DNA of 64,000 bases from Pontibacter flavimaris (GTDB lineage Bacteria; Bacteroidota; Bacteroidia; Cytophagales; Hymenobacteraceae): assembly GCF_001907195.1 (NCBI RefSeq), contig NZ_LVWA01000005.1:682001-746000 (forward strand). The letters run 5' to 3'. Of this stretch, positions 1 to 64,000 are shown in pieces. A program made the position numbers and the translations under genes. The notes beneath the pieces were generated by a model. That model had not been told where the DNA came from. It saw nothing but the letters and a program-made list of their open reading frames with translations, and searched no databases. Every line of letters begins with the position of its first letter. Within the stretch, counting starts at the first letter, position 1.

Positions 1-756
1 GTAATCCTCTATTACTTCGTCCCGATCAAACTGTTTGAGGAAATTGAGCAGTTCAATTAGTTTTTCATTCCCATACCCTAACATATCTTTCTCATTTTCA
101 ATGCTGTCCAGTATTTTAAAAGCTTCCTGCTTAAAGTCCTGGTAGCTGAAATCGTTGATGTTCTCTATCTGTTTTGGCAGTTGTAGCGTCATTTCTACAA
201 AGGAGTACTGCCTGAGGTAGGTAGCGTAAAACGTGTGCAGGGCAGTCACCAAATCTCCGAAATGTAGCGCCTCCTGGCGGGTTCTGTATAGTTCCGGGTT
301 GCTCTTCTCCAACTCAAATTTGAACTTGTCGGTGTAGTTGATGACCAAATCCATCTTCTTTTTGTAGTCGTCCACGCCTGCCTTAATTCTCCTTAGCTCT
401 TCCTGTGTCGGAGGCGTATACCCGCCCGGCTCTTCCTCCCCCAAAGGCTCATCTTTATTTGGTGTTTTTAAATACCGATGGGGGCCCCCAAGATTTTCGA
501 CATTTTTAGACTCTTTGTCATTATTTGTAATACTACTATTTGTAAACATTTCTCCGCGTTCATTCAAAAGCCATTCTGACGACACTTGAAATAGTTCAAA
601 AAGCCGTTTAAGCAACTTGCTTGATATACCTCTCTTTCCATTTTCAATGGCTGAAATGTAGGTTTGATTTAACGATAGCTGTTCAGCAAACTCCTTCTGG
701 GTGAAGCCAAGAGTATCCCTAATTTCTTTAAATCTGTCGGCCTGTGTTTTTGTCAT
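1..756 (-). CDS. XRE-family repressor of the Mu-like element (partial, runs off left edge)
   Basis: Translating the minus strand from the ATG at 754-756 gives 252 codons with no stop up to base 1. Residues about 5-60 form a classic XRE helix-turn-helix (FKEIRDTLGFTQKEFAEQLS, then QTYISAIENGKRGIS and SSEWLLNERG). A Pro/Glu-rich linker follows and then a helical region of no recognised family; there is no S24 peptidase signature. It is divergent from the transposition operon, the position held by the c repressor in Mu, so it probably keeps that operon silent (inference). Repeated ATTTGTAA motifs occur inside its own coding sequence (523-545) as well as in the intergenic region. The C-terminus is outside the window. 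Confidence 0.85.
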   Translation of the reverse strand, partial: MTKTQADRFKEIRDTLGFTQKEFAEQLSLNQTYISAIENGKRGISSKLLKRLFELFQVSSEWLLNERGEMFTNSSITNNDKESKNVENLGGPHRYLKTPNKDEPLGEEEPGGYTPPTQEELRRIKAGVDDYKKKMDLVINYTDKFKFELEKSNPELYRTRQEALHFGDLVTALHTFYATYLRQYSFVEMTLQLPKQIENINDFSYQDFKQEAFKILDSIENEKDMLGYGNEKLIELLNFLKQFDRDEVIEDY

Positions 757-765
757 AAAATATTT

Positions 766-836
766 ATTACATGTATTACAAATTGTACTTGTTAAAAAGA
801 ACTGAAAGTAATATGTTTGCAAAAATCAATTACAAA
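766..836. promoter_or_regulatory. Divergent operator/promoter region of the Mu-like element
   Basis: A Bacteroidota-type promoter for the rightward operon is visible: TTG at 789-791, exactly 20 bases, then TATGTTTG (TAnnTTTG) at 812-819. ATTACAAA octamers at 775-782 and 829-836 flank it, and a further ATTACA lies at 766-771. The complementary ATTTGTAA occurs twice, 15 bp apart, inside the repressor gene (523-530 and 538-545). These repeats are the likely repressor operators; binding has not been shown. Confidence 0.5.
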
Positions 837-877
837 TGTGTGTGCAAAGTAATAGATAATATTTAACAAATAGTCAT

Positions 878-1168
878 ATGAAGCTGATAAAAGGAGTTTT
901 ATTTATGGAGTATGCTGACTTGGTGGATACCTACGGCATAGGGCGCAGCACCATTGATGCCGGTGTGAACAAGCACAGCAAAGGCATTTCTCCTTCCTGG
1001 GCTTCCATGAAAGACCCGGAGGACAAGCGCAAACGCCTTATCGTTTACAGCACCATTCCGGCCCACAGCAAAAAGCGAATGCCATCAGAGCAGGAGCTAA
1101 TTCGGTTATACCATAACCAAGAGGCTGAGCGGAAAAAAATAGGACAGTTGCTTAAAAAGGGCAAGTAA
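878..1168 (+). CDS. Free-standing homologue of the transposase N-terminal DNA-binding domain
   Basis: 96 residues, first gene of the rightward operon and 19 bases ahead of the transposase. Its sequence aligns with the first 65 residues of that transposase: IxGxL near the start, a G-(I/L) turn about 15 residues later, then Y-x-x-IP-x-x-S-(K/R)-x-(K/R) and an acidic helix (here LIVYSTIPAHSKKRMPSEQE, in the transposase WYCYDEIPLPSREKIIERED). In MuA the N-terminal winged-helix domain binds the internal enhancer/operator. A separate copy could bind the same sites and modulate transposition, filling the place of Mu Ner (inference). It carries no catalytic domain. A start at the internal Met10 is also possible. 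Confidence 0.7.
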   Translation: MKLIKGVLFMEYADLVDTYGIGRSTIDAGVNKHSKGISPSWASMKDPEDKRKRLIVYSTIPAHSKKRMPSEQELIRLYHNQEAERKKIGQLLKKGK

Positions 1169-1187
1169 GATTAGGGAGGGTTGTAGC

Positions 1188-3080
1188 ATGAAGAAGATCA
1201 TTGAGGGCAGGCTTTATTATTCCCGTACTTATCTTTTTACCAAGGTAGGACTATCGCAGAAGGCTTTGAAGCACTGGCATGAAAGAAAAACCGTGTCCTA
1301 TGTGAAGGCGGAAGGCGAAACCTGGTATTGCTACGACGAAATCCCCCTGCCCAGCCGCGAGAAAATCATTGAGCGCGAAGATATAGAGTTGGTTGATTAC
1401 TTAGCCTACGGCTATTACGAGGACTACGCCCGCTTCATGCCTGCCGTAGGCGATGCCGGGGTAAAGCAACCGAACAAGCGCAAGGCCAAGGCCCGCGAGT
1501 GGGCCGTGTGGGAGCGCCTGGAGCGGATCACCAGCGAGGAAAATCCGAACCGCGTGACCATCGCCCGCGCCTTCTACCTCTATAAGGAGAAGCTGCGCAT
1601 GCCCAAGGGGCTGACCCACTACCACAGCTTCTACAAAAAGCTGTGCGAGTTCCGCAGAAACCCCGCCGCCGCTTTAATTGATGCCAAAACAGGCAGGAAG
1701 AGCAACCGCAGCAAGAAAACAGAGCGGCACGTGCAGATACTGGAAGCGCTCCACGCCCTGCCCAATAAGTACAAAGGCCCAACCATCAGCGAGATGGCAA
1801 ACGAGCTGTTCAGGAGAGAGGGCCTGCCGGGGCTTGCCTATGAGACGATAAAGAAGATACTGGCAGACCCTGCCCTGCAAGCGCGCACCTACCTCTCGCG
1901 CCACGGGGCAAAGGCCCACTCCGACGAGCACGAAGGCTACATCCGCTTTGAGAGGCCGCAGGCTATAGGGGTACGTGCAGAAATGGACGGCGTGAAGCTG
2001 CCCTTTAAGGTATGGAACCCGGAGCGCACCAAGCTTGTGCGCCCCGTCATGTTCGCCGTCATAGACACTTACTCGGGCAAGATAACGGGCTGGGCGCTGG
2101 ACTACACCGAAACCCGCTGGCTGGTGCTGCAAAGCTTTAAAAGCCAGGCGCAAAGCGGCTGGTTCCCCTCCGAGCTGTGGGCCGACAACTTCAGCGCCAA
2201 GGACACGCCGGAGTTCACCGACATCCGGGCCAAGGTGGAGGCGCGCGGCACGAAGATAAAGTACGCCAGAGTGGGCAAGGGGCAGGACAAGCCTTTTATA
2301 GAGCGTTTTTTCCGCACGCTTCAGGACAGGTTCTGCCGCGAGTACGGCGACTGGGTGGGCATGGGCGTTCGCAGCAAGAGCCGCGACGACAGGGCCAACC
2401 CCGAAGCTTACAAAGCCTACGTCAAAAAGCACGGCTACCCTACCCTGGAGCAGGTGCGCGAGCGTGTGGCCGACATGCTGGAGAAGTACCACAACACTTC
2501 CTTTAAGAACGAGCCTACGGCAAACGAGCGGTTCGCCGCCTGCCACGAGCCGCAGGTAGTGCCCGTGTCGGAGGCCGAGATTCCTTACCTGCTGTGGCAC
2601 AAGGCCGAGGCTAAGGTGAACCGGGGCAAGCTCACCCTGGAGGTAAACAAGCAGCCCTACACCTTCCACATCTCGCCGGATTACAACGGGCAGACGCTGG
2701 TGCTGCGCTACGAGCCGGAAGACCTTTCGGAGGTGTATGTGTTCGCAAGCGACGAGGCCGAGACGCACCTATGTGTGCTGGCACAGAAGCTGAGCACCCG
2801 CCGCGAGAGCATACAGGAGAGCGCGAATCAGGAGGCTACGGGCCGCAAAGGCCGCAAGGCAGAGGAGGACAGGGCGCTGGCGCTGGTAGCCCCTCACATG
2901 GCCCCTAAGGAGATATTGAGCCAGGAGGAGGAAGAGATCATCGACCAGCTTCTCAACGTCTCCCACGCGCCCGCAAACAAGGCAGCCGGACGCGAGCTGA
3001 CCATAGCCCAACTGGCCGAGAAGCACAGCAAGCAGCACCACGAGCCGAACCCCACGCTGCAAGTGGTGGGGCAGCTATAA
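1188..3080 (+). CDS. Mu-like DDE transposase (MuA/TnsB type, rve core)
   Basis: 630 residues, close to the 663 of MuA. The N-terminal winged-helix region (about 1-65) is followed by a helical DNA-binding region (about 100-245) and an RNase H-like integrase core. The catalytic triad is visible as D267 (RAEMDG), D333 (LWADNFS) and E372 (KPFIERFFRTLQ), nearly the positions of MuA D269, D336 and E392. A beta-barrel-like region and a lysine/glutamate-rich tail follow, the latter where MuA contacts its ATPase partner. An AGGGAGG stretch (1174-1180) precedes the ATG, unusually SD-like for this phylum. It should perform strand transfer of the element ends, with target choice by the ATPase encoded downstream. 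Confidence 0.9.
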   Translation: MKKIIEGRLYYSRTYLFTKVGLSQKALKHWHERKTVSYVKAEGETWYCYDEIPLPSREKIIEREDIELVDYLAYGYYEDYARFMPAVGDAGVKQPNKRKAKAREWAVWERLERITSEENPNRVTIARAFYLYKEKLRMPKGLTHYHSFYKKLCEFRRNPAAALIDAKTGRKSNRSKKTERHVQILEALHALPNKYKGPTISEMANELFRREGLPGLAYETIKKILADPALQARTYLSRHGAKAHSDEHEGYIRFERPQAIGVRAEMDGVKLPFKVWNPERTKLVRPVMFAVIDTYSGKITGWALDYTETRWLVLQSFKSQAQSGWFPSELWADNFSAKDTPEFTDIRAKVEARGTKIKYARVGKGQDKPFIERFFRTLQDRFCREYGDWVGMGVRSKSRDDRANPEAYKAYVKKHGYPTLEQVRERVADMLEKYHNTSFKNEPTANERFAACHEPQVVPVSEAEIPYLLWHKAEAKVNRGKLTLEVNKQPYTFHISPDYNGQTLVLRYEPEDLSEVYVFASDEAETHLCVLAQKLSTRRESIQESANQEATGRKGRKAEEDRALALVAPHMAPKEILSQEEEEIIDQLLNVSHAPANKAAGRELTIAQLAEKHSKQHHEPNPTLQVVGQL

Positions 3081-3086
3081 AAGCAA

Positions 3087-3114
3087 AGCCGTTGCAGTAG
3101 GAGCTGCAACGGCT
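3087..3114 (+). terminator. Hairpin between transposase and ATPase genes
   Basis: An 11-bp perfect stem (3087-3097 with 3104-3114) around a 6-base loop lies 7 bases after the transposase stop. It is followed by TAAAGTAAAATT rather than a T-run, so it is more likely a partial attenuator or RNA-stability element that sets the transposase/ATPase ratio than a full terminator. Confidence 0.5.
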
Positions 3115-3165
3115 TAAAGTAAAATTAAACACTCTTTAATAAGCATTTAAAAGAACAACGCAAAG

Positions 3166-4002
3166 ATGCAGAAAGAAAACCTAATTCAGCAAGCCCGGCA
3201 GCTAATAAACGACTTCACCGGGAAAAAGGAGCTTAGTAAAAGCAAGCTGGCCCGCAAGCTGGGCATTGCCGCCGCCGTGCTTACCCACATCGAAAACAAC
3301 CCCGCCCTGGTGTCGGAGGAGATGCTGCTCACCATCATCAACGGCCTTAAGCCGGAATCCTCCTTCAACATCCTGAGCACCTCCAACTATACCACCGTTC
3401 ACGCCATCTGCGAGGACGCGCGGCAGCGCCGCAAGCTGGTGGGCATCATCGGTTATCCGGGGGCGGGCAAGACCACGGCCCTGCAAAGCTATTACCGCAG
3501 CCATAAGAACATCTACTACGTGGAGTGCAAGAATTCCATGAACCGCAAGCAGTTCCTGCACGCGGTGCTCACCGAGATGGGCATCCAGTTCATGGGCACA
3601 GTCTACGATATGGTAAGGCTGATAAGCCAGGAACTCAACAGCAAGGAAAGCCCGCTGCTGATCATCGACGAGGCGGGCAAGATGTCCCCTAACCTGATTC
3701 TGGACCTGCACGACCTGCGCAATGCCACCATGCACAACGCGGGCATTGTGATGTCGGGCTGCGAGTACTTTAAGAAGAACATGGAGAAGGCCGCCGAGAA
3801 AGACAAGCAGGGCTACCCCGAGTTCTACAGCCGCGTGATGAACTGGCCTGTTCTGAACCGCCCCACCAAAGCCGAGATCGTCGCCATCAGCAAGAGCAAC
3901 GGCATACAGGACGAGGAGACCATCAAGGCGCTTTGCAGGCTGCGCAACTACCGCGAGCTGGAGAACGCCATCAAAAACGAGCTGTCTGAACCTGTAATTT
4001 AA
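3166..4002 (+). CDS. AAA+ ATPase, MuB/TnsC-like transposition target regulator
   Basis: 278 residues. An N-terminal HTH (about 22-60, SKSKLARKLGIAAAVLTHIEN) precedes an AAA+ core with Walker A GYPGAGKTT (96-104) and Walker B LLIIDEA (D168, E169), then the sensor-like VMSGCEYF segment and a helical C-terminus. This HTH plus AAA+ layout is that of MuB (312 residues). In Mu, MuB binds target DNA in an ATP-dependent filament, delivers it to MuA and gives target immunity. Its place directly after the transposase fits that role. No TniQ/TnsD-type targeting protein and no TnsA nuclease are nearby, which argues for Mu over Tn7. Confidence 0.9.
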   Translation: MQKENLIQQARQLINDFTGKKELSKSKLARKLGIAAAVLTHIENNPALVSEEMLLTIINGLKPESSFNILSTSNYTTVHAICEDARQRRKLVGIIGYPGAGKTTALQSYYRSHKNIYYVECKNSMNRKQFLHAVLTEMGIQFMGTVYDMVRLISQELNSKESPLLIIDEAGKMSPNLILDLHDLRNATMHNAGIVMSGCEYFKKNMEKAAEKDKQGYPEFYSRVMNWPVLNRPTKAEIVAISKSNGIQDEETIKALCRLRNYRELENAIKNELSEPVI

Positions 4003-4009
4003 CCCTGCC

Positions 4010-4120
4010 ATGAAAATACCCTGTCTATCAATCCATTGCAAGCTGTCGGAACTGGTTCAGATCATCAAACGACAAGCTAACCCAAAATATAACCTTAGCG
4101 AAAAAGAACATGGATATTAA
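4010..4120 (+). CDS. Possible 36-residue small protein in the transposition operon
   Basis: An ATG lies 7 bases after the ATPase stop and opens a 36-codon frame with two cysteines (MKIPCLSIHCKLSELVQIIK) that runs 11 bases into the next gene. Close spacing and the overlap suggest translational coupling. No family is recognised; it may be a chance ORF. Confidence 0.35.
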   Translation: MKIPCLSIHCKLSELVQIIKRQANPKYNLSEKEHGY

Positions 4121-4439
4121 AAGCACTATTACCCGTCTCGAAACATTAATTGAACACTTGCAACTGTCTCAAAACAAGTTTGCTGCAAAGTTAGGTACCT
4201 CAAGTGCAATGATGTCTCAGGTATTAAAAAAGGATAAAAATGTAGGGGTGGATTTCTTTTTTAAGCTCTTAAATGCTTACCCTAATTTGTCGTCTGAGTG
4301 GCTTTTTCGTGGCATTGGATCAATGTTTTTAGATGAACAAGCCAACCCGATAATAGCACAAGTGACACAGGAGGCTGTGCAGATACCAGTCCGAATAGAC
4401 TTGAAAATCAGCATTAATGGTAAGCAAGTAGCTTTATGA
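4110..4439 (+). CDS. XRE-family DNA-binding protein
   Basis: 109 residues. Residues about 5-70 form an XRE/Cro HTH (RLETLIEHLQLSQNKFAAKLGTSSAMMSQVLKKDKNVGVDFFFKLLNAYPNLSSEWLFRG). The SEWLF(R/N)xGxMF ending matches the family of the leftward repressor, so the two could bind related operators, as c and Ner do in Mu. The short C-terminal tail is of unknown role. It overlaps gemA-like 4436 by ATGA. Base composition is more AT-rich than the transposase and ATPase genes. Confidence 0.8.
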   Translation: MDIKSTITRLETLIEHLQLSQNKFAAKLGTSSAMMSQVLKKDKNVGVDFFFKLLNAYPNLSSEWLFRGIGSMFLDEQANPIIAQVTQEAVQIPVRIDLKISINGKQVAL

Positions 4440-4933
4440 AAAAGCGCACCGATACCCAAAACAAGAAGCTGCACCTGCTACTGAACAAGGCGGGTTTGGC
4501 AGCGGAAAAGCCTGATTTAGTGGCGTTTTACACCAACGGGCGCACTTCCTCCAGCCGGGATATGTACTTCCACGAGGCCCAGAAACTGATTGTATATCTG
4601 GAGAGCATCACCAGCAATTCTGCATCTACCCCCACCGATAGAGCAGACACAATGCGCAAAAAGGTGATCGCTATCTGCTATGAACTGGGCTGGATAGAGC
4701 CTACCGATAGCCCCGAGGAGCGGAAGATCAACATGGCCGTGATTGACGGCTTCCTTAAAAAGCGAGGGTACATCAAAAAGCCCCTGAACGAGTTTACCGT
4801 CCGGGAGTTGCCCCGCCTGATAAGCCAGTTTGAGCAGATACTGGAACACAGCAAGCAGACAGCCGGGAGCAAGGCCGTAAATAGCCTGCTGGCCGAATTG
4901 AACATACCTGTAGAGCCGTTAAAACGAAAATAG
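4436..4933 (+). CDS. GemA/gp16-like phage regulatory protein (DUF1018)
   Basis: 165 residues. The middle and C-terminal part (RKKVIAICYELGW, INMAVIDGFLKKRG, LNEFTVRELPRLISQFEQIL) follows the DUF1018 pattern of a small helical domain ending in a conserved 'Lt..e..kLI..le.i' helix, as in Mu GemA (gp16). GemA modulates host gene expression and DNA topology in Mu; its biochemical activity is poorly defined. Its presence supports a phage (Mu-like) rather than a plain transposon origin. It overlaps the upstream XRE gene by ATGA. Assigned by motif pattern only. Confidence 0.65.
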   Translation: MKKRTDTQNKKLHLLLNKAGLAAEKPDLVAFYTNGRTSSSRDMYFHEAQKLIVYLESITSNSASTPTDRADTMRKKVIAICYELGWIEPTDSPEERKINMAVIDGFLKKRGYIKKPLNEFTVRELPRLISQFEQILEHSKQTAGSKAVNSLLAELNIPVEPLKRK

Positions 4934-4934
4934 C

Positions 4935-5267
4935 ATGCGCGTTACATCATTACCCAAAGAGAAAAAGAAAGCCTTCGAGCTATATGCGGAAGGAAAGACC
5001 CAGAAAGAGATTGGCCAACTGTTGGGCATATCCGAGAAGTCCATCGGTGCCTGGAAAAAGCGCTACGAGTGGGATAAGAAGCTGCAAGAGGAACAAAAGT
5101 ATAGCCTGAAGCCCACGTTCTTGGTGCTGACCGAAGTAGACAAAGAAGCCATACAGGGCAATCCTGAAGCCTCAAAAGCCCTGAAAGATGCCATTGCAAA
5201 CATTAACTATAACCTGAAGATAGTACACCGGATTTTAACCGATAACAACCTGACTCCGAAGTCATGA
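4935..5267 (+). CDS. Small HTH protein, terminase-small-subunit-like N-terminus
   Basis: 110 residues. An N-terminal HTH (KEKKKAFELYAEGKTQKEIGQLLGISEKSIGAWKKRYEWDK) resembles the DNA-binding domain of phage terminase small subunits and of transposase HTH_23 families. The C-terminal half is helical with no recognised domain. No terminase large subunit follows, so a packaging role cannot be supported here; it could be a regulator. It follows the GemA-like gene by 1 base and overlaps the next gene by ATGA. Confidence 0.65.
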   Translation: MRVTSLPKEKKKAFELYAEGKTQKEIGQLLGISEKSIGAWKKRYEWDKKLQEEQKYSLKPTFLVLTEVDKEAIQGNPEASKALKDAIANINYNLKIVHRILTDNNLTPKS

Positions 5268-5527
5268 GAAAGAAACCCGACAATAGCAAGCATGTAAAAC
5301 TGTTTCAGGAGCTTATCGAGGTAAGCACTGAGCCTGCCCACCTCCGCAAAGTATTAACGGAGCTGTATTTTGACTACTCGCGCATGGTGATCCAGAGAGG
5401 AGTGAACGGCGGGGAGGTATACCAGGAGGCCGATGACCAACTGTACTGGCTAAGCGAACTGATAAAGATATTTGACCAGCAGACAAAGTACCCGCAGTAC
5501 TCCAACGAAGGCAACGAAGCCGCCTAA
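5264..5527 (+). CDS. Hypothetical small protein of the Mu-like operon
   Basis: 87 residues, no recognised family. Predicted mostly helical with many charged residues (VKLFQELIEVSTEPAHLRKVLTELYFDYSRMV) and an acidic middle. No signal peptide or membrane segment. It is translationally coupled to the upstream HTH gene through an ATGA overlap, so it is expressed with the transposition genes and may partner with that HTH protein (inference). Confidence 0.6.
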   Translation: MRKKPDNSKHVKLFQELIEVSTEPAHLRKVLTELYFDYSRMVIQRGVNGGEVYQEADDQLYWLSELIKIFDQQTKYPQYSNEGNEAA

Positions 5528-5599
5528 GGTCGTTTACAGCCAATAACCAACAGAAGAAGCAAGTATATAGTGTTTTTGATATAAATAGTACTTATAAGA

Positions 5600-5881
5600 A
5601 TGATTAAGATCACGCAGATTGAGAACTTGGAAGCAAAAAGCCTGTTAGAGCGGCTTCGAAGCATAGAAAGTAAGCTGGAGGAGCTGATAAGCGCTTCTAA
5701 ACCGGGAGAACCCACAGAGTACTTGACCCGTCAGGAGGTGGCCGAACTGTTTAAAGTATCGCTGCCTACTGTTCACTCCTGGACTAACAAAGGGCTTATT
5801 AAATCCTACAAGATAGCCAACAAAACACGCTTTAAGCGTTCGGAAGTAGAGGCGGCAGCAGTTGAACGGTGCCCCAAATAA
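5600..5881 (+). CDS. Excisionase/MerR-like helix-turn-helix protein
   Basis: 93 residues. A coiled-coil-like start (QIENLEAKSLLERLRSIESKLEELIS) is followed by an HTH_17/excisionase domain (LTRQEVAELFKVSLPTVHSWTNKGLIKSYKIANKTRFKRSEVEAA). Such proteins bind DNA at element ends or promoters. This exact domain pair is common in mobile elements of Bacteroidota next to integrases. It is separated from the preceding gene by a 72-base AT-rich gap and ends just ahead of the terminator, so it may have its own promoter. Confidence 0.75.
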   Translation: MIKITQIENLEAKSLLERLRSIESKLEELISASKPGEPTEYLTRQEVAELFKVSLPTVHSWTNKGLIKSYKIANKTRFKRSEVEAAAVERCPK

Positions 5882-5900
5882 GATACGTGTAAAGCAGCAG

Positions 5901-5930
5901 AAAAGCCCCTTTGATGGGGCTTTCTTGTTT
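5901..5930 (+). terminator. Rho-independent terminator of the Mu-like operon
   Basis: An 8-bp stem AAAGCCCC/GGGGCTTT (5902-5909 with 5916-5923) with a 6-base loop, followed by TCTTGTTT. It lies 20 bases after the last HTH gene and closes the rightward operon. Confidence 0.8.
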
Positions 5931-5987
5931 ATGCGAGGTAGTTTAATTCTTAGGCTGAAAAGCTCTCATAGCCCTGCAAAATAGCCA

Positions 5988-6046
5988 GAGCCGCTAAACC
6001 TGACTGTCCTATCCTGAACGGATAGCAGCCATAGGTTTAACGGCTC
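5988..6046 (+). ncRNA. Structured RNA hairpin, candidate SRP (4.5S) RNA domain IV
   Basis: A 14-bp outer stem (5988-6001 with 6033-6046, one G-U pair) encloses an inner 5-bp stem (6010-6014 with 6020-6024) capped by TGAAC. On the 3' side of the inner stem sits AGCAGCC (6024-6030), the conserved asymmetric-loop side of SRP RNA; the 5' side (CTGTCC) departs from the E. coli UCAG. The overall shape, a long rod with two internal loops and a GAA-containing cap, is that of small bacterial SRP RNA. The gene ends are not defined; flanks 5950-5987 and 6047-6130 may belong to it. It could instead be a terminator-like element of the mobile region. Confidence 0.45.
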
Positions 6047-6373
6047 CGTGCATGCTTCCTGTCAGCAGCTACCTGAATCGGACTTACTTAGTAGGCCCAC
6101 CCAGACCACAACAGGCCGCATGACCAAATATACGAGACGTTTTATAATTTAGGTTTATATATATAGTGCAATTTAAATTAAATTATCGCCTTATATGGCT
6201 TTAGTATAAATCGGAGTGTAGTTTTGATGTTGAGGGTTCAGAAAGTTTAACATTTCTAAATACCGCAATTTGAAAGTTTAAAAAACCGTTTACAAATTCC
6301 AGACCAAGACTTACGAATTTCTTCAATTCATAAGTTAGACGCACAGGGGTAATATCTAATCAATAGAGTCAAT

Positions 6374-7546
6374 ATGAGAATAATCGGATTAGCAGCGTTG
6401 CTGCTGCTCCCGCTGGTTTCCTGCGGGAAGAAAGAGAATGAAGTGCTCAATGAACCCATCATCCATACTTTTTATAGTCACATAGACACGGTAGGCGCAA
6501 ACTTAACCGTGATAGGTGAGAACTTTAGCAAACAACCCCAGCACAACGTATTAGGCTTCCAAGGGGTGGAAGTTCCTTCGCACAGGGTAAGTGGCGACAC
6601 CCTTCAGGTGCACATCCCGGCAGGGGCTAAAACCGGGAAAATCAAGCTGAAAGTCTACTCCAAAGAAACATTTAGCGAGGATACGCTATTCATCGTGAAC
6701 GGTAGGTTTAAGAGGGTGCAACCGATTCCCATCGGGCGGCATGATGCAATTGGTTTCAGTATCCGGGGCAAAGGCTATGTAGGCACAGGAAGTGGAACAG
6801 CCGGTTACCTAGGCGATATGTGGGAGTACGACCCGGGCAGAAACACCTGGGTAAAGATAAGTGACTTCCCGGTAGGGGCCCTACGAGAAGGTTTCGCTTT
6901 CGTGATAGGGGACAGGGCCTATATTGGCGGTGGAACAGAAATGGGGCAACTGAATTCCTCCCGCGCTATGTATGCATTTGACCCTACCCTGCGAACCTGG
7001 AACAGAGTGGCTGACTTTCCCGGGGTTGAAACCAGGAATGTTGTCGCCTTGGCAATAAACGGCAAGGGCTACATCATCACGGGGTTCTACTCTAAACAGG
7101 TGTGGGAGTACAACCCCGAGACGAACAGCTGGCTGAAGAAGCAAGACTTCCCGGGCTTGCGTCGCTCGGCAGCGTCGGGCTTCGTCATTAACAATAAAGG
7201 ATACGTTGGGATAGGCAATCACGGCAGCAATCCATGGCTTCAGGACCTTTGGGAGTATGATCCCGCACAGGACACTTGGATCCGGAAAAGGAGTCTGCCA
7301 AGATACATCGGCTACAACGCTGTTGGCTTTACCATTTATGATAAAGGGTACTTCATGAACGGGAACCATAACAGCAGAGCCGTGTGGGAGTACGACCATC
7401 TTGCAGATACCTGGACGCAGAAACTCCAATATCCGGGAGAAGCAAACGGCTATGCGGTTTCCTTCGTGATTGATGGAGAAGCCTATGTGGTGGGCGGCGT
7501 CGGGCATAACAAAGCCTCTGACCAGAACTGGAAGTTTATCCCTTAG
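6374..7546 (+). CDS. Kelch-repeat surface lipoprotein with IPT/TIG domain
   Basis: 390 residues. A lipoprotein signal peptide ends at LVSC (Cys17), so the protein should be anchored in the outer membrane. Residues about 28-105 resemble an IPT/TIG immunoglobulin-like domain (VGANLTVIGENFS, ending ETFSEDTLFIVNG). Residues about 115-390 form a Kelch beta-propeller: repeated units with G-(K/R)-x-Y-(V/I)-G and (M/V)WEYDPxxxxW at near-regular 50-residue spacing. Such proteins bind glycans or proteins at the cell surface; the ligand is unknown. It stands alone, with long AT-rich flanks and no operon partner. Confidence 0.85.
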   Translation: MRIIGLAALLLLPLVSCGKKENEVLNEPIIHTFYSHIDTVGANLTVIGENFSKQPQHNVLGFQGVEVPSHRVSGDTLQVHIPAGAKTGKIKLKVYSKETFSEDTLFIVNGRFKRVQPIPIGRHDAIGFSIRGKGYVGTGSGTAGYLGDMWEYDPGRNTWVKISDFPVGALREGFAFVIGDRAYIGGGTEMGQLNSSRAMYAFDPTLRTWNRVADFPGVETRNVVALAINGKGYIITGFYSKQVWEYNPETNSWLKKQDFPGLRRSAASGFVINNKGYVGIGNHGSNPWLQDLWEYDPAQDTWIRKRSLPRYIGYNAVGFTIYDKGYFMNGNHNSRAVWEYDHLADTWTQKLQYPGEANGYAVSFVIDGEAYVVGGVGHNKASDQNWKFIP

Positions 7547-7877
7547 AGGACTTAAGTATAGACGCTTTCTGTTTTTGCGTGGATGACTTTTGGTTAATTA
7601 ACAACAGATAGCATAATCCGCATCATTAACAGAAAAAGCTATACATGTTTTAAATCAATCATCGAAATACTATAGCTTATGCATAGGGTAGCCGAATGAG
7701 CAATGTTTTAAATGAGCGGAAATAAAGGAAGGTATAACCTTTTGTTAGAGAAACATTTTGCAACGCTTTGCTTCGCCCTCTGCACAGCAAAGCGTTAGCC
7801 ATCATTTGTTATCATAGAATTTGAAAAATAAGGCCCAATCAATCCACAGGCTTTTTATCATTCTCTCAATCCATTTA
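7547..7877. other. AT-rich intergenic stretch with one perfect inverted repeat
   Basis: No gene is seen. An 11-bp perfect inverted repeat (7762-7772 with 7786-7796) around a 13-base spacer ends in GTTAGCC. It lacks a T-run, so it is not a standard terminator. Its AACGC...GCGTT arms recall integron attC sites, but the core GTTRRRY is not matched and no integrase is near. Confidence 0.4.
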
Positions 7878-9608
7878 ATGAGGACATCCAAACTACTTCT
7901 GTATCTAATTTCATTTCTGGCTTATACCTCGGCAGTTTCTCAGAACCTGACCTTGAAAGGAGAGATAGTTGATAGATTTAAGAACAAGCCCGTGCCTTAT
8001 GCCACTATAGGGATAAAGGGCAAAAGCCTGGGTACTGTTGCCGACGAGAACGGTCAGTTTAGCTTTACTATTCCCGCTACTGCTGTTTCTGATGAGGAGG
8101 CTATGATTGTCTCCTGCGTTGGCTATAAAAGTGTTGAAACTACAGCCTCAGCTTTCAAGCAAGGGCATCTGCTGATTAGCCTGCCACCCGCTCAGATAAA
8201 CCTGAACGAAGTAACGATCAGGGCACGAAAGGTAAAGACGAAGACCTTCGGCAGGACAGGGAACTCCACGATGATGGTGTCCAACATGTATACAGAAAAC
8301 AACCTTTTGTCTGATGAACTAGCCAAAGAGCAAGGCACCATCATAAAGCTGGATGAGGAGGTTCTGCTGAAGGATTTCAACATGCACGTTGTGTTCAACA
8401 GGTTCAAGTACGTCAGGTTCCGCTTGAATATTTACAGCATAAAAGATGGTTTGCCTGACAAGTCGTTATTGAAGGAAGATATACGGTTTGATGTCGCGGA
8501 GAAGAAAGGCTGGGTGAAGGTGGACCTGAGCAGGTACAACGTTTTTCTGGAAGGGCAGGATAAAGTGGCGGTTACCATTCAATGGCTGCAAAGTGAGGCC
8601 ATAGCAGGCAACAGAAAATCTTTTGCTGTTTCTGCTGTTCCTCTTCCCTCTCATTCCATACTCTTCCGCGACAAAAGCCAGGACCGGTGGAAAGAGGTGA
8701 GCCCCGGCTACCTTAGCTTTTACCTCACGGCTGACTCCTATAAAGGGAAGCATAAAAGCTCCCTTTCGGAAACTCCCGCAACACAGGACTACGTGCTGCC
8801 CGACAGCCTGAAATACCTCAGGTATCTTGCAATGCAGACGCCTGCTAATCTGCAAAGCAACTATCGCTATGGAGACAGCCTGGAGGCAGGGAACTATGTA
8901 AACGTAAACAATGCCAACCTATACTATGAGATTTATGGCCAGGGAGAGCCACTCCTGCTGCTCCACGGCAACGGTCAATCCATTTCCGCTTTTTCACAGC
9001 AGATAGCAGCTCTGTCAAAGTACTTTAAAGTTATTGCCGTGGATACCCGCGCCCACGGAAGAAGCAGTGACAAAGGTTTAGGAGAGCTTACCTATGACCT
9101 GTTCGCCTCAGACATGAAGCAGTTGCTGGATTCACTGAGCCTGAAGCAAGTAAACGTTCTTGGGTGGAGCGATGGTGGCAACACGGCTCTGAAGATGGCT
9201 TTAAACCACCCTGAATACGTGAAGAAGATAGCCCTCATGGGAGCCAATCTTTTTCCAGATAAAACAGCCATAGAAAGCGGGCTTTTAGCGTTGTTCAACA
9301 AGCAGCAGGAGCAATTAATCGGCAGGGAGGATGCGCAATCACGAAACAGGTCAAGACTGCTGGGGCTGCTGCTAAATGAGCCGCAGATGAGCTTTAAAGA
9401 TATGGGCGCTGTCCGTGCCCCAGTGCTGGTGATGGCAGGGGAGCATGATGTGATCCTGGAGTCACACACCAGGGCAATTGCTGAAAGTATCAAAGGGGCA
9501 GAATTGATTATCTTTAAAGACGCCTCCCACTATGCGCCGCAGGAGATACCGATCGAGTTTAACAAAGCTGTCTTGCAGTTTTTTGCTCCTTACGACAGCA
9601 ATCTCTGA
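7878..9608 (+). CDS. Carboxypeptidase-regulatory-like domain fused to alpha/beta hydrolase
   Basis: 576 residues from the ATG at 7878, chosen because it gives a clean signal peptide (LLLYLISFLAYTSAVSQ). Residues about 24-110 are a CarboxypepD_reg-like beta domain (LKGEIVDRFKNKPVPYATIGI, GTVADENGQFSF), usual at the N-terminus of TonB-dependent receptors. A middle beta-rich region (about 130-310) is unassigned. The C-terminal 270 residues are an alpha/beta hydrolase: oxyanion HGNG, nucleophile elbow GWSDGG, acid in GEHDVI, histidine in ASHYAP. The fusion suggests a secreted or periplasmic esterase/hydrolase; the substrate is unknown. It has no operon partners. An in-frame ATG at 7821 would spoil the signal peptide. 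Confidence 0.8.
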   Translation: MRTSKLLLYLISFLAYTSAVSQNLTLKGEIVDRFKNKPVPYATIGIKGKSLGTVADENGQFSFTIPATAVSDEEAMIVSCVGYKSVETTASAFKQGHLLISLPPAQINLNEVTIRARKVKTKTFGRTGNSTMMVSNMYTENNLLSDELAKEQGTIIKLDEEVLLKDFNMHVVFNRFKYVRFRLNIYSIKDGLPDKSLLKEDIRFDVAEKKGWVKVDLSRYNVFLEGQDKVAVTIQWLQSEAIAGNRKSFAVSAVPLPSHSILFRDKSQDRWKEVSPGYLSFYLTADSYKGKHKSSLSETPATQDYVLPDSLKYLRYLAMQTPANLQSNYRYGDSLEAGNYVNVNNANLYYEIYGQGEPLLLLHGNGQSISAFSQQIAALSKYFKVIAVDTRAHGRSSDKGLGELTYDLFASDMKQLLDSLSLKQVNVLGWSDGGNTALKMALNHPEYVKKIALMGANLFPDKTAIESGLLALFNKQQEQLIGREDAQSRNRSRLLGLLLNEPQMSFKDMGAVRAPVLVMAGEHDVILESHTRAIAESIKGAELIIFKDASHYAPQEIPIEFNKAVLQFFAPYDSNL

Positions 9609-9767
9609 GGATAGTACAGAAATGCGTGTTGCCATATCGAAGCGCAGAATCTCACACAAAAAATCACGAGAGCACAAGGTACTTGTGCTTCATGCAATGT
9701 ATGAAAAGAACCTACGGGAGTAATAATTACCTCTGAACAAACAACAAGTGTAATAAATCATTATTTT

Positions 9768-9775
9768 TACCTTTG
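9768..9775 (+). promoter_or_regulatory. TAnnTTTG -7 box upstream of Fic gene
   Basis: TACCTTTG, the Bacteroidota -7 consensus, lies 36 bases upstream of the Fic ATG. No clear TTG -33 element at the ideal 19-21 base spacing was found. Confidence 0.4.
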
Positions 9776-9811
9776 TGTATAAAATAAGAGTAACTGTTAC
9801 CCTTGTCATGT

Positions 9812-10900
9812 ATGGCCCCATTTCATAGAGAAGAACCCTACAACGACTTACCCTTGCTTCCTCCGGATGCAGATCTTGAGATAAAGGAAGTTATGCGGAA
9901 GACTGTAAAGGCAAGCAGGGCTTTGGCGCAGCTGAACGGGGCTATCATCAACCTGCCTAACCCAGGCCTCTTCTTGGACACAATCCATCTGCAGGAAGCC
10001 AAGGCAAGTTCTGAAATAGAGAACATTATCACCACGAATGACGAGCTCTATAAATCAGTCGTGGCTGAAAAGAGGTATGAACCCACGGCAGCAAAAGAGG
10101 TTATAGGCTACAAGGAGGCGTTGTGGTACGGCCTGGAAAAGCTCAGAGAGCGGCCATTTATCACAACAAACCTCTGTGTGGAAATCATGCGATGTATCAA
10201 GCAGAACACATCGGGTATCAGGGCTACTCCGGGCACGACCTTATCCAATACGCAGGGCGAAGTAATCTACACGCCGCCGGCGGGGGAAACAGTAATACGC
10301 GAGAAGATGGCAAACCTGGAGCGCTTCATCAACGAGGAAAGCACGCTGGACCCGCTCATCAAAATGGCCGTCATGCACTACCAGTTCGAGGCCATACACC
10401 CGTTCATGGACGGTAACGGACGCACAGGAAGGATTTTACTTCTGCTCTATCTGAAGATGGAAAAACTGTTGGATGTGCCTGCTCTGTACTTAAGTGAGTA
10501 TATCATCCACCATAAGGCGGCCTATTACCAGAAGCTAAGGGCAGTTACGGAAGCAGGAGACTGGGAGGGCTGGATCCTCTACATGCTGGACATGATTGAA
10601 AAAACAGCAACCAGCGGACTCCAAAAACTGGAGGAGATCATGGCCGTTATGGAGGCCACCTCAGAGGAAATAAAAGAGAAACTCCCAAAGGTGCACTCAA
10701 AGGAGTTGATCGAGATCTTGTTCAGGCTGCCGTATACGAAACGCCGGTTTCTGATCGACGCGAACATGGGAACGCCAAAGACTGTGGGGAATTACCTGAT
10801 AGCGCTTGAGAAGGAAGGCTTCTTAAAAGCAACTAAGGTAGGAAAAGAAAAACTTTACCTGAACCAGCGCTTAATGGAAGTATTGGAGAATAAAGAATAA
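9812..10900 (+). CDS. Fic-family AMP-transferase (class II, self-inhibited)
   Basis: 362 residues from the ATG at 9812 (an in-frame TTG at 9803 is possible). The catalytic Fic loop is complete: HPFMDGNGRTGR at 196-207, matching HPFxDGNGRxxR. An inhibitory helix motif SSEIEN (66-71, [S/T]xxxE[G/N]) lies N-terminal to the core, which defines class II Fic proteins that hold their own active site closed. A C-terminal winged-helix-like domain (about 290-360, RRFLIDANMGTPKTVGNYLIALEKEGFL) may bind DNA. Such enzymes transfer AMP to Ser/Thr/Tyr hydroxyls of target proteins; the target is unknown. No separate antitoxin gene is adjacent. Confidence 0.9.
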   Translation: MAPFHREEPYNDLPLLPPDADLEIKEVMRKTVKASRALAQLNGAIINLPNPGLFLDTIHLQEAKASSEIENIITTNDELYKSVVAEKRYEPTAAKEVIGYKEALWYGLEKLRERPFITTNLCVEIMRCIKQNTSGIRATPGTTLSNTQGEVIYTPPAGETVIREKMANLERFINEESTLDPLIKMAVMHYQFEAIHPFMDGNGRTGRILLLLYLKMEKLLDVPALYLSEYIIHHKAAYYQKLRAVTEAGDWEGWILYMLDMIEKTATSGLQKLEEIMAVMEATSEEIKEKLPKVHSKELIEILFRLPYTKRRFLIDANMGTPKTVGNYLIALEKEGFLKATKVGKEKLYLNQRLMEVLENKE

Positions 10901-11293
10901 GCCCGAGGGCACAACACCAGCTATAGTGCATCAATGTGAAGGTGCGAAAGATGCGATACAATAAAGGATGTTGATTTAATCTTGTGCTATTACTTCTAGC
11001 AGTACCTTCCAGCCCCTGTGCTTGTTCCCAGATCTCGCCGTGGAAGGCCCTCCGCTCTAGTCTGCATTCCTGGACATCGACCGCCTACCCGCCAAACCCA
11101 GCGGAGGAGAGGGCGGCATAAGGGGAGAGGCAGCTAAAGAAGCTGGCCCTGCAGCGGCCGCAACGGCTTCATGTATCCAAGCTGCCCTCACCTTGGCTTA
11201 GCAAAGGGGGAATATAAATATTACAATATTTAGGGCGCTTTATTGTTATGGTATATGGACTGTAAAAAGGCTTAAAACAGACTGTGCATCAAC
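10901..11293. other. Intergenic region with no recognisable gene
   Basis: A GC-rich central part (about 11020-11180) contrasts with AT-rich flanks. I see no coding frame, no repeat shared with the rest of the window and no clear regulatory site. It lies between the Fic gene and the 3' side of tRNA-Arg, so it could hold remains of an insertion. Confidence 0.3.
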
Positions 11294-11330
11294 AAAAAGG
11301 CGCCAGCCACTATTGAAGTAGCTGGCGCCT
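11294..11330 (-). terminator. Terminator of tRNA-Arg
   Basis: A 10-bp perfect stem (11298-11307 with 11321-11330) followed on the minus strand by TTTTTG, 14 bases beyond the tRNA 3' end. Confidence 0.85.
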
Positions 11331-11343
11331 GAAATTGTACTTG

Positions 11344-11417
11344 TGCACCCGAGAGGATTCGAACCCCTAACCCTCGGAGCCGAAATCCGATATTCTATCC
11401 AGTTGAACTACGGGTGC
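11344..11417 (-). tRNA. tRNA-Arg (anticodon TCG)
   Basis: On the minus strand the 7-bp acceptor stem GCACCCG/CGGGTGC encloses a D arm, an anticodon arm TCGGA-TTTCGGC-TCCGA and a T arm with GGTTCGAATCC. The anticodon at loop positions 3-5 is TCG, reading CGA arginine codons. The discriminator base is A and CCA is not encoded (ACAA follows). Its 3' end faces the atypical 1-11.3 kb region, and tRNA 3' ends are common integration sites for genomic islands. Confidence 0.95.
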
Positions 11418-11569
11418 AAATGGTTTGCAAAAATAGCAAGTATACGCACAATACGAAACATCTATGGGTAAAAATATGCTAAAATCTCTACCGTGCTCAA
11501 CTTCCCAAAGACATTGCACCAATTCAGCAGTTATCCTATTATCAAAAGCAAACTTAAACAACTGATACT

Positions 11570-11940
11570 ATGAAGAAACTGTATACGGCAGAGGTTACCG
11601 CCACCGATGGACGTCGTGGCCATGTAACATCATCAGACGGAATAATTGAAATAAAACTGGCGCTTTTGGGAGGGCAGGGGGAGCCACTAACCCGGAGCAG
11701 TTACTAGCTGGTGGTAGCTGGCAAGTGCATTTGTGCTTAGATCCTGCCTCCACTGTTTCTGCACACATGGACCTGAACCAGCGGGATGATGGTGGCTTTG
11801 CCCTCAGTGTTAAGCTAGCTGTAGATCTGAAAGGCGTTGATAAGGACAAAGCGAGGGAACTGGTTGAAGAGGCGCTCCAGATTTACCTATACTCCATCGG
11901 CACGCGAGGCAACGTGGGGGTGGAGTTGAAAGTGGTTTAA
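11570..11940 (+). pseudogene. Decayed ohr (OsmC/Ohr organic hydroperoxide reductase)
   Basis: The ATG at 11570 opens a clear Ohr N-terminus (KKLYTAEVTATDGRRGHVTS, SSDGIIEIKLA). The frame then breaks near 11670-11685 and hits TAG after TRSSY; the missing family motif ATNPEQL is found in another frame, leading into the C-terminal half (MDLNQRDDGGFALSVKLAVD, GVDKDKARELVEEAL, TRGNVGVELKVV). The segment with the first catalytic cysteine (usually FAAGYSACF) is deleted, and the usual HQVCPYS is LQIYLYS, so both peroxidatic and resolving cysteines are lost. The gene cannot encode a working thiol peroxidase. No intact ohr lies in this window. Confidence 0.9.
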
Positions 11941-12008
11941 GGTAAAGTGTGGAGGAGACAAAGAGTTAAGAAAGGATATTCCATCACTCCTGAACTATCT
12001 AAGTTTCT

Positions 12009-12070
12009 GCAAAGTATAAAAACGAAAAGGGCTGCCATACTTGGCAGCCCTTTTCGTTTTTATACTTTGC
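12009..12070. terminator. Bidirectional terminator with AAGTATA in both arms
   Basis: A 29-bp perfect inverted repeat (12009-12037 with 12042-12070) with a 4-base loop TACT. It lies between the convergent ohr remnant and sucC. GGGCTGCC/GGCAGCCC stems with A- and T-rich outer arms let it work both ways. Each outer arm is the AAAGTATAAAA motif and its complement. Confidence 0.9.
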
Positions 12071-12075
12071 TAGGA

Positions 12076-13272
12076 TTAAACTCCGGCCAAAACCTGCTTT
12101 ACTTTCTCAGCAGCCTCTTTCAGGGCTACGGCAGAGTATACTTTCAGGCCAGACTCATCAATGATGCGCGCGCCTTCCTCCGCGTTTGTTCCCTGCAGAC
12201 GAACAATGATCGGAACGTTGATGTCGCCGATGTTCTTGTAGGCCTCCACTACACCGTTGGCAACTCTGTCGCAACGCACGATACCGCCGAAGATGTTGAT
12301 CAGGATTGCCTTTACGTTCGGGTCTTTCAGGATGATGCGGAAACCGGCTTCCACCGTCTGCGCGTTTGCCCCACCCCCTACGTCGAGGAAGTTAGCGGGC
12401 TCGCCGCCAGAAAGCTTGATGATGTCCATCGTAGCCATTGCTAAACCGGCACCGTTTACCATACAGCCCACGTTACCGTCCAGCTTCACATAGTTCAGGT
12501 TATACTCGCCGGCCTCAACCTCCAACGGATCCTCCTCGGAGGTGTCGCGCAGGGCAGCCAGGTTCTTGTGGCGGAACAGGGCGTTATCGTCCAGGTCCAC
12601 TTTGGCGTCTACGGCCAGTATTTTGTTATCGGATGTCTTCAGTACCGGGTTGATCTCGAACATGGAAGAGTCCGTCTCCACATAGGCCTTGTACAGGCTG
12701 GTGATGAACTTCACCATTTCCTTGAAGGCCTCGCCCTGCAGACCGAACGCGAAAGCGATCTTGCTCGCCTGGAATGGGCGCAGCCCTACAGCCGGATCTA
12801 TCCACTCTTTGATAATCTTCTCAGGTGTCTTTTCAGCCACCTCCTCAATGTCCATACCGCCTTCTGTAGAGGCCATGATCACGTTCTGGCCTTTGGCGCG
12901 GTCCAGCAGGATGCTCAGGTAAAACTCTTTCGGGTCGGACTCGCCAGGATAGTATACGTCCTGTGCAACCAGCACCTTCTGTACCAGCTTGCCTTCAGGG
13001 CCCGTCTGGTGCGTTACCAGTGTCATGCCCAGGATCTGGTCAGCGATCTGCTTCACCTGCTCCAGGTTCTTGGCAAGTTTCACACCACCACCCTTACCAC
13101 GGCCACCCGCATGGATCTGAGCCTTGATCACGTGCCAGCCTGTGCCGGTCTCTTCAGTCAGTTTCATGGCAGCTTTCACTGCCTGGTCTGGCGTCTCAGC
13201 CACGATACCCTCCTGGATACGTACTCCGTAGCTCTTTAAAATTTCTTTAGCCTGATATTCGTGTATGTTCAT
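12076..13272 (-). CDS. sucC: Succinyl-CoA synthetase (ADP-forming) beta subunit
   Basis: 398 residues from [17 protein letters not shown], the usual SucC start; the frame stays open upstream but is not conserved in type. It has the ATP-grasp fold ([20 protein letters not shown]) and the C-terminal CoA-ligase domain with [15 protein letters not shown] and [10 protein letters not shown]. It forms succinate and ATP from succinyl-CoA in the TCA cycle with SucD, which is not in this window; in many Bacteroidota the two subunits are unlinked. A promoter with ideal spacing lies just upstream and a strong bidirectional terminator just downstream, so it is transcribed alone. Confidence 0.97.
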
Positions 13273-13294
13273 GCTTTCAGTTTTAATGGACGCA

Positions 13295-13325
13295 CGAAAG
13301 TAAGCCTTTATCGGCTTAAATTCAA
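13295..13325 (-). promoter_or_regulatory. Promoter of sucC
   Basis: On the minus strand TTG (13323-13325), exactly 20 bases, then TACTTTCG (13295-13302), close to the Bacteroidota TTG-N19/21-TAnnTTTG pattern. The start codon lies 22 bases further. Confidence 0.55.
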
Positions 13326-13453
13326 GAAAAGTATTTTTAAAATATAACTGGCCTGCCTGCCCCTCGGGCCTCTTTTGTAACGTGCATGAGGGCAAATCAG
13401 TACACAAAATATACTTAAACAGTCGCAACCACGCTGCTTAAATCAGGAGGCTT

Positions 13454-14536
13454 ATGCTAAATGTATACTTATACGCCAAACGTGTGGCTATCGCCGCACT
13501 CGTGGTGCTGCTCATGGGGGTTGGGTTTTACCTGCTGGGGCAGCACGCATATTTCTTTATGCTGGCGTTTTCGGCCGTCCTGCTGGCAGTGCTGTTTTGC
13601 GGCATGACAGACTGGCTAACAGAGAAACTGCACCTGAAAAGGGGCCTGAGCCTGCTGGTGGCGGTGCTCTTTTTCTTTGGGGTAATTATAGCGGCCTTTT
13701 GGCTGATCGCCCCTACGGTTAGTGAGCAGGTTCAGGAGATGCGGCAAACTATACCTCAAGCCTTGACGCGCGTGCAGGACTGGCTGAACCAGTATGGCTG
13801 GGGCCAAAAGCTGGTGGAGCAGGTGCCCGACGACATGAGCAAGGCCGTGCCAAATCAGGATGCGCTCCTTTCAAAGGTGTCCGGAATTTTCTCCTCCACC
13901 CTGAGCTTCCTGGCGGATCTTCTTATCGTTATCATCACGGCGCTGTTTCTGGCCGTCAACCCCACGCTTTACACCGTTGGCCTCACAAAACTGTTTCCGG
14001 TGCGCAACCGCTCACGCGTTATGGAGGTGCTGGGCAAGTGCTATGCTACACTAAAATCCTGGCTGGTGGGGATGCTCTCGGCGATGGCCATTATTGGCGT
14101 TAGCTCCGCGATTGGCTACAGCCTGATCGGGCTTCCGCTGGCTTTTGCCCTGGCGCTGATCGCTTTTTTCCTGGCTTTTATACCGAATGTGGGCCCCTGG
14201 ATCGCGGGGGTGCCGGCCGTGCTGGTTGGCTTGACTATTAGTCCGCAGATGGCGCTTTATACGGTGCTGGTGTATGGTGGCATCCAGATGGTGGAGAGTT
14301 ATGCCATCACCCCGATCATCTTCCAGAAAACGGTGGCTATGCCGCCGGCGCTGCTGCTGTTCTTCCAGGTGCTGTTAGGCATTCTGCAGGGGGCGCTGGG
14401 GCTGTTGCTGGCCGCTCCTATACTTGCCGTGCTGCTGGTGGTGGTGAACGAGTTTTACGTGAAGGACGTGCTGGAGACAGATCCTGTGAATGCCGCCGAT
14501 GAGCGGCTGCCGCAAAGCAGGGAGGCCACCTCGTAA
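13454..14536 (+). CDS. AI-2E family permease
   Basis: 360 residues with about eight hydrophobic segments (near 10-50, 62-85, 150-170, 205-300 and 305-340), the layout of the AI-2E transporter family (PF01594). The family's conserved second half is visible in LKSWLVGMLSAMAIIGV, FFLAFIPNVGPWIAGVPAVL and ESYAITPIIFQKTV. Members act as exporters of the quorum signal AI-2 or as Na+/H+ antiporters, so the substrate is open. An AGGAGG sits 5 bases before the ATG, which is unusual here and supports the start. No operon partner: lolD follows after 149 bases with its own -7 box. Confidence 0.85.
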   Translation: MLNVYLYAKRVAIAALVVLLMGVGFYLLGQHAYFFMLAFSAVLLAVLFCGMTDWLTEKLHLKRGLSLLVAVLFFFGVIIAAFWLIAPTVSEQVQEMRQTIPQALTRVQDWLNQYGWGQKLVEQVPDDMSKAVPNQDALLSKVSGIFSSTLSFLADLLIVIITALFLAVNPTLYTVGLTKLFPVRNRSRVMEVLGKCYATLKSWLVGMLSAMAIIGVSSAIGYSLIGLPLAFALALIAFFLAFIPNVGPWIAGVPAVLVGLTISPQMALYTVLVYGGIQMVESYAITPIIFQKTVAMPPALLLFFQVLLGILQGALGLLLAAPILAVLLVVVNEFYVKDVLETDPVNAADERLPQSREATS

Positions 14537-14630
14537 GTATAAAGTATAAGACCGGCCGTTCCGGTAGCCGTGGAGGAAGGTATAATCAGGCTGCTGAAGT
14601 ATAGGGTATCCATCAACGGCAAAAATTTTG

Positions 14631-14638
14631 TAGCTTTG
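14631..14638 (+). promoter_or_regulatory. TAnnTTTG -7 box upstream of lolD
   Basis: TAGCTTTG lies 47 bases upstream of the GTG start. No convincing -33 TTG was found. Confidence 0.35.
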
Positions 14639-14685
14639 GCTGATTAATAGTCGTCTTCAAGGCCAAACTCATACTTCTTTAGAAC

Positions 14686-15354
14686 GTGCTGCAGGTAACG
14701 AATATCCATAAAAAATACGGTTCGCTGGAGGTGCTCAAGGGCATCGATTTGTCTATTGGCGCAGGGGAGGTTGTCTCGATTGTGGGAGCCTCCGGAGCCG
14801 GAAAAAGTACGCTGCTGCACATTCTGGGCACGTTGGATACGGCTGATACCGGAGAGGTGATGTTCGATGATAAGAATATCGCCCGGATGAATGCCTCAGA
14901 TATGGCACGTTTCCGCAACAGGCACATAGGTTTTATCTTCCAGTTCCACAACCTGCTGCCGGAGTTCACGGCGCTTGAGAACGTTTGCCTGCCGGGCTTC
15001 CTGGCCGGCCGGCCGGAGAAGGAGGTGCGCCAGCGCGCCGAGGAACTGCTCACCATGCTCCACCTTTCCCATCGCCTCGACCACAAACCATCTGAGATGT
15101 CGGGTGGGGAGCAGCAGCGCACAGCCGTGGCCCGCGCCCTCATCAACTCGCCCAAGATCATTTTCGCAGACGAGCCCAGCGGTAACCTCGACTCCAGGAA
15201 TGCCCAGGAACTGCACGACATCTTCTTCCGGTTGCGCAGCGAGTTCAACCAGACCTTCGTGATCGTGACCCACAACGAGCAACTCGCCACCATGGCCGAC
15301 CGCACCCTCGTGATGAAGGACGGGCAGATAGTAGAAGAACTGAGAGTGAGGTAG
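14686..15354 (+). CDS. lolD: ABC transporter ATP-binding protein, LolD type
   Basis: 222 residues, starting with GTG ([20 protein letters not shown]). Walker [10 protein letters not shown] (34-42), Q-loop in [18 protein letters not shown], signature MSGGEQQR, Walker [13 protein letters not shown] and H-loop VTHNEQLA are all present. The length and the '[16 protein letters not shown]' region are typical of LolD, which powers release of lipoproteins from the inner membrane with LolC/E. No permease gene is adjacent; in Bacteroidota lolD is often unlinked. A MacB-type or FtsE-like ATPase is the alternative. The stop is followed directly by an 8-bp repeat array. Confidence 0.88.
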
Positions 15355-15355
15355 G

Positions 15356-15451
15356 AAGTTAAAAAGTTAGAAAGTTAAAAAGGTAGGAAGTTAGAAAGTT
15401 AGGAAGTTAAAAAGTTATAAAGTTAGAGAGTTTAGGAGTTAGAGAGTTTAG
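15356..15451 (+). repeat. Tandem array of 12 8-bp units (AAGTTARR)
   Basis: Twelve units read in exact 8-base phase from 15356: AAGTTAAA, AAGTTAGA, AAGTTAAA, AAGGTAGG and so on, drifting to GAGTTTAG at the right. It starts immediately after the lolD stop codon. Confidence 0.95.
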
Positions 15452-15594
15452 GGAGGCGGGCTTTCAACTTATGTGGGCCGGTTTATACTTATACTTTCTG
15501 CGCCAGTTAACAAAGGCCTTCACGCAATGCTGCACTGGCGCTACCAGAGACACAAGCGGACACTTGCGCCATCAGCACGCTCACTTCTCAATTG

Positions 15595-15650
15595 TTAAAC
15601 TTTCTAACCTTCTAACTTTTACCTTTCTAACTTTCTAGCTCCCAAACTTC
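15595..15650 (-). repeat. Inverted partner of the 8-bp repeat array
   Basis: Seven units in exact 8-base phase (TTAAACTT, TCTAACCT, TCTAACTT, TTACCTTT and so on), the reverse complement of the 15356-15451 array. The 143 bases between the arrays hold two AAGTATA sites and a palindromic repeat unit (15551-15571). The two arrays could pair into one long imperfect hairpin. Confidence 0.9.
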
Positions 15651-15862
15651 CCACATCCCAAACGCTGAAACTTCCGTATTTATACTTCACCCTTTCCTCA
15701 ACTTTTAGCTTTTCGGAGGAGCTTTAGCAGGCGCTTAAAATCTTTTTAAAATAATTTTTAACTTGCTGATTATCAGCGAGATAAAATGTATATTATTTCT
15801 GATTTTTTGCACTATTTACCCTGCTGCTCTGTTTGATATATGTAACTAACTATGAAAGCTAA

Positions 15863-16660
15863 ATGAGTATGAATCAACCTGATAAAGAGACTAAGGTGCA
15901 GAAGAAGCCGAAGATTGAGAGCTATGATATAGCCAAGTCTGACGAGACGCTTCACCTGGCTGTTGACCTGGCGAAGTTCATAAAGGAGAACCGCCTTTAC
16001 CAGAACATCCAAGGAAAAGAGTATGTGAATGTGGAGGGCTGGCAGTATGCCGGTTCGCGCTTAGGTATTTTGCCGGTGGTGGAGCATGTGGTCAACATCA
16101 GCACCGACGACGAGATAAAGTACCAGGCGAAGGTAAACCTGCTGGACATGCGCAGCCAGTTGATAGTGGGTGCCGGTTTTGCGATCTGCTCTAACCGCGA
16201 GCAGGGCAAGAAGTACTACCAGGAGTTCGCGATTGCCTCTATGGCACAGACGCGGGCCATTGGTAAGGCATACCGTAACATTCTGGCCTGGGTAATCCGT
16301 GCTGCCGGCTATGAGCCTACCCCTTCCGAGGAAATGGACTACAGCGGCAATGAGCCGGCTGCCAAGGCCAAGCCAGCGGTGCCGACCGAGAAGAAGGCCA
16401 CGATGAAGTCCTCTACCGCGGAGCCTGTGGCGGAGGCCGCTGAGAAGCAGGAGGAGCAGTCTGGCAGCGTGCGCTACGCGTCGGCCAAGCAGAAGGAGGA
16501 GATCATCCGCCTGCTGAACAACCCGACCATTACGCGCCAGGAAAAGACCAAGATGCTGCTCAACATCAACCGCTTCGACGAGGAACGTGCCGCACAGGCC
16601 ATCGACAAATTGAAGAAGGTGATCGAAGAGCGCGAGGACGGACAGTCAGCCGCTGCGTAA
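15863..16660 (+). CDS. Conserved hypothetical protein, possibly DNA-recombination related
   Basis: 265 residues, soluble. Residues about 25-155 form the ordered part: a helix (HLAVDLAKFIKENRLYQNI), a beta segment (KEYVNVEGWQYAGSRLGI) and the motif ASMAQTRAIGKAYRNILAWVI. That motif recalls phage and archaeal proteins linked to single-strand annealing recombinases, but I cannot assign a family. An Ala/Glu/Lys-rich linker follows (about 160-205) and then a helical tail (ASAKQKEEIIRLLNNPTITR). No operon partner. Start taken as the first ATG; Met3 is equally likely. A terminator follows. Confidence 0.7.
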   Translation: MSMNQPDKETKVQKKPKIESYDIAKSDETLHLAVDLAKFIKENRLYQNIQGKEYVNVEGWQYAGSRLGILPVVEHVVNISTDDEIKYQAKVNLLDMRSQLIVGAGFAICSNREQGKKYYQEFAIASMAQTRAIGKAYRNILAWVIRAAGYEPTPSEEMDYSGNEPAAKAKPAVPTEKKATMKSSTAEPVAEAAEKQEEQSGSVRYASAKQKEEIIRLLNNPTITRQEKTKMLLNINRFDEERAAQAIDKLKKVIEEREDGQSAAA

Positions 16661-16683
16661 TCTTATACATTCCCCATAAGTAT

Positions 16684-16715
16684 GGCCCCATCTCTATTGA
16701 GGTGGGGCCTTTTTA
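16684..16715 (+). terminator. Terminator of the 15863-16660 gene
   Basis: A 10-bp stem GGCCCCATCT/AGGTGGGGCC (16684-16693 with 16700-16709, one G-U pair) followed by TTTTTA, 23 bases after the stop. Confidence 0.85.
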
Positions 16716-16806
16716 TTTCAGTCGGGCCATCAAAGTTGGGGAAGTATGAAACACCCTTGTGCGCAGCAGGGCCGTATAGGGTAGCACAAATTTTGAGGAG
16801 AGAGGG

Positions 16807-17586
16807 ATGCGTCTAAAGCTACTGCTGAAATTTATACTTGTGCTGCTGCTGATCGTGTACGCAGCAAACGCTGCTTTTGCCCAGGAGCCAGCGGAGTTGG
16901 TGACAGACCGGCCGGACCAAACAGAATCTTCAGCGGTTGTGCCGAAGGGGAGTCTGCAGGTGGAGGCGGGCTATTTTCTGCAAAGAGCCAAAGAGGAAGG
17001 AGTACGTGTTACAACCCACGCCTACCCGACTGCCCTGCTCCGCGTTGGCCTATTGGATTGGCTGGAACTGCGGGTGCTCGGCGCGCTGCGCGACTCGGTG
17101 GTAGAGAATGACCCACGCCATACTTCGAGGGGGTTCTCGCCTTTGAACGTTGGCCTGAAGTTTAAGCTGTGGGAGGGGCAGGGGTGGTGGCCTGAGGCAG
17201 CCATTATTGGCAGGGCGGCGCTACCCGTCGGTTCCCGCGCCTACCGCCCTGACAACCCGGAGCCGGAGATCAGGCTGGCGCTCTCCAACGAACTCTCCGA
17301 TAAAGTGGAGCTTGCCTATAACCTCACCCATAGCTGGGTGGAGGGTGATCCGCGCAAAGGCTATACACTTGCCCTTAGTGGGGATGTGGCTGAGAAACTT
17401 ACGTTTTATGGCGAGGTGTTTGGCAGCAAGCAAAAAGGGGAGAAGGCGGAGCACCAGGCAGATATCGGAATCCTGTACCTGTTGCTATCCAACCTACAGC
17501 TCGATTTCTCAGCCGGAATGGGACTCAACAAAGCCGCCCCGGATTTTTTCCTGACAAGCGGTGTATCCCTGCGCTTGCCGAGGTAG
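16807..17586 (+). CDS. Outer-membrane barrel protein, Phenol_MetA_deg-like family
   Basis: 259 residues. A Sec signal peptide ends at AAFAQ (about residue 27). The mature start ELVTDRPDQTESSAVVPKGS (the TDRPDxTES motif) and GSLQVEAGY are hallmarks of the PF13557-type transporter family common in Bacteroidota. Alternating hydrophobic strands run to a terminal aromatic-type strand (FLTSGVSLRLPR), as in a 12-strand outer-membrane barrel. The substrate is unknown and it stands alone. The family name comes from a phenol-degradation context that does not apply here. Confidence 0.8.
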   Translation: MRLKLLLKFILVLLLIVYAANAAFAQEPAELVTDRPDQTESSAVVPKGSLQVEAGYFLQRAKEEGVRVTTHAYPTALLRVGLLDWLELRVLGALRDSVVENDPRHTSRGFSPLNVGLKFKLWEGQGWWPEAAIIGRAALPVGSRAYRPDNPEPEIRLALSNELSDKVELAYNLTHSWVEGDPRKGYTLALSGDVAEKLTFYGEVFGSKQKGEKAEHQADIGILYLLLSNLQLDFSAGMGLNKAAPDFFLTSGVSLRLPR

Positions 17587-18461
17587 ATACGGGAAAGCTT
17601 GAATTTATACTTTGCTTTGATGTTAAGAGGCCCAATGGTTTACTCTCAATTAAGAAGACTAAAGGGAATTCCTATTGTACCGGGTCCAACCACCCCTAAC
17701 CCCTCAGAGCTACGCTCGCTACCTTCGAACTCGCGTTCTCGGTAGTCCAAGGAGGGGAGCTCTGTTGAAGCTCCGTCAGCAGCAACTTTCGAACTAGTTC
17801 CCAGTCCTTGGGTGGAGCGCCTTGTGAGATCCGGTGCTCGTCAAGGGCAGCCGCAGCGCAGCGGAGGCAGGAGGGAACACAGCGCGATGCCCGAGAGAGT
17901 TTACCCCGAAGCATTTCGGGGAGCCCTCTCGGGCTTGAGAGCACCAAAGTATGAAGTGAAACGGTAGGTTTGTAATTCTGGAGGATGAACGGGAATTTGA
18001 AAGTATAGCTTGTATCAAGTCGCGGGAAGTTAGGACTAGGGAGGGATGGCTGAAGTATAAAAGTCACAAGCGGACGCTTGCGCCAGAGAAGGCAAGTATA
18101 AAAGTATAACCAAAGTATAAAGTATGGCTTTCCAAGCCAGTCAAGTTACAAACTTGACCACATCGTAGGATACAAGTCAAAAGACTTGCACCATGGAAAA
18201 GGTAGGCATCAAAGTATAACTTAAGTATAAAACCCTGCTCATCCCTGCATCCCGTAAATCCTGATCCAGACAAGTATAAATGTATAGCCGAAGTATAAAG
18301 TATGGCTCGCGCAGGTTTGGTGATTTGGGGTAGAGCCTCTCTTCCAGCTTCCAAAACAGCGCAGCGCAGCAATTCATACTTCCCCAAAGTATAAACATCC
18401 TCCCTACCACGGACTTCTATCCTCGAAACCTTATCTTCGCAGGACAGAAACCAGCCATACC
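17587..18461. repeat. Intergenic repeat island 1: palindromic units and AAGTATA clusters
   Basis: No coding frame is supported in 875 bases. It holds (a) CCACCCCTAACCCCT...GGAGGGG inverted elements (17690-17760); (b) a nested palindrome repeat (17880-17953) with a diverged inverted copy at 26838-26889; (c) short palindromic units with variable stems and a 3' CCA tail at 18067-18085, 18140-18160 and 18173-18193; (d) at least ten AAGTAT sites, several back to back (18093-18125, 18205-18230, 18270-18305). Confidence 0.85.
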
Positions 18462-20372
18462 TTGCAAGACATCCACCACATACTTAAAACCTACTGGGGC
18501 TACAATACCTTCCGGCCGTTGCAGGAGGATATTGTGCAGTCTGTGCTGGCAGGGCAGGACACGCTGGCGCTGCTGCCGACGGGAGGCGGCAAGTCTGTCT
18601 GCTTCCAGGTGCCGGCCTTGGCGCTGGAGGGGATTTGCCTGGTCATCACGCCCCTCATCGCCCTGATGAAAGACCAGGTGGAGAACCTGAAGAAACGGGG
18701 CGTTCCTGCCGTAGCGGTATACTCCGGCATGAGCCGCCGCGAGATCGACATAGCCCTGGACAACTGCGTGTACGGAGGTGTTAAGTTTTTATACTTGTCG
18801 CCGGAGCGCCTGCTCACCGACCTGTTCCAGGAACGTGTGAAGCGCATGAAAGTGAGTTTGATAGCCGTGGATGAGGCGCATTGCATCTCGCAGTGGGGCT
18901 ACGATTTCAGGCCGCCCTACCTGCAGCTGGCGGAGCTGCGCGAGGCACTGCCAGGCGTGCCTGTCATCGCACTCACCGCCACGGCCACCGAACAGGTAAA
19001 GCAGGACATACAGGAAAAGCTGAAGTTCCCGAAGCCAAACGTTTTTCAGAAGAGCTTCGCCCGCGCCAACCTTTCCTACTCCTGCCTTCCCACCGAGAAC
19101 AAAGCCAACCGCCTGCTGGAGATCCTGGAGCGGATGCCCGGCCAAAGTATAGTTTATGTGCGCAGCCGCCGCCAAACCGTGGAAATGGCCAAGTTCCTGC
19201 AGGCCCGCCGCATCCCCGCCGCCGCCTACCATGCCGGATTAAAGTTCCAGGAGCGGAGCGCCGTGCAGCAGCTATGGGTAGAGGATAAGGTACGCGTGAT
19301 GGTGGCGACCAACGCTTTCGGGATGGGCATCGACAAGCCGGACGTGCGGCTGGTGGTGCACCTGGATTTACCCGAGAGCCTGGAGGCATACTACCAGGAG
19401 GCGGGCCGTGCCGGTCGGGATGAGAAATACGCCTACGCCACCATACTTTTGGGGCCAAACGATGTGGCGGAGCTGCAGCGGAAGGTGGAGGAAGCGCACC
19501 CGCCGGTGGATTTTATCCGCCGGGTGTACCAGTGCCTGGCCAACTACTACCAGCTGGCCGTGGGCAGCGGGCAGTTCAGCAGTTTTGATTTTGACGTGGC
19601 CGATTTTGCCAAGCAGTATAAACTCAACCCGCTGGAAACACACCACGCCATTAAGCGGCTGGAGCAGGAGGGGTACCTGCAGCTGAACGAGAGCTACTAC
19701 CTGCCTTCCCGCCTGATGGTAACGCTGGAGAATACGGCGCTGTACAGCTTTCAGCTCAAGAACCCGGAGCACGATAAACTCATACAGCTTATACTTCGGA
19801 TGTACGGGGGCGAGGCCTTCGTGAACTTTGTGAAGGTGCGGGAGCGGAAAATGGTCGAGCTGCTGCAGGTGCCCGAGCAGGAAGTGCGCCGCAAGCTCGA
19901 ATTCCTGCACAAGCTACAGGTCATCAACTACGAACCGCAGCACGATGCGCCCCAGCTTGTCTTTACGGCCCCGCGCGAGGAGGCCGGCCGGGTTATCACA
20001 AATACCAGGAAGCTGGAAAGCCTGCGCGAGCGGGCCCTGCAAAAAGCCAGGGAAATGGGCCGTTATGTGCAGACGGAGAACCGGTGCCGCACCCAACTGC
20101 TGCTGGAGTACTTCGGCGAGATTTCTGACGCGAGCTGCCGCATCTGCGACTACTGCCTGGCCGAACGCAAAAAGCAGCGGCAGCAGGAGGACCAAACGGC
20201 GTTGCGCCACAGGTTGGTAGAACTGGTGCAGGTGCGCCCATACTTGCCCAAAGAGTTGGTGCAGCAGTTTGAGCCCAGGCACGCCGAGGCGGTGACTGAG
20301 CTGATTCGGGAGCTGGTGGATGTAGGCCGGCTGCGCTATCAGGAAAGCGGGAAGTTGGAGGTGAAGGGTTAG
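18462..20372 (+). CDS. recQ: RecQ-family ATP-dependent DNA helicase
   Basis: 636 residues, starting with TTG. The RecQ zero motif FRPLQEDIVQ, Walker A GGGKS (41-45), DEAH (137-140) with the aromatic-rich loop CISQWGYDFRPPY, and motif VI (QEAGRAGRD) are present. The RQC zinc site is complete: four cysteines in the NRCRTQLL and SCRICDYC segments (about 540-570). A short winged-helix-like tail follows, but no HRDC domain is evident, as in many Bacteroidota RecQ proteins. It unwinds 3'-5' during recombination repair. Several AAGTATA/TATACTT sites lie inside the gene. Confidence 0.95.
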   Translation: MQDIHHILKTYWGYNTFRPLQEDIVQSVLAGQDTLALLPTGGGKSVCFQVPALALEGICLVITPLIALMKDQVENLKKRGVPAVAVYSGMSRREIDIALDNCVYGGVKFLYLSPERLLTDLFQERVKRMKVSLIAVDEAHCISQWGYDFRPPYLQLAELREALPGVPVIALTATATEQVKQDIQEKLKFPKPNVFQKSFARANLSYSCLPTENKANRLLEILERMPGQSIVYVRSRRQTVEMAKFLQARRIPAAAYHAGLKFQERSAVQQLWVEDKVRVMVATNAFGMGIDKPDVRLVVHLDLPESLEAYYQEAGRAGRDEKYAYATILLGPNDVAELQRKVEEAHPPVDFIRRVYQCLANYYQLAVGSGQFSSFDFDVADFAKQYKLNPLETHHAIKRLEQEGYLQLNESYYLPSRLMVTLENTALYSFQLKNPEHDKLIQLILRMYGGEAFVNFVKVRERKMVELLQVPEQEVRRKLEFLHKLQVINYEPQHDAPQLVFTAPREEAGRVITNTRKLESLRERALQKAREMGRYVQTENRCRTQLLLEYFGEISDASCRICDYCLAERKKQRQQEDQTALRHRLVELVQVRPYLPKELVQQFEPRHAEAVTELIRELVDVGRLRYQESGKLEVKG

Positions 20373-20523
20373 CTATCCTTCACCCACAACCACCATAACC
20401 TCACCAGGTGCCACTGCTCATCGGCACAATTCTACATACTTTGGTGCTGAATTTTATCTACCCAATGCAACGGTTTCACAACTGCAGGTATCTATTTATC
20501 ATGGCGCATTAAAAAAATAAACT

Positions 20524-21252
20524 ATGAGATGGATTACTAAGGGAGAGGTAAGGGGAGTTCTCTTTGCTCTAATGTTCGCTGGCGTATTAACCGCCTGCGA
20601 CGATTCGAACTGCATTAAAGGAGAAGGTAATGTGGAGACACGTAGCCTAAACCTGCAGCCTTTCAGCAGGGTGGAGGCTAACGGTGATTTTAAAGTATAC
20701 ATTACCCAGGGCGAAACACAGCTGGTGGAGGTAAGGGGAGAGCCCAATATCCTGGACCAGTTGGAGACCAGCATCAGCAACAACGGTACTTGGGAAATTG
20801 AACATCGCGACTGCGTAAGGAAAAGCAAAACGGTGGAGGTATACATCACTATGCCGCAGGTGGAGTCGCTGTACCTGAACGGCTCCGGGCGCATTGTTAG
20901 CCAGGATGAGTTCACAGCAAACGAGTTGGCCGTAGAGGTTAACGGATCGGGTAAGATTGACTTTGACGTTACAGCCGCTAAGGTGATCGCCCGCGTAACC
21001 GGCTCAGGCGAGGTGGCACTGCATGGGGAGGCGCCTCTGTACACTGTGAACATCTCCGGCTCGGGCAAGGCCGCTGCCTTCGACCTGCAAGCCAAGAACG
21101 TAACCGTAAACCTCTCCGGGTCAGGTGTGGCGGAGGTAAACGCTTCCGAGGCACTGGCGGCAGATATTACCGGAAGCGGTATTGTGTACTACCGTGGCAA
21201 CCCGGCTGTAAGCACCAATATCTCAGGCTCGGGAAAAGTGGTGAAGCGGTAG
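20524..21252 (+). CDS. GIN-domain lipoprotein (DUF2807)
   Basis: 242 residues. The lipoprotein signal ends at LTAC (Cys23). The mature part begins with the family pattern NCIKGEGNVETRSLNLQPFS and then runs as a right-handed beta-helix with repeated (N/T/S)GSG turns (LNGSGRI, VNGSGKI, VTGSGEV, ISGSGKA, LSGSGVA, ITGSGIV, ISGSGKV). DUF2807 proteins are outer-membrane-attached and of unknown function in Bacteroidota; a role in adhesion or envelope stress has been proposed for the fold. It is monocistronic. Confidence 0.88.
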   Translation: MRWITKGEVRGVLFALMFAGVLTACDDSNCIKGEGNVETRSLNLQPFSRVEANGDFKVYITQGETQLVEVRGEPNILDQLETSISNNGTWEIEHRDCVRKSKTVEVYITMPQVESLYLNGSGRIVSQDEFTANELAVEVNGSGKIDFDVTAAKVIARVTGSGEVALHGEAPLYTVNISGSGKAAAFDLQAKNVTVNLSGSGVAEVNASEALAADITGSGIVYYRGNPAVSTNISGSGKVVKR

Positions 21253-21358
21253 GCGCTTTCAGAACGATAAAGCGTAAGACATATCTGGAGCGATCCTGAT
21301 TCACCACGATGTGGGGGCTGGAAAAAGGCCTTTTGCCACCAAGTCCTTCCTGAAATCT

Positions 21359-21586
21359 TTACTTGAACTTCCGGAGGGTGTACAAGTATAAATGCTCCAC
21401 CTTGTCGCGGGCCCAGGGGGTGCGGCGCAGAAACGTGAGGCTGGATTTGATGCTCGGGTCGTTCTTAAAGCAGTTCAGGTTGATCTTGTGGCTCAGGTGC
21501 TCCCAGCCATACACTTCTACCAGGTGCTCCAGCATCATTTGCAGCGTGACGCCGTGGAGCGGGTTCTTTTTCTGTTCTTCTGCCAT
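21359..21586 (-). CDS. VF530 family DNA-binding protein (DUF2132)
   Basis: 75 residues starting at [12 protein letters not shown]; the upstream extension to 21781 lacks family similarity. The family pattern [43 protein letters not shown] and VEHLYL is nearly complete. The structure of the family is a small helical domain with a putative DNA-binding site. Often found next to general metabolic genes with no fixed neighbour; here it converges with nothing and is divergent from a YdcF-like gene. Confidence 0.9.
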
Positions 21587-21656
21587 ACCGCAAAAGTACG
21601 TATTTCCGCCTGAAGTATAAGATACCCCAGCGCAAGTAAGAGCGTATAAGGGATCT

Positions 21657-22277
21657 ATGTTAGAAGAACTCATTATCCGCACCCTTGCCGACACCCTGCC
21701 AGACAAACCCTTAGATGCACTGTTTCTGTTCGGGCAGACAGCGGATAACCAGGAATCTAGCTTTGCTGTGGCCGCGCGCATGGTGCAGGAGGGGCAGGCG
21801 CAGAAAGTTCTGTTCCTGCAGACACAACCCCTGAGCGGATACCCCGGATTTGACGTGTGGCAGCAGGAACTGAAAAAGCTAGGGCTGCCTGCCGACAGGC
21901 TGGAGGGTGTTCCTGACCCGGGTACGAACTACCTGCACACGCTGATAGAGGCGGAGGCGATGGTGAAGTACGCCCGGGAAAGAGGCTACAAAAGTATAGC
22001 CGTGACCGCAGCGCCATTCCAGCAGCCGCGCGCGTTTATGGCAGCCGTTACTGCCGCACATCGCCATTACCCGCAGCTGTACTTGTACAGCCAGCCGGGC
22101 AAGCCCTTGCCGTGGTGCCGGGAGGTAACCCACTCGCAGGGGAAAGTGGAGGACACGCGCGCCGGACTGATAGGAGGGGAGATGGCGCGCATTCGCAAGT
22201 ATAATGCACAAGGCGACCTGGACGCGGTGGAGCAGGTGCTGGCCTACCTCGGCCACCGCGACCGCAGGCAGTTGTAG
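21657..22277 (+). CDS. YdcF/SanA-like DUF218 domain protein
   Basis: 206 residues. A Rossmann-like fold begins with [51 protein letters not shown] matches the DUF218 core (typically 'TxxNA...aa.l....g...illVTs..H..RA'). No membrane segment, so it is the soluble variety. Function is uncertain; relatives affect envelope barrier (SanA) or bind SAM (YdcF). The next gene, a DinB-like protein, follows after 38 bases and may be co-transcribed. Confidence 0.75.
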
Positions 22278-22315
22278 CGAACAGCGTTACATCATACAAC
22301 ATAACAACTATACGT

Positions 22316-22843
22316 ATGGCACAAGCTAAAAAACTTGAGGCATGGCAAAGTGGGCCGGTGAAAGGCGTGCCGGCACTGCTGCAGCCCGTAGCCCACGCGC
22401 TCCTGCAGGCACGGGAGGAGGTACATACCCTGATGGGCGGCTTCCCGAAGGAATTGCTGTGGGAGCGGCCCGCCGGAGTGGCCTCAGTGGGTTTTCACCT
22501 GCAGCACCTGACAGGGGTTATCGATCGGTTGTTTACCTATGCCCGCGGACAGCAACTCTCGGAGGAACAGCTAACCAAACTGCGCGCCGAGGGGAAGCCG
22601 ACTGATGATAATGTATACCTTGTGCAGGACCTGGTGAGGGATTTTGACCGGCAGGTGGACCAGGCGCTGGAGCAACTGCGCGGCACGGATGAGGCCACTC
22701 TTACCGAGTTCAGGGGGGTGGGCAGGGCACAGCTGCCCTCCACAGTTCTGGGGCTCCTGTTCCACGCTGCCGAGCATACCATGCGCCACGTGGGGCAGTT
22801 GCTGGTAACATCCAGGGTGGTGCAAATGAAAGAGCAGGGGTAA
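22316..22843 (+). CDS. DinB-like (DUF664/DinB_2) metal-dependent protein
   Basis: 175 residues, four-helix bundle. The three histidines that form the metal site in this superfamily are visible: FHLQHLTGVIDR and HAAEHTMRHVGQL. The family includes thiol-S-transferases such as bacillithiol transferase YfiT/BstA and mycothiol maleylpyruvate isomerase; the actual substrate here is unknown. It may share a transcript with the upstream DUF218 gene. Confidence 0.85.
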   Translation: MAQAKKLEAWQSGPVKGVPALLQPVAHALLQAREEVHTLMGGFPKELLWERPAGVASVGFHLQHLTGVIDRLFTYARGQQLSEEQLTKLRAEGKPTDDNVYLVQDLVRDFDRQVDQALEQLRGTDEATLTEFRGVGRAQLPSTVLGLLFHAAEHTMRHVGQLLVTSRVVQMKEQG

Positions 22844-23143
22844 AGCGATGATTCTCGCTTCTCCGTTTTTTTCAGTTCCGGTGCCCGCACCCGTATCAAG
22901 AGCCTCTGGTAAGTATAAAAAGGCAGAAGCACGTCAGCTCCAGCGAGGAAATACATAGCAGGGGCCGCAAAACAGCAAGCGTTGAGGTTGATGATGCACC
23001 AGACGCTTTTGGTTATACTTTCCCGTCATACGGAATGTCAGAGGGAGTTATATCACTAAGGATTCATTTGTACGCACCAGATCCACTCAATTCTGGTATT
23101 ATACTTTGCGTGCCTTAGTTTTTGAAGCGCCATAGGAGCTGGC

Positions 23144-23179
23144 AAAAGAAACTCCCTGCCACTGGAAAGCGACAGGGAG
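23144..23179 (-). terminator. Terminator of acetyl-CoA hydrolase-family gene
   Basis: A 7-bp stem CTCCCTG/CAGGGAG (23152-23158 with 23173-23179) followed on the minus strand by TTTCTTTTGCC. Confidence 0.7.
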
Positions 23180-23210
23180 CTCTGGAAAAGTATGAATGTA
23201 TACTTTCAAA

Positions 23211-24500
23211 TTAAATGTAGCCGTAGCGCTCCACCGCTTCCTTCTCCAGCCGCTCGCGGTGGTCGGGGTGGGCGATGTTGATGAGCGCCTTGGCGCGCTG
23301 GCGCAGGTTCTTGCCATACAGGTACGCCACGCCATACTCGGTTACCACGTAGTGCACGTGCGCCCGGGTCGTGGTCACGGCAGCTCCTTCATTTATCAAC
23401 GCTGTGATTCTGGAGATACCTTTATTGGTTACAGAAGGCAAGGCGATAATAGGTTTACCGCCCTCCGACAGCGCCGCGCCACGGATAAAGTCCATTTGCC
23501 CGCCAATGCCTGAGAACTGGTACTTCCCGATGGTATCAGCCACCACCTGTCCCGTCAGGTCTATCTCGATGGCACTGTTGATGGCCGTCACTTTCGGGTT
23601 GGAGCGGATGATGGTCACGTCGTTCACGTAGTCGGTGCGCTGCATGAGGATAAGCGGGTTGTCATCCACGAAATCGTAGAACTTGCGGTGCCCCACTATA
23701 AAGCCGGTGGCAATGCGGCCCGGGTGCCTGTACTTGTGCTCATTGGTGATCACGCCCTTCTCCACCAGGTCCATCACGCCATTCGACATCATCTCCGTAT
23801 GGATACCCAGTCCCTTATGGTTGGTCAGGCTGTTGAGCACGGCATCCGGAATAGCCCCGATGCCCATTTGCAACGTGGCGCCGTCTTCCACCATCTCGGC
23901 CACATACCTGGCAATTGCCCTTTCCCTGTCGGTAATGCGCAGGCTGTAATCCACCTCGGGCAGGGCCTCGTCTACTTCCACCAGCACATCAAACCGACTT
24001 ACGTGTATCAGGCCATCTCCGTGGGTGCGCGGCATCTGCGGGTTCACCTGGGCGATTACGTGTTTGGCGTTCAGCACGGCCTCCCGGGTAATATCCACCG
24101 ATACGCCCAGGGAGCAGTAGCCGTGGCGGTCTGGCGGGGATACGTGCACGATGGCCACATCCAGGGGCATCAGGCCGGAGCGGAACAAGCGTGGTATCTC
24201 GCTCAGGAAGATCGGCACATAGTCGCCGCGGCCACCGTTCACGGCATCGCGCACGTTGGCCGACACAAACAGGGAGTTGATGAAAAAGGAGTCTTTGTAG
24301 CGCTCCTCTGCCAGCGGAAACTCGCCGTACGTGGTGATCGTGACCAGCTCCACGTTGCGAAGCTCGTCGGAACGCTCGGCCAGCTTGCGCACCAGGTACT
24401 GCGGCGTGGCGGCACTGCCCTGAATAAAAACGCGGTCTCCGGATTTGATAACTGAGAGGGCTTCCTCAGCTGTCTGGTAGGTAACTTTATTATCGAACAT
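23211..24500 (-). CDS. Acetyl-CoA hydrolase/CoA-transferase family protein
   Basis: 429 residues, the usual length of class I CoA-transferases of the 4-hydroxybutyrate/succinyl-CoA:acetate group. Visible are the N-terminal domain (SGDRVFIQGSAATPQYLVR, HVSPPDRHGYCSLG), the GIGAIPDAVL motif (214-222) and the catalytic glutamate E236 in LGIHTEMMSNGV. The C-terminal GISRITALINEGAAVTTTRA, YVVTEYGVAYLYG, L(R)QRAKALINIAHPDHRE stretch is also typical. It moves CoA between acyl groups; acetate/succinate is likely but the sequence does not fix it. Monocistronic with its own terminator. Confidence 0.92.
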   Translation of the reverse strand: MFDNKVTYQTAEEALSVIKSGDRVFIQGSAATPQYLVRKLAERSDELRNVELVTITTYGEFPLAEERYKDSFFINSLFVSANVRDAVNGGRGDYVPIFLSEIPRLFRSGLMPLDVAIVHVSPPDRHGYCSLGVSVDITREAVLNAKHVIAQVNPQMPRTHGDGLIHVSRFDVLVEVDEALPEVDYSLRITDRERAIARYVAEMVEDGATLQMGIGAIPDAVLNSLTNHKGLGIHTEMMSNGVMDLVEKGVITNEHKYRHPGRIATGFIVGHRKFYDFVDDNPLILMQRTDYVNDVTIIRSNPKVTAINSAIEIDLTGQVVADTIGKYQFSGIGGQMDFIRGAALSEGGKPIIALPSVTNKGISRITALINEGAAVTTTRAHVHYVVTEYGVAYLYGKNLRQRAKALINIAHPDHRERLEKEAVERYGYI

Positions 24501-24552
24501 AGTTGTAAGATATGCTGCCCCTAGGGTTAAGGGAAGGGCAGGGTGAAAGACA

Positions 24553-25752
24553 TTAATAGTCAGTGCGCTCGAGGGCGGCTACACCTGGCAGGGTTTTGCC
24601 TTCCATGTACTCCAGCAGCGCACCGCCGCCAGTAGACACATACGAAACACGGTCAGCGTAGCCAAACTTATTCACGGCTGCGGCGGAGTCTCCGCCACCA
24701 ATCAGCGAGTAGGCCCCGTTGGCGGTTGCGGCCACCACGGCATCGGCCACGGCCTCCGTGCCTACTGAGAAGTTCGACATCTCGAACACACCCATCGGGC
24801 CGTTCCAAAGTATGGTTCTGGAGTTAGCGATAACGGCGGCGTACTGCTCGCGCGCGTCCGGGCCAATGTCCAGCCCCATCCAGTTCTGCGGGATGTGGTG
24901 GCTAAGCTTCGTGTCCACGTTTGCGTCGTTACTGAAGGCGTCGGCGATCACGGAATCCACCGGGATCATGATGTTGACGCCTTTTTCTTTGGCCATTTTA
25001 ATGAGACGATTGGCCAGGTCCAGCTTATCTTCTTCTACCAGTGAGGAGCCGATGTTGCCCCCATCCGCCTTCACGAAAGTATAGGCCATGCCCCCCCCGA
25101 TCAGCAGGTTATCCACGCGGTCGAGCAGCTTTTCGATGATCAGGATCTTATCGGAGATCTTGGCTCCGCCCATGATGGCGGTGTAGGGGCGCTCGGCATT
25201 GTCCAGCACGCGGCGGGCGTTCTCCAGCTCGGCCTGCATCACGAAGCCCATCATCTTGTCGTTGGGGAAGTAGCGCGCAATAACGGCTGTGGAGGCGTGC
25301 TCGCGGTGCGCCGTGCCGAAGGCATCGTTCACGTACACATCACCCAGGGTAGAGAGTTCTTTGGCAAATTCCGGGTCGCCTTTTTCCTCGGCCTTGTGGA
25401 AACGCAGGTTCTCGAGCAGCAGAATTTCGCCGGGTTGCAGTTCCTGCGCCAGTTGTGCCGCCTCGGGGCCTATGCAGTCGGGGGCGAACAGCACCCTGGT
25501 CTTGAACTCCTGCTCCAGGCGGGGCACCAGGTGGCGCAGCGAGAATTTCTCCTCCGGCCCGCTTTTCGGGCGGCCCAGGTGCGACATCAGGATCACGGCT
25601 CCGCCATCGCTCAGGATCTTGTTGATGGTGGGCACGGCCGCCCGGATGCGGGTATCGTCGGTGATCCTGTGTTCGCGGTCGAGGGGCACGTTGAAGTCCA
25701 CGCGCACCAGCGCCTTCTTGCCTGCAAAGTTATACTCGTCTACTGTTCTCAT
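24553..25752 (-). CDS. pgk: Phosphoglycerate kinase
   Basis: 399 residues from [25 protein letters not shown]; 11 codons of in-frame extension upstream are not typical of the family. Substrate-binding [15 protein letters not shown] and [12 protein letters not shown], and ATP-binding [16 protein letters not shown] and [10 protein letters not shown] motifs are complete. It makes ATP from 1,3-bisphosphoglycerate in glycolysis and runs in reverse in gluconeogenesis. A TATATTTG box lies upstream at 25821-25828. Confidence 0.98.
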
Positions 25753-25820
25753 GGGGTATGATTTTGATTTCGTAAAAGCGTTCACTCGTTTTTCGTGTTT
25801 CGCAGAAATTTGTTGCTCTA

Positions 25821-25828
25821 CAAATATA
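25821..25828 (-). promoter_or_regulatory. TAnnTTTG -7 box upstream of pgk
   Basis: TATATTTG on the minus strand, 68 bases upstream of the pgk ATG. No TTG at ideal spacing. Confidence 0.4.
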
Positions 25829-25904
25829 GCGAATTGGCCATAGAGAGGTAACGGCGAGGCGGTAAAAGAAATAGAAACCTATGTTTAGGCACTTCGCCTT
25901 TCGC

Positions 25905-26492
25905 TTATTTCACCCACGTTACCTTCTCCTGCAGCGGCACCTTACGCTTGCCCTGATAGGCGGCATCCTCGGCGTAGCCCAAGTATAAGATGCCCAGCAC
26001 CACGTCCTGCTCGCGCAACTGCAGGTGCTTTTTCATACTTGGGTGATAGGCCATGCCCCCCGAACCCCAATAGCTCGCCATGCCCAAGGCGGATGCGCCC
26101 AGCAGCAGGTTCTGGATAGCGCAGGACGTGGCGGCAATTTCCTCCAGTTCCGGGATTTTGGGCAGCTCGCCCCGGCGCATGTAAGCTACTAAAATGTGTG
26201 ATGCCTTGTCGCCCATGTGCAGCAGTTTTTCATACTTTTCGGACAGGAATTTCTCTTCGGGCGTGTTCTGCCGGTACAGGTCGGCATGGTTCTGACAAAA
26301 TGTTTTTAAGGCATCATCGGCATACACTATAAACCGCCAGGGTTCGGTGTGGCCGTGGGTAGGGGCCCAGTCGGCGAGCTGCAGCAGCTGCGTAATTTGC
26401 GCATCCGGTATGCGCTGCCCGTTCATTTTGGGCGGCTTGGTGGTGCGTCGCGTTTCGATGACCTGTTTTATACTTTGGAATAGTGCGTTCAT
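25905..26492 (-). CDS. Nitroreductase family FMN-dependent protein
   Basis: 195 residues. The FMN-binding RRTTKPPKMNGQRIP, ADWAPTHGHTEPWRFIV, CAIQNLLLGASALGMASYWGSGG and C-terminal GILYLGYAE motifs are those of the small YdjA-like branch of nitroreductases, which act as dimers with FMN and NAD(P)H. The physiological substrate is unknown. It stands alone, with a long repeat-rich gap on its 5' side. Confidence 0.9.
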   Translation of the reverse strand: MNALFQSIKQVIETRRTTKPPKMNGQRIPDAQITQLLQLADWAPTHGHTEPWRFIVYADDALKTFCQNHADLYRQNTPEEKFLSEKYEKLLHMGDKASHILVAYMRRGELPKIPELEEIAATSCAIQNLLLGASALGMASYWGSGGMAYHPSMKKHLQLREQDVVLGILYLGYAEDAAYQGKRKVPLQEKVTWVK

Positions 26493-27344
26493 GGCGTAAG
26501 GGTTGATTTTATACTTTTGGTAGCGCTGCCGGGGCTCCGCTTCTGTTAAAGCAGTTAAAGTATGAAAATGTTATTTTGATTGGGAAAGGACTGTTGCGGA
26601 AAATTAAATAAATGCGAGCCATACTTATACTCTGGCTATACTTTCATACTTAGACTTTTCCGCTGCTCCGGACATCCTTGTCCGGAACCAAAGCTGCTGC
26701 GGATTTCCTAATCCGCATAGGCCATACTTTATACTTGCTGCTATACCTCCATAGCCACGGCTTCCTTCTACTTGAACCAAGCTATCCTTACTAGCTGCCG
26801 TTGATCCTCTAGTTCCCACAAGCCTACAGTTGCATTTCATACTTTGGTGCTCTCAAGCCCGAGAGGGCTCGCCTTCGGGCATCGCGCTGGGAGCTTTTCC
26901 TGCCCTCGTGCCTCGGGCTGCCTCACTCACGTTCGGCACCGGAAAAACTCGCATAGGCGCTCAACCCAAAGGCTGGGATCAGATTCGATAGCTTCTGCCA
27001 TTGCTATAGAACAAGTATAAGTCCCCTTTGAGGTCGCGGATCCCGAACTTGTTTCGGGAGGGGCAGGGGGATGTAATCGCCTGCTGAAAATTCCCCTCCT
27101 CGGAGGGGCTAGGGGTGGGTTTATACTTGTAGGGACAGGTCGCGACCTGTCCGCGCGATACCAGCGACCATGAAGCTTATACTTTAGACACAGCCGTCAC
27201 ACAGGCTCCCTCCCCTGTTCTTAGGGGAGGGCTGGGGAGGGGTGAAGCAGAGGGGCAGGTATGGTTGGAACTGGTGCTACAAGAGTCTCTCTCCTTACTC
27301 TAGCGAACCTGCGTGGCGTAATCACCAGCCTCCTGATCCGGACA
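26493..27344. repeat. Intergenic repeat island 2
   Basis: No coding frame is supported. It contains palindromic units CCGGACA-TCCT-TGTCCGG (26668-26685) and GCGGATT-TCCT-AATCCGC (26699-26716) that share the TCCT loop, the diverged inverted copy of a repeat from 17.9 kb (26838-26889 plus weaker similarity to about 26962), CCCCTCC/GGAGGGG elements (27090-27120, 27210-27245), a perfect 20-bp palindrome (27133-27152) and about ten AAGTAT sites. Confidence 0.85.
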
Positions 27345-27392
27345 ATAAAAAATGGCTAAACCGCCGATCCATACTTCAGCAATTTAGCCATT
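27345..27392 (-). terminator. Terminator of phosphoglucomutase gene
   Basis: A 10-bp perfect stem AATGGCTAAA/TTTAGCCATT (27351-27360 with 27383-27392) followed on the minus strand by TTTTATTG. The loop carries CATACTT. Confidence 0.8.
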
Positions 27393-27412
27393 TAATTATG
27401 TAGCAATTAACC

Positions 27413-29146
27413 TTACTTCAGCTTCAGATCTTGCAGCATCTGCTCGATTTTCTGGTTCAGTTTCTGCTCCGTGGCGTGGTAGTCAGCGGCCGAGGCGAGA
27501 GGCTCATTTACGCTGATGTAGAACTTGATCTTGGGCTCGGTGCCGGACGGGCGGGCGGATATCTTGCTTCCGTCTTTGGTCAGGTACTGCAGCACGTTCG
27601 AGCTCTCCAGATCCAGCTTCTGCTCCTCGCCCGTCAGGATAAGCTTGCGCGTGCTCATCTTGTAGTCGCGCACTTCCACCACGTCGGAGCCGGCTATTTG
27701 CTTTGGCGGGTTGCTGCGCATGTCGGCCATCATCTGCTGGATCTCCTCGGCGCCGCGCATCCCCTTCTTCGTGATCGAAACCAGCTCTTCTTTGTAGAAG
27801 TTATACTTCTCGTACATGGCCAGCATCATCTCGAACAGGCTCTGGCCATTGTCTTTGGCCACGGCAGCCATCTCCGCAATCAAGGCGCAGGCCGAGATCG
27901 CGTCCTTGTCGCGCACGAAGTCGCCGATCATGTAGCCGTAGCTTTCCTCACCGCCGCCAATGTATACTTCCTGCCCTTCCTTCTCCCGGATGAGCTGCGC
28001 GATGTACTTAAAGCCGGTCAGGGTTTCGTACATGGTTACGTTGTAGCTGTCGGCAATCTCCTTGATGAGGTCGGTGGTCACGATCGTTTTCACCACGTAC
28101 TCCTTGCCTGTGAGTTTGCCCGCCTTCTGCCACGCCTGCAGCAGGTAATTGATGAGCAGGGCACCGGTCTGGTTACCGTTCAATAGCACAAAGTCGCCCT
28201 CCTGGTTTTTCACTGCGATGCCCACACGGTCCGAGTCAGGGTCAGTGGCCAGCACCAGGTCAGCATCGATCTCTTTCGCCTTGTTCAGAGCCAGGGTCAT
28301 TGCTTCTTTCTCCTCCGGGTTCGGGTACACCACGGTCGGGAAATCTCCGTTTGGCTCGGCCTGCTCCTCCACCACATGCACGTTGGTAAAGCCAAAGCGC
28401 TTGAGTACCTCGGGCACCAGCGTAATGCCCGTGCCATGGATGGAAGAGAACACGATCTTGAGGTCGTGCTGGCGCCTGATGGCTTCCTGCGAGACAGACA
28501 GCTTGAGCACTTCCTGCATGTAGGCTTCGTCCAACTCCTGACCAATCAGCTCGATCAGCGCCGGGTTTGGCTCAAACTTCACTTCATCAATGCTGGTGAT
28601 CTTGTTCACCTCGCCGATGATGTTCTTGTCGTGCGGGGCGGTTACCTGGGCGCCGTCGTTCCAGTATACTTTGTAGCCGTTGTACTCTTTCGGGTTGTGT
28701 GATGCGGTTACGACCACGCCGCTCTGGCAACCCAGGTGGCGGATGGCAAAGGAGAGTTCGGGCGTTGGGCGCAGCGCCTCGAACAAGTATACTTTAATGC
28801 CGTTGGCGGAGAAAATTTCGGCGGCGATACGGGCAAACACGTCGGAGTTGTTGCGGCAGTCGTGGGCGATGGCCACTTTCACCTGCTCTCCCGGGAAGCT
28901 CTGCTTGAGGTAGTTGCACAGACCCTGCGTGGCCATGCCTAAAGTATAGCGGTTCATGCGGTTGCTGCCGGCGCCCATGATGCCGCGCAGCCCGCCGGTG
29001 CCGAACTCCAGGTCTTTGTAGAAAGCATCTGAAAGCGCCTCGTACTCGTTGCGCTCCAGCATGCCGCTTATCTCGCTTTTCGTGTCCTGGTCGTAGCTGC
29101 CGGACAGCCACCGGTCAATTTTCTGTTTTATAGTTGCGTCAATCAT
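27413..29146 (-). CDS. Phosphoglucomutase/phosphomannomutase (alpha-D-phosphohexomutase)
   Basis: 577 residues, the size of the Bacillus PgcA/eukaryotic PGM2-like branch. The phosphoserine loop VVTASHNPKEYNGYK (S149), metal-binding DPDSDRVGI, sugar-binding GGEESYGYM and phosphate-binding RPSGTEPKIKFY are all intact. It interconverts glucose-1-phosphate and glucose-6-phosphate (or the mannose or pentose equivalents), feeding polysaccharide synthesis. Monocistronic, with its own terminator. Confidence 0.95.
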   Translation of the reverse strand: MIDATIKQKIDRWLSGSYDQDTKSEISGMLERNEYEALSDAFYKDLEFGTGGLRGIMGAGSNRMNRYTLGMATQGLCNYLKQSFPGEQVKVAIAHDCRNNSDVFARIAAEIFSANGIKVYLFEALRPTPELSFAIRHLGCQSGVVVTASHNPKEYNGYKVYWNDGAQVTAPHDKNIIGEVNKITSIDEVKFEPNPALIELIGQELDEAYMQEVLKLSVSQEAIRRQHDLKIVFSSIHGTGITLVPEVLKRFGFTNVHVVEEQAEPNGDFPTVVYPNPEEKEAMTLALNKAKEIDADLVLATDPDSDRVGIAVKNQEGDFVLLNGNQTGALLINYLLQAWQKAGKLTGKEYVVKTIVTTDLIKEIADSYNVTMYETLTGFKYIAQLIREKEGQEVYIGGGEESYGYMIGDFVRDKDAISACALIAEMAAVAKDNGQSLFEMMLAMYEKYNFYKEELVSITKKGMRGAEEIQQMMADMRSNPPKQIAGSDVVEVRDYKMSTRKLILTGEEQKLDLESSNVLQYLTKDGSKISARPSGTEPKIKFYISVNEPLASAADYHATEQKLNQKIEQMLQDLKLK

Positions 29147-29223
29147 TGTCTGTAAGCTAAAGTTATCGTAGCAGTGTATCCTGTTCCTGGTTATAACGCC
29201 TGGATGGCGCCCGCGTTAAGCGA

Positions 29224-29278
29224 AAAAAATCACACCAGCCCTCGCCGTACCCGAAGCACAGCCCTAGAACTGGTGTGA
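29224..29278 (-). terminator. Terminator of hppD
   Basis: An 8-bp stem CACACCAG/CTGGTGTG (29231-29238 with 29270-29277) with a 31-base loop, followed on the minus strand by ATTTTTTTCG. Confidence 0.65.
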
Positions 29279-29344
29279 AGTATAGTTATATCAAAATAAA
29301 GATATTTTGGCCACATTTACACGCGGCTATACTTTAAATTTCTG

Positions 29345-30469
29345 CTAAAGGTTGCCCCTGAGCGCCTGCTCGCGCTCGATGGCCTCGAACAGCGCTTTGA
29401 AGTTTCCTTTGCCGAAAGACTTGGCTCCTTTGCGCTGGATAATCTCATAGAACACGGTCGGGCGGTCCTCCACGGGCTTGGTGAAGATCTGCAGCAGGTA
29501 ACCCTCGTCGTCGCGGTCCACCAGGATGTTGAGCTTCTTCAGGTCTTCCATGTCCTCGTCGATGTGGCCGATGCGCCCGATCAGGTCTTCATAATAGGTT
29601 TCGGGCACGCGCAGGAACTCCACGCCCCGGCGGCGCAGCTCGCTTACGGTGTGCAGGATATCGTTGGTGGCCACGGCAATGTGCTGCACGCCCGCCCCGC
29701 GGTAAAATTCCAGGTACTCGTCTATCTGCGACTTCTTTTTGCCTTCGGCCGGCTCGTTGATCGGGAACTTGATGTAGCCGTTGCCGTTGGATACCACCTT
29801 CGACATCAGGGCTGTATACTCGGTGCTGATGTCGTTGTCATCAAACGTGAGTAGCAGCCGGAAGCCCATCACATCTTCGTAAAACTTCACCCACTCGTTC
29901 ATGCGGCCCAGCTCCACGTTGCCTACGCAGTGGTCCACGTACTTCAGGCCAACGGGCTCCACCATCAGCTCGGAGGTACGCTCCACGTAGCCCGGCATAA
30001 ACACGCCGTTGTAGTTTTTGCGCTCCACAAAAGTATGAATCGTTTCGCCGTAGGTATGGATGGAGGCCATCTTCACTTCGCCAAACTCGTCGGTTATCGT
30101 TTTGGGCTCCATGGCCGGTTTCGCACCGCGTGCCACCGTTCCCCTGAACGATTCCTCCGCATCGTCCACCCACAGGGCCAGCACTTTCACGCCGTCGCCG
30201 TGCTGGTGCACGTGCCGGGCGATCTCCGAATCTGGGTAAATGGCGGTGGTGAGCACCAGGCGGATCTTTTCCTGCTGCACCACATAAGACGCGCGATCGC
30301 GCACACCGGTTTCAGGGCCAGCATAGGCTACGAGCTTAAAACCGAAGGCGGTCTGGTAGAAGTGCGCTGCCTGCTTGGCGTTGCCTACATAAAACTCAAT
30401 GTGGTCGGTGCCGTTTAAGGGCAGGATATCTTTGGTGACTGCTTCTGAGGTTGCGGGCTGTGTATTCAT
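29345..30469 (-). CDS. hppD: 4-hydroxyphenylpyruvate dioxygenase
   Basis: 374 residues from MNTQPATSEAVTKDILPLNG; the 20-codon upstream extension is not family-like. Two vicinal-oxygen-chelate halves are clear. The three Fe(II) ligands fall in YVDHCVGN (His), GVQHIAVATND (His) and VFYEIIQRKG (Glu), and the C-terminal RKGAKSFGKGNFKALFEAIE helix covers the active site. It turns 4-hydroxyphenylpyruvate into homogentisate in tyrosine breakdown, with O2. Homogentisate dioxygenase is not nearby. Confidence 0.97.
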   Translation of the reverse strand: MNTQPATSEAVTKDILPLNGTDHIEFYVGNAKQAAHFYQTAFGFKLVAYAGPETGVRDRASYVVQQEKIRLVLTTAIYPDSEIARHVHQHGDGVKVLALWVDDAEESFRGTVARGAKPAMEPKTITDEFGEVKMASIHTYGETIHTFVERKNYNGVFMPGYVERTSELMVEPVGLKYVDHCVGNVELGRMNEWVKFYEDVMGFRLLLTFDDNDISTEYTALMSKVVSNGNGYIKFPINEPAEGKKKSQIDEYLEFYRGAGVQHIAVATNDILHTVSELRRRGVEFLRVPETYYEDLIGRIGHIDEDMEDLKKLNILVDRDDEGYLLQIFTKPVEDRPTVFYEIIQRKGAKSFGKGNFKALFEAIEREQALRGNL

Positions 30470-30615
30470 AGTTTGTTTGATTAGTTTATAATGGGTTACG
30501 TAAAAATACAGCTTTTGCGCAACTATCAAAACGGTGGCAGCCTGGGGGAAATTATCAAACCTATTTCTTGCAATTGCTGAGGCATGTTTTCAACTTTGTA
30601 AAAAATAAGACGATT

Positions 30616-31014
30616 ATGAACGCAAAAGCCCTGAACGAGTCCATCGTGGCCATCCTGGAGAAGAAGCAAGAGTTACGAGCGCTTGACTACAACGATGCGC
30701 GCTATGATGACATAGAAGAAGAGCTGCACGACCAGGAAGACGATTTTAACGAGGAATACGGTGATGAGCTGGAAGATGTGCTGGAGGATGTACATGCCAA
30801 AATAAAGTCTGACGCCGACATCCTGCTGCCAACCGCCTACCTGGCCAGCTCGCTGGATGGCAGGGAACTGGAAGAAGGCGACGAAAACGTAGGGGTGTGG
30901 GTAGAGTCTGATGCCTTTCCGGGTGTGGAGATGCGCCTGGTGCTGGTGGCCAACCCGCCACGCGTGCTGCTGGTGCTCGCAGACCAGGAGCGCGTGCTCT
31001 GGACAGCCGAATAA
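30616..31014 (+). CDS. Conserved hypothetical acidic protein
   Basis: 132 residues from the ATG at 30616 (MNAKALNESIVAILEKKQEL). The N-terminal half is highly acidic and helical (YDDIEEELHDQEDDFNEEYGDELEDVLEDVHAKI); the C-terminal half is a small beta-rich domain (GVWVESDAFPGVEMRLVLVANPPRVLLVL). No signal peptide or membrane segment. Proteins with this look recur in Cytophagales genomes but no function is known to me. Monocistronic. Confidence 0.8.
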   Translation: MNAKALNESIVAILEKKQELRALDYNDARYDDIEEELHDQEDDFNEEYGDELEDVLEDVHAKIKSDADILLPTAYLASSLDGRELEEGDENVGVWVESDAFPGVEMRLVLVANPPRVLLVLADQERVLWTAE

Positions 31015-31186
31015 ACCGGATTTATATTTGGGTAGCCTGCCGGGCTGCTGATTTATACTTGCCGCACTTGCCGGGCTTTAAGCTGAGGTGGGTGCGGCTT
31101 TTTTGTTGGCGAAAATACGAAGAGGGGGTAGAGGTAAGATCAACTTTATATGGAGCTCCATAGAATTATACTACTCCTCTAACATC

Positions 31187-31223
31187 AAAAAAGGCAGGAC
31201 GGAACGCTGTTCCAACCTGCCTT
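31187..31223 (-). terminator. Terminator of the 69-residue basic protein gene
   Basis: Stem AAGGCAGG/CCTGCCTT (31191-31198 with 31216-31223) with an inner GGAAC/GTTCC stem, followed on the minus strand by TTTTGATG. Confidence 0.8.
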
Positions 31224-31240
31224 GCTATTCTTTAAGCGGT

Positions 31241-31450
31241 TTATGCCGCATCAGCTTGCGTCTTCGCTCTTTCCTCCGGGGGTGTGTCGGTAATGTTGCC
31301 GAACTCATCCACGTAGGCGATCATGGCGTCCAGGCTTCCGCCGGAAGAGTTTTCCTGGCGCTCCTGCTTGCGCTGCATTTTTTCCTCCTTCTTTTGTTTC
31401 CGCAGTTTTTCACGCTGCTTCTTCATGAACGTATTTTGTGATCTGGCCAT
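31241..31450 (-). CDS. Small basic protein, unknown function
   Basis: 69 residues from MARSQNTFMKKQREKLRKQK. The first 45 residues are a Lys/Arg/Gln/Glu-rich single helix, then SSGGSLDAMIAYVDEFGNITDTPPEE. This 'basic helix plus DxMIAYVDExGNIxxTPP' pattern is conserved across Bacteroidota, where the gene often sits next to a cold-shock protein gene; no cold-shock gene is here. A nucleic-acid or ribosome-associated role is plausible only. Confidence 0.8.
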   Translation of the reverse strand: MARSQNTFMKKQREKLRKQKKEEKMQRKQERQENSSGGSLDAMIAYVDEFGNITDTPPEERAKTQADAA

Positions 31451-31855
31451 AGTAATTATTTTTAAGTGAGACATGCGCCCCGGCCCGTAATCAAAGTATG
31501 GCTGGCGGAGGCGGTATAAGCGGGGCAGCTGCCTGGTAAAAAAACATCGTGCTGATGCTCTAGCACCAATGCTAAGGGAGCTGCCAAAGTTGGACCCTGA
31601 CAAGTTTGTCTGACGGTGCCGCGGGAGAAGTTGTACCCGTATGAACGGCTACAGGCGAAGTCAGGATGTAAATAATTTACAAAGATAGTAAAATTCCGGG
31701 AGAAACGCATGCTTTATTCCAAGTTTCCGTTCAGGGGCGGGGAAAGCATCGTCTTTAAGTGCGGGAGAGATAAAAGGTTAACGGCTGGCGTTTCCAAAAA
31801 AGCAGTATCTTTAGGCAGGGCTTCCATAGAGGGGGCCAAAATCAAAAGAACGCTT

Positions 31856-32233
31856 ATGAAAACTACCATTGCGCTTATCGCCCATAACCAGAAGAAAACC
31901 GAGCTGCTGAACTGGGCCAAGGTACACCGCGAGGAACTTGTAAAGCACGAGCTGATCGGCACTAGCAACACCTCCAAGCTGCTGAACGACATGCTGGAGC
32001 TGGACGTGAAAGCCTTCGGACACGGCCCCAGCGGCGGCGACATACTTTTGGCGGCCAAGATGCTGCAGCACGAGGTGGATAAGGTGATCTTCTTTATCGA
32101 CGCCGAAACACCGCACGGCCACGAGCACGACATCCAGACGCTGATCCGCACCGCCGTGATCAACAACGTCCCGATCGCCCTGAACCGCGCCACAGCCGAC
32201 CTGGTTATCCTGGAAACGCCAAAGGAAGTATAA
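31856..32233 (+). CDS. mgsA: Methylglyoxal synthase
   Basis: 125 residues from MKTTIALIAHNQKKTELLNWA; upstream in-frame ATG at 31709 gives an unrelated leader. Motifs: IGTSNTSKLL for phosphate binding, GPSGGDILLAAK with the catalytic aspartate, FFIDAETPHGHEHDIQTLIR and NVPIALNRATADLVI. It converts dihydroxyacetone phosphate to methylglyoxal and phosphate, a bypass that relieves sugar-phosphate stress. The protein is somewhat shorter than E. coli MgsA (152). Confidence 0.93.
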   Translation: MKTTIALIAHNQKKTELLNWAKVHREELVKHELIGTSNTSKLLNDMLELDVKAFGHGPSGGDILLAAKMLQHEVDKVIFFIDAETPHGHEHDIQTLIRTAVINNVPIALNRATADLVILETPKEV

Positions 32234-32255
32234 CTTATACTTGCTTCGCCTGCCT

Positions 32256-32295
32256 GCACTTATGGCTGCCCCGGCAGTGGTAGGTGCTTTTTTTG
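32256..32295 (+). terminator. Terminator of mgsA
   Basis: An imperfect stem from GCAC (32256) to GTGC (32287) with inner CTGCC/GGCAG, followed by a run of seven T. Confidence 0.75.
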
Positions 32296-32338
32296 TGCCT
32301 CATACTTTGCAACGTGTACTTCGGGCTGATAATGAAAG

Positions 32339-32370
32339 CTCCCGCCAGCTAAAGTATAAGCTGGCGGGAG
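32339..32370. terminator. Hairpin with AAAGTATA as its loop
   Basis: A 12-bp perfect stem (32339-32350 with 32359-32370) whose 8-base loop is exactly AAAGTATA. It lies between convergent mgsA and the acyltransferase-like gene. T-runs are weak on both sides. Confidence 0.7.
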
Positions 32371-32395
32371 TTTATAGGTTGGTGCAAGTATAATT

Positions 32396-33559
32396 TTATA
32401 CTTTCACGTAGATGCGGTTGCGGTCCATCAGGTAGCCCATCAGCCAGAGCACCAGCATGTAGGCCAGGGCAAACATCAAAGAGGCGAACTCTCCCTCGCC
32501 CCAGCTCAGGAACCAGTTCTGGTATATCCAGCGGCTCAGGCGCGTCTCCTCATCCACCTTTATAAAGCTCAGGGTTTTGATGATCAGGATCGACATGGCG
32601 TAGATGAACAGCGGGTTCCTGCCGAATACCTCGAAGAAGTACGCCCATTTTCTAACCTTCAACACCTCAATCAGCAGCATAATGGCGGCCAGTACCAGCA
32701 TCACCAAACCCACGGTATGCAAGGTATAGGAACTGGTCCAGAGGGCTTTGTTGATAGGGAAAACCAGGTCCCACAGCAGGGCCACCGCAATGACGGACGC
32801 CCCGGCTATACTTAGCTTAGATACCGTACTCAGGCTGTTGCCAAGCTTTTGGATAGCCATGCCCACCAGGTAACCCGCAATCACGTTCACGGCGGCCGGC
32901 AGCGTGCTCAGCAGGCCCTCCGGGTCAAAGGGGATGCCGTAGCCTTTGTAGAGTACCTCCGGGGAGAAGAACAGCAAATCGAACTTCAGGGCCGCGTTGC
33001 CCTCCAGCGAGTAAGGGTCCGGCTGGTCGCCGAAGAAGTATAAAACGGCCCAATACCCCAGCAGCACCACCGCGCTGAAGATGATGGCTCCCTTTACTTT
33101 AAAGTAATGCACCACCAGCGAGCCGATCAGGTAGGCGAGGGCGATGCGCTGCAGCACGCCCATGATGCGGATGCCGGACCAGTCGATCATCTCCAGGCCG
33201 CCGCCCTCGGCATGCGCCACAAACGGAAAAGCCCGCAGCCCCAGCCCGATCAGGAAGATGATGGCTGTGCGCTTAAATACTTTCGCCAGGAAAACACTGT
33301 CGGGTTGCAGCTCGAACTTGCGCATGCTGAAGCTCATGGCGTTGCCCACGGCGAACAGGAAAGCAGGGAAAACCAGGTCGGTAACGGTAAAACCGTGCCA
33401 GGGGGCGTGGCGGAGTGGCGCATAGATGGTGCTCCAACTGCCCGGAGTGTTCACGATCACCATAAGCGCCACGGTGAGACCCCGCAGCACATCCAGCGAG
33501 AGGTATCGTTCCGACTTTTTCCGGGTTAAGGGTTCTGATGCTGCGACTGCGTTTGCCAT
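32396..33559 (-). CDS. Heparan-alpha-glucosaminide N-acetyltransferase-like membrane protein
   Basis: 387 residues with about ten membrane segments. The N-terminus RYLSLDVLRGLTVALMVIVNTPG with the RGL and N(x)PG features, then WHGFTVTDLVFPAFLFAVGNAMSFS, matches the DUF5009/NagX family related to lysosomal HGSNAT. Such proteins are thought to carry an acetyl group across the membrane onto amino sugars; the bacterial acceptor is unknown. Monocistronic. Confidence 0.85.
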   Translation of the reverse strand: MANAVAASEPLTRKKSERYLSLDVLRGLTVALMVIVNTPGSWSTIYAPLRHAPWHGFTVTDLVFPAFLFAVGNAMSFSMRKFELQPDSVFLAKVFKRTAIIFLIGLGLRAFPFVAHAEGGGLEMIDWSGIRIMGVLQRIALAYLIGSLVVHYFKVKGAIIFSAVVLLGYWAVLYFFGDQPDPYSLEGNAALKFDLLFFSPEVLYKGYGIPFDPEGLLSTLPAAVNVIAGYLVGMAIQKLGNSLSTVSKLSIAGASVIAVALLWDLVFPINKALWTSSYTLHTVGLVMLVLAAIMLLIEVLKVRKWAYFFEVFGRNPLFIYAMSILIIKTLSFIKVDEETRLSRWIYQNWFLSWGEGEFASLMFALAYMLVLWLMGYLMDRNRIYVKV

Positions 33560-33661
33560 ACTTTCAGGGTCAGGGTTCAGGTGAAGTATAAATTATCGCC
33601 TTAAGGTATATATATTATGCGATATGTTAAAGAGCTACAGGCAAGTATGCGTGGGAATACA

Positions 33662-33701
33662 AAAAAAGCGACAGCCGGTTTTACGCAGCTGCCGCTTTTT
33701 T
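33662..33701. terminator. Bidirectional hairpin downstream of trpS
   Basis: Arms AAAAAAGCG-A-CAGC and GCTG-C-CGCTTTTTT (33662-33674 with 33688-33701) give T-runs on both strands. It lies 196 bases beyond trpS, so it may end a longer trpS 3' region. Confidence 0.65.
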
Positions 33702-33897
33702 CAAACGATTAGCATTCAACAACCCACTTCAAAGGTATTTGCCGCAAGTATGAATGGGTTACTCTATCTTCTTTGTCTTCCTGAAAGGACCTTTTGGACC
33801 AGTGGCAACAGCTTATCCATACTGCACCCAAGATGCTTTACAGAATGACAGGAGCCCTTTTACTTATTTTCTTTGGCGTTTAGCTGCCCTGGCGCGC

Positions 33898-34872
33898 CTA
33901 GTACCCCAGCTTCTGGCGCACGCGCTGCAGTACCGGGGTGGCAATGGCCTTGGCTTTCTCGGCGCCCTCTTTCAGCTTCTTGTCCAGCTCCGGCAGGTTG
34001 TTGATGTAGTAGTTGAACACCTCGCGCTCTTTGGCATATTTCCGGATGATGAGTTCGTAAAGGGCCTGCTTGGCGTGGCCGTAGCCGTAGCCACCGGCCA
34101 GGTAGTTCTGGCGCATCGCCTCCACTTCCTCTGGGGAGGCCAGCAGGCTATAGAGCTTAAAGGTGGTGTCCTCATCCGGGTTTTTGGGCTCCTCCAGCGC
34201 GGTGCTGTCCGTCACGATGCTCATGATCGTCTTGCGCAGCGGCTTGTCGGCCTCAAAAATATCGATGATGTTGCCGTACGACTTGCTCATCTTCTCCCCG
34301 TTAATGCCCGGCACGGTCATCACGGTGTCATCGGTCTTGGCCTCCGGCAGCACAAAGGTTTCGCCGTAGGCGTGGTTAAAGGAACTGGCAATATCGCGGG
34401 CTATCTCCAGGTGCTGTACCTGGTCCTTGCCCACCGGCACAAAGTTGGCGTCATACATTAGAATATCGGCCGCCATCAGCACCGGGTAGGTAAACAGGCC
34501 GGCGTTCACGTCGGCAAGGCCGCGGCGGGAGGACTTATCTTTAAACGAGTGGGCGTTGGCCAGCATCGGGAACGGCGTGAAGCAGCTCAGGTACCAGCTT
34601 AGCTCCGTCACCATCGGCACATCCGACTGGCGGTAGAAAATATGCTTGTCCGTGTCGAAACCAAAGGCGAGCCAGGCCGCCGCCACCGAGTAGGTGTTGT
34701 GGCGCAGGGTCTCCGCATCGCGGATGGTGGTCAGCGAGTGCAAATCGGCGATGAAGTACATGGCCTCCTGGCCGGATGTTTCGGAGAACTTGATAGCCGG
34801 AATGATAGCGCCCAGCAGGTTGCCCAGGTGCGGGCGGCCCGTGCTCTGGATGCCTGTAAGATAACGTGCCAT
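33898..34872 (-). CDS. trpS: Tryptophanyl-tRNA synthetase
   Basis: 324 residues from MARYLTGIQSTGRPHLGNLLG, the standard TrpS start; the 41-codon extension upstream is not conserved in kind. The class I HIGH motif appears as TGRPHLGN and the KMSKS loop as GEKMSKSYGN. Tryptophan-binding ALITQPV-like segments (YFIADLHSLTT, PVLMAADILMYDANFVPVGKDQVQHLEIARD) are present. It charges tRNA-Trp. Single-gene transcript. Confidence 0.97.
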   Translation of the reverse strand: MARYLTGIQSTGRPHLGNLLGAIIPAIKFSETSGQEAMYFIADLHSLTTIRDAETLRHNTYSVAAAWLAFGFDTDKHIFYRQSDVPMVTELSWYLSCFTPFPMLANAHSFKDKSSRRGLADVNAGLFTYPVLMAADILMYDANFVPVGKDQVQHLEIARDIASSFNHAYGETFVLPEAKTDDTVMTVPGINGEKMSKSYGNIIDIFEADKPLRKTIMSIVTDSTALEEPKNPDEDTTFKLYSLLASPEEVEAMRQNYLAGGYGYGHAKQALYELIIRKYAKEREVFNYYINNLPELDKKLKEGAEKAKAIATPVLQRVRQKLGY

Positions 34873-34960
34873 AGGGTAGGGTCTACTTTGTTTGATGTGC
34901 AAATTACGCGAAAATGCGCAAAACTTGCCTAGCCCGCCCACTACATTTCGATCCTTGCCT

Positions 34961-35521
34961 TTAAAGTTTGCGGAGAGAGTAGTTCTGCGAGCCACTGATC
35001 TCCTCTTGCCGGTTATTGAGCAGCTTCACCTCCGTATCGCTCACCTGCAGGAAATACATCAGCTCCAGGTCGCCTTCCAGCGGGATGAGCTGCAGGATCA
35101 CCGCGTCCGGGTTCTGCTTGTTCCCCTTGGCGATAATCCACTTGCCGCTGCCGGAAACCACACCCTTGTCGTCGGGCTTGCCCACATACATCTGCCGCAT
35201 CGTGAACGAACGGTTCGCATCCTTGGGCGTGCCTGTCAGGATCAGTTCGGTGCGAACGCCTTTGCAGTCGGGGCAGGCAAGCATACCCCGGAAGGTGCCG
35301 CTTGGGGGCGCCAGGGCAGGAGCAGCGGCCTCTGTTTTGGCTTTGGCTGCCGTGGCCCTGGTTTTGCTTTTTGCCGTCGTTTTTTTGGCTGTGGCTTTCT
35401 TGCTGCCGCTGCGGCTTTCCTCCAGCCACTCCTTATAGCTTTTGCCGGACTGCGCCTGCGCCGCCTGCTGCAGCCCAAAGGTGAGCGAGAATAGGATAAA
35501 AAATGCGATGATTGTTCTCAT
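34961..35521 (-). CDS. NlpE N-terminal-like domain protein with KT/AK-rich linker
   Basis: 186 residues. A Sec signal peptide ends at AAQAQ (no lipobox cysteine). A Lys/Ala/Thr-rich linker (GSKKATAKKTTAKSKTRATAAKAKTE, about 38-63) precedes an NlpE_N-like beta-barrel: GTFRGMLACPDCKGVRTELIL, with the CxxC motif. In E. coli NlpE this domain senses copper and surface stress as a lipoprotein; here the protein lacks the lipid anchor and is likely periplasmic. The function of this form is unknown. Confidence 0.8.
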   Translation of the reverse strand: MRTIIAFFILFSLTFGLQQAAQAQSGKSYKEWLEESRSGSKKATAKKTTAKSKTRATAAKAKTEAAAPALAPPSGTFRGMLACPDCKGVRTELILTGTPKDANRSFTMRQMYVGKPDDKGVVSGSGKWIIAKGNKQNPDAVILQLIPLEGDLELMYFLQVSDTEVKLLNNRQEEISGSQNYSLRKL

Positions 35522-35853
35522 GGTGTTGGGTGTTTGTGGTTCCGGGTGATGCTATCAGAAAACATACCAGTTCCGTATTAAGGGGCTGTTCCGGCAAGCT
35601 ATTTCTGATTTAACTGCTCCGGGAGCCTGATTATTGTGCTTTAAAACCATTGTAATGCGGCAAGTGGCGGGTGCCGCCTGTGCCAGGAAGTGAGATACGC
35701 GACGCACCGCGAGGGAGTTCAGGCAGGGCAAGGCTTTAGCTAAAATTTATACTTCCGGCACGAAGATTAACCACAGTGCCCTGAAACAGGAATGGCCAGG
35801 CAACTGCACAAGGCAACACCTGACCATCCTGTCATTAACCATCAACCAAAATT
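35522..35853. other. Intergenic stretch, nothing recognisable
   Basis: No coding frame, terminator or repeat family is supported apart from one TATACTT site near 35748. Confidence 0.4.
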
Positions 35854-36765
35854 TCAGGCAGTAGAGAGCTCCCGCGCCCGCTTGCGTTGCCTTGCAGAAC
35901 TGATGTTGGAAAGTATAATGGCCACCAGAATCAGCGCCACGCCCAGCCATTGCACCACCCATACTTCCTCCTGCAGCACCAGGCTCGACATCAGCACAGC
36001 CACCGGCAGCTCCGCAGCGCTGAGGATGGCGCTAAGGCCAAGACCCGTTTTGGGGATGCCGTAGGCGTAGAAAAGCGGCGGAATCACCGTGCCGAACAGC
36101 GCCAGCACCAGCCCCCATTTCAGCAGGCCATTAAATAGTGCCCCGCTCACCAGGAACACCGGCGGGAACACGCTAAAAACAAGCAGGCAGGCCCCTGTAA
36201 GTATAAGCGCGCTTTTGGTGGTGGGGTGCAGTGTGTTTCCGGCTGCCCCGGTTACCATCAAAAAGAAGGTATAAAAGAGCGCGGCCAGCAAACCGTAAAT
36301 AATTCCTGCTATCCCGAAGTCAGGGATGCTGCCGGAGAGTAGGCGTCCTGCCAGGGCAGTGCCCACCAATATGAGCAGCACCATACTTAGCTGAAACCGG
36401 CTGGGCAGCCTGCGTTTCTGAATGGACTCCAGCAGCAGGCTCATCCAAGTGAACTGCATCAGCAGCAGGATGGCGATGGAGGCCGGCACTTCCTGCACGC
36501 ATTTGTAATAGAAGATGCTGACAAGGCCGGTGCTGGTGCCCATGGCTACCAATTTAAGCTTGTCCCGGAGCGAGGTGTTGTTGCTTTTGCCGCCCAGCAG
36601 CATACGCAACAACACGATAGTCCAAAGTATAAGCAATCCAAAGAAAACCTGCGTGCCCGTTACCTCACCCAAGGTATATCCTTCCTTGTAGGCCAGCTTC
36701 ACAAACGTAGAAAGCACGCCAAAACTACATGCGCCCAAAAATACCAGGGCGACTCCTCTGAACAT
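35854..36765 (-). CDS. EamA/DMT superfamily transporter
   Basis: 303 residues with ten hydrophobic segments in two EamA repeats (GVALVFLGACSFGVLSTFVKLAY at the start; TKSALILTGACLLVFSVFPP and GTVIPPLFYAYGIPKTGLGLSAIL in the second half). The C-terminus is basic and cytoplasmic. The substrate is unknown; family members export amino acids or other metabolites. A promoter with correct spacing lies 170 bases upstream, giving a fairly long leader. Confidence 0.9.
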   Translation of the reverse strand: MFRGVALVFLGACSFGVLSTFVKLAYKEGYTLGEVTGTQVFFGLLILWTIVLLRMLLGGKSNNTSLRDKLKLVAMGTSTGLVSIFYYKCVQEVPASIAILLLMQFTWMSLLLESIQKRRLPSRFQLSMVLLILVGTALAGRLLSGSIPDFGIAGIIYGLLAALFYTFFLMVTGAAGNTLHPTTKSALILTGACLLVFSVFPPVFLVSGALFNGLLKWGLVLALFGTVIPPLFYAYGIPKTGLGLSAILSAAELPVAVLMSSLVLQEEVWVVQWLGVALILVAIILSNISSARQRKRARELSTA

Positions 36766-36931
36766 AATAGTCCCTCCAGTCTAAAAAACAATCAATTAAA
36801 AATAGTAAAGGCGAGGCCGACACAGCCCCAAAAGAAGATAAAGCAGCTGTTACAGGTCGTGCAACTCGTAGCCTGTGATGAAAATCTGTGTATGTGCTAA
36901 ATGTGCAGGCATTCTCTATTTTGCAAGACTA

Positions 36932-36963
36932 CAAAGGTACAGCCTCTGCAAGTATACATGCAA
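36932..36963 (-). promoter_or_regulatory. Promoter of the EamA transporter gene
   Basis: On the minus strand TTG (36961-36963), 21 bases, TACCTTTG (36932-36939): a good Bacteroidota promoter match. Confidence 0.5.
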
Positions 36964-37017
36964 GCGGAAATTTGTTTAAACTTTGATGTGGTGAGCTTCA
37001 GGATGATATTTTAGGGG

Positions 37018-37815
37018 CTAGCGCTCGCTACTTATGGCGGCCTCCTCGATCTGCTGCGCTGCCTGCCGCTCGCCTAGATACCCGTCAATAAGGTAGTGGG
37101 CCAGGTAGAGGAGCGGGGTGAGGAGGATGGCGACGCTGAACTTGTAGAGGTAATTGATCAGGGCCACCGACAGCACCTGCTTCATGCTCCAGTTGCCGAA
37201 TACAAAGAAGGCGATGAACAGCACCACCAGCGAGTCGATGATTTGGGAGACGAGGGTGGAGCCGGTGGCGCGGAGCCAGATTTTTTTACTGCCGGTAAAG
37301 CGGCGCAGCCAGTGGAACACCGTAACGTCGAGGAACTGCGAGAGCAGGAAAGCGGCTACCGAGCCAAGTATAATGCCCAGGCCCTGGCGGTAGACGCTGT
37401 TATAGGCGTAGTTAATGTCGAAAGGGTTGCCGCTGGCGTCGGTGCTGTTCACATCGAGCCAGAACTGGGCGGGTGGCAGGCCGGTTACGGCCGCTATCAC
37501 CACAAAAGCATACAGGATAAGTATAACCGTCAGTATACTTACCCGCTTCACCCCGGCTTTCCCGAAATACTCGTTGATGATGTCGGTGGTAACAAACACG
37601 ATGGGCCAGATGATGACGCCGGCCGTCAGGTTAAAATCCAGCCGCTCGCCGCCAATCGGGAGCTGTGCTCCCGGTAAGCCAAATAGCGCCTCTCCTGAGA
37701 ATATTTTTACCCCGATCAGCTCGGCCAACAGAGCGTTGGCGATGAAGATACCGCTGAGTACCAGGAAGAGGTTGGTGCGCTTGCGCTGCTGCAGGGCTGT
37801 GGCGGTTTGCTCCAT
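37018..37815 (-). CDS. Queuosine precursor transporter (VUT/YhhQ family, DUF165)
   Basis: 265 residues from MEQTATALQQRKRTNLFLVLSG; a longer frame upstream is not family-like. About six membrane segments with the family signatures ITAGVIIWPIVFVTTDIINEYFGK, WLDVNSTDASGNPFDINYAYNSVYRQGLGII and STLVSQIIDSLVVLFIAFFV. E. coli YhhQ takes up preQ0/preQ1 for tRNA queuosine synthesis. No que genes are in the window. Confidence 0.92.
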   Translation of the reverse strand: MEQTATALQQRKRTNLFLVLSGIFIANALLAELIGVKIFSGEALFGLPGAQLPIGGERLDFNLTAGVIIWPIVFVTTDIINEYFGKAGVKRVSILTVILILYAFVVIAAVTGLPPAQFWLDVNSTDASGNPFDINYAYNSVYRQGLGIILGSVAAFLLSQFLDVTVFHWLRRFTGSKKIWLRATGSTLVSQIIDSLVVLFIAFFVFGNWSMKQVLSVALINYLYKFSVAILLTPLLYLAHYLIDGYLGERQAAQQIEEAAISSER

Positions 37816-37969
37816 GCTAGGGTGAAGGGTTCTTGGTATGACAGGGTTATGTGGGTATAAGGCGATGCCGCCAAATAAAGTATAAATATAGCGATCTTCT
37901 GCCATACTTGCAGCGGTAACAGGGAGGGGCAGCGAAGTATAAACTATAACGCTTCCCTCTGCTAAACGC

Positions 37970-38893
37970 TTACTCCTGGTCTTTCACGGCGAATATACTT
38001 CCCTCCGTGGCCAGGTCGGTGGCGGGGAAAACCTCCCGGGCCTCCAGTAGCAGCGGCGTCAGGTCTTTGTAGCGCACCGAGAAGTGGCCAATGAGCAGGT
38101 GGCGTACCTGTGCGGCGGCGGCCAGCTCGGCAGCCTGCCGGGCGGTGCTGTGGAACGTGTACTCCGCGCGCTCGCGCAGGTCGTCGGCAAAGGTAGCCTC
38201 ATGGTAGAGCAGGTCCACGTGGTGCAGGTAGGGCAGCAGCGAGGGCTTGTAGCGGCTGTCGGAGCAGTAGGCGTAGCTGCGGCTGCGCTTGGGCTCCAGC
38301 GTCACCTCCTCGTTCCGTACCAGCAGGTTTCCGGCCTCATCCCGGATGTCCTCGCCCCACTTGAGGCGCACCAGCTGGGGCGGCTTCAGGAAATCGGGGA
38401 GCTTCTCCTTGATGAGTGGGCGTGGCTTGGGCTTCTCCCGAAAGATAAAGCCGCAGCAGGGCACCCGGTGCTCCATTGGGATGGTATGCACCGTTATACT
38501 TTTATCCTCGAAGATCTTCTTATAGCTGGTGGTGTCGAGCTCGTGGAAAATAAGCTTGAAGTTGAGGTTGGTGCCGGAGTATTTAAACTGCAGGCTCAGG
38601 ATCTCGGAGAGGCCCGGAGGACCGAAGAGGTGCAGCGGCGACTGGCGGCCCTGCAGGTGCATGGTGGAGAGGAGCCCCGGCAGCCCGAAATAGTGGTCGC
38701 CATGCAGGTGGCTGATGTAGATACTGCAGATGCGCTGGTGCTTTATCCTGTAAAGCATCAGCTGCATCTGCGTACCTTCGCCGCAATCAATCAGGTGGTG
38801 CTGATTGCCAAGGGTGAGAACCTGGGCGGTATGGTGTCTGTTTGCCGAGGGTGTGGCCGACGAACTACCCAAAATCCTGAGTTCGAAATCCAC
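37970..38893 (-). CDS. rnz: Ribonuclease Z
   Basis: 307 residues, starting with GTG (MDFELRILGSSSATPSANRH). The metallo-beta-lactamase zinc motif SHLHGDHYFGLPG gives H62, H64, D66, H67; further ligands are in EHRVPCCGF, YCSDSRY and HEATFA. It trims the 3' trailer of tRNA precursors lacking CCA, in keeping with the tRNA-Arg here, which has no encoded CCA. Only 14 bases separate its start from the stop of the STAS gene, so the two probably share a transcript. Confidence 0.95.
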   Translation of the reverse strand: MDFELRILGSSSATPSANRHHTAQVLTLGNQHHLIDCGEGTQMQLMLYRIKHQRICSIYISHLHGDHYFGLPGLLSTMHLQGRQSPLHLFGPPGLSEILSLQFKYSGTNLNFKLIFHELDTTSYKKIFEDKSITVHTIPMEHRVPCCGFIFREKPKPRPLIKEKLPDFLKPPQLVRLKWGEDIRDEAGNLLVRNEEVTLEPKRSRSYAYCSDSRYKPSLLPYLHHVDLLYHEATFADDLRERAEYTFHSTARQAAELAAAAQVRHLLIGHFSVRYKDLTPLLLEAREVFPATDLATEGSIFAVKDQE

Positions 38894-38907
38894 TACGGCG
38901 TATCTTC

Positions 38908-39285
38908 TTAGTCTTCCTTGTTGGTCAGGTCCTGCTCAATCTCGTGCAGAAAAACACGGTCGATGGCCTCTTCCACACTTGGCAGAATGTTCAGTACCGA
39001 CTCCAGCTTGGAGATCGAGATCAGCTTCATCACGTGGTCCTGCAGACCTGTCAGGATCAAAAGGCCGCTGGATGAGTTGCAAAGGCGGTTAGCGATCAGG
39101 ATAGAGCTAAGCCCGGAGGAGTCTGTATACTTTACCTCGTTCAGGTCCAGAATCAGGTTGTTGATCCCTTCGGCGTTCAATTTCACGAACTCAGACTTTA
39201 GGTCCGGTGCGATTGAAGTATCCAGCTTCTTCTCATCAATCGTGATAATCGTATAGTTTTCTTTCTTATCTATCGTGTACTTCAT
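38908..39285 (-). CDS. STAS-domain anti-sigma factor antagonist
   Basis: 125 residues from MKYTIDKKENYTIITIDEKKL. The SpoIIAA/RsbV-type phosphorylatable serine lies in LNEVKYTDSSGLSSILIANRL. Partners would be an HPK-type anti-sigma kinase and PP2C phosphatase, neither of which is nearby. It precedes rnz on the same transcript; this STAS-rnz order is seen in other Cytophagales and links a possible stress signal to RNA processing only by position. Confidence 0.9.
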   Translation of the reverse strand: MKYTIDKKENYTIITIDEKKLDTSIAPDLKSEFVKLNAEGINNLILDLNEVKYTDSSGLSSILIANRLCNSSSGLLILTGLQDHVMKLISISKLESVLNILPSVEEAIDRVFLHEIEQDLTNKED

Positions 39286-39339
39286 AGTCAACCAGTAAAG
39301 GATTTAAATGCGAATGTACCAAAATCTACTTTAACAAAC

Positions 39340-40287
39340 TTAATTTTTGGTAGTAAAAATATTGTCATTAATGTGTTTCTCAATGCGATCGAGCACTGAA
39401 TGGTCATCCTCTTTCAGAAATTTTCCGCCTGTGAACACCTCATATAGCTCTATATAGCGCTCTGAAATATTTGTCACGACCTCATCGGTCATTTCCGGCA
39501 CGCGCTGGCCCTCTTTGCCCTGGAATCCGTTCTCGATAAGCCACTGGCGCACAAACTCTTTCGAGAGCTGGCGCTGCGGCTCGCCCTTCTGCTGGCGCTC
39601 CGTGTAGCCCTCGCTGTAGAAGTAGCGCGAAGAGTCCGGCGTGTGTATCTCGTCGATCAGGTACACCTGGCCGTCATACTTGCCAAATTCATACTTGGTG
39701 TCTACCAGGATCAGGCCGTGCTCCCTGGCCAACTCGGTTCCGCGCGCAAACAGGGTTCGGGTATAACGCTCCAGGGTCAGGTAATCTTGTTCCGACACGA
39801 TGCCTTTTGCCAGAATCTCCTCCCGCGAGATGTCCTCGTCGTGGCCTTCGTCGGCCTTGGTGGTCGGGGTGATGATCGGCTCCGGCAGCTTGTCGTTTTC
39901 ACGAAGGCCCTCCGGTAACTGCACACCGCACACCACGCGCCGGCCCGCTTTGTACTCGCGCCAGGCATGGCCCGCCAGGTATCCGCGTATCACCATCTCC
40001 ACCTTAAAGGGCTCGCAACGGTGCCCGATGGTCACGTTGGGGTCCGGTGTGCTGAGCACCCAGTTCGGCACAACATCGGACGTGGCCTTCAGGTTTAGGC
40101 TGGCGATCTGGTTCAGCACCTGGCCTTTGTAAGGGATGGCGCGGGGCAGCACCACATCAAACGCAGAGATGCGGTCTGTGGCAACCACGGCTATCTTGTC
40201 CTCAAAATAATATACATCGCGTACTTTGCCCCTATAAAAGCCGGTTTGGCCGGCAAAGGAGAAGTTGGTTTCTTTAATGGCCTCCAT
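39340..40287 (-). CDS. purC: SAICAR synthetase (phosphoribosylaminoimidazole-succinocarboxamide synthase)
   Basis: 315 residues from [24 protein letters not shown], nine codons inside a longer frame. Motifs: [78 protein letters not shown]. The length (above the 240 of E. coli PurC) is that of the larger PurC form common in Bacteroidota. It makes SAICAR in de novo purine synthesis. TAACTTTG lies 25 bases upstream. Confidence 0.97.
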
Positions 40288-40311
40288 TAAATCAGTGTCG
40301 TTATAGGCAAG

Positions 40312-40319
40312 CAAAGTTA
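40312..40319 (-). promoter_or_regulatory. TAnnTTTG -7 box upstream of purC
   Basis: TAACTTTG on the minus strand, 24 bases before the purC ATG, overlapped upstream by an AAGTATA site. Confidence 0.4.
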
Positions 40320-40462
40320 AGTATATTTTACAGGGCAGGAAATAATTCTAAAAGATGATAAAAAACTAGGGTATTGGCTTAAAAATATAGCCTGTAAAAG
40401 ATATTGAAGTATACTAAGGGAATTGCTTTTGGTTTTATACTATAGTGCCTATAGTTTGAATA

Positions 40463-41950
40463 TTACACAGAATGTTTGGGTAGCTCCGGGTGCCGGGGTG
40501 CAGTCCCGTCCATGCCATAGCGCACGATGTTCCGCACCATCCCCCCGAAGATGATGAAGTGGAACGGCAGCACGGCGTACCAGTACAGGCGGCCCAGCAA
40601 CCCATTGGGGCGGAAGGCGGCCAGCTGCTCCAGGTAATACCCGTCCTCCTCCTGACAAACCCGGAACTGCAGCCAAGCCTCGCCGGGCAGTTTCATCTCG
40701 GCGTAGAGCAGCAGGCGCCTGTTCTTTGCATCGGCCAGCAGCACACGCCAGAAATCGATCGTATCGCCGGCCTTTACCTCATCAGGACTCCGGCGGCCGC
40801 GCCTTAGACCCACGCCGCCCACCATCTTATCCAGCAGCCCGCGTATGCGCCACAGGAAGTCGGTTTTGTACCAGCCGCGCTCCCCGCCAATACTCCAGAT
40901 GTTGGCCACTACTTCCTCCGGGGCACGGTCGAACTTCAGACGCTGTTTATCGGTCAGCACGCCATGCTCCGGAACCTGTATGAAATCCATGTAGTTGAGG
41001 CGCATGGTGCCGCTCACAAGGGCATCCTTCCAACTCGATACCACCGAGTTCTGCTCTATTTTAGCGTAGGCCAGGCGCACGGCGTGCTCATAGGGCAGGC
41101 AGCGGTGCGGGATCAGCTCCTGTATGCTATGGTCATGCACCACGGCATCGTTGCGCAGGCTGTCCACCAGGCTCCGGGCTAAGGCATAGTTGGTGCTTGT
41201 CACAAAGTATAACCAGTAGGAGGAGAGGCGCGGTGTAAGTATGGGCAAGGTGATGATATAGCGTTTCAGGCGGCGAACCCCGGCCAGTTTCAGGAGCATC
41301 TCTTTATAGGTGAGCACATCAGGCCCCCCGATCTCAAATCGTTTGCCGTAGCAGTCCTGGCGCCCCAGCACCGCGGTCAGGTAGAAAAGCACGTCGCGGA
41401 TGGCGATGGGCTGGCATCGGGACTTCAGCCATTTCGGCGTCACCATCACCGGCAGCTTCTCCACCAGGTCGCGGATGATCTCGAAGGAGGCGCTGCCGGA
41501 GCCGATGATGATGGCCGCCCGAAGCACGGTTAAGGGAGTCGCTGCGGTAGCCAGTACCTCCTCCACGTGCCGCCGCGAGGCCAGGTGCTTGGACAATTGT
41601 TGATCATTGGAAATGCCGCTGAGGTAGATAAGTTGCCTGGCTGCAGTAGTGTTGAGATAGGAAACGAAGTTCTCCGCGGCCATACTTTCGGCAGAGGAGA
41701 AATCGCTGCCGCCGGAGCCCATGGAGTGCACCAGGTAATACGCCGCGTCTATATCCTGCGGCGATTGCGTGAGCCCCCCCGGCTGCAGCAGGTCGCCTTT
41801 TACCACCTGCACCTGCTCCTTCAACGTTTCGGGTAGATTAAAGCGGCGCGGGTCGCGCACCATGCACACCACCTCGTGCCGCTGCTCCACCAGCAAAGGC
41901 AACAGCCGCCTGCCAATATACCCGTTGGCCCCTGTCAGCAGTATTTTCAT
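40463..41950 (-). CDS. SDR-type NAD(P)-binding protein with C-terminal DUF2867 domain
   Basis: 495 residues. Residues 1-300 form an atypical extended SDR with TGANGYIGRRLLPLL and a YLSGIS segment in place of the usual YxxxK site. Residues about 310-490 match DUF2867 (VANIWSIGGERGWYKTDFLWRIRGLLDKMVGGVGLRRGRR, GDTIDFWRVL, YWYAVLPFHFIIFGGMVRNIV), related to START/polyketide cyclase folds. This two-domain protein (YbjT-like) is widespread; the substrate is unknown and a role in quinone or lipid metabolism is only a guess. Confidence 0.88.
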   Translation of the reverse strand: MKILLTGANGYIGRRLLPLLVEQRHEVVCMVRDPRRFNLPETLKEQVQVVKGDLLQPGGLTQSPQDIDAAYYLVHSMGSGGSDFSSAESMAAENFVSYLNTTAARQLIYLSGISNDQQLSKHLASRRHVEEVLATAATPLTVLRAAIIIGSGSASFEIIRDLVEKLPVMVTPKWLKSRCQPIAIRDVLFYLTAVLGRQDCYGKRFEIGGPDVLTYKEMLLKLAGVRRLKRYIITLPILTPRLSSYWLYFVTSTNYALARSLVDSLRNDAVVHDHSIQELIPHRCLPYEHAVRLAYAKIEQNSVVSSWKDALVSGTMRLNYMDFIQVPEHGVLTDKQRLKFDRAPEEVVANIWSIGGERGWYKTDFLWRIRGLLDKMVGGVGLRRGRRSPDEVKAGDTIDFWRVLLADAKNRRLLLYAEMKLPGEAWLQFRVCQEEDGYYLEQLAAFRPNGLLGRLYWYAVLPFHFIIFGGMVRNIVRYGMDGTAPRHPELPKHSV

Positions 41951-42118
41951 AGTTTAGAAAGTATGGTGCAAAAGTATTTATACTTTCAGAACAGGCAGGA
42001 ACCCGTTTAGTTGCCGGATTTTAACGTACTACCGGATCATACTTGACAGGCTACCAGGTGCAACGCCAGCGGGCATCCCAAATTATAAACCTAAACTTTA
42101 AAGTATAAACCGAACGCT

Positions 42119-42556
42119 ATGGATCAGTATTTACAGGCAGCTTTGGAAGAAGCAAAGAAAGGCTACGCGGAAGGCGGCATCCCGATCGGATCGGTGCTGG
42201 TGCACCAAGGCAGGATCATCGGCCGGGGGCATAACAAGCGGGTGCAGGAGGGAAGCGTGGTGCTGCACGGCGAAATGGACGCGCTCGAGAACGCCGGTCG
42301 CCAGCCCGCCGCTGTATACCGCGAATGCGTGCTCTACACCACGCTGTCGCCTTGCCCCATGTGCTCGGGCACGATTATACTTTATGGCATCCCTAGGGTG
42401 GTAATCGGCGAGAACCGCACCTTTATGGGCGAGGAAGACCTGCTGCGCGCCAGGGGAGTGGAGGTAGAGGTGGCCGATAACCCGGAATGCGTGCAGCTCA
42501 TGGAGCGGTTTATCTCGGAGAAGCCGGACCTCTGGAATGAGGATATCGGGGTGTGA
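42119..42556 (+). CDS. Cytosine deaminase of the yeast Fcy1 type
   Basis: 145 residues. The zinc deaminase motif gives H50 and E52 in LHGEMDALENAG and C79 and C82 in SPCPMCSGTIILYGIPRVVIGEN. Beyond the common fold it follows yeast Fcy1 closely: GY.EGG(V/I)PIG near the start, GRGHN.R.Q.GS..LHGE, YTTLSPC.MC, and the characteristic ending F(I)xEKPxxWxEDIG that closes the active site in Fcy1. It should convert cytosine to uracil. TadA or guanine deaminase is less likely given that tail. Monocistronic; a hairpin follows. Confidence 0.85.
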   Translation: MDQYLQAALEEAKKGYAEGGIPIGSVLVHQGRIIGRGHNKRVQEGSVVLHGEMDALENAGRQPAAVYRECVLYTTLSPCPMCSGTIILYGIPRVVIGENRTFMGEEDLLRARGVEVEVADNPECVQLMERFISEKPDLWNEDIGV

Positions 42557-42607
42557 TGCCGCAACAGGCAGGTTAACCAGCAGCTGGTATCTCTTAGGAG
42601 GGCTAAG

Positions 42608-42641
42608 GCGGCCTCCTGGCTATACTTTGTCCGGAGGCCGC
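42608..42641. terminator. Hairpin with TATACTT in its loop
   Basis: A 9-bp perfect stem GCGGCCTCC/GGAGGCCGC (42608-42616 with 42633-42641) around a loop containing TATACTTTG, between convergent genes. No strong T-run. Confidence 0.6.
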
Positions 42642-42675
42642 TTCGCATTTCATGCTTAACTAGAGAGAGGCTGCA

Positions 42676-43731
42676 TTAGTCATTGTCAGGCTGGTTGTCG
42701 AACCGCTTGGCGCGTTTTTCCCATTTTTCACGGGCCCATTTCTGCAGGTCCTCCACGGCGTCAAACTCATCGGTGATCTCCAGGCCGAGCAGCGTCTCGA
42801 TGATATCCTCCATTGTGACCAGTCCCGCCGTACCCCCGTACTCGTCCACCACCAGGGCGATGTGCTCCTTCTTCTCCACCAGACGGGCAAACAGCTCCGG
42901 CACCGGCGCGCCGCCATGCACCACCTGGATCGGGCGTTTAATCTCGGCCAGCGTCAGGCCGCCGTTCCCCTCTATGATGCGCTCCAGCACCTGGTCCTTG
43001 AGCACATAGCCTGTAATGTTGTCGATGGAGTCATCGAAAATGGGAATTCTGGAAAAGCGCATGTTCACGGAGTTGTCGTAAAACTCGCGGATGTACTGCT
43101 CCTCCGGGGCCGCCTTTATCACGGTGCGCGGCGTCATGATGTGGCTGGCCTGCACCACGCTGAAGCGCAGCACGTTGTTGATCACCCGCGACTCATCCTG
43201 GCGCAGCACACCCTCCTTGGTGCCTATCTCGGCCATGGCCGTAAAGTCGGCGCGGCTGAGCACGCTCTTGCTCTTGTCCTGCTTCATTCTCCTGGTGATA
43301 AACTGGGAGAAGAGGATGATGGGGTAGAGCGGGGAGTAGATCATGATCTTGAGCGTGCGCGCAGTAAAGGGAGTAAGCTGGCGCCAGTGGTTGGCACCTA
43401 GTGTCTTGGGGATGATCTCGGTGAAGATGAGGATGATGATCGTCAGGATCACTGATACCAGGGTCAGTACTTCGTCTCCCCAGAGGATTTGCGCCTGCGC
43501 GCCCACTCCGGCCGCTCCAATGGTGTGGGCGAAGGTATTGAGGGTGAGGATGGCGGCCAGTGGCCGGTCTATGTTGTCCTTAAAGTGCTGCAGGTCCTTG
43601 CCCAGCGAAGGGTTTTCCTTGCTGATCAGATTGACGTGGGAGGGGGTGATGCTGAGCAGTGACGCCTCCAGCAGCGAGCAGAGAAAGGAAAAGATGAGGG
43701 CAATGGTAAGGTATAAAAGGAGTAAACCCAT
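42676..43731 (-). CDS. CNNM/DUF21 membrane protein with CBS pair
   Basis: 351 residues. N-terminal DUF21 with about four membrane segments (LTIALIFSFLCSLLEASLLSITPSHV; the Ser/Glu-rich entry typical of CNNM), then two CBS domains (MTPRTVIKAAPEEQYIREFY...; PVPELFARLVEKKEHIALVVDEYGGTAGLVTMEDIIETLLGLEITDE). It lacks the CorC_HlyC transporter-associated tail. Relatives move Mg2+ or Co2+; the old name 'hemolysin' is not supported. Monocistronic. Confidence 0.9.
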   Translation of the reverse strand: MGLLLLYLTIALIFSFLCSLLEASLLSITPSHVNLISKENPSLGKDLQHFKDNIDRPLAAILTLNTFAHTIGAAGVGAQAQILWGDEVLTLVSVILTIIILIFTEIIPKTLGANHWRQLTPFTARTLKIMIYSPLYPIILFSQFITRRMKQDKSKSVLSRADFTAMAEIGTKEGVLRQDESRVINNVLRFSVVQASHIMTPRTVIKAAPEEQYIREFYDNSVNMRFSRIPIFDDSIDNITGYVLKDQVLERIIEGNGGLTLAEIKRPIQVVHGGAPVPELFARLVEKKEHIALVVDEYGGTAGLVTMEDIIETLLGLEITDEFDAVEDLQKWAREKWEKRAKRFDNQPDND

Positions 43732-43813
43732 TTAGTGGTATGTGTTTGATGAATTTGGGTATAAATGTAGTGTTTTAAAACGGCACAAGAACCATGCATA
43801 CACTTTGCCCCGC

Positions 43814-44188
43814 TTAATGCACCACCCGAAGTATAGGCTCCGGCAGTGGCACGTGCGTTTCGGGGTCGGCGGTGAAGTAGCCCACCATGCTGGGCCCGTA
43901 GCCCAGGTTCACCTCTATAAACTTATTCTGCTCCGGCAGCATCGCTATAATCTCCCCACGCAGCCTGTCGAGTTGCCGCACCAGCTCCTGCATCTGCTCC
44001 GGCGATACGTCCGGTACTTCTTTTAGGGTGGTGGCGGTGTTCTCTGCCGCCTCCTCCACGGGCCCGTGCTTCTTGGTCAGCATGTCCACCTCCGCCTGGC
44101 GGATGTCTTTCTCCAGGTTCAGGTACGCAATCACTTTCTGCTCCAGCGGCACCAGCGCGTCGTCCAGGTATTGAATCAGGTTTTCCAT
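43814..44188 (-). CDS. Conserved hypothetical protein
   Basis: 124 residues from MENLIQYLDDALVPLEQKVIAYL. A helical first part with heptad-like spacing (EKDIRQAEVDMLTKKHG) and a C-terminal motif LGYGPSMVGYFTADPETHVPLPEPILRV. No signal peptide, no recognised family. The next upstream gene on this strand is the aldehyde dehydrogenase 98 bases away. Confidence 0.7.
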   Translation of the reverse strand: MENLIQYLDDALVPLEQKVIAYLNLEKDIRQAEVDMLTKKHGPVEEAAENTATTLKEVPDVSPEQMQELVRQLDRLRGEIIAMLPEQNKFIEVNLGYGPSMVGYFTADPETHVPLPEPILRVVH

Positions 44189-44286
44189 AGTCTTATACTT
44201 TGTAAACGTGTGTCGGCGCAAAGCATGTGCGCGCATGTTCCTGAAACGAAGTATGCAACCGCTAGGTTAAGTAGGACCGCCCGGAC

Positions 44287-45714
44287 TCATAGCCACTTAA
44301 AGAACTTGCGCAGCATCGGCAGGCGGTTGCCGTAGGGCGGGTAGCGCAGCGGCAGGTCGAGCCAGGTGCCGCGGTGCAGCACGCTTTTCTGCTGCGAGAA
44401 CAGCTCGAAGCTGCTCTGCCCGTGGTAGCTGCCCATGCCGCTCTGGCCCACGCCGCCAAAGGGCAGGTTCGGGTTGATGATGTGCGAGATGGTATCGTTG
44501 ATACAGCCTCCCCCAAAGGAAGTATACTTCAGCACCTGCTCTTTCTTGCGCTCATCATTCGTGAAAAAGTATAATGCCAGGGGTTTCTCGCGTTGTTGTA
44601 CCATACCGATGGCCTCGTCTAAATGCTGGAAGGACAGCACCGGCAGTATCGGCCCGAAAATCTCCTCCTGCATAATAGGGTGCTGCCACGTCACCCGGTC
44701 CAGCAGGGTGGGGGCGATGTAGCGGCTGGCGGCATCGGTTACGCCGCCGGTGCGAACCTTGCCCTCACTCATGAAACCGCTGAGGCGGTTAAAGTGCCTG
44801 TCGTTCACGATGCGGGCAAAGTCGGGGCTTTGCCTGGGGTCTTCGCCGTAGAAATCCCTGATGCACTGGCTGATGAGCTGCAGGAGCTCCTCTTTTATAC
44901 TTTCCTGCGCCAGCAGGTAATCCGGGGCGATGCAGGTTTGCCCGGCGTTCAGAAATTTTCCCCAGGCAATGCGGCGTGCGGCCAGTCCCAGGTCGGCATC
45001 CTCGGCCACGATGGCGGGGCTTTTTCCGCCTAGTTCCAGTGTTACCGGTGTCAGGTGCTCGGCCGCGGCTTTCATCACGATCTTGCCCACCTGCGTGCTA
45101 CCCGTAAAAAAGATATAGTCGAAGCGCTGCTGCAAAAGGTGCTGCGTCGTGGGTGCGCCTCCCTCCACGGTGGCAATGTAAGACTCGTCAAAGTGCTGCC
45201 GTATCATCCTGGCAACCACAGCAGAGGTGGTGGGCGTAAGCTCGGATGGCTTTACGATAGCGCAGTTGCCGGCGGCCATGGCCCCAATGAGCGGGTTGAG
45301 CAGCAGTTGAAACGGGTAGTTCCAGGGGCCAATGATCAGGGCGACGCCGAAGGGGTCGGAGTGGATATAGCTGCGCGACGGGAAATTGAGGAGCGACTCC
45401 TTCACCCGCTTCGGTTTGGCCCACTTCTGCAGGTTCTTCAGTACCAGCTTCAGCTCCAGTTCCACAAACCCGATCTCGGTACTGAAGGCCTCCATCTCCG
45501 GCTTGTGGAAATCGGCGTACATGGCGTCCATCAAGTCCTGCTCGTGCTCTTGTATGGTATGCTGCAGCTCGCGTAGCCGCTCTTTCCGGAAAGCCAGGTC
45601 CAGGGTATGGCCGGAAGAGAAGAACTCACGCTGTTTCTTCACAAGCGCTTGTATGCGGTGCAGGTTTGTCTCTGCAGTGGCCGGCGAGGTGCGTATGGTG
45701 TTGGTGTGAGACAT
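44287..45714 (-). CDS. Aldehyde dehydrogenase (ALDH3-like)
   Basis: 475 residues. NAD-binding GPWNYPFQLLLNPLIGAMAAGNCAIVKPSE, catalytic glutamate E227 in VTLELGGKSP and catalytic cysteine C261 in FLNAGQTCIAPD are intact. The PWNYP start and the C-terminal FGGVGQSGMGSYHGQSSFELFSQQKSV are those of class 3 / YwdH-type aldehyde dehydrogenases, which oxidise medium- and long-chain or aromatic aldehydes to acids. A hydrophobic C-terminal FFKWL end is present but no real membrane anchor. Confidence 0.95.
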   Translation of the reverse strand: MSHTNTIRTSPATAETNLHRIQALVKKQREFFSSGHTLDLAFRKERLRELQHTIQEHEQDLMDAMYADFHKPEMEAFSTEIGFVELELKLVLKNLQKWAKPKRVKESLLNFPSRSYIHSDPFGVALIIGPWNYPFQLLLNPLIGAMAAGNCAIVKPSELTPTTSAVVARMIRQHFDESYIATVEGGAPTTQHLLQQRFDYIFFTGSTQVGKIVMKAAAEHLTPVTLELGGKSPAIVAEDADLGLAARRIAWGKFLNAGQTCIAPDYLLAQESIKEELLQLISQCIRDFYGEDPRQSPDFARIVNDRHFNRLSGFMSEGKVRTGGVTDAASRYIAPTLLDRVTWQHPIMQEEIFGPILPVLSFQHLDEAIGMVQQREKPLALYFFTNDERKKEQVLKYTSFGGGCINDTISHIINPNLPFGGVGQSGMGSYHGQSSFELFSQQKSVLHRGTWLDLPLRYPPYGNRLPMLRKFFKWL

Positions 45715-45717
45715 AGC

Positions 45718-45897
45718 TTATACTTTTGAGGCAAGAGATTTATCTGGAGCAGCCCCGGCAGCCGGCCAACCTATAAACTGGTCCATGGAGGGGTATACGT
45801 TAAAACCGCAGCCAACGGGCCTGTCGAAAAGCCGGGCCGGCAAAATGCCGGAGGCACCGCCGGTTACCAGCACTATGCTTCCTCGTATGCTTGTCAT
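45718..45897 (-). CDS. 59-residue ORF with SDR-like glycine motif, probable gene remnant
   Basis: Minus-strand ATG (45895-45897) to TAA (45718-45720), ending 3 bases before the aldehyde dehydrogenase start. It begins MTSIRGSIVLVTGGASGILP, the dinucleotide-binding start of short-chain dehydrogenases (TGGASGI), but then goes to unrelated sequence (GCGFNVYPSMDQFIGW) and stops, about 190 residues short of the family. It is probably the debris of a deleted SDR gene; a genuine small leader peptide is less likely. Confidence 0.35.
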   Translation of the reverse strand: MTSIRGSIVLVTGGASGILPARLFDRPVGCGFNVYPSMDQFIGWPAAGAAPDKSLASKV

Positions 45898-46002
45898 GGG
45901 GGTTATAGTTGTTTTAACAATATGTTTTTATGGGATAAGATATTTCATCTTCGTCTGATATCAAAGTATGGCTTTGTACTTTTTTAGTTTATTAGATAAC
46001 TG

Positions 46003-46010
46003 TACCTTTG
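46003..46010 (+). promoter_or_regulatory. TAnnTTTG -7 box upstream of HMG-CoA lyase gene
   Basis: TACCTTTG lies 41 bases before the ATG of the HMG-CoA lyase-like gene. Confidence 0.4.
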
Positions 46011-46051
46011 GGAGAGGCGGCCATGCCATAAGTTAAAACCGAGCTGAAACG

Positions 46052-46897
46052 ATGAAAATAATTGAGTGCCCGCGCGATGCCATGCAAGGCATCAAGGACT
46101 TCATACCTACCGAGGCGAAAGTAAAGTATATCAACCAACTGCTCAAAGTAGGCTTCGATACCATTGATTTCGGGAGTTTCGTTTCTCCGAAGGCCATTCC
46201 GCAGATGGCCGACACGGCCCAGGTGCTGGCGGGGCTGGAGCTGGACAAATCCTCATCCAAACTGCTCGCCATTATCGCCAATACGCGCGGCGCGGAGGAG
46301 GCCGCCAAGTATGCGCAGATCGATTACCTGGGCTTCCCGCTGTCGGTATCGGAGACGTTTCAGCAACGCAACACCAACAAAAGTATAGCCGAGGCCATGC
46401 AGCAGCTGGCCGAGATCCAGGACATCTGCCAGAAGCACAACAGGACGCTGGTTACCTACATTTCTATGGGCTTTGGCAACCCCTACGGCGATGCCTGGGA
46501 TGTGGAGACGGTGATCGGCTTCGTGCGGGAACTGGATAAACTACAGGTAAAGATCGTGTCGCTGTCGGATACCATTGGCGTGGCTACGCCCGAGAACATC
46601 ACCTACCTGTTCACGCACCTGATTCCGGCCTTTGCCCATATCGAGTTCGGGGCGCACCTGCACACCACGCCCACTGCCTGGCAGGAGAAAGTGGAGGCGG
46701 CCTACCGCGCCGGTTGCCGTCGCTTCGACGGGGCCCTGCGCGGCTACGGCGGCTGCCCGATGGCCAAGGACGAGCTGGTGGGAAACATGCCCACCGAAAA
46801 TATGATCAGTTACTTCGAAAATATTGGTGTAGATTTGCAGCTCAACAAAGCTGCCCTGCAGGCCGCCATGGCCGAATCGGGGGCGGTGTTTCTATAG
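46052..46897 (+). CDS. Hydroxymethylglutaryl-CoA lyase
   Basis: 281 residues, TIM barrel of the HMGL-like family. The start IIECPRDAMQGIKDFIPTEAKVKYINQLL, the FDTIDFGSFVSPKAIPQMADT motif and GCPMAKDELVGNMPTEN (with the conserved active-site-loop cysteine) identify HMG-CoA lyase rather than isopropylmalate synthase. It cleaves HMG-CoA to acetoacetate and acetyl-CoA at the end of leucine breakdown. The LutA-like gene starts one base after its stop, so the two are co-transcribed. Confidence 0.92.
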   Translation: MKIIECPRDAMQGIKDFIPTEAKVKYINQLLKVGFDTIDFGSFVSPKAIPQMADTAQVLAGLELDKSSSKLLAIIANTRGAEEAAKYAQIDYLGFPLSVSETFQQRNTNKSIAEAMQQLAEIQDICQKHNRTLVTYISMGFGNPYGDAWDVETVIGFVRELDKLQVKIVSLSDTIGVATPENITYLFTHLIPAFAHIEFGAHLHTTPTAWQEKVEAAYRAGCRRFDGALRGYGGCPMAKDELVGNMPTENMISYFENIGVDLQLNKAALQAAMAESGAVFL

Positions 46898-46898
46898 T

Positions 46899-47639
46899 AT
46901 GGCAAGAAGACACATAGTTGATATATTCGTTCCGTGCTTCGTGGATCAGCTCTTTCCGGACACGGCCATGAACATGGTGAAGGTGCTGGAGAAGGTGGGC
47001 TGCGACGTGCGCTACAACCCCAACCAGACCTGCTGCGGACAACCCGCCTACAACGCCGGCTTCTTTGACGAGGCCCGTGAAGTGGCCGATAAGTTTCTGG
47101 AGGATTTCACAGGCGATACTTCCCATTACATCGTGGCGCCCTCGGCCTCCTGCGTGGGCATGGTGCGCAATGCCTACCAGGATATCTTCGTAAAATCCTC
47201 GAAGCTGGTACAGTACCGGGCTATGCAGAAAAAAGTATACGAGCTGACTGAGTTCCTGACCGACGTGCTGGGCATCACCCGCATTGAGGGCGCCTCGCTG
47301 CCCGGCCTCTATACCTACCACGACTCCTGCAGCGCTCTGCGCGAGTGTGGCATCAAGGCGGGCCCGCGTGAGCTCCTGAGCCACGTGCGGGGGCTGGAAC
47401 TGGTGGAGATGGAGGATAATGAGACCTGCTGCGGCTTTGGCGGCACCTTTGCCGTGAAGTTCGAGGCGATCTCGACGGCCATGGCTGAGCAGAAGGTAGA
47501 CAACGCCCTCGCCACCGGCGCTGATTACATCATCTCCACCGACAGTAGTTGCCTGATGCACCTGGAGGCCTACATCAAAAAGCAGAACAAGCCCATCAAA
47601 ACCATGCACATCGCCGACGTGCTGGCCAGCGGCTGGTAA
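46899..47639 (+). CDS. LutA/YkgE-type (CCG-domain) Fe-S oxidoreductase subunit
   Basis: 246 residues with two cysteine-rich CCG domains: NQTCCGQPAYNAGF (near residue 48) and DNETCCGFGGTFAVKF (near 190), plus CFVDQ near the start and APSASCVGM, HDSCSA between. These bind [4Fe-4S] clusters or a thiol-based cofactor. LutA works with LutB and LutC in L-lactate oxidation, but neither is here. Pairing with HMG-CoA lyase suggests a redox step coupled to acyl-CoA metabolism; this is inference. Confidence 0.9.
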   Translation: MARRHIVDIFVPCFVDQLFPDTAMNMVKVLEKVGCDVRYNPNQTCCGQPAYNAGFFDEAREVADKFLEDFTGDTSHYIVAPSASCVGMVRNAYQDIFVKSSKLVQYRAMQKKVYELTEFLTDVLGITRIEGASLPGLYTYHDSCSALRECGIKAGPRELLSHVRGLELVEMEDNETCCGFGGTFAVKFEAISTAMAEQKVDNALATGADYIISTDSSCLMHLEAYIKKQNKPIKTMHIADVLASGW

Positions 47640-47658
47640 GTATAAATACCTTCTTGAA

Positions 47659-47713
47659 GTATAAAAAGAGCGTCCTGTGCAAGTATAGTTTGCACAGGAC
47701 GCTCTTTTTATAC
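47659..47713. terminator. Bidirectional terminator built with AAGTATA in arms and loop
   Basis: A 24-bp perfect inverted repeat (47659-47682 with 47690-47713), loop GTATAGT. A-rich 5' and T-rich 3' arms allow termination in both directions between the convergent LutA-like and barrel genes. Four AAGTATA sites fall within 47638-47724. Confidence 0.9.
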
Positions 47714-47726
47714 GTGTTATACTTGG

Positions 47727-48407
47727 TTAGCGGCTGATGTAGTAGCCGAAGCCAAAGGAAAGGGTGCTGCCATCCAGGTTCAGGCCAAAGTTTGAAGAGG
47801 TTGACTTATAATCGTTAACGTATTCTAGCTTTGATTTTGATGTATTGCGTGTATATCCCAGGTTCCCAAAGCTAGCACTCAATCCTATTTTCTCTGTTGG
47901 GAAAAAGGTGATGCCCGGTTTTACACCAGCACTGAAACCCGTGGACTCATTATCAGATGATCCTGAACTGCCGCTAGTATTCTCTGAATAGGACTCGTAT
48001 TCAGCCGAAACATAATTGACATAAGCTTGGCCAGTAAATGCAATTTTCTCTGAAATAGAGAAATACTTTTTTAAGTAAGGTCCAATAGCAAAACTGCGAT
48101 TTGAGGTTTCACTTGTTGAATACAGTTGAAGACTGCCATCCGGTAGAACGGAGTGAACTTTTGTTTCATCGATGGATGAAGTATAACCTACGGACATGCC
48201 CGCTTCCAAGCCATCTCTTAGCATGTATCCTACACTGGGAGCTATCGTGAAGGATCTGTTGCCAGTCTTATGCGTGACGGCGTCGCTTTTGAAAGTATTA
48301 TTCTGATAGTTTAGGGAGCCGGAGACCACGATGGTACCCTGAGACGTCTGGGCAAAAGCGGCGGAACCGATGCATGCGAGGAGAGCGGTAAGCAATAGTT
48401 TCTTCAT
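47727..48407 (-). CDS. Outer-membrane beta-barrel protein (paralogue A)
   Basis: 226 residues from MKKLLLTALLACIGSAAFAQ, a Sec signal peptide. The start SQGTIVVSGSLNYQNNTFKSD and eight amphipathic strand candidates end in LNLDGSTLSFGFGYYISR, with a terminal aromatic strand. It looks like an eight-strand OmpA/OmpX-type barrel (porin family). Its neighbour at 48559-49206 shares the signal peptide, the TSQGT(I/V)VV start, LKKYF(S/M)(I/L)SE, PGITYFPT(E/D)K(I/L)G(L/I)S and the YYI(S/N)R end, so the two are tandem duplicates. Confidence 0.88.
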   Translation of the reverse strand: MKKLLLTALLACIGSAAFAQTSQGTIVVSGSLNYQNNTFKSDAVTHKTGNRSFTIAPSVGYMLRDGLEAGMSVGYTSSIDETKVHSVLPDGSLQLYSTSETSNRSFAIGPYLKKYFSISEKIAFTGQAYVNYVSAEYESYSENTSGSSGSSDNESTGFSAGVKPGITFFPTEKIGLSASFGNLGYTRNTSKSKLEYVNDYKSTSSNFGLNLDGSTLSFGFGYYISR

Positions 48408-48558
48408 GGTTTGTCTTCTTTGGGAATTTAGGATTTTATACTTAGTTGAAATAAAAAGGCATTTTGGAGAAAGCGTGGCAGTGTAGAGATTCCCATACTT
48501 CATCATCTGGGGAACACCGAGGAGCATTGGTGCCTGCACAGCTGCAAATGGCCTTAGT

Positions 48559-49206
48559 TTAGCGGTTGATATAATAGCTTAAGCTGAAATAAAGCGCATC
48601 CTCAAAACCGATTTTAAATCCGGAGTAGGTTTTTACAGGAGTATCACTTGCTTCTGTTTTCTTTAGTGTCTGCTCGTATCTTAGCCCCCCAAGCCCGGTG
48701 CTTATACCAAGTTTATCAGTGGGGAAATAGGTAATTCCCGGGGCCAGCGCTGCATTAAAAAAGATTTCTTTGGGCTGAGAATCAGTATTCGCGTCGGACT
48801 CCTTTTTGTACACTCCTAATGCAGTAGAGAACTGGCCGGTGAGGGCAAACTGCTCAGAGAGCATAAAGTACTTTTTTAAATAAGGGCTGATAGCGAAGCT
48901 GTTTGTTTTAGTCTTCGTTTCGTGTCTATCACCTTCACTGTTGAAATTTATGTTTTTAGTTGTTGAATGGGTGTAACCCAAAGCAGCACCAAGTTCAAGG
49001 TTTTCCCCAATCATATATCCTATGCCGGGGGCTATTCTGAAACCTGTTCCACGAGATTTGTGGATGATGGTACCGTTCTGAGTGGATTCCGAGGTGTTAG
49101 TGGTAAATGTAAGCTGGCCCGTTACTACAACCGTTCCCTGAGAGGTTTGTGCGTAGGCACCTGTGCCCAGTAACCCGAATAGGGCTGCTGCTAGAAGCTT
49201 CTTCAT
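48559..49206 (-). CDS. Outer-membrane beta-barrel protein (paralogue B)
   Basis: 215 residues from MKKLLAAALFGLLGTGAYAQTSQGTVVVTGQL. The same barrel pattern as paralogue A, with PYLKKYFMLSEQFALTGQF, LAPGITYFPTDKLGIS and a terminal ALYFSLSYYINR. Sequence between the strands differs strongly from A, as expected for surface loops under selection or relaxed constraint. A 151-base gap separates the two genes; each may have its own promoter. Confidence 0.88.
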   Translation of the reverse strand: MKKLLAAALFGLLGTGAYAQTSQGTVVVTGQLTFTTNTSESTQNGTIIHKSRGTGFRIAPGIGYMIGENLELGAALGYTHSTTKNINFNSEGDRHETKTKTNSFAISPYLKKYFMLSEQFALTGQFSTALGVYKKESDANTDSQPKEIFFNAALAPGITYFPTDKLGISTGLGGLRYEQTLKKTEASDTPVKTYSGFKIGFEDALYFSLSYYINR

Positions 49207-49366
49207 GTTTGTTTTCTTAGATGAATGATAGGTTGTTATCTGTCACAGTCTACAAGTATAGTTAATACCCTATGTTTTAACAAGCGCCTTTTAAATTTCC
49301 TGCATCCCAAGGTATACCCAAAGCAGCCTGAAACGGGATAGTGCCGTATAAGCCACAAAATTATAC

Positions 49367-50242
49367 TTGGAAGTGGCAGACAAAGCAAAAGAACAGAAGA
49401 TAACTAGCAACAGCCGGCCGCTGCGGCAGTCGCTGAAGGAGTATGCCCGCGGGATAACCGGCGGGCTGCTGTTCAGCTTTCCGCTGCTCTACACCATGGA
49501 AGTATGGTGGGCCGGCTTTATCGCCTCTCCTCTTAACCTGTTGGTTCTGGTGCTGGTAACCTACCTGCTGCTGCTGGGCTACAACCGCTATGCCGGCATG
49601 CACCCCAGCGTGTCCTGGCGCAGCGTCATGGTAGACTCCGTGGAGGAGATGGGAATCGGACTGGTGCTCTCGTTCTGCGTGCTGTTCGTGCTCAACCGCA
49701 TACAGCTGCAGGACATGGCCCTGGCCGAGATCATGGGAAAGGTGATCGTGGAGGCAATGGCGGTCTCGATAGGCGTGTCCATCGGCACGGCGCAGCTGGG
49801 GGAGAGCGAGGATGAGGAGGGGGAAGACGAGCTGGAGCACGAGAAAGAACCGCTGCGCTTTGGGATGGTGGTGCTCGCCGTCTGCGGGGCGATCGTGATT
49901 GGCGGCAACGTGGCACCGACCGAGGAGGTGCTGATGCTGGCGGTGGAGGCACAGCCTTACCATGTGCTGCTGATGGCGGTGCTCTCGCTGCTGCTCAGCA
50001 TGGTGGTGGTCTACTTCAGCGACTTTAGGGGCACCTCCGGACGGCGCTCGGGCAATCTCTTTTTTGACCTGACGCTAGACACCTGCCTCACCTACCTTAT
50101 TGCCCTTGCCGTATCGGCGGCGGCCCTGTGGTTTTTCGGCAGGTTTAGCGGCGTGAGTTTCTGGGTGGCTTTTTCGCAGACCATAGTGTTGGGCGTGCTT
50201 TCCTCGCTGGGGGCTTCTGCCGGCAGGCTGCTGATTAAATAA
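49367..50242 (+). CDS. TIGR02587-type integral membrane protein (DUF2391)
   Basis: 291 residues, starting with TTG in a TATACTTGG context (GTG two codons later is possible). About six to seven membrane segments: GITGGLLFSFPLLYTMEVWW, SPLNLLVLVLVTYLLLLGYN, MGIGLVLSFCVLFVLNRIQL and others. An acidic cytoplasmic stretch (ESEDEEGEDELEHEKE) lies mid-protein. This family is found in tandem with TIGR02588 proteins, as here, and its function is unknown. Confidence 0.85.
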   Translation: MEVADKAKEQKITSNSRPLRQSLKEYARGITGGLLFSFPLLYTMEVWWAGFIASPLNLLVLVLVTYLLLLGYNRYAGMHPSVSWRSVMVDSVEEMGIGLVLSFCVLFVLNRIQLQDMALAEIMGKVIVEAMAVSIGVSIGTAQLGESEDEEGEDELEHEKEPLRFGMVVLAVCGAIVIGGNVAPTEEVLMLAVEAQPYHVLLMAVLSLLLSMVVVYFSDFRGTSGRRSGNLFFDLTLDTCLTYLIALAVSAAALWFFGRFSGVSFWVAFSQTIVLGVLSSLGASAGRLLIK

Positions 50243-50257
50243 GATAAAACGTACGAG

Positions 50258-50674
50258 ATGAACAAGGAAGAAACGCAAAAGGAGCGTGAAAGCAGAGATA
50301 TAAAAAACTGGCTCGAGTGGACGGTGTTTGGCCTTAGCCTTATACTTGTCCTGGCGATCTTAGGCTACCTGGGCTATAAAGTATACCATCACTCCGAAAC
50401 CCCCCCGGAGATTCTTACACAAGTATGGCCTTCCCCATCAGAGCAGATGCCTAACCGTTACCAGGTAGTGGTGGAAAACAAAGGCGGCACTTCCGCAGAG
50501 GAAGTACGCGTGGCGGTGTCCATCCGCAGAGGCGACCAGGAGCTGGAGAAGGCGGAGCTGGATATAGCGTTTGTGCCCCAGGAGTCGAAACGGGAAGGAT
50601 GGGTGGTGTTCGAGCATGCCCCGGCTCAGTCGGATTCCGTTGTAGCGAGGGTAGTAAGTTTTGAGAAGCCGTAA
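50258..50674 (+). CDS. TIGR02588-type single-span membrane protein
   Basis: 138 residues. A single membrane helix (FGLSLILVLAILGYLGYKVY, about 28-47) is followed by an extracytoplasmic beta domain (RYQVVVENKGGTSAEEVRVAVSIRRG, an Ig-like 'NxGxxxA..V.V' pattern). It starts 15 bases after the TIGR02587 gene, so the two form an operon and probably a complex. No function is known for the pair. Confidence 0.85.
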   Translation: MNKEETQKERESRDIKNWLEWTVFGLSLILVLAILGYLGYKVYHHSETPPEILTQVWPSPSEQMPNRYQVVVENKGGTSAEEVRVAVSIRRGDQELEKAELDIAFVPQESKREGWVVFEHAPAQSDSVVARVVSFEKP

Positions 50675-50941
50675 CTGGCACTGCCAGCGGAGACTGAAAG
50701 TATAAAGTTTAGCAGCTAGGCGGATTATCCTACAAATTAAAACTAGCCCCCGGTCTTCGGCTCCCTGGTTTATACTTCCTTGAATATCCTCCTGAACGCA
50801 ACCCGGTAGAAAGGATTTCAGGCTGATGCGGCTTCCTCCCAAGATCCTTTCAGGATGACAAAACAGTGCGTACGTATCTTTTCTATCTCATCCGTCTAGG
50901 TAACCTACTGCATGCGCGGACTGCTCCTGCAGAAAGCCTCT

Positions 50942-50979
50942 AAAACAGACGGGCTTCTTCCAGTCCTGAAAGAAGCCCG
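50942..50979 (-). terminator. Terminator of ferredoxin operon
   Basis: A 10-bp perfect stem CGGGCTTCTT/AAGAAGCCCG (50950-50959 with 50970-50979), followed on the minus strand by TCTGTTTTAG, 21 bases beyond the ferredoxin stop. The rest of the 50675-50941 gap holds two AAGTATA-type sites and no gene. Confidence 0.65.
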
Positions 50980-51000
50980 CCGCTTAGAAGATAAGTTATA

Positions 51001-51327
51001 CTATGCCTCCGGCATGATGCGCACCACCAGGCCATCCAGGTCCGGGTTTACGCGGAGCTGGCAGGAGAGGCGGCTGCTTCCCGTGGCGTGGGGCAGGGTC
51101 TCGAGCATGTAGGCCTCATCGTCGTTCATCTCGGGCAAGTCGCCGTGGTTCTCGAGCACCTCCACATGGCAGGTGGCGCAGATGGCCATGCCGCCGCAAA
51201 CGGCCTGTATCGGGAACTCATGCGCCTTCAGCACCTCCATCACCGAGAGGTTCATGTCCAACGGGGCCTCCAGCTCGATGCGCTCCCCGTTTGCCTGCTC
51301 TACAAAGATCGTGATTGCGTCTTTCAT
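51001..51327 (-). CDS. [2Fe-2S] ferredoxin, adrenodoxin type
   Basis: 108 residues. Cluster ligands C44, C50, C53 (CGGMAICATC, C-x5-C-x2-C) and C89 (SCQL) fit the adrenodoxin/Isc-type plant-like fold. It overlaps the reductase gene by four bases (ATGA), so the reductase is its probable electron donor. Acceptors are unknown; Fe-S assembly or a monooxygenase are usual. Confidence 0.93.
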   Translation of the reverse strand: MKDAITIFVEQANGERIELEAPLDMNLSVMEVLKAHEFPIQAVCGGMAICATCHVEVLENHGDLPEMNDDEAYMLETLPHATGSSRLSCQLRVNPDLDGLVVRIMPEA

Positions 51328-52340
51328 TGCTGCAGCTCCTGAATACCGTTAACGGTGGTATACTTTAACACAAACTTTTTATCCGGGTAGATGATGTTGT
51401 AGGCACTCTGCGCCATCAGGGCTGCCTCGTGGAAGCCGCAAAGTATGAGCTTCAGCTTGCCCGGGTATGTATTCATGTCGCCGATGGCATAAACGCCCTT
51501 GATGCTGGTGGAGTAATCCTCGGTATCCACCACAATGGCACTCTTGTCCAGCTCCAGGCCCCAGTTCTCGATCGGGCCCAGCTTAGGCACCAGCCCGAAC
51601 AGCGGGATGAAGTTATCCACCTCAATGCGGTAAGGCTCGGCGTTGTCCACCATCACCGTTACGGCCTCCAGGTTGTCCTCGCCGTGCACCTCCGTCACGT
51701 TAGACTTCAGGATGAGCTTTATCTGGTCTTCTTCGGCCATGCTCAGCACCTTGGCCGCCGACTCGGGCGCGCCCCTGAACGTGGTGCCGCGGTGCACCAG
51801 CGTCAGCTCCTTGCAGAGGCCGGCCAGGTAAATGGTCCAGTCCAGGGCGGAGTCGCCGCCGCCGGCTATCACAACACGCTTGTTGTGGAACGCTTCCGGG
51901 TCGCGCACCATATACTCCACGCCCTTGCGCTCATACTTATCCAGGCTCTCGATGGCCGGCTTGCGCGGCTCAAAGGAACCGAGTCCTCCGGCAATCACCA
52001 CCACCTTGCAGGCAATCTCAGTGCCATCCACCGTACGCACTATAAACGATCCGTCGTCCTGTTTCTCCAGGTCTTCCACGCGCTCGCCCAGCGTAAAGGT
52101 GGGGTGAAAGGGTGCAATCTGCTGCTCCAGGTTCTTGATAAGGTCACCGGCCAGGATCTCCGGGAAGCCGGGTATGTCGTAAATGGGTTTTTTAGGGTAA
52201 ATCTCAGACAGCTGACCTCCTACGGCTGGCAGCGCGTCTACCACGTGGCAACGCATCTTGAGCAGGCCCGCCTCGAACACGGCAAACAAACCTACCGGGC
52301 CAGCGCCCACGATGCATATATCCGTTGTTATTTTGTTCAT
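51324..52340 (-). CDS. Ferredoxin-NADP+ reductase, thioredoxin-reductase-like type
   Basis: 338 residues. FAD-binding VGAGPVGLFAVFEAGLLKMRCHVVDALPAVGGQLSEIYPKKPIYDIPGFP and NAD(P)-binding VVIAGGGDSALDWTIYLA are the marks of the TrxR-like FNR family (Bacillus YumC, Chlorobium FNR). It lacks the CxxC redox pair of thioredoxin reductase. It passes electrons between NADPH and the ferredoxin encoded immediately downstream. Confidence 0.95.
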   Translation of the reverse strand: MNKITTDICIVGAGPVGLFAVFEAGLLKMRCHVVDALPAVGGQLSEIYPKKPIYDIPGFPEILAGDLIKNLEQQIAPFHPTFTLGERVEDLEKQDDGSFIVRTVDGTEIACKVVVIAGGLGSFEPRKPAIESLDKYERKGVEYMVRDPEAFHNKRVVIAGGGDSALDWTIYLAGLCKELTLVHRGTTFRGAPESAAKVLSMAEEDQIKLILKSNVTEVHGEDNLEAVTVMVDNAEPYRIEVDNFIPLFGLVPKLGPIENWGLELDKSAIVVDTEDYSTSIKGVYAIGDMNTYPGKLKLILCGFHEAALMAQSAYNIIYPDKKFVLKYTTVNGIQELQQ

Positions 52341-52454
52341 GATTTATGTTAGGTTTTCAAATATAATATAAGGTAAAGGTAGCCACCGCAAGGCAGCTAA
52401 CATAGAAAATTCTATACTTTCTCGGAGGCTTTTCTGTGCCAGCCCGGTGCAAGC

Positions 52455-53192
52455 CTACCGCCCTTTCTGGCGCATAATTTCCTGCAGCCTGAGGGCGTTG
52501 AAGGCGGCATAGCCCAACTGGTCGTTGTCGAAGTATACATACACCTCCAGCCCCTGCCGCTGCCAGTCCTGGCATTGCTGCGCCCATCCCTGCAGCGCCT
52601 CCTCCGGGTAGGAACCTGCGTACTTGCCTCCGGGGCCGTGCAGGCGCACGTACACGAAACCGGCCGTTACGTGAAGCGGCGACTGATGGCCATCCAATTC
52701 ATAAATACAAAAAGCGGCATTATGTTTTCGGAGGAGGTTCAAAACTTCATCGGTATACCAACTGGGGTGCCTGAACTCGAACGTATACTTATAATAAGGA
52801 GGTAGCAGGGCCATAAAGTCCTGGAGGCGACGGACGTTGACCTTCCAGCCTGGCGGCAATTGGAATAGCACCGGCCCCAGCTTGTGCTCCAGCGCGTTGG
52901 CCGCAGCGAAAAACCGGCTGAGGGGCTCCTGCGGCTCCAGTAGCTTTTTCATGTGGGTGAGGTAGCGGCTGGCCTTAACCGCGAAGATAAAATTATCCGG
53001 AACTGACTCGCGCCAGCGGGCAAACGTTTCGGCAGGAGGCAGTTTGTAAAAGGAATTGTTGATCTCGACGGTGCTAAAATGGCCGGTATAGTAACCCGTG
53101 AAGCCACTTGGCCGTAGCTCTTTCGGATAGAAGGTTCCCACCCAGTGCCTGTAGTGCCACCCCGACGTGCCGATGTGTAGCTGTTGCTCCAT
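52455..53192 (-). CDS. DUF72 family protein (YecE-like)
   Basis: 245 residues, TIM-barrel-like. Family motifs: IGTSGWHYRHWVGTFYPKEL at the start, TVEINNSFYKLP, FIFAVKASRYLTHMKKL, VLFQLPPGW, FEFRHPSWY and YVYFDNDQLGYAAFNA at the end. Widespread in bacteria; no function is established. Monocistronic. Confidence 0.92.
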   Translation of the reverse strand: MEQQLHIGTSGWHYRHWVGTFYPKELRPSGFTGYYTGHFSTVEINNSFYKLPPAETFARWRESVPDNFIFAVKASRYLTHMKKLLEPQEPLSRFFAAANALEHKLGPVLFQLPPGWKVNVRRLQDFMALLPPYYKYTFEFRHPSWYTDEVLNLLRKHNAAFCIYELDGHQSPLHVTAGFVYVRLHGPGGKYAGSYPEEALQGWAQQCQDWQRQGLEVYVYFDNDQLGYAAFNALRLQEIMRQKGR

Positions 53193-53497
53193 GTGCCGCT
53201 ATTGTTGAGGGATTATACCTGCGGAGCAGTGCAATTGCTTAGCCAGCAAAAGCCTTAAAAGTATAACCAGTGCCTGTTTTGGCAGTTGTTCCAGCCGCCA
53301 AACGTGCGGGAAAAGTATCCTAAGGCATACGTAAAAACTAAATATAGGGAAATGTTTTAAACTATATAAAGATGGAATTATGTCTTATTAAGGGTGAACA
53401 GGCTGAATAAGGAAGTGAATCGCTGAACTACCCTTTTTGTCAAAGCGTTTAATTAAGTACAAAGTTTTATCATTAATAAACTATAAATCAGCTTACC
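53193..53497. other. Intergenic region upstream of the low-complexity genes
   Basis: Two AAGTAT sites lie near 53260 and 53315; the last 160 bases are AT-rich and probably hold the promoter of the 53498 gene. No clear TTG/TAnnTTTG pair was found and no gene is seen. Confidence 0.35.
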
Positions 53498-54028
53498 ATG
53501 AACTTTGACTATCGTAATGACCGCAGCGCTTTTGGCCAGCGCGAGGAGGGCAGCTTCGGCGAAAGCGGCTCAATGAGCGCTGCCAGTGGCAAGCCGCATT
53601 ATGGGCGAGATAACGCCAGCATGCGGGGCAACGACTACTATGGCACGCAAGGCTATAACAACGACTATAGCCGTGGAAACTACAGTGCCTCCACCTACGG
53701 CAGCGTTCGTAGTGGAAAGGGTGGCTATACCGCCAGCCAGTCCGGGAGCATGGATAGAAACTACATCGAGTTTCCGGACTACAGCAACAGGCCCACGTAC
53801 GGCAGTTATGCCGGCAGCCGGGCGTATACCGATTTCATAGACCACAACTATGGCTACACCAAGTCGGGGTTGGGCAGCGGCAGGTATAGCTCCAGTACCT
53901 ACAGCACCCGGGATGATAAAAAGCTTCGGAGCACCTACGATCATAAGCAGGATGCCCCGGCTTCCCGTGCCCCGTTCCGGTCGTCCAACCAGTCGCGCTA
54001 CAGCGAGAACGACGGCCGCCGCAGATAG
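53498..54028 (+). CDS. Tyr/Gly/Ser/Arg-rich low-complexity protein 1
   Basis: 176 residues, no signal peptide, no membrane segment and almost no hydrophobic residues. It is built from Y-G, Y-S, R-G and S-G dipeptides (DYYGTQGYNNDYSRGNYSAS, YGSYAGSRAYTDF) spread over the whole length, which predicts an intrinsically disordered protein. It shares composition and the MxxDxRND start with the protein encoded 131 bases downstream. The two belong to a Bacteroidota group of disordered proteins of unknown role. A terminator follows, so it can be transcribed alone. Confidence 0.75.
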   Translation: MNFDYRNDRSAFGQREEGSFGESGSMSAASGKPHYGRDNASMRGNDYYGTQGYNNDYSRGNYSASTYGSVRSGKGGYTASQSGSMDRNYIEFPDYSNRPTYGSYAGSRAYTDFIDHNYGYTKSGLGSGRYSSSTYSTRDDKKLRSTYDHKQDAPASRAPFRSSNQSRYSENDGRRR

Positions 54029-54054
54029 CAGCAGTTCAAACGCATACATACAGG

Positions 54055-54083
54055 AAAGGCCCGCTGCACAAGCGGGCCTTTTG
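54055..54083 (+). terminator. Terminator after low-complexity gene 1
   Basis: A 10-bp perfect stem AAAGGCCCGC/GCGGGCCTTT (54055-54064 with 54072-54081), 7-base loop, then TTGC. Confidence 0.8.
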
Positions 54084-54159
54084 CTTTGCCGGAGAACCGT
54101 TCGGCGCTGCCCCCGTTTAGTATAGATCAGATTGATGTACAACTTAAGACACGTAAGCT

Positions 54160-54888
54160 ATGAGAAACGACAGAGATAACAGCAGGTACTACCACACCGG
54201 CCTTTGGAGCGGCAGGGATGTGTATGACTTTGACCGCGACACCCGCGACGGCGACTTCGGGCGGGAGTACCAGGACCGCTACCGCGAAGGCAACAACCCC
54301 AGGGATTTCCGCGACCGCCGCGACTTCGACGCCAACCGCTTCCAGAACTACCGCAGCCGCGACTATGATCTGGAGGATACATACAACGAGAGCACCCGCG
54401 GACGCCGCCACGAGCTCAGCGACATTCGCCAGGGCTACGGCATCCCCAGCTTCGGCAGCTCCTCCGGGCGCCACGAGGATGTGCGCGACATGCAGCGCGA
54501 GCGCCGGGCGCAGCAGGAGCAGGGCTATGGCTCCGGCCGGATGAGCGGCTACAGCGGCTCCCGTTTTGGTGGCGCCAACTACAGCGCCCACGGCGACTTT
54601 GGCGGCTCGGACCGCTACAACGCCATGAGTGGCGGAGGCGGCAACATGGAGCGTACCGTTTCCTCGTCAGGCTACGGCGGCGGGCACAGCAACGCCTCCA
54701 TGCACCCGGACAGAAGCACGCACTCTGACAGAAGTGAGCCAAACTACCTGGGAGGCAACCGCAACCCGCGGGAGCAGCGGGCGTTTGGCGGTGACAGCAA
54801 CCGGGAGGAGCGCCGCCATCGCTCCGACCACCACAGCAGTGGCAGCACCGACAGGGGCGGCTACAGAAACTACGACCCGAACGACTGA
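54160..54888 (+). CDS. Asp/Arg/Gly/Tyr-rich low-complexity protein 2
   Basis: 242 residues, disordered. The first half is a dense mix of Asp, Arg and Tyr (YDFDRDTRDGDFGREYQDRY, FRDRRDFDANRFQNYRSRDY), the second half is Gly/Ser-rich (SGRMSGYSGSRFGGANYSAH, GGGGNMERTVSSSGYGGGHS) and His/Arg-rich at the end. Charge-mixed RD tracts and YG/RGG-like tracts are the features of eukaryotic RNA-granule proteins. It has no cysteine. Function unknown; the gene may be stress-induced, but the sequence does not show how. Confidence 0.75.
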   Translation: MRNDRDNSRYYHTGLWSGRDVYDFDRDTRDGDFGREYQDRYREGNNPRDFRDRRDFDANRFQNYRSRDYDLEDTYNESTRGRRHELSDIRQGYGIPSFGSSSGRHEDVRDMQRERRAQQEQGYGSGRMSGYSGSRFGGANYSAHGDFGGSDRYNAMSGGGGNMERTVSSSGYGGGHSNASMHPDRSTHSDRSEPNYLGGNRNPREQRAFGGDSNREERRHRSDHHSSGSTDRGGYRNYDPND

Positions 54889-54911
54889 TTTATACTTTCA
54901 GGAATACTTAT

Positions 54912-54953
54912 CGCGACAGCACCTGTTACACCAGCAGGTGCTGTCGCGTTTTA
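54912..54953 (+). terminator. Terminator after low-complexity gene 2
   Basis: A 14-bp perfect stem (54912-54925 with 54935-54948) with a 9-base loop, followed by TTTTAT. Confidence 0.85.
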
Positions 54954-55035
54954 TAAAGTATACATGGTGGGCAGGCTTCCCTCAAAACATCTGCACAGCC
55001 GCCCTGTTTTATACTTTAAGGTATAGCTTTAGAAC

Positions 55036-55899
55036 ATGAAGAACAGAACCGTAGCCCGCTTGCTTTACGCCGAGACCGTTGACATGGGCGGTTTGCCCGT
55101 GCACCAGCCTTTCCCCACCCAGCAGGTAGACCAGATAGACCCGTTTTTGCTGCTGCACCACCACATTCATGAAATGCCGGAGCACGTTCTCCCGCACAAG
55201 ACGGGGGTGGGGCCGCACCCGCACCGTGGCTTCTCCCCGGTTACCTTTGTGTACCGGGGCGGGGTGCACCACCGCGACTCGCGCGGCAACGACAGCGTGG
55301 TGTATGCCGGCGGCACCCAGTGGATGAACGCCGGCAGGGGCATTGTGCATAGTGAGCGCCCTCCGAAGGATATAATGGAGCGGGGCGGGGTGCAGGAGAT
55401 CATTCAGCTTTGGGTAAACACTCCCGCCGCATACAAGCTGGAGCAGCCGGAGTATTTCGCGTTGCAGGCCGAGGATACGCCAACCGTAACGGCAGCGGGC
55501 GTAAGCGTGCAGGTGGTGGCAGGTGAGCATCAGGATGTGGGCGGGCCCATCAGCACCAAATCGCCGGTGCTGGCGCTGCGCCTGGAGGTAAAGGCCGGGG
55601 CCAGCCATACTTTTCCGCTCCCAGCAGACTACAGCGCTTTTTTATACTTGCTGGATGGCGCCGTGCAGGTGGCCGGCTTTGGCTTGGTGGAGGGGCTGCA
55701 CCAGGTGCTGTTTAACCAGGATGGCGAGGGCATTACCCTGACGGCCAGGGAAGACACGCGGGCGCTGCTGGTGGCCGGAAAGCCGCTGGGGGAACCGGTG
55801 GTGGCCAGCGGCCCCTTCGTGATGAACAGCCAGACGGAGATCATGCAGGCCATGCGCGATTACCAGATGGGCAAGCTGGGAATACTGATAGAAGACTGA
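55036..55899 (+). CDS. Pirin family protein
   Basis: 287 residues, bicupin. The pirin metal site appears in GPHPHRGFSPVTFVYRGGVHHRDS and AGRGIVHSERPP, and the C-terminal cupin is recognisable (LFNQDGEGITLTAREDTRALLVAGKPLGEPVVASGPFVMNSQTEI). Family members are iron proteins; some act as quercetinases or as redox-linked regulators. The specific activity here is open. Confidence 0.93.
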   Translation: MKNRTVARLLYAETVDMGGLPVHQPFPTQQVDQIDPFLLLHHHIHEMPEHVLPHKTGVGPHPHRGFSPVTFVYRGGVHHRDSRGNDSVVYAGGTQWMNAGRGIVHSERPPKDIMERGGVQEIIQLWVNTPAAYKLEQPEYFALQAEDTPTVTAAGVSVQVVAGEHQDVGGPISTKSPVLALRLEVKAGASHTFPLPADYSAFLYLLDGAVQVAGFGLVEGLHQVLFNQDGEGITLTAREDTRALLVAGKPLGEPVVASGPFVMNSQTEIMQAMRDYQMGKLGILIED

Positions 55900-55904
55900 G
55901 GTGC

Positions 55905-56312
55905 TTAATCCTGCATGCGGAGCCAGCCCAGGGCCGATTCCACGGTGGTGAACTGCTCCATTTGCACGTGCACGTTTAAGTTCTCCTGCGCCTTGCTCAT
56001 CATGTTCTCGAAGGAAATATAGGTGAACACATCGGCCTTTACCACACGAGCCACCTTCTGAAGCTGGCTTTTGAGCAATAGGGGGATAAGCTCCTTTATG
56101 ATCCACTGCTGGTCCTCGAAGGTGACGTGGGAGAGCCGCCTGGAGTCGGCCAGCCAGAGCCGGGTGCTCTGGTCCAGGATGAGCTGCTTAATAGCGTGGA
56201 GGCCTTCCCGGTACTCCTCCGTGCTTACGGGGCGCATCCAGGTGATGTGCAGCAGGTCTTCTTCTGGAACGATGCGTGAAGTGAGGTATTCCGGAAGTTC
56301 AGCAGAAGTCAT
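55905..56312 (-). CDS. SpoIIAA/STAS-like protein
   Basis: 135 residues. The pattern TWMRPVSTEEYREGLHAIKQLIL, RLWLADSRRLSHVTFEDQQWII and VARVVKADVFTYISFENMMSKAQ resembles the STAS/SEC14-like proteins of Bacteroidota (a 'WxDxRxL..v...dq.Wi' core). It lacks the phosphorylatable serine motif of classical anti-sigma antagonists. Its stop lies 5 bases from the convergent pirin gene end. Function unknown. Confidence 0.7.
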   Translation of the reverse strand: MTSAELPEYLTSRIVPEEDLLHITWMRPVSTEEYREGLHAIKQLILDQSTRLWLADSRRLSHVTFEDQQWIIKELIPLLLKSQLQKVARVVKADVFTYISFENMMSKAQENLNVHVQMEQFTTVESALGWLRMQD

Positions 56313-56467
56313 AGTCTTTAAATAGTGTACAAAACTATACTATTTTTACCTGATAACATAGTGTGTGCAATGTAAGATAGCAGTTTTAGAAGGAGGGATG
56401 AAGTATAAATTTCATACTTTGCCATCCTGAATTGCCTCATTCAAAACGGCAAAGTTAACTTTAAAGT

Positions 56468-57046
56468 ATGGCAACGAATAAGATATACATCAAGAACATG
56501 GTGTGCGACCGCTGCAAGCGCGTGGTGGCCGAGGAACTGCAGAAACTGGGCTACACCGTGCTGCAGGTAGGCCTGGGCGAGGCCGAGTTGGCCACAGATG
56601 ACCCTGAGGTGAACATGGAGCAACTGCGGGAGGTGCTTGAAAGCAATGGCTTTGAGCTGCTCGACGACCGCAGGACGCAGCTGATCGAGAAAGTAAAGCT
56701 GGCCATTATAGAACTGGTACACCAGACCGGCGAGCAGGAACTGCACATCAACACCTCGGACTACATAGCCGATAAACTGGGGCTGGAGTACAACTACATC
56801 AGCTCGCTCTTCTCCTCCTTCGAGGGGATAACAATAGAGAAGTACCTCATCCTGCAGCGCATAGAGCGGGTAAAGGAGCTGCTCGTATACGATGAGCTAA
56901 GCCTGAAGGAAATTGCCTACAAACTGGGCTACAGCAGTGTGGCGCACCTCTCTAACCAGTTCAAGAAAGTAACCGGCCTCACCCCGAGCCATTTTAAACA
57001 GGTTAAAAGCGAGAAACGAAAAACGCTGGACAAGGTGCAGGATTGA
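56468..57046 (+). CDS. HMA (CxxC) domain fused to AraC-type HTH regulator
   Basis: 192 residues. Residues 1-70 form a ferredoxin-like HMA heavy-metal domain: IKNMVCDRCKRVVAEELQKLGY with C13 and C16. A linker helix (about 70-100) leads to an AraC/HTH_18 domain (about 105-185): SDYIADKLGLEYNYISSLFSSFEG, LSLKEIAYKLGYSSVAHLSNQFKKVTGLTPSHFK. This should be a metal-responsive transcription factor sensing Cu+, Zn2+ or a similar ion through the CxxC. No metal pump gene is adjacent. The ATG lies inside an AAGTATG motif (56464-56470). Confidence 0.88.
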   Translation: MATNKIYIKNMVCDRCKRVVAEELQKLGYTVLQVGLGEAELATDDPEVNMEQLREVLESNGFELLDDRRTQLIEKVKLAIIELVHQTGEQELHINTSDYIADKLGLEYNYISSLFSSFEGITIEKYLILQRIERVKELLVYDELSLKEIAYKLGYSSVAHLSNQFKKVTGLTPSHFKQVKSEKRKTLDKVQD

Positions 57047-57189
57047 TCACAAATGCACGTTGCTGAAAATCTAACTCCGGATTCAGAAGAGGCGGATTTA
57101 ATACAGAAACACGCACTTGCTTGCCTGGAGGAACCGGGTGGAGTTTATACTTTGAAGCATTCGTAAACTGCCGATAGAGCGCATGCAAG

Positions 57190-57234
57190 TATAAAAAAGA
57201 AACCGGCAGAAGTATAAAAGCTACTGCCGGTTTC
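57190..57234 (-). terminator. Terminator of persulfide dioxygenase gene, AAGTATA in loop
   Basis: An 11-bp perfect stem GAAACCGGCAG/CTGCCGGTTTC (57199-57209 with 57224-57234); the 14-base loop begins AAGTATAAAA. On the minus strand TTTTTTATACTT follows. AAGTATA sites also flank the hairpin on both sides. Confidence 0.85.
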
Positions 57235-57256
57235 CTGGTTTATACTTTTACGCAAA

Positions 57257-58669
57257 TCATTTGAGCGTGGTGGGGCACACAAAGTTCGTGCGCGGCAGGT
57301 TTGTCTCAGCGATGGCCTTGTAGCCGCCTTGCACATCCACAATTTCCTGAAACCCCCTCGACCTAAGTATGGAGGCCGCGATCATAGAGCGGTAACCGCC
57401 GGCGCAATGAATGTAAAGCGTGCGGTCCTTCGGCAGCGCGCCCAGGTGCTCGTTCAGGTAATCCAGTGGGGCGTTGAGGGCCGTTTCCAGGTGCTCTGCC
57501 TGGTACTCGCCCGGCTTGCGGACATCCACGATGCAGATGCTGTTGTCCTGCTCAAAGCTGGCGGCCAGCTCGGTGGCAGGTACCGAAACCAGGGAATCGA
57601 CCTCCTTGCCGGCGTCTGCCCAGCTCTGGAAGCCGCCTTTCAGGAAGCCAATGGCGTTGTCATATCCCACGCGTGCTAAGCGTGTCACCACCTCTTCCTC
57701 GCGGCCCTGCTCCGCCACGATCAGGATCGGCTGCTGGATGTCAGGAATAAGCGCGCCCACCCACGGGGCAAAGCCGCCGTCGATGCCGATGCTGATGGCG
57801 TTGGGGATAAAGCCCCGGGCGAAGTCGCCGGGCTTGCGGGTATCCAGCACCAGGGCTCCCGTTCCGTTGGCCGCAGCCTCAAAGGCTTCCGGTGATAGTT
57901 CCTGCAGGCCCTGTGCCATCACATCGTTAATATTGGCGTAGCCGTCCCGGTTCATCTGCACGTTCATCGGGAAGTAACCCGGCGGAGGCAGCAAACCTTC
58001 CGTCACCTCCTTCACGAACTCCTCGCGGGTCATATCGGGGCGCAGGGCGTAGTTATTTTTCTTCTGGTTGCCCAGGGTGTCGCTTGTTTCCTTGCTCATG
58101 TTCTTGCCGCACGCGGAACCGGCGCCATGGGCAGGGTATACTATCACGTTGTCGGGCAAAGTCATGATCTTGTTGCGGAGCGAATCATAGAGGTGTGCCG
58201 CCAGCTGTGCCTCCGAAAGGTCTGACTTTACAGCCAGGTCCGGGCGGCCCACGTCGCCGATGAATAGCGTGTCGCCGGAGAAGATCGCGTGCTCCCTGCC
58301 ATTCTCGTCGAGCAGCAGGTACGTGGTGGACTCCATCGTGTGGCCCGGCGTGTGCAGCACCCTGATGGTAAGGTCGCCCACCTTCATTTCCTCCCCGTCC
58401 GTAGCCAAGTGTGCCGCAAACTTAGGCTGTGCGTTTGGCCCGAAGACGATGGTAGCGCCGGTAGCTCTGGCCAGGTCCACGTGGCCCGAAACGAAGTCGG
58501 CGTGGAAGTGCGTCTCCAGAACGTACTTTATGCTGGCGCCGTCTTTGGCGGCTTTTTCTAAGTATGGCTTCACCTCGCGAAGCGGGTCGATGATAGCGGC
58601 CTCGCCCTTGCTTTCGATGTAGTAAGCCCCCTGCGCCAGGCAGCCTGTATAGATCTGTTCTACTTTCAT
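57257..58669 (-). CDS. Persulfide dioxygenase (MBL fold) fused to two rhodanese domains
   Basis: 470 residues. The metallo-beta-lactamase domain (1-245) has the ETHE1-type iron site THFHADFVSGH (H54, H56, D58), LHTPGHT and FSGDTLFIGDVGRPDL. Two rhodanese domains follow. In the first (about 265-350) the catalytic position reads VAEQGRE with no cysteine, so it is inactive; the second (about 375-465) has an active-type loop CAGGYRS with C422. The enzyme should oxidise glutathione-like or low-molecular-weight persulfide to sulfite and the rhodanese then transfers sulfur. A CRP/FNR-type palindrome lies upstream. Confidence 0.93.
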   Translation of the reverse strand: MKVEQIYTGCLAQGAYYIESKGEAAIIDPLREVKPYLEKAAKDGASIKYVLETHFHADFVSGHVDLARATGATIVFGPNAQPKFAAHLATDGEEMKVGDLTIRVLHTPGHTMESTTYLLLDENGREHAIFSGDTLFIGDVGRPDLAVKSDLSEAQLAAHLYDSLRNKIMTLPDNVIVYPAHGAGSACGKNMSKETSDTLGNQKKNNYALRPDMTREEFVKEVTEGLLPPPGYFPMNVQMNRDGYANINDVMAQGLQELSPEAFEAAANGTGALVLDTRKPGDFARGFIPNAISIGIDGGFAPWVGALIPDIQQPILIVAEQGREEEVVTRLARVGYDNAIGFLKGGFQSWADAGKEVDSLVSVPATELAASFEQDNSICIVDVRKPGEYQAEHLETALNAPLDYLNEHLGALPKDRTLYIHCAGGYRSMIAASILRSRGFQEIVDVQGGYKAIAETNLPRTNFVCPTTLK

Positions 58670-58726
58670 AGATCGTTACTTTCCTTAATGGTAGTACAAA
58701 TATCGCTAAAATATACACGTATCACA

Positions 58727-58740
58727 GTGACATTTATCAC
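58727..58740. promoter_or_regulatory. CRP/FNR-type palindrome upstream of persulfide dioxygenase gene
   Basis: GTGACATTTATCAC, a GTGA-N6-TCAC dyad matching the CRP/FNR half-site pattern, lies 58 bases upstream of the ATG, a usual activator position. A second overlapping TCAC (58722-58725) is present. The cognate regulator is unknown. Confidence 0.5.
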
Positions 58741-58824
58741 CGACATGAAACACCTTGCATTTTATACTTTGCTGCAGTGTATAGAGTCCTCTCAGCCTGA
58801 TGGTGAAATCTGCTGACTCACAAG

Positions 58825-58863
58825 TATAAAAAAAGCCTTCCTGAAGTAATCAGGAAGGCTTTT
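58825..58863 (-). terminator. Terminator of the subtilase gene
   Basis: A 14-bp perfect stem (58831-58844 with 58850-58863), 5-base loop; on the minus strand TTTATACTT follows, so the T-run is continuous with a TATACTT motif. Confidence 0.85.
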
Positions 58864-58881
58864 CTAATGGTTGCTATACTT

Positions 58882-60411
58882 TTACTGCACTGCAGACACA
58901 GCTCTGAAAGCGTTCACGCGGCCATGTCCGTAGTAGGGGTCACGGCCCGGTTTACCCAGGTCGTCGGCAGAGGCACGCAGGGCGGCTCTCACCTGAGCCG
59001 GGTCCATATCGCCGCCGTTCTTGCCTATAATAAGGGCTGCTACGCCCGTGGCATGTGGTGCGGCCATACTTGTACCTACAGACCAGTAATAGGAAGCTCT
59101 TGTCGGATCGAGGTTGCTGCCACTGCTAAACACGTAGTCAAACACATAGACATACTGCGTTACGCCTCCGATAACAGCTATTTCAGCTCCTGGATATACA
59201 TAGTCACCGCCCGGGGCGGCAAAGTCTACATCCGAAGTGCCATAGTTGGAGTAAGAAGCCAGGTAGTCCAGGTTAGCGGTCAGCGGGCTTAATGCCCAGC
59301 CCTGTGGTGCCGTGGCGGAGATAGAGATCACGTTGGTGGAACCAGAAGGGATGTGGGCCAAAGACTTGTCCGCGTTACCGTTGTTGGCATCATTGCCAGC
59401 TGAGGCAATAATAGTAACGCCTTGCTGCGTAGCATAGTTGGTTACCTTGTTGATGGCATTCAGCAACTCCTGCGTCGCCTTGGTGTCGTTGATCACAAAG
59501 TCGTCGGTAGGATCATCCGGTGTGCCATTGTCGTCAAGGTACTTGCCGTTGGCCGGCAGCGCTGCGCCCAGGCTCATGTTCACCACGTCGGCGCCCTGCG
59601 CTACAGCGTGCAGGATACCCTGCATCATCCAGGAGAAAGAGCCGCTTCCGGAGTCGCGGAGTACTTTTACAAGTATAAGCTCGGCCTCCGGAGCCACACC
59701 GATGATGCCTATGCCATTATCCGCAGCGGCAATGGTACCGGCTGTGTGGGTGCCGTGGCTGCCTACTCCAGGCAGTGCGTAACCCAGCGTTTCACCCGGA
59801 ACAAAGTTTCTGCTGGCGGCCATGTCGATATTAGGGGCCAGGTCAGCATGGTCGAGGTCAAAGCCACTGTCAAGCACGGCAATACGAACCCCTTTTCCAC
59901 GGTAGCCGGCATTCCAGGCTTCCGGAGCATTCACGGCGTCGTGTCCCCACTGCAGGTCAAAGTAACGGTCGTTGTCGCCGCTGAACGGCGGGTTTCCGAA
60001 GGCCTCGGCGTCGAACTCCACAATCTTCTGGTCGTCCGGGTTGTACCACTGAATCTCCAGATCAGGCACTACAGTCACGCCCTTGATCTTGCCAGCCTTG
60101 GCGGCGAAGTCAGGGTCGCTGGAAGTAACGGTAATGATGCCCACTTTGTCCATCACGCCGGTTACGTTTCCTTTCATACTTCTGAGCTGCTCTTGAATGT
60201 CGGAAGGCAGGCTGTTGCCGGCGGCAACCACCATGTAGTGCCCCCGTTTGATCTTAACGCCGGTGTGAACGGCGCCTGCTGTCGCCGCATTGGTCGCATC
60301 CGCATTAAAGCCTGCCGAAGGGTTTACCTGCTCCTCTTCAGGAGAGCAGGACAACAGTAAGCCGAGCGCCACCATAGGAAATGCGGCACGCGTAGTAAGT
60401 CTTTTGATCAT
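58882..60411 (-). CDS. Subtilisin-like (S8) serine protease, lipoprotein
   Basis: 509 residues. A lipoprotein signal ends at LLSC (Cys22). Residues about 58-122 are an I9-type propeptide/inhibitor (GHYMVVAAGNSLPSDIQEQL). The S8 catalytic triad is intact: D181 (VLDSGFDLDHADL), H222 (GTHTAGTIAA) and S448 (GTSMAAPHATGVAALI), with the oxyanion asparagine in SAGNDANNG. It is likely an outer-membrane-attached or secreted protease that self-activates. A T9SS C-terminal domain is absent. Monocistronic. Confidence 0.95.
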   Translation of the reverse strand: MIKRLTTRAAFPMVALGLLLSCSPEEEQVNPSAGFNADATNAATAGAVHTGVKIKRGHYMVVAAGNSLPSDIQEQLRSMKGNVTGVMDKVGIITVTSSDPDFAAKAGKIKGVTVVPDLEIQWYNPDDQKIVEFDAEAFGNPPFSGDNDRYFDLQWGHDAVNAPEAWNAGYRGKGVRIAVLDSGFDLDHADLAPNIDMAASRNFVPGETLGYALPGVGSHGTHTAGTIAAADNGIGIIGVAPEAELILVKVLRDSGSGSFSWMMQGILHAVAQGADVVNMSLGAALPANGKYLDDNGTPDDPTDDFVINDTKATQELLNAINKVTNYATQQGVTIIASAGNDANNGNADKSLAHIPSGSTNVISISATAPQGWALSPLTANLDYLASYSNYGTSDVDFAAPGGDYVYPGAEIAVIGGVTQYVYVFDYVFSSGSNLDPTRASYYWSVGTSMAAPHATGVAALIIGKNGGDMDPAQVRAALRASADDLGKPGRDPYYGHGRVNAFRAVSAVQ

Positions 60412-60648
60412 AATAATAATTGTTAAGGTGAGGTTTTAAAGGTTTTGATTGTTTTAGGTGTACTTAATACTTTGTTAAGATAAATACAAAAAGTGATATA
60501 ACAAGCAGATAGTCTGTAAATTTTTTGAATAAAATAAGTAAGTGTTGGTATTATGGATGTAGCATCTATACTCTATAGCGTAAATAAAAGTTGCTACGGG
60601 CGGGCGATTATTAGAAAAATAAAAGAATTTACTACAGTATATTGTGCA

Positions 60649-62940
60649 TTACCACGGCAACCTGAAGCCCAGGCTGATAAAGCCGCGCCAGTCGGAGCGG
60701 CTTTCGTGGGCTACGCCCGCTGTTATAGGGCCTGCGTGCGTGAGGTAGCCAAGCGTGGCGCTGTAGCCCAGGCGGGTGGTTTCGCCGCGCAGGGTGCGGT
60801 AGCCGTGCAGCAGGCTGGTGTTCATCAGGGTGGAGCTAAGCTGCAGGTATAGCTTCTTCCGCAACTCGGCCTGCAGCCCAAGCCCCGAATATAACAGGTT
60901 ATCGGCTGAGTAGGCAAAAGGCTCCGCTGCGCGGTACTCCACCATGTTGGGCAGCACCGAAGTATAGCCTCCTATCAGGCTTTCCTCTCCAATGGGCAGG
61001 TCGTTGCTGGTATACATCACAAGGCCCTGGCGCAGGAGCAGGCTGAGGTTGCGGCGCAGCGGCACAACACCGCTCGCCCTAAGCGAGACGCGGAAGTAGG
61101 GGTCTATGTTGTTGCGGATGCTGTTCTCCAGGTTCTGCTGCCCCTGCCGGGCGCGTAAGGTAAACCGGTTGCCGAGGATATAGCTGCCCTGCACGTCAAC
61201 TTTCCAGCCACGGGTGGGAAACGCAAGCCGGTCCAGCGTGTTCAGGCGGAAGAAGGTGGAAAAGGTCCAGTTGCGCACCTTCAACTGCTCCAGCGTACTG
61301 ATGTCCACCGTCAGGGAGTCCAGATTGATTTGCCCCGCCACCTGCGGGTAGAAGCGCGCGAGTTTGTACTCTAGTTGCTGCCCCAGTGTCCAGGTGTTGT
61401 TGGTGGTGGTCTGCCAGCCCAGTGTGCCCAGGTTGATGTTCTGCTGCAGGATGGCCACCTTATTGCCGCTCTCGTTAAAAATGGAGATATCGTTTTTGTA
61501 GTACTGGCTACCCAGTTTGGCGGCAATGTGGTAGCGATAGCCCATGTACTTGAGGTAGTTCACATCGCTGCGGATGTTCTGGCCCAGGTCTACCTCGGCT
61601 ACAAAGCGGGAGCCCTGCCAGAACAGGTTGCGGCGGGTAAAGTTAACGGTGGCGCCGGCCCGGTTCTCAGAGTCGTAATAGATGGCTGTCTTAAGGGCTC
61701 CCTCCGCCGCCTCCTCCACATTTACCTGTAGCAGGTGGCTGCTGTCGGTGGGCACCAGGGCGTAGGATACCTTGTTGAAATGGCCCGTGCCGTAGAGGAC
61801 CTCGATGCGGCTTTCAATGGTGCTGATGGTGGTGGACTCGTTTTCCTGCAAGCGTAGGCGACGGCGCAGAATACGCCGTGGGGTGGCGTTCGTGCCGCTG
61901 ATGAGGACCTGGCCTACCTTTACCGAGTCCTCCAGGCTGCTGCGATCTGGCTGGTGCATCGGTTCCCTGAACGAGTGCATGTACGCCGCAAGGGAGCGCA
62001 GGCTATCTTCATACTCCCGCGCCACATGCTCCCCGATTTTAATGACCTTTTCGGTATCGGCGAAGCTGCCCGTATTGTATCCCTCCAGGTAGGGGAGGAT
62101 ATCCACCAGAAAATCCGTTTTCTTCTTCTCGCTTTCCAGGTTAGAGGCGCTGGTAAAGAAGGTAGCCTGCACCAGCACGTCCAGCATGGATTTCAGGTTC
62201 TTCTCCGGCTCCAGTCCGCTGCCCACGTTCACGCCGATCACAAAGTCGGCCCCCATGTCGAGCACCTCCTGCACCGGGAAGTTCTGCACCAGGCCACCGT
62301 CCACCAGCACCCGGCCGTCCATCTTGCTCGGGGTGAACACGGTGGGGATGGCCATACTTGCCCGCAACGCCTCCGGCAGAAAACCCTGCTGCAGCACGAC
62401 CTTCTCGCCGGTGGCCAGGTCGGTGGCCAGGCAGGCGAAAGGGATGGGCAGCTGCCCGAAGTCCCGTATGTTGTGCGCCCCACGGGTAAGGCGGATCAGC
62501 AGGTTATTCAGCGCCTGCCCTTCAATTAGCCCGCTCGGGAAGCTGATCCTGGTGCCGTTCACGGGCAATTCCAGCAGGTAGCGCCCGTAATATTCCTTCT
62601 CTTCCATGGCGATCTGGCTCAGGGGCACCTGGTTGCTCAGCAGCATCTCCCAATCCTGTCCTAAGGCTATCTCCTCTATCTCGCGGGGTGAGTAGCCCAG
62701 GGCGTAGAGGGCGCCCACCAGGCTGCCCATACTTGTGCCTGTGATGTAATCCGGGCGTATGCCGGCCTCTTCCATCACCTTCAGGAAACCGATGTGCGCC
62801 ATGCCTTTCGCGCCGCCCCCGCTTAGCACCAGCCCAATCTTCGGGCGCTTGGCGGGGCGCTCGGGCCATGCCTGAGCCGCTACCTGCGCAGGAGCGAAGG
62901 TATAGAGCAGCAGCAGTACGGATAGGAGGTAACGTCTCAT
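60649..62940 (-). CDS. Patatin-like phospholipase autotransporter (PlpD/FplA type)
   Basis: 763 residues. After a signal peptide (LLSVLLLLYTFAPAQVAAQA), a patatin domain (about 34-300) carries LSGGGAKGMAHIGFL, the nucleophile S70 in GTSMGS and the catalytic D214 in DGGLVQNFP. One POTRA-like region (about 345-415, VKVGQVLISGTNATPRRILRRRL) precedes a C-terminal 16-strand Omp85-type barrel (about 430-763) ending in WRGFISLGFRLPW. This is type Vd secretion: the barrel anchors a surface or secreted lipid hydrolase. Monocistronic. Confidence 0.95.
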   Translation of the reverse strand: MRRYLLSVLLLLYTFAPAQVAAQAWPERPAKRPKIGLVLSGGGAKGMAHIGFLKVMEEAGIRPDYITGTSMGSLVGALYALGYSPREIEEIALGQDWEMLLSNQVPLSQIAMEEKEYYGRYLLELPVNGTRISFPSGLIEGQALNNLLIRLTRGAHNIRDFGQLPIPFACLATDLATGEKVVLQQGFLPEALRASMAIPTVFTPSKMDGRVLVDGGLVQNFPVQEVLDMGADFVIGVNVGSGLEPEKNLKSMLDVLVQATFFTSASNLESEKKKTDFLVDILPYLEGYNTGSFADTEKVIKIGEHVAREYEDSLRSLAAYMHSFREPMHQPDRSSLEDSVKVGQVLISGTNATPRRILRRRLRLQENESTTISTIESRIEVLYGTGHFNKVSYALVPTDSSHLLQVNVEEAAEGALKTAIYYDSENRAGATVNFTRRNLFWQGSRFVAEVDLGQNIRSDVNYLKYMGYRYHIAAKLGSQYYKNDISIFNESGNKVAILQQNINLGTLGWQTTTNNTWTLGQQLEYKLARFYPQVAGQINLDSLTVDISTLEQLKVRNWTFSTFFRLNTLDRLAFPTRGWKVDVQGSYILGNRFTLRARQGQQNLENSIRNNIDPYFRVSLRASGVVPLRRNLSLLLRQGLVMYTSNDLPIGEESLIGGYTSVLPNMVEYRAAEPFAYSADNLLYSGLGLQAELRKKLYLQLSSTLMNTSLLHGYRTLRGETTRLGYSATLGYLTHAGPITAGVAHESRSDWRGFISLGFRLPW

Positions 62941-63038
62941 CAGGAAGTATCGGGTCGGGCGGGTGCCTCCCTAGTAAACTCTAAAAGTATGGGCCAAAGT
63001 ATAAACACCCGGAGCGCGAAAGTTAAGCAATTCTGTAC

Positions 63039-63068
63039 AAGCGGCTAAGGGGTGCCGCTTTTTTTAGA
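63039..63068 (+). terminator. Orphan rightward terminator-like hairpin
   Basis: Stem AAGCGGC/GCCGCTT (63039-63045 with 63054-63060), 8-base loop, then a run of T to 63065. No rightward gene precedes it; it may end a short RNA starting after 62941, or be incidental. Confidence 0.4.
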
Positions 63069-63079
63069 GGGAAGCCCAT

Positions 63080-63111
63080 AAAAAAGCCGGCCTGTGGAGC
63101 AGGCCGGCTTT
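63080..63111 (-). terminator. Terminator of the sugar permease gene
   Basis: A 12-bp perfect stem AAAGCCGGCCTG/CAGGCCGGCTTT (63083-63094 with 63100-63111), 5-base loop, then TTATGG after the T-run on the minus strand. Confidence 0.85.
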
Positions 63112-63131
63112 CCTAAAGTATGAATGGCACG

Positions 63132-64000
63132 CTAGAGCGTTTCGTCTTTGATCTTTGACCCGGCGAAGCCATAGTACATGATGTACAGGTAGCATACCAG
63201 CGGCACCAGGAACGATATCTGAAGGTTGCCGGTGATGTCGGCCACGGCGCCCTGCAGCGGCGGCACAATGGCGCCACCCACGATCGCCATCACCAGCAGC
63301 GAGGATGCCTGGCTGGTATGCACGCCCAAGCCTTTAATGGCCAGCGTGAAGATGGTAGGGAACATGATGGAGTTGAACAGGCCGATGGCGATAACCGCCC
63401 ACATGGCCACGGCCCCAGAGGCAAAGCTGGTGATGAGCAGCAGCACGACCACGGTGGCAGAAAAGTAGCCCAGCGTTTTGCTCGGGATAAAGCGGCCCAG
63501 CAGCAGCACGGTAAAGTTCAGGGCGATCAGGCCAAGCACGATCAGGGCCTCGTTCAGGCCATAGGCGGTGAAGAGAAGCACAAATACCACGGATGCGATA
63601 CCACCCATCACAGCATACTTACCGGTAGTGTTCTTGGAGTTAGAGAGGGCTATGGCGCCAAAGAAACGGCCCACCATGGCACCCCCCCAGTAAAAGGCAA
63701 GGAAGTGCCCGGCCTCCGCCTCCTCCAGTCCGGCGATTTCCGGCAGCCTGAAGAAGTTGATCAGCGCACTGCCAATGGCCACCTCGCCGCCCACATAGGC
63801 AAAAATACAAATAATGCCCAGCACCAGGTGGCGGTAACGCAGTGCGCCCGCGCCCGGCGTGATCTCGTCGGAACTCTGAATGCTTGGCAGTTTTGAGGCT
63901 TTGATAAGCAGTGCGATGGCCAGCAGGGCAGCAGCCAGGCCCAGGTAGGGCATCTTAACGGAGTCAGCGCCTGTGTCGGCAGCGTTTACCGCGCCGAAGA
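63132..64000 (-). CDS. Sugar MFS permease, FucP/GluP type (N-terminus beyond right edge)
   Basis: The frame is open to the window edge, giving the last 289 residues; a Met at 63951-63953 is internal. About seven to eight membrane segments remain. The segments VKMPYLGLAAALLAIALLIKASKLP, EVAIGSALINFFRLPEI, FLAFYWGGAMVGRFFGA and SIMFPTIFTLAIKGLGVHTSQASSLLVMAIVGGAIVPPLQG match the glucose/galactose-fucose H+ symporter family (FucP, GluP). The sugar is not fixed by sequence. It has its own terminator. Confidence 0.92.
   Translation of the reverse strand, partial: FGAVNAADTGADSVKMPYLGLAAALLAIALLIKASKLPSIQSSDEITPGAGALRYRHLVLGIICIFAYVGGEVAIGSALINFFRLPEIAGLEEAEAGHFLAFYWGGAMVGRFFGAIALSNSKNTTGKYAVMGGIASVVFVLLFTAYGLNEALIVLGLIALNFTVLLLGRFIPSKTLGYFSATVVVLLLITSFASGAVAMWAVIAIGLFNSIMFPTIFTLAIKGLGVHTSQASSLLVMAIVGGAIVPPLQGAVADITGNLQISFLVPLVCYLYIMYYGFAGSKIKDETL

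Follow-up and report, generated by a model that had tools for sequence, protein, structure and literature searches.

The receptors of the known self-DNA tags are type IV pilins. In genomes with DUS, dialects of the tag follow phylogeny and inverted pairs of it are found at terminators (PMC3630211), and genomic islands have been recognised by missing DUS (PMC7371117). Up to 22% of the terminators in Pasteurellaceae, and up to 37% in Neisseriaceae, contain such a tag (PMC13020248). A 2025 article names these two families, both with type IV pili, as the only ones known to recognise self-DNA through a short motif, with CTG as the core of the tag in DUS and GCGG in USS (PMC12616744). Within the Bacteroidota, Riemerella is transformed with ComEC, DprA, ComF and RecA together with unfamiliar surface proteins (PMC8459023), and R. 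columbina, a relative in this phylum, prefers its own DNA (PMC7965970).

The window analysed here is a stretch of 64,000 nucleotides, positions 682001-746000 of contig C5 (NZ_LVWA01000005.1), in the 4.62-Mb genome of Pontibacter flavimaris. This genome is labelled G000 and was compared with a congener panel of 50 Pontibacter genomes (G009, G021 and so on). For the aldehyde dehydrogenase encoded at 44287-45714, the closest named relatives were those of P. litorisediminis (86% identity), P. anaerobius (83%) and P. mangrovi (76%). Genome-wide, AAGTATAA was present in 6609 copies (3449 and 3160 by strand), against 88 (40 and 48) for a reversed control, and 884 kb contained 1167 copies where trinucleotide frequencies predicted 29.5 (40x). 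The consensus (A)AAGTATRR is asymmetric, AT-rich and continuous around TAT, with no clear signal past approximately nine bases. One-letter changes at motif positions 1-6 lowered the frequency to 0.7-3.9 fold of expectation; the largest residual excess among them was that of AACTATAA (3.9x), and AGGTATAA reached 2.3x, both being changes toward other dialects. Tolerated variants were a G at position 7 (11.5x) and a G or C at position 8 (18.3x and 7.9x, respectively).

Whole-genome counts assigned 20 of the 50 Pontibacter genomes to the AAGTATAA (AAG) dialect, with totals of 2246-7030 copies, 12 to a AGGTATAG (AGG) dialect with 2823-5222 copies and 5 to a AACTATAG (AAC) dialect with 6288-8208 copies; G065, one of the latter, also holds 2125 copies of AAGTATAA. 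AAG and AAC forms were both substantial in two mixed genomes (G026 and G032), and little or no motif was found in the other 11. The three dialects together cover 39 of the 50 congeners, and the AGG and AAC forms emerged from unguided k-mer counts. When the pooled pattern ARSTATAR was counted in the motif-poor genomes, G025, G027 and G069 showed at most 1.2 fold of the reversed control, while the other eight lay 1.5-3.6 fold above it. All 100 genomes examined from five other genera of the family were within approximately 1.4 fold of the control, and 22 genomes from other families of the order showed no comparable AAGTATAA excess.

In a midpoint-rooted ComEC tree of 48 of the 50 genomes (G009 and G021 were omitted), the AGG genomes formed a single group (support 94/99), as did the AAC genomes plus the two mixed ones (100/100). 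The AAG labels required five changes on this tree, as did the motif-poor labels, and all dialect labels together required 9 changes versus 25.3 in shuffles. An AAG-like ancestor with dialect shifts and repeated losses would fit the tree as rooted at its midpoint. A k-mer search for a further dialect gave no clear candidate in G027, G024, G002 and G007, the samples of the last two being 40-46 kb. A 25-kb sample of G010 was free of the tag, yet its whole genome holds 5128 copies of AGGTATAG; small samples can thus mislead, which weakens the k-mer negative for G002 and G007. A weak GGTATAA/GGTATGG signal was seen in G036, and 20 kb of G069 gave ATATATAR as a possible one. In a sample of the motif-less G027, intergenic TGCCACCA and TGTCTGAA/TCAGACAA were in excess (16-19 copies versus less than 1 expected), which suggests an interspersed repeat. 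Separately, approximately 39 copies of AGGTATAG, regularly spaced at about 66 bp, were found at 1944098-1946633 of contig C1 of the AAG-dialect genome G019, probably as a CRISPR-like or tandem array.

Like the DUS of Neisseriaceae, the Pontibacter motif is present in thousands of short copies and has dialects that differ by a few bases and track phylogeny (PMC3630211). It also resembles DUS in a probable association with terminators and in the occurrence of islands with missing or foreign tags (PMC3630211, PMC7371117), but it differs in sequence and phylum, and uptake in Pontibacter is a prediction from genomes. With the USS of Pasteurellaceae, which has two dialects and in some species sits in as many as 22% of the terminators, it has in common that it is an abundant, asymmetric tag (PMC12616744, PMC13020248). 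In contrast to the discontinuous, longer USS with its GCGG core, the Pontibacter motif spans approximately nine continuous bases around TAT without flanking signal, and its consensus contains neither the DUS core CTG nor the USS core GCGG. Of the properties that mark DUS and USS, the motif shows copies on either strand, inside genes as well as between them, phylogeny-following dialects and depletion on motif-poor stretches. Riemerella belongs to the same phylum, has ComEC and DprA and, in R. columbina, prefers its own DNA (PMC8459023, PMC7965970); however, the k-mers listed there are poly-A-like, with their role left open by the authors, and do not establish a dense tag.

Genes were called as open frames of at least 80 amino acids, so that "intergenic" DNA here also covers RNA genes and genes that were overlooked. 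A 464-kb sample held 565 copies of AAGTAT between called genes (9.4 per kb) and 990 of the total of 1555 inside them (2.45 per kb). Within genes, the motif exceeded the codon-shuffled expectation in all six frame/strand classes, and its spacing was clustered rather than even (CV 1.48). Copies were dense just past stop codons and in convergent gaps; in the AAG set, the density peaked at 12.8 per kb within 25 bp downstream of the stop codon, versus 7.0-10.0 per kb farther on, and copies downstream of genes had no general orientation (287:306). A local cluster of ten AAGTATA on the forward strand occupies approximately 390 bp of the window at 18001-18393.

Alignment of the window with four species of the same dialect showed that 23/47, 17/50, 19/53 and 4/13 AAGTAT sites were kept (31-49%). 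For permuted 6-mers the corresponding values were 29%, 29%, 28% and 10%, and only the first alignment (23/47) differed from them at p < 0.05. In two AGG species, 0/14 and 0/13 of the window sites were kept. Motif density is maintained while individual copies turn over fast. Among the alignable AGGTAT sites of AGG-dialect loci, in which homologous sites of several species are counted separately, 24/213 sit on an AAGTAT of P. flavimaris, compared with 3/335 when this base change is set in scrambled contexts (p 5e-8) and 11/196 for other one-transition neighbours of AAGTAT, a borderline difference (p 0.051). This test superseded a first one on 44.6 kb of aligned sequence (11/81 sites). One example lies at the end of the gene at 46899-47639, where TGGTAAGTATAA of the window corresponds to TGGTAAGGTATAG in P. 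lucknowensis (AGG dialect), P. aquaedesilientis having neither.

The motif was unevenly spread along the contig. In the backbone of the window (12001-64000), 183 AAGTATR were counted on both strands (3.52 per kb), and the density on the rest of C5:1-645 kb was 3.42 per kb. Four stretches were motif-poor: positions 1-12000 of the window (5 AAGTATR, 0.42 per kb), C5:92-111 kb (0.58 per kb, GC 0.36), C5:222-296 kb (0.78 per kb) and C5:645-680 kb (0.86 per kb). Their 0.42-0.86 copies per kb compare with 3.4-3.5 elsewhere, i.e., 4-8 fold fewer despite a higher A+T content. Since an AT-rich motif is here rarer in more AT-rich DNA, the depletion is not a composition effect. Annotation of 28 selected proteins identified integrase or transposase-type genes in two of the four stretches and a polysaccharide cluster in one. 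The start of the window encodes Mu-transposase C-terminal, AAA_22 and Fic domains; C5:92-111 kb carries polysaccharide and sulfate genes; C5:222-296 kb carries an integrase, two reverse-transcriptase proteins, RNA-repair proteins and Fic; and a mobile hallmark was found in none of the five proteins scanned from C5:645-680 kb. The Mu-transposase-C and AAA_22 genes stand side by side at 1188-4002 of the window, within its motif-poor start, and are a pair that we take to be TnsB/TnsC-like. One reverse-transcriptase protein of C5:222000-296000 has a conflict-type histidine-kinase domain, and Hen1, PNKP-ligase RNA repair and AAA_15 are encoded there as well; this region looks like a defence island.

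Genes for a possible route of DNA entry were present throughout the panel. Matches to ComEC and to DprA were found in all 50 genomes, and a small HHH (ComEA-like) protein, in an open frame of 304-346 amino acids, in 49. The PilT family was over the cut-off in 0/50 genomes, with one weak match, in contrast to the type IV pilus uptake machinery of DUS and USS systems. T2SSE was over the cut-off in 3/50 genomes with matches spanning approximately 60 of 370 positions or fewer, and DUF5689 was found in 22/50 without a pattern relative to the motif. None of the families searched in the 50 genomes (PilT, ComEC, DprA, DUF5689, HHH_3 and T2SSE) tracks the motif. The motif-less G025, G027 and G069, too, have intact ComEC, DprA and small HHH proteins. 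In G021, internal stops were seen in ComEC, DprA and the small HHH protein, whereas a large HHH protein was complete. Among the 20 AAG genomes, only one has fewer copies of AAGTATAA than the 2537 of G021. G009 has internal stops in ComEC and DprA, yet holds 5041 copies of AGGTATAG; in the other 48 genomes the ComEC and DprA matches were free of stops. For G009, the genes may have been lost recently or misassembled; otherwise, this genome speaks against a simple link.

We consider it rather probable that AAGTATRR is a genome-wide tag of natural transformation that prefers self-DNA, read by a putative non-PilT receptor and partly co-opted in terminators. A candidate surface or periplasmic receptor, not of the PilT-pilus kind, would prefer tagged DNA, which would enter via ComEC, with DprA and RecA aiding its recombination. 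Recombination would spread tagged alleles and so replace copies lost by mutation, as a form of drive, and a shift in receptor specificity would lead to slow rewriting of the genome to another dialect (AAG, AGG or AAC before TATAR). Copies would settle where they are least harmful, most densely right after stop codons, and there the AAG dialect, with its TTTATACTT T-run, may have been co-opted inward at hairpin bases and flanks as part of terminators. We infer, in this model, the specificity of uptake, its receptor, the direction in which dialects changed and the ending of transcripts. Points that speak against it are the lack of a gene family tracking the motif, the absence of PilT over the cut-off, the many tag copies of G009 despite its interrupted genes, the clustered spacing within genes, the strand ratio of 1133:856 on C5 and the borderline result for other one-transition neighbours. 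As a third self-DNA tag the motif is a strong candidate; open-licence full texts yielded no description of one in this phylum and with this machinery. In the same texts, preprints being outside their scope, we found no report of an uptake or transformation experiment in Pontibacter and no earlier report of this tag. The chances seem evenly balanced that it is a third, independently evolved self-DNA code, in Bacteroidota without a PilT-type retractile pilus, with at least three dialects (AAG-, AGG- and AAC-TATAR) in one genus, a code that several lineages have weakened or lost and that shapes terminators depending on whether the letters of a dialect can provide a U-tract. If this holds, convergent evolution of self-DNA preference would become directly testable, and a protein whose variation tracks the three dialects would offer a handle on the DNA receptor of Bacteroidota. 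The motif would also aid in spotting foreign islands and would show an uptake tag woven into terminators where its letters fit.

A DNA methyltransferase or methylation-directed repair that recognises the motif, and thereby creates or protects it, could also yield abundant copies, with dialects reflecting changes in enzyme specificity. HIP1 and the alternate HIPs of cyanobacteria provide a precedent, as they have a similar density, alternate motifs that replace each other between species, and matching methyltransferases (PMC4390886). HIPs are, however, GC-rich palindromes tied to methyltransferases (PMC4390886), whereas the Pontibacter motif is AT-rich and asymmetric and is not palindromic. AAGTATAC, the start of a palindromic form, has 268 copies (7.9x), compared with 1167 (40x) for AAGTATAA. 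Depletion on islands in the same cell is, moreover, not what a process inside the cell would be expected to produce at once, although recently gained islands might not have caught up yet. On this evidence, we regard such an origin as unlikely.

Polar signals such as Chi or segregation sites show strong strand bias relative to replication. On C5:1-680 kb, where the sign of GC skew is constant, the strand ratio of the motif, counted without reference to the replication origin, was just 1133:856, which seems weak for a polar signal. The enrichment in gaps and just past stop codons and the fast turnover of single sites also argue against an intracellular processing or packaging signal, i.e., a site for Chi-like recombination, segregation or a nucleoid protein whose recogniser changed specificity. 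The very high density speaks for such a signal, Chi being one known class of over-represented oligomers (PMC4390886), but on balance this explanation appears improbable.

The preliminary description of the window had proposed that AAGTATA is built into transcription terminators and had emphasised its placement in hairpin loops. Intrinsic terminators combine a GC-rich stem with a U-run behind it and end transcripts. Hairpins were called with one mismatch permitted, G-U pairs excluded and loops of 3-12. Tests were run at several thresholds with uncorrected p-values, which are optimistic because both sides of a hairpin and pooled homologous loci of several species are non-independent. For intergenic stems of at least 12 bp, the motif core lay inside or at most 25 bp away in 88/162 hairpins of the AAG set (16 in the loop, 21 in both arms and 67 in a flank, with overlap between classes), in 50/129 of AGG and in 16/36 of AAC. 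Compared with random intergenic DNA from the respective genome, loop copies in P. flavimaris were in excess for stems of at least 12 bp (15/91 vs 6.6%, p 0.0009), and not for stems of at least 10 bp (16/178 vs 6.7%, p 0.14) or for the 60 of these 178 hairpins with a T-tail on one or both sides (6/60 vs 7.3%, p 0.27); in the AGG-dialect genome G014, 12/106 compared with 2.1% (p 3e-6).

Comparison with the same intergenic region used 279 AAG hairpins from 14 genomes, 171 AGG and 69 AAC hairpins, after exclusion of 9/288 AAG and 5/176 AGG hairpins that lay outside a gap between two called genes (AAC, 69/69 retained). Against this background, the excess in loops shrank or vanished: 17/279 vs 7.1% for AAG (p 0.78), 16/157 vs 7.2% for AAG stems of at least 12 bp (p 0.11), a weak excess of 12/101 vs 6.4% for stems of at least 14 bp (p 0.027), 13/171 vs 4.7% for AGG (p 0.063) and 6/69 vs 7.7% for AAC (p 0.44). 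Loop copies thus roughly match the local motif density, hairpins sitting where the motif is dense anyway, past stop codons and in convergent gaps. The emphasis on loops was therefore overstated, and loop placement as a special mechanism was dropped as a main effect. Hairpin edges with 25-bp flanks gave a different result for stems of at least 10 bp, with the motif in 139/558 AAG segments vs 17.0% (p 2e-6) and in 49/342 AGG segments vs 8.3% (p 1.5e-4), and no overall enrichment for AAC (31/138 vs 18.8%, p 0.16); these expectations were drawn from the 224/279 AAG, 118/171 AGG and 55/69 AAC hairpins with sufficient free region. In loops, then, the motif was hardly commoner than in other DNA of the same intergenic region, whereas at edges it was.

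AAG copies at hairpins point inward, by 69:35 in flanks (15 hairpins having both kinds) and 22:8 within arms, as do AAC copies (18:3), whereas AGG copies are unbiased (21:25). With an inward AAG copy, the T-run of its reverse complement TTTATACTT follows the stem whichever strand is read; CTATACCT, the AGG counterpart, cannot form a U-run. The contrast between AAG and AGG fits, in part, co-option by letter content. The U-tract is not the whole explanation, because the enriched AGG edges show no orientation and AAC copies are oriented although their reverse complement has fewer T. What remains differs from what the preliminary reading emphasised: motif copies sit at the base and in the flanks of hairpins, facing inward in the AAG dialect. 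The hairpins themselves are real, though a side effect, and the larger result, several dialects in one genus, goes beyond the positions listed in that reading. That the motif exists in the first place as part of terminators or of another RNA 3'-end signal is highly improbable, since the enrichment and inward orientation at hairpin edges and the peak of 12.8 per kb past stop codons in the AAG set are set against 990 of 1555 copies lying inside called genes in all six phases, the lack of general orientation after stop codons (287:306) and the unoriented AGG copies at hairpins.

The individual structures in the window, mostly very stable when folded, can be described as follows. Most of the arm, loop and flank copies of AAGTATA listed in the preliminary description were seen. 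The hairpin at 12009-12070 has a 29-bp perfect stem (-49.3 kcal/mol) with an inward motif in both outer arms and CCATACTT at its tip; that at 32336-32373 has a 15-bp stem and an 8-base loop that is exactly AAAGTATA; and the loop at 42608-42641, GCTATACTTTGT, contains TATACTT. A 14-bp hairpin at 57199-57234 carries AAGTATAA at its loop (57210) and is flanked by inward copies at 57187 and 57241, and another at 58831-58863 has inward flank copies at 58822 and 58875. CATACTT does lie in the loop region at 27351-27392, but this is only a weak imperfect hairpin (-14.4 kcal/mol), missing from the list of the hairpin caller. For 47659-47713, a 24-bp stem between the genes at 46899-47639 (forward) and 47727-48539 (reverse), the copy in the loop (47681-47687) was found as described, whereas of those ascribed to the arms the left one, at 47657, pairs only in part and the right one is reduced to TATAC. 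The loop sequence at 47681 is the same in P. litorisediminis and the exact reverse complement at the same place in P. mangrovi, so that orientation within the loop seems not to matter. This hairpin is enclosed by an outer inverted pair at 47638-47724, AAGTATA at 47638, overlapping the stop codon of the gene at 46899-47639, and TATACTT at 47718; the enclosed sequence folds with -45 kcal/mol (z -10.4). A consensus terminator scan left 47659-47713 uncalled and called 1 other site, versus 2.3 expected by chance. At 32382-32407, a small hairpin is formed by an inward pair of the motif itself, AAGTATA and TATACTT. A 16-bp hairpin at 54912-54948 is a counter-case to the inward rule, its flank copies at 54891 and 54956 pointing outward.
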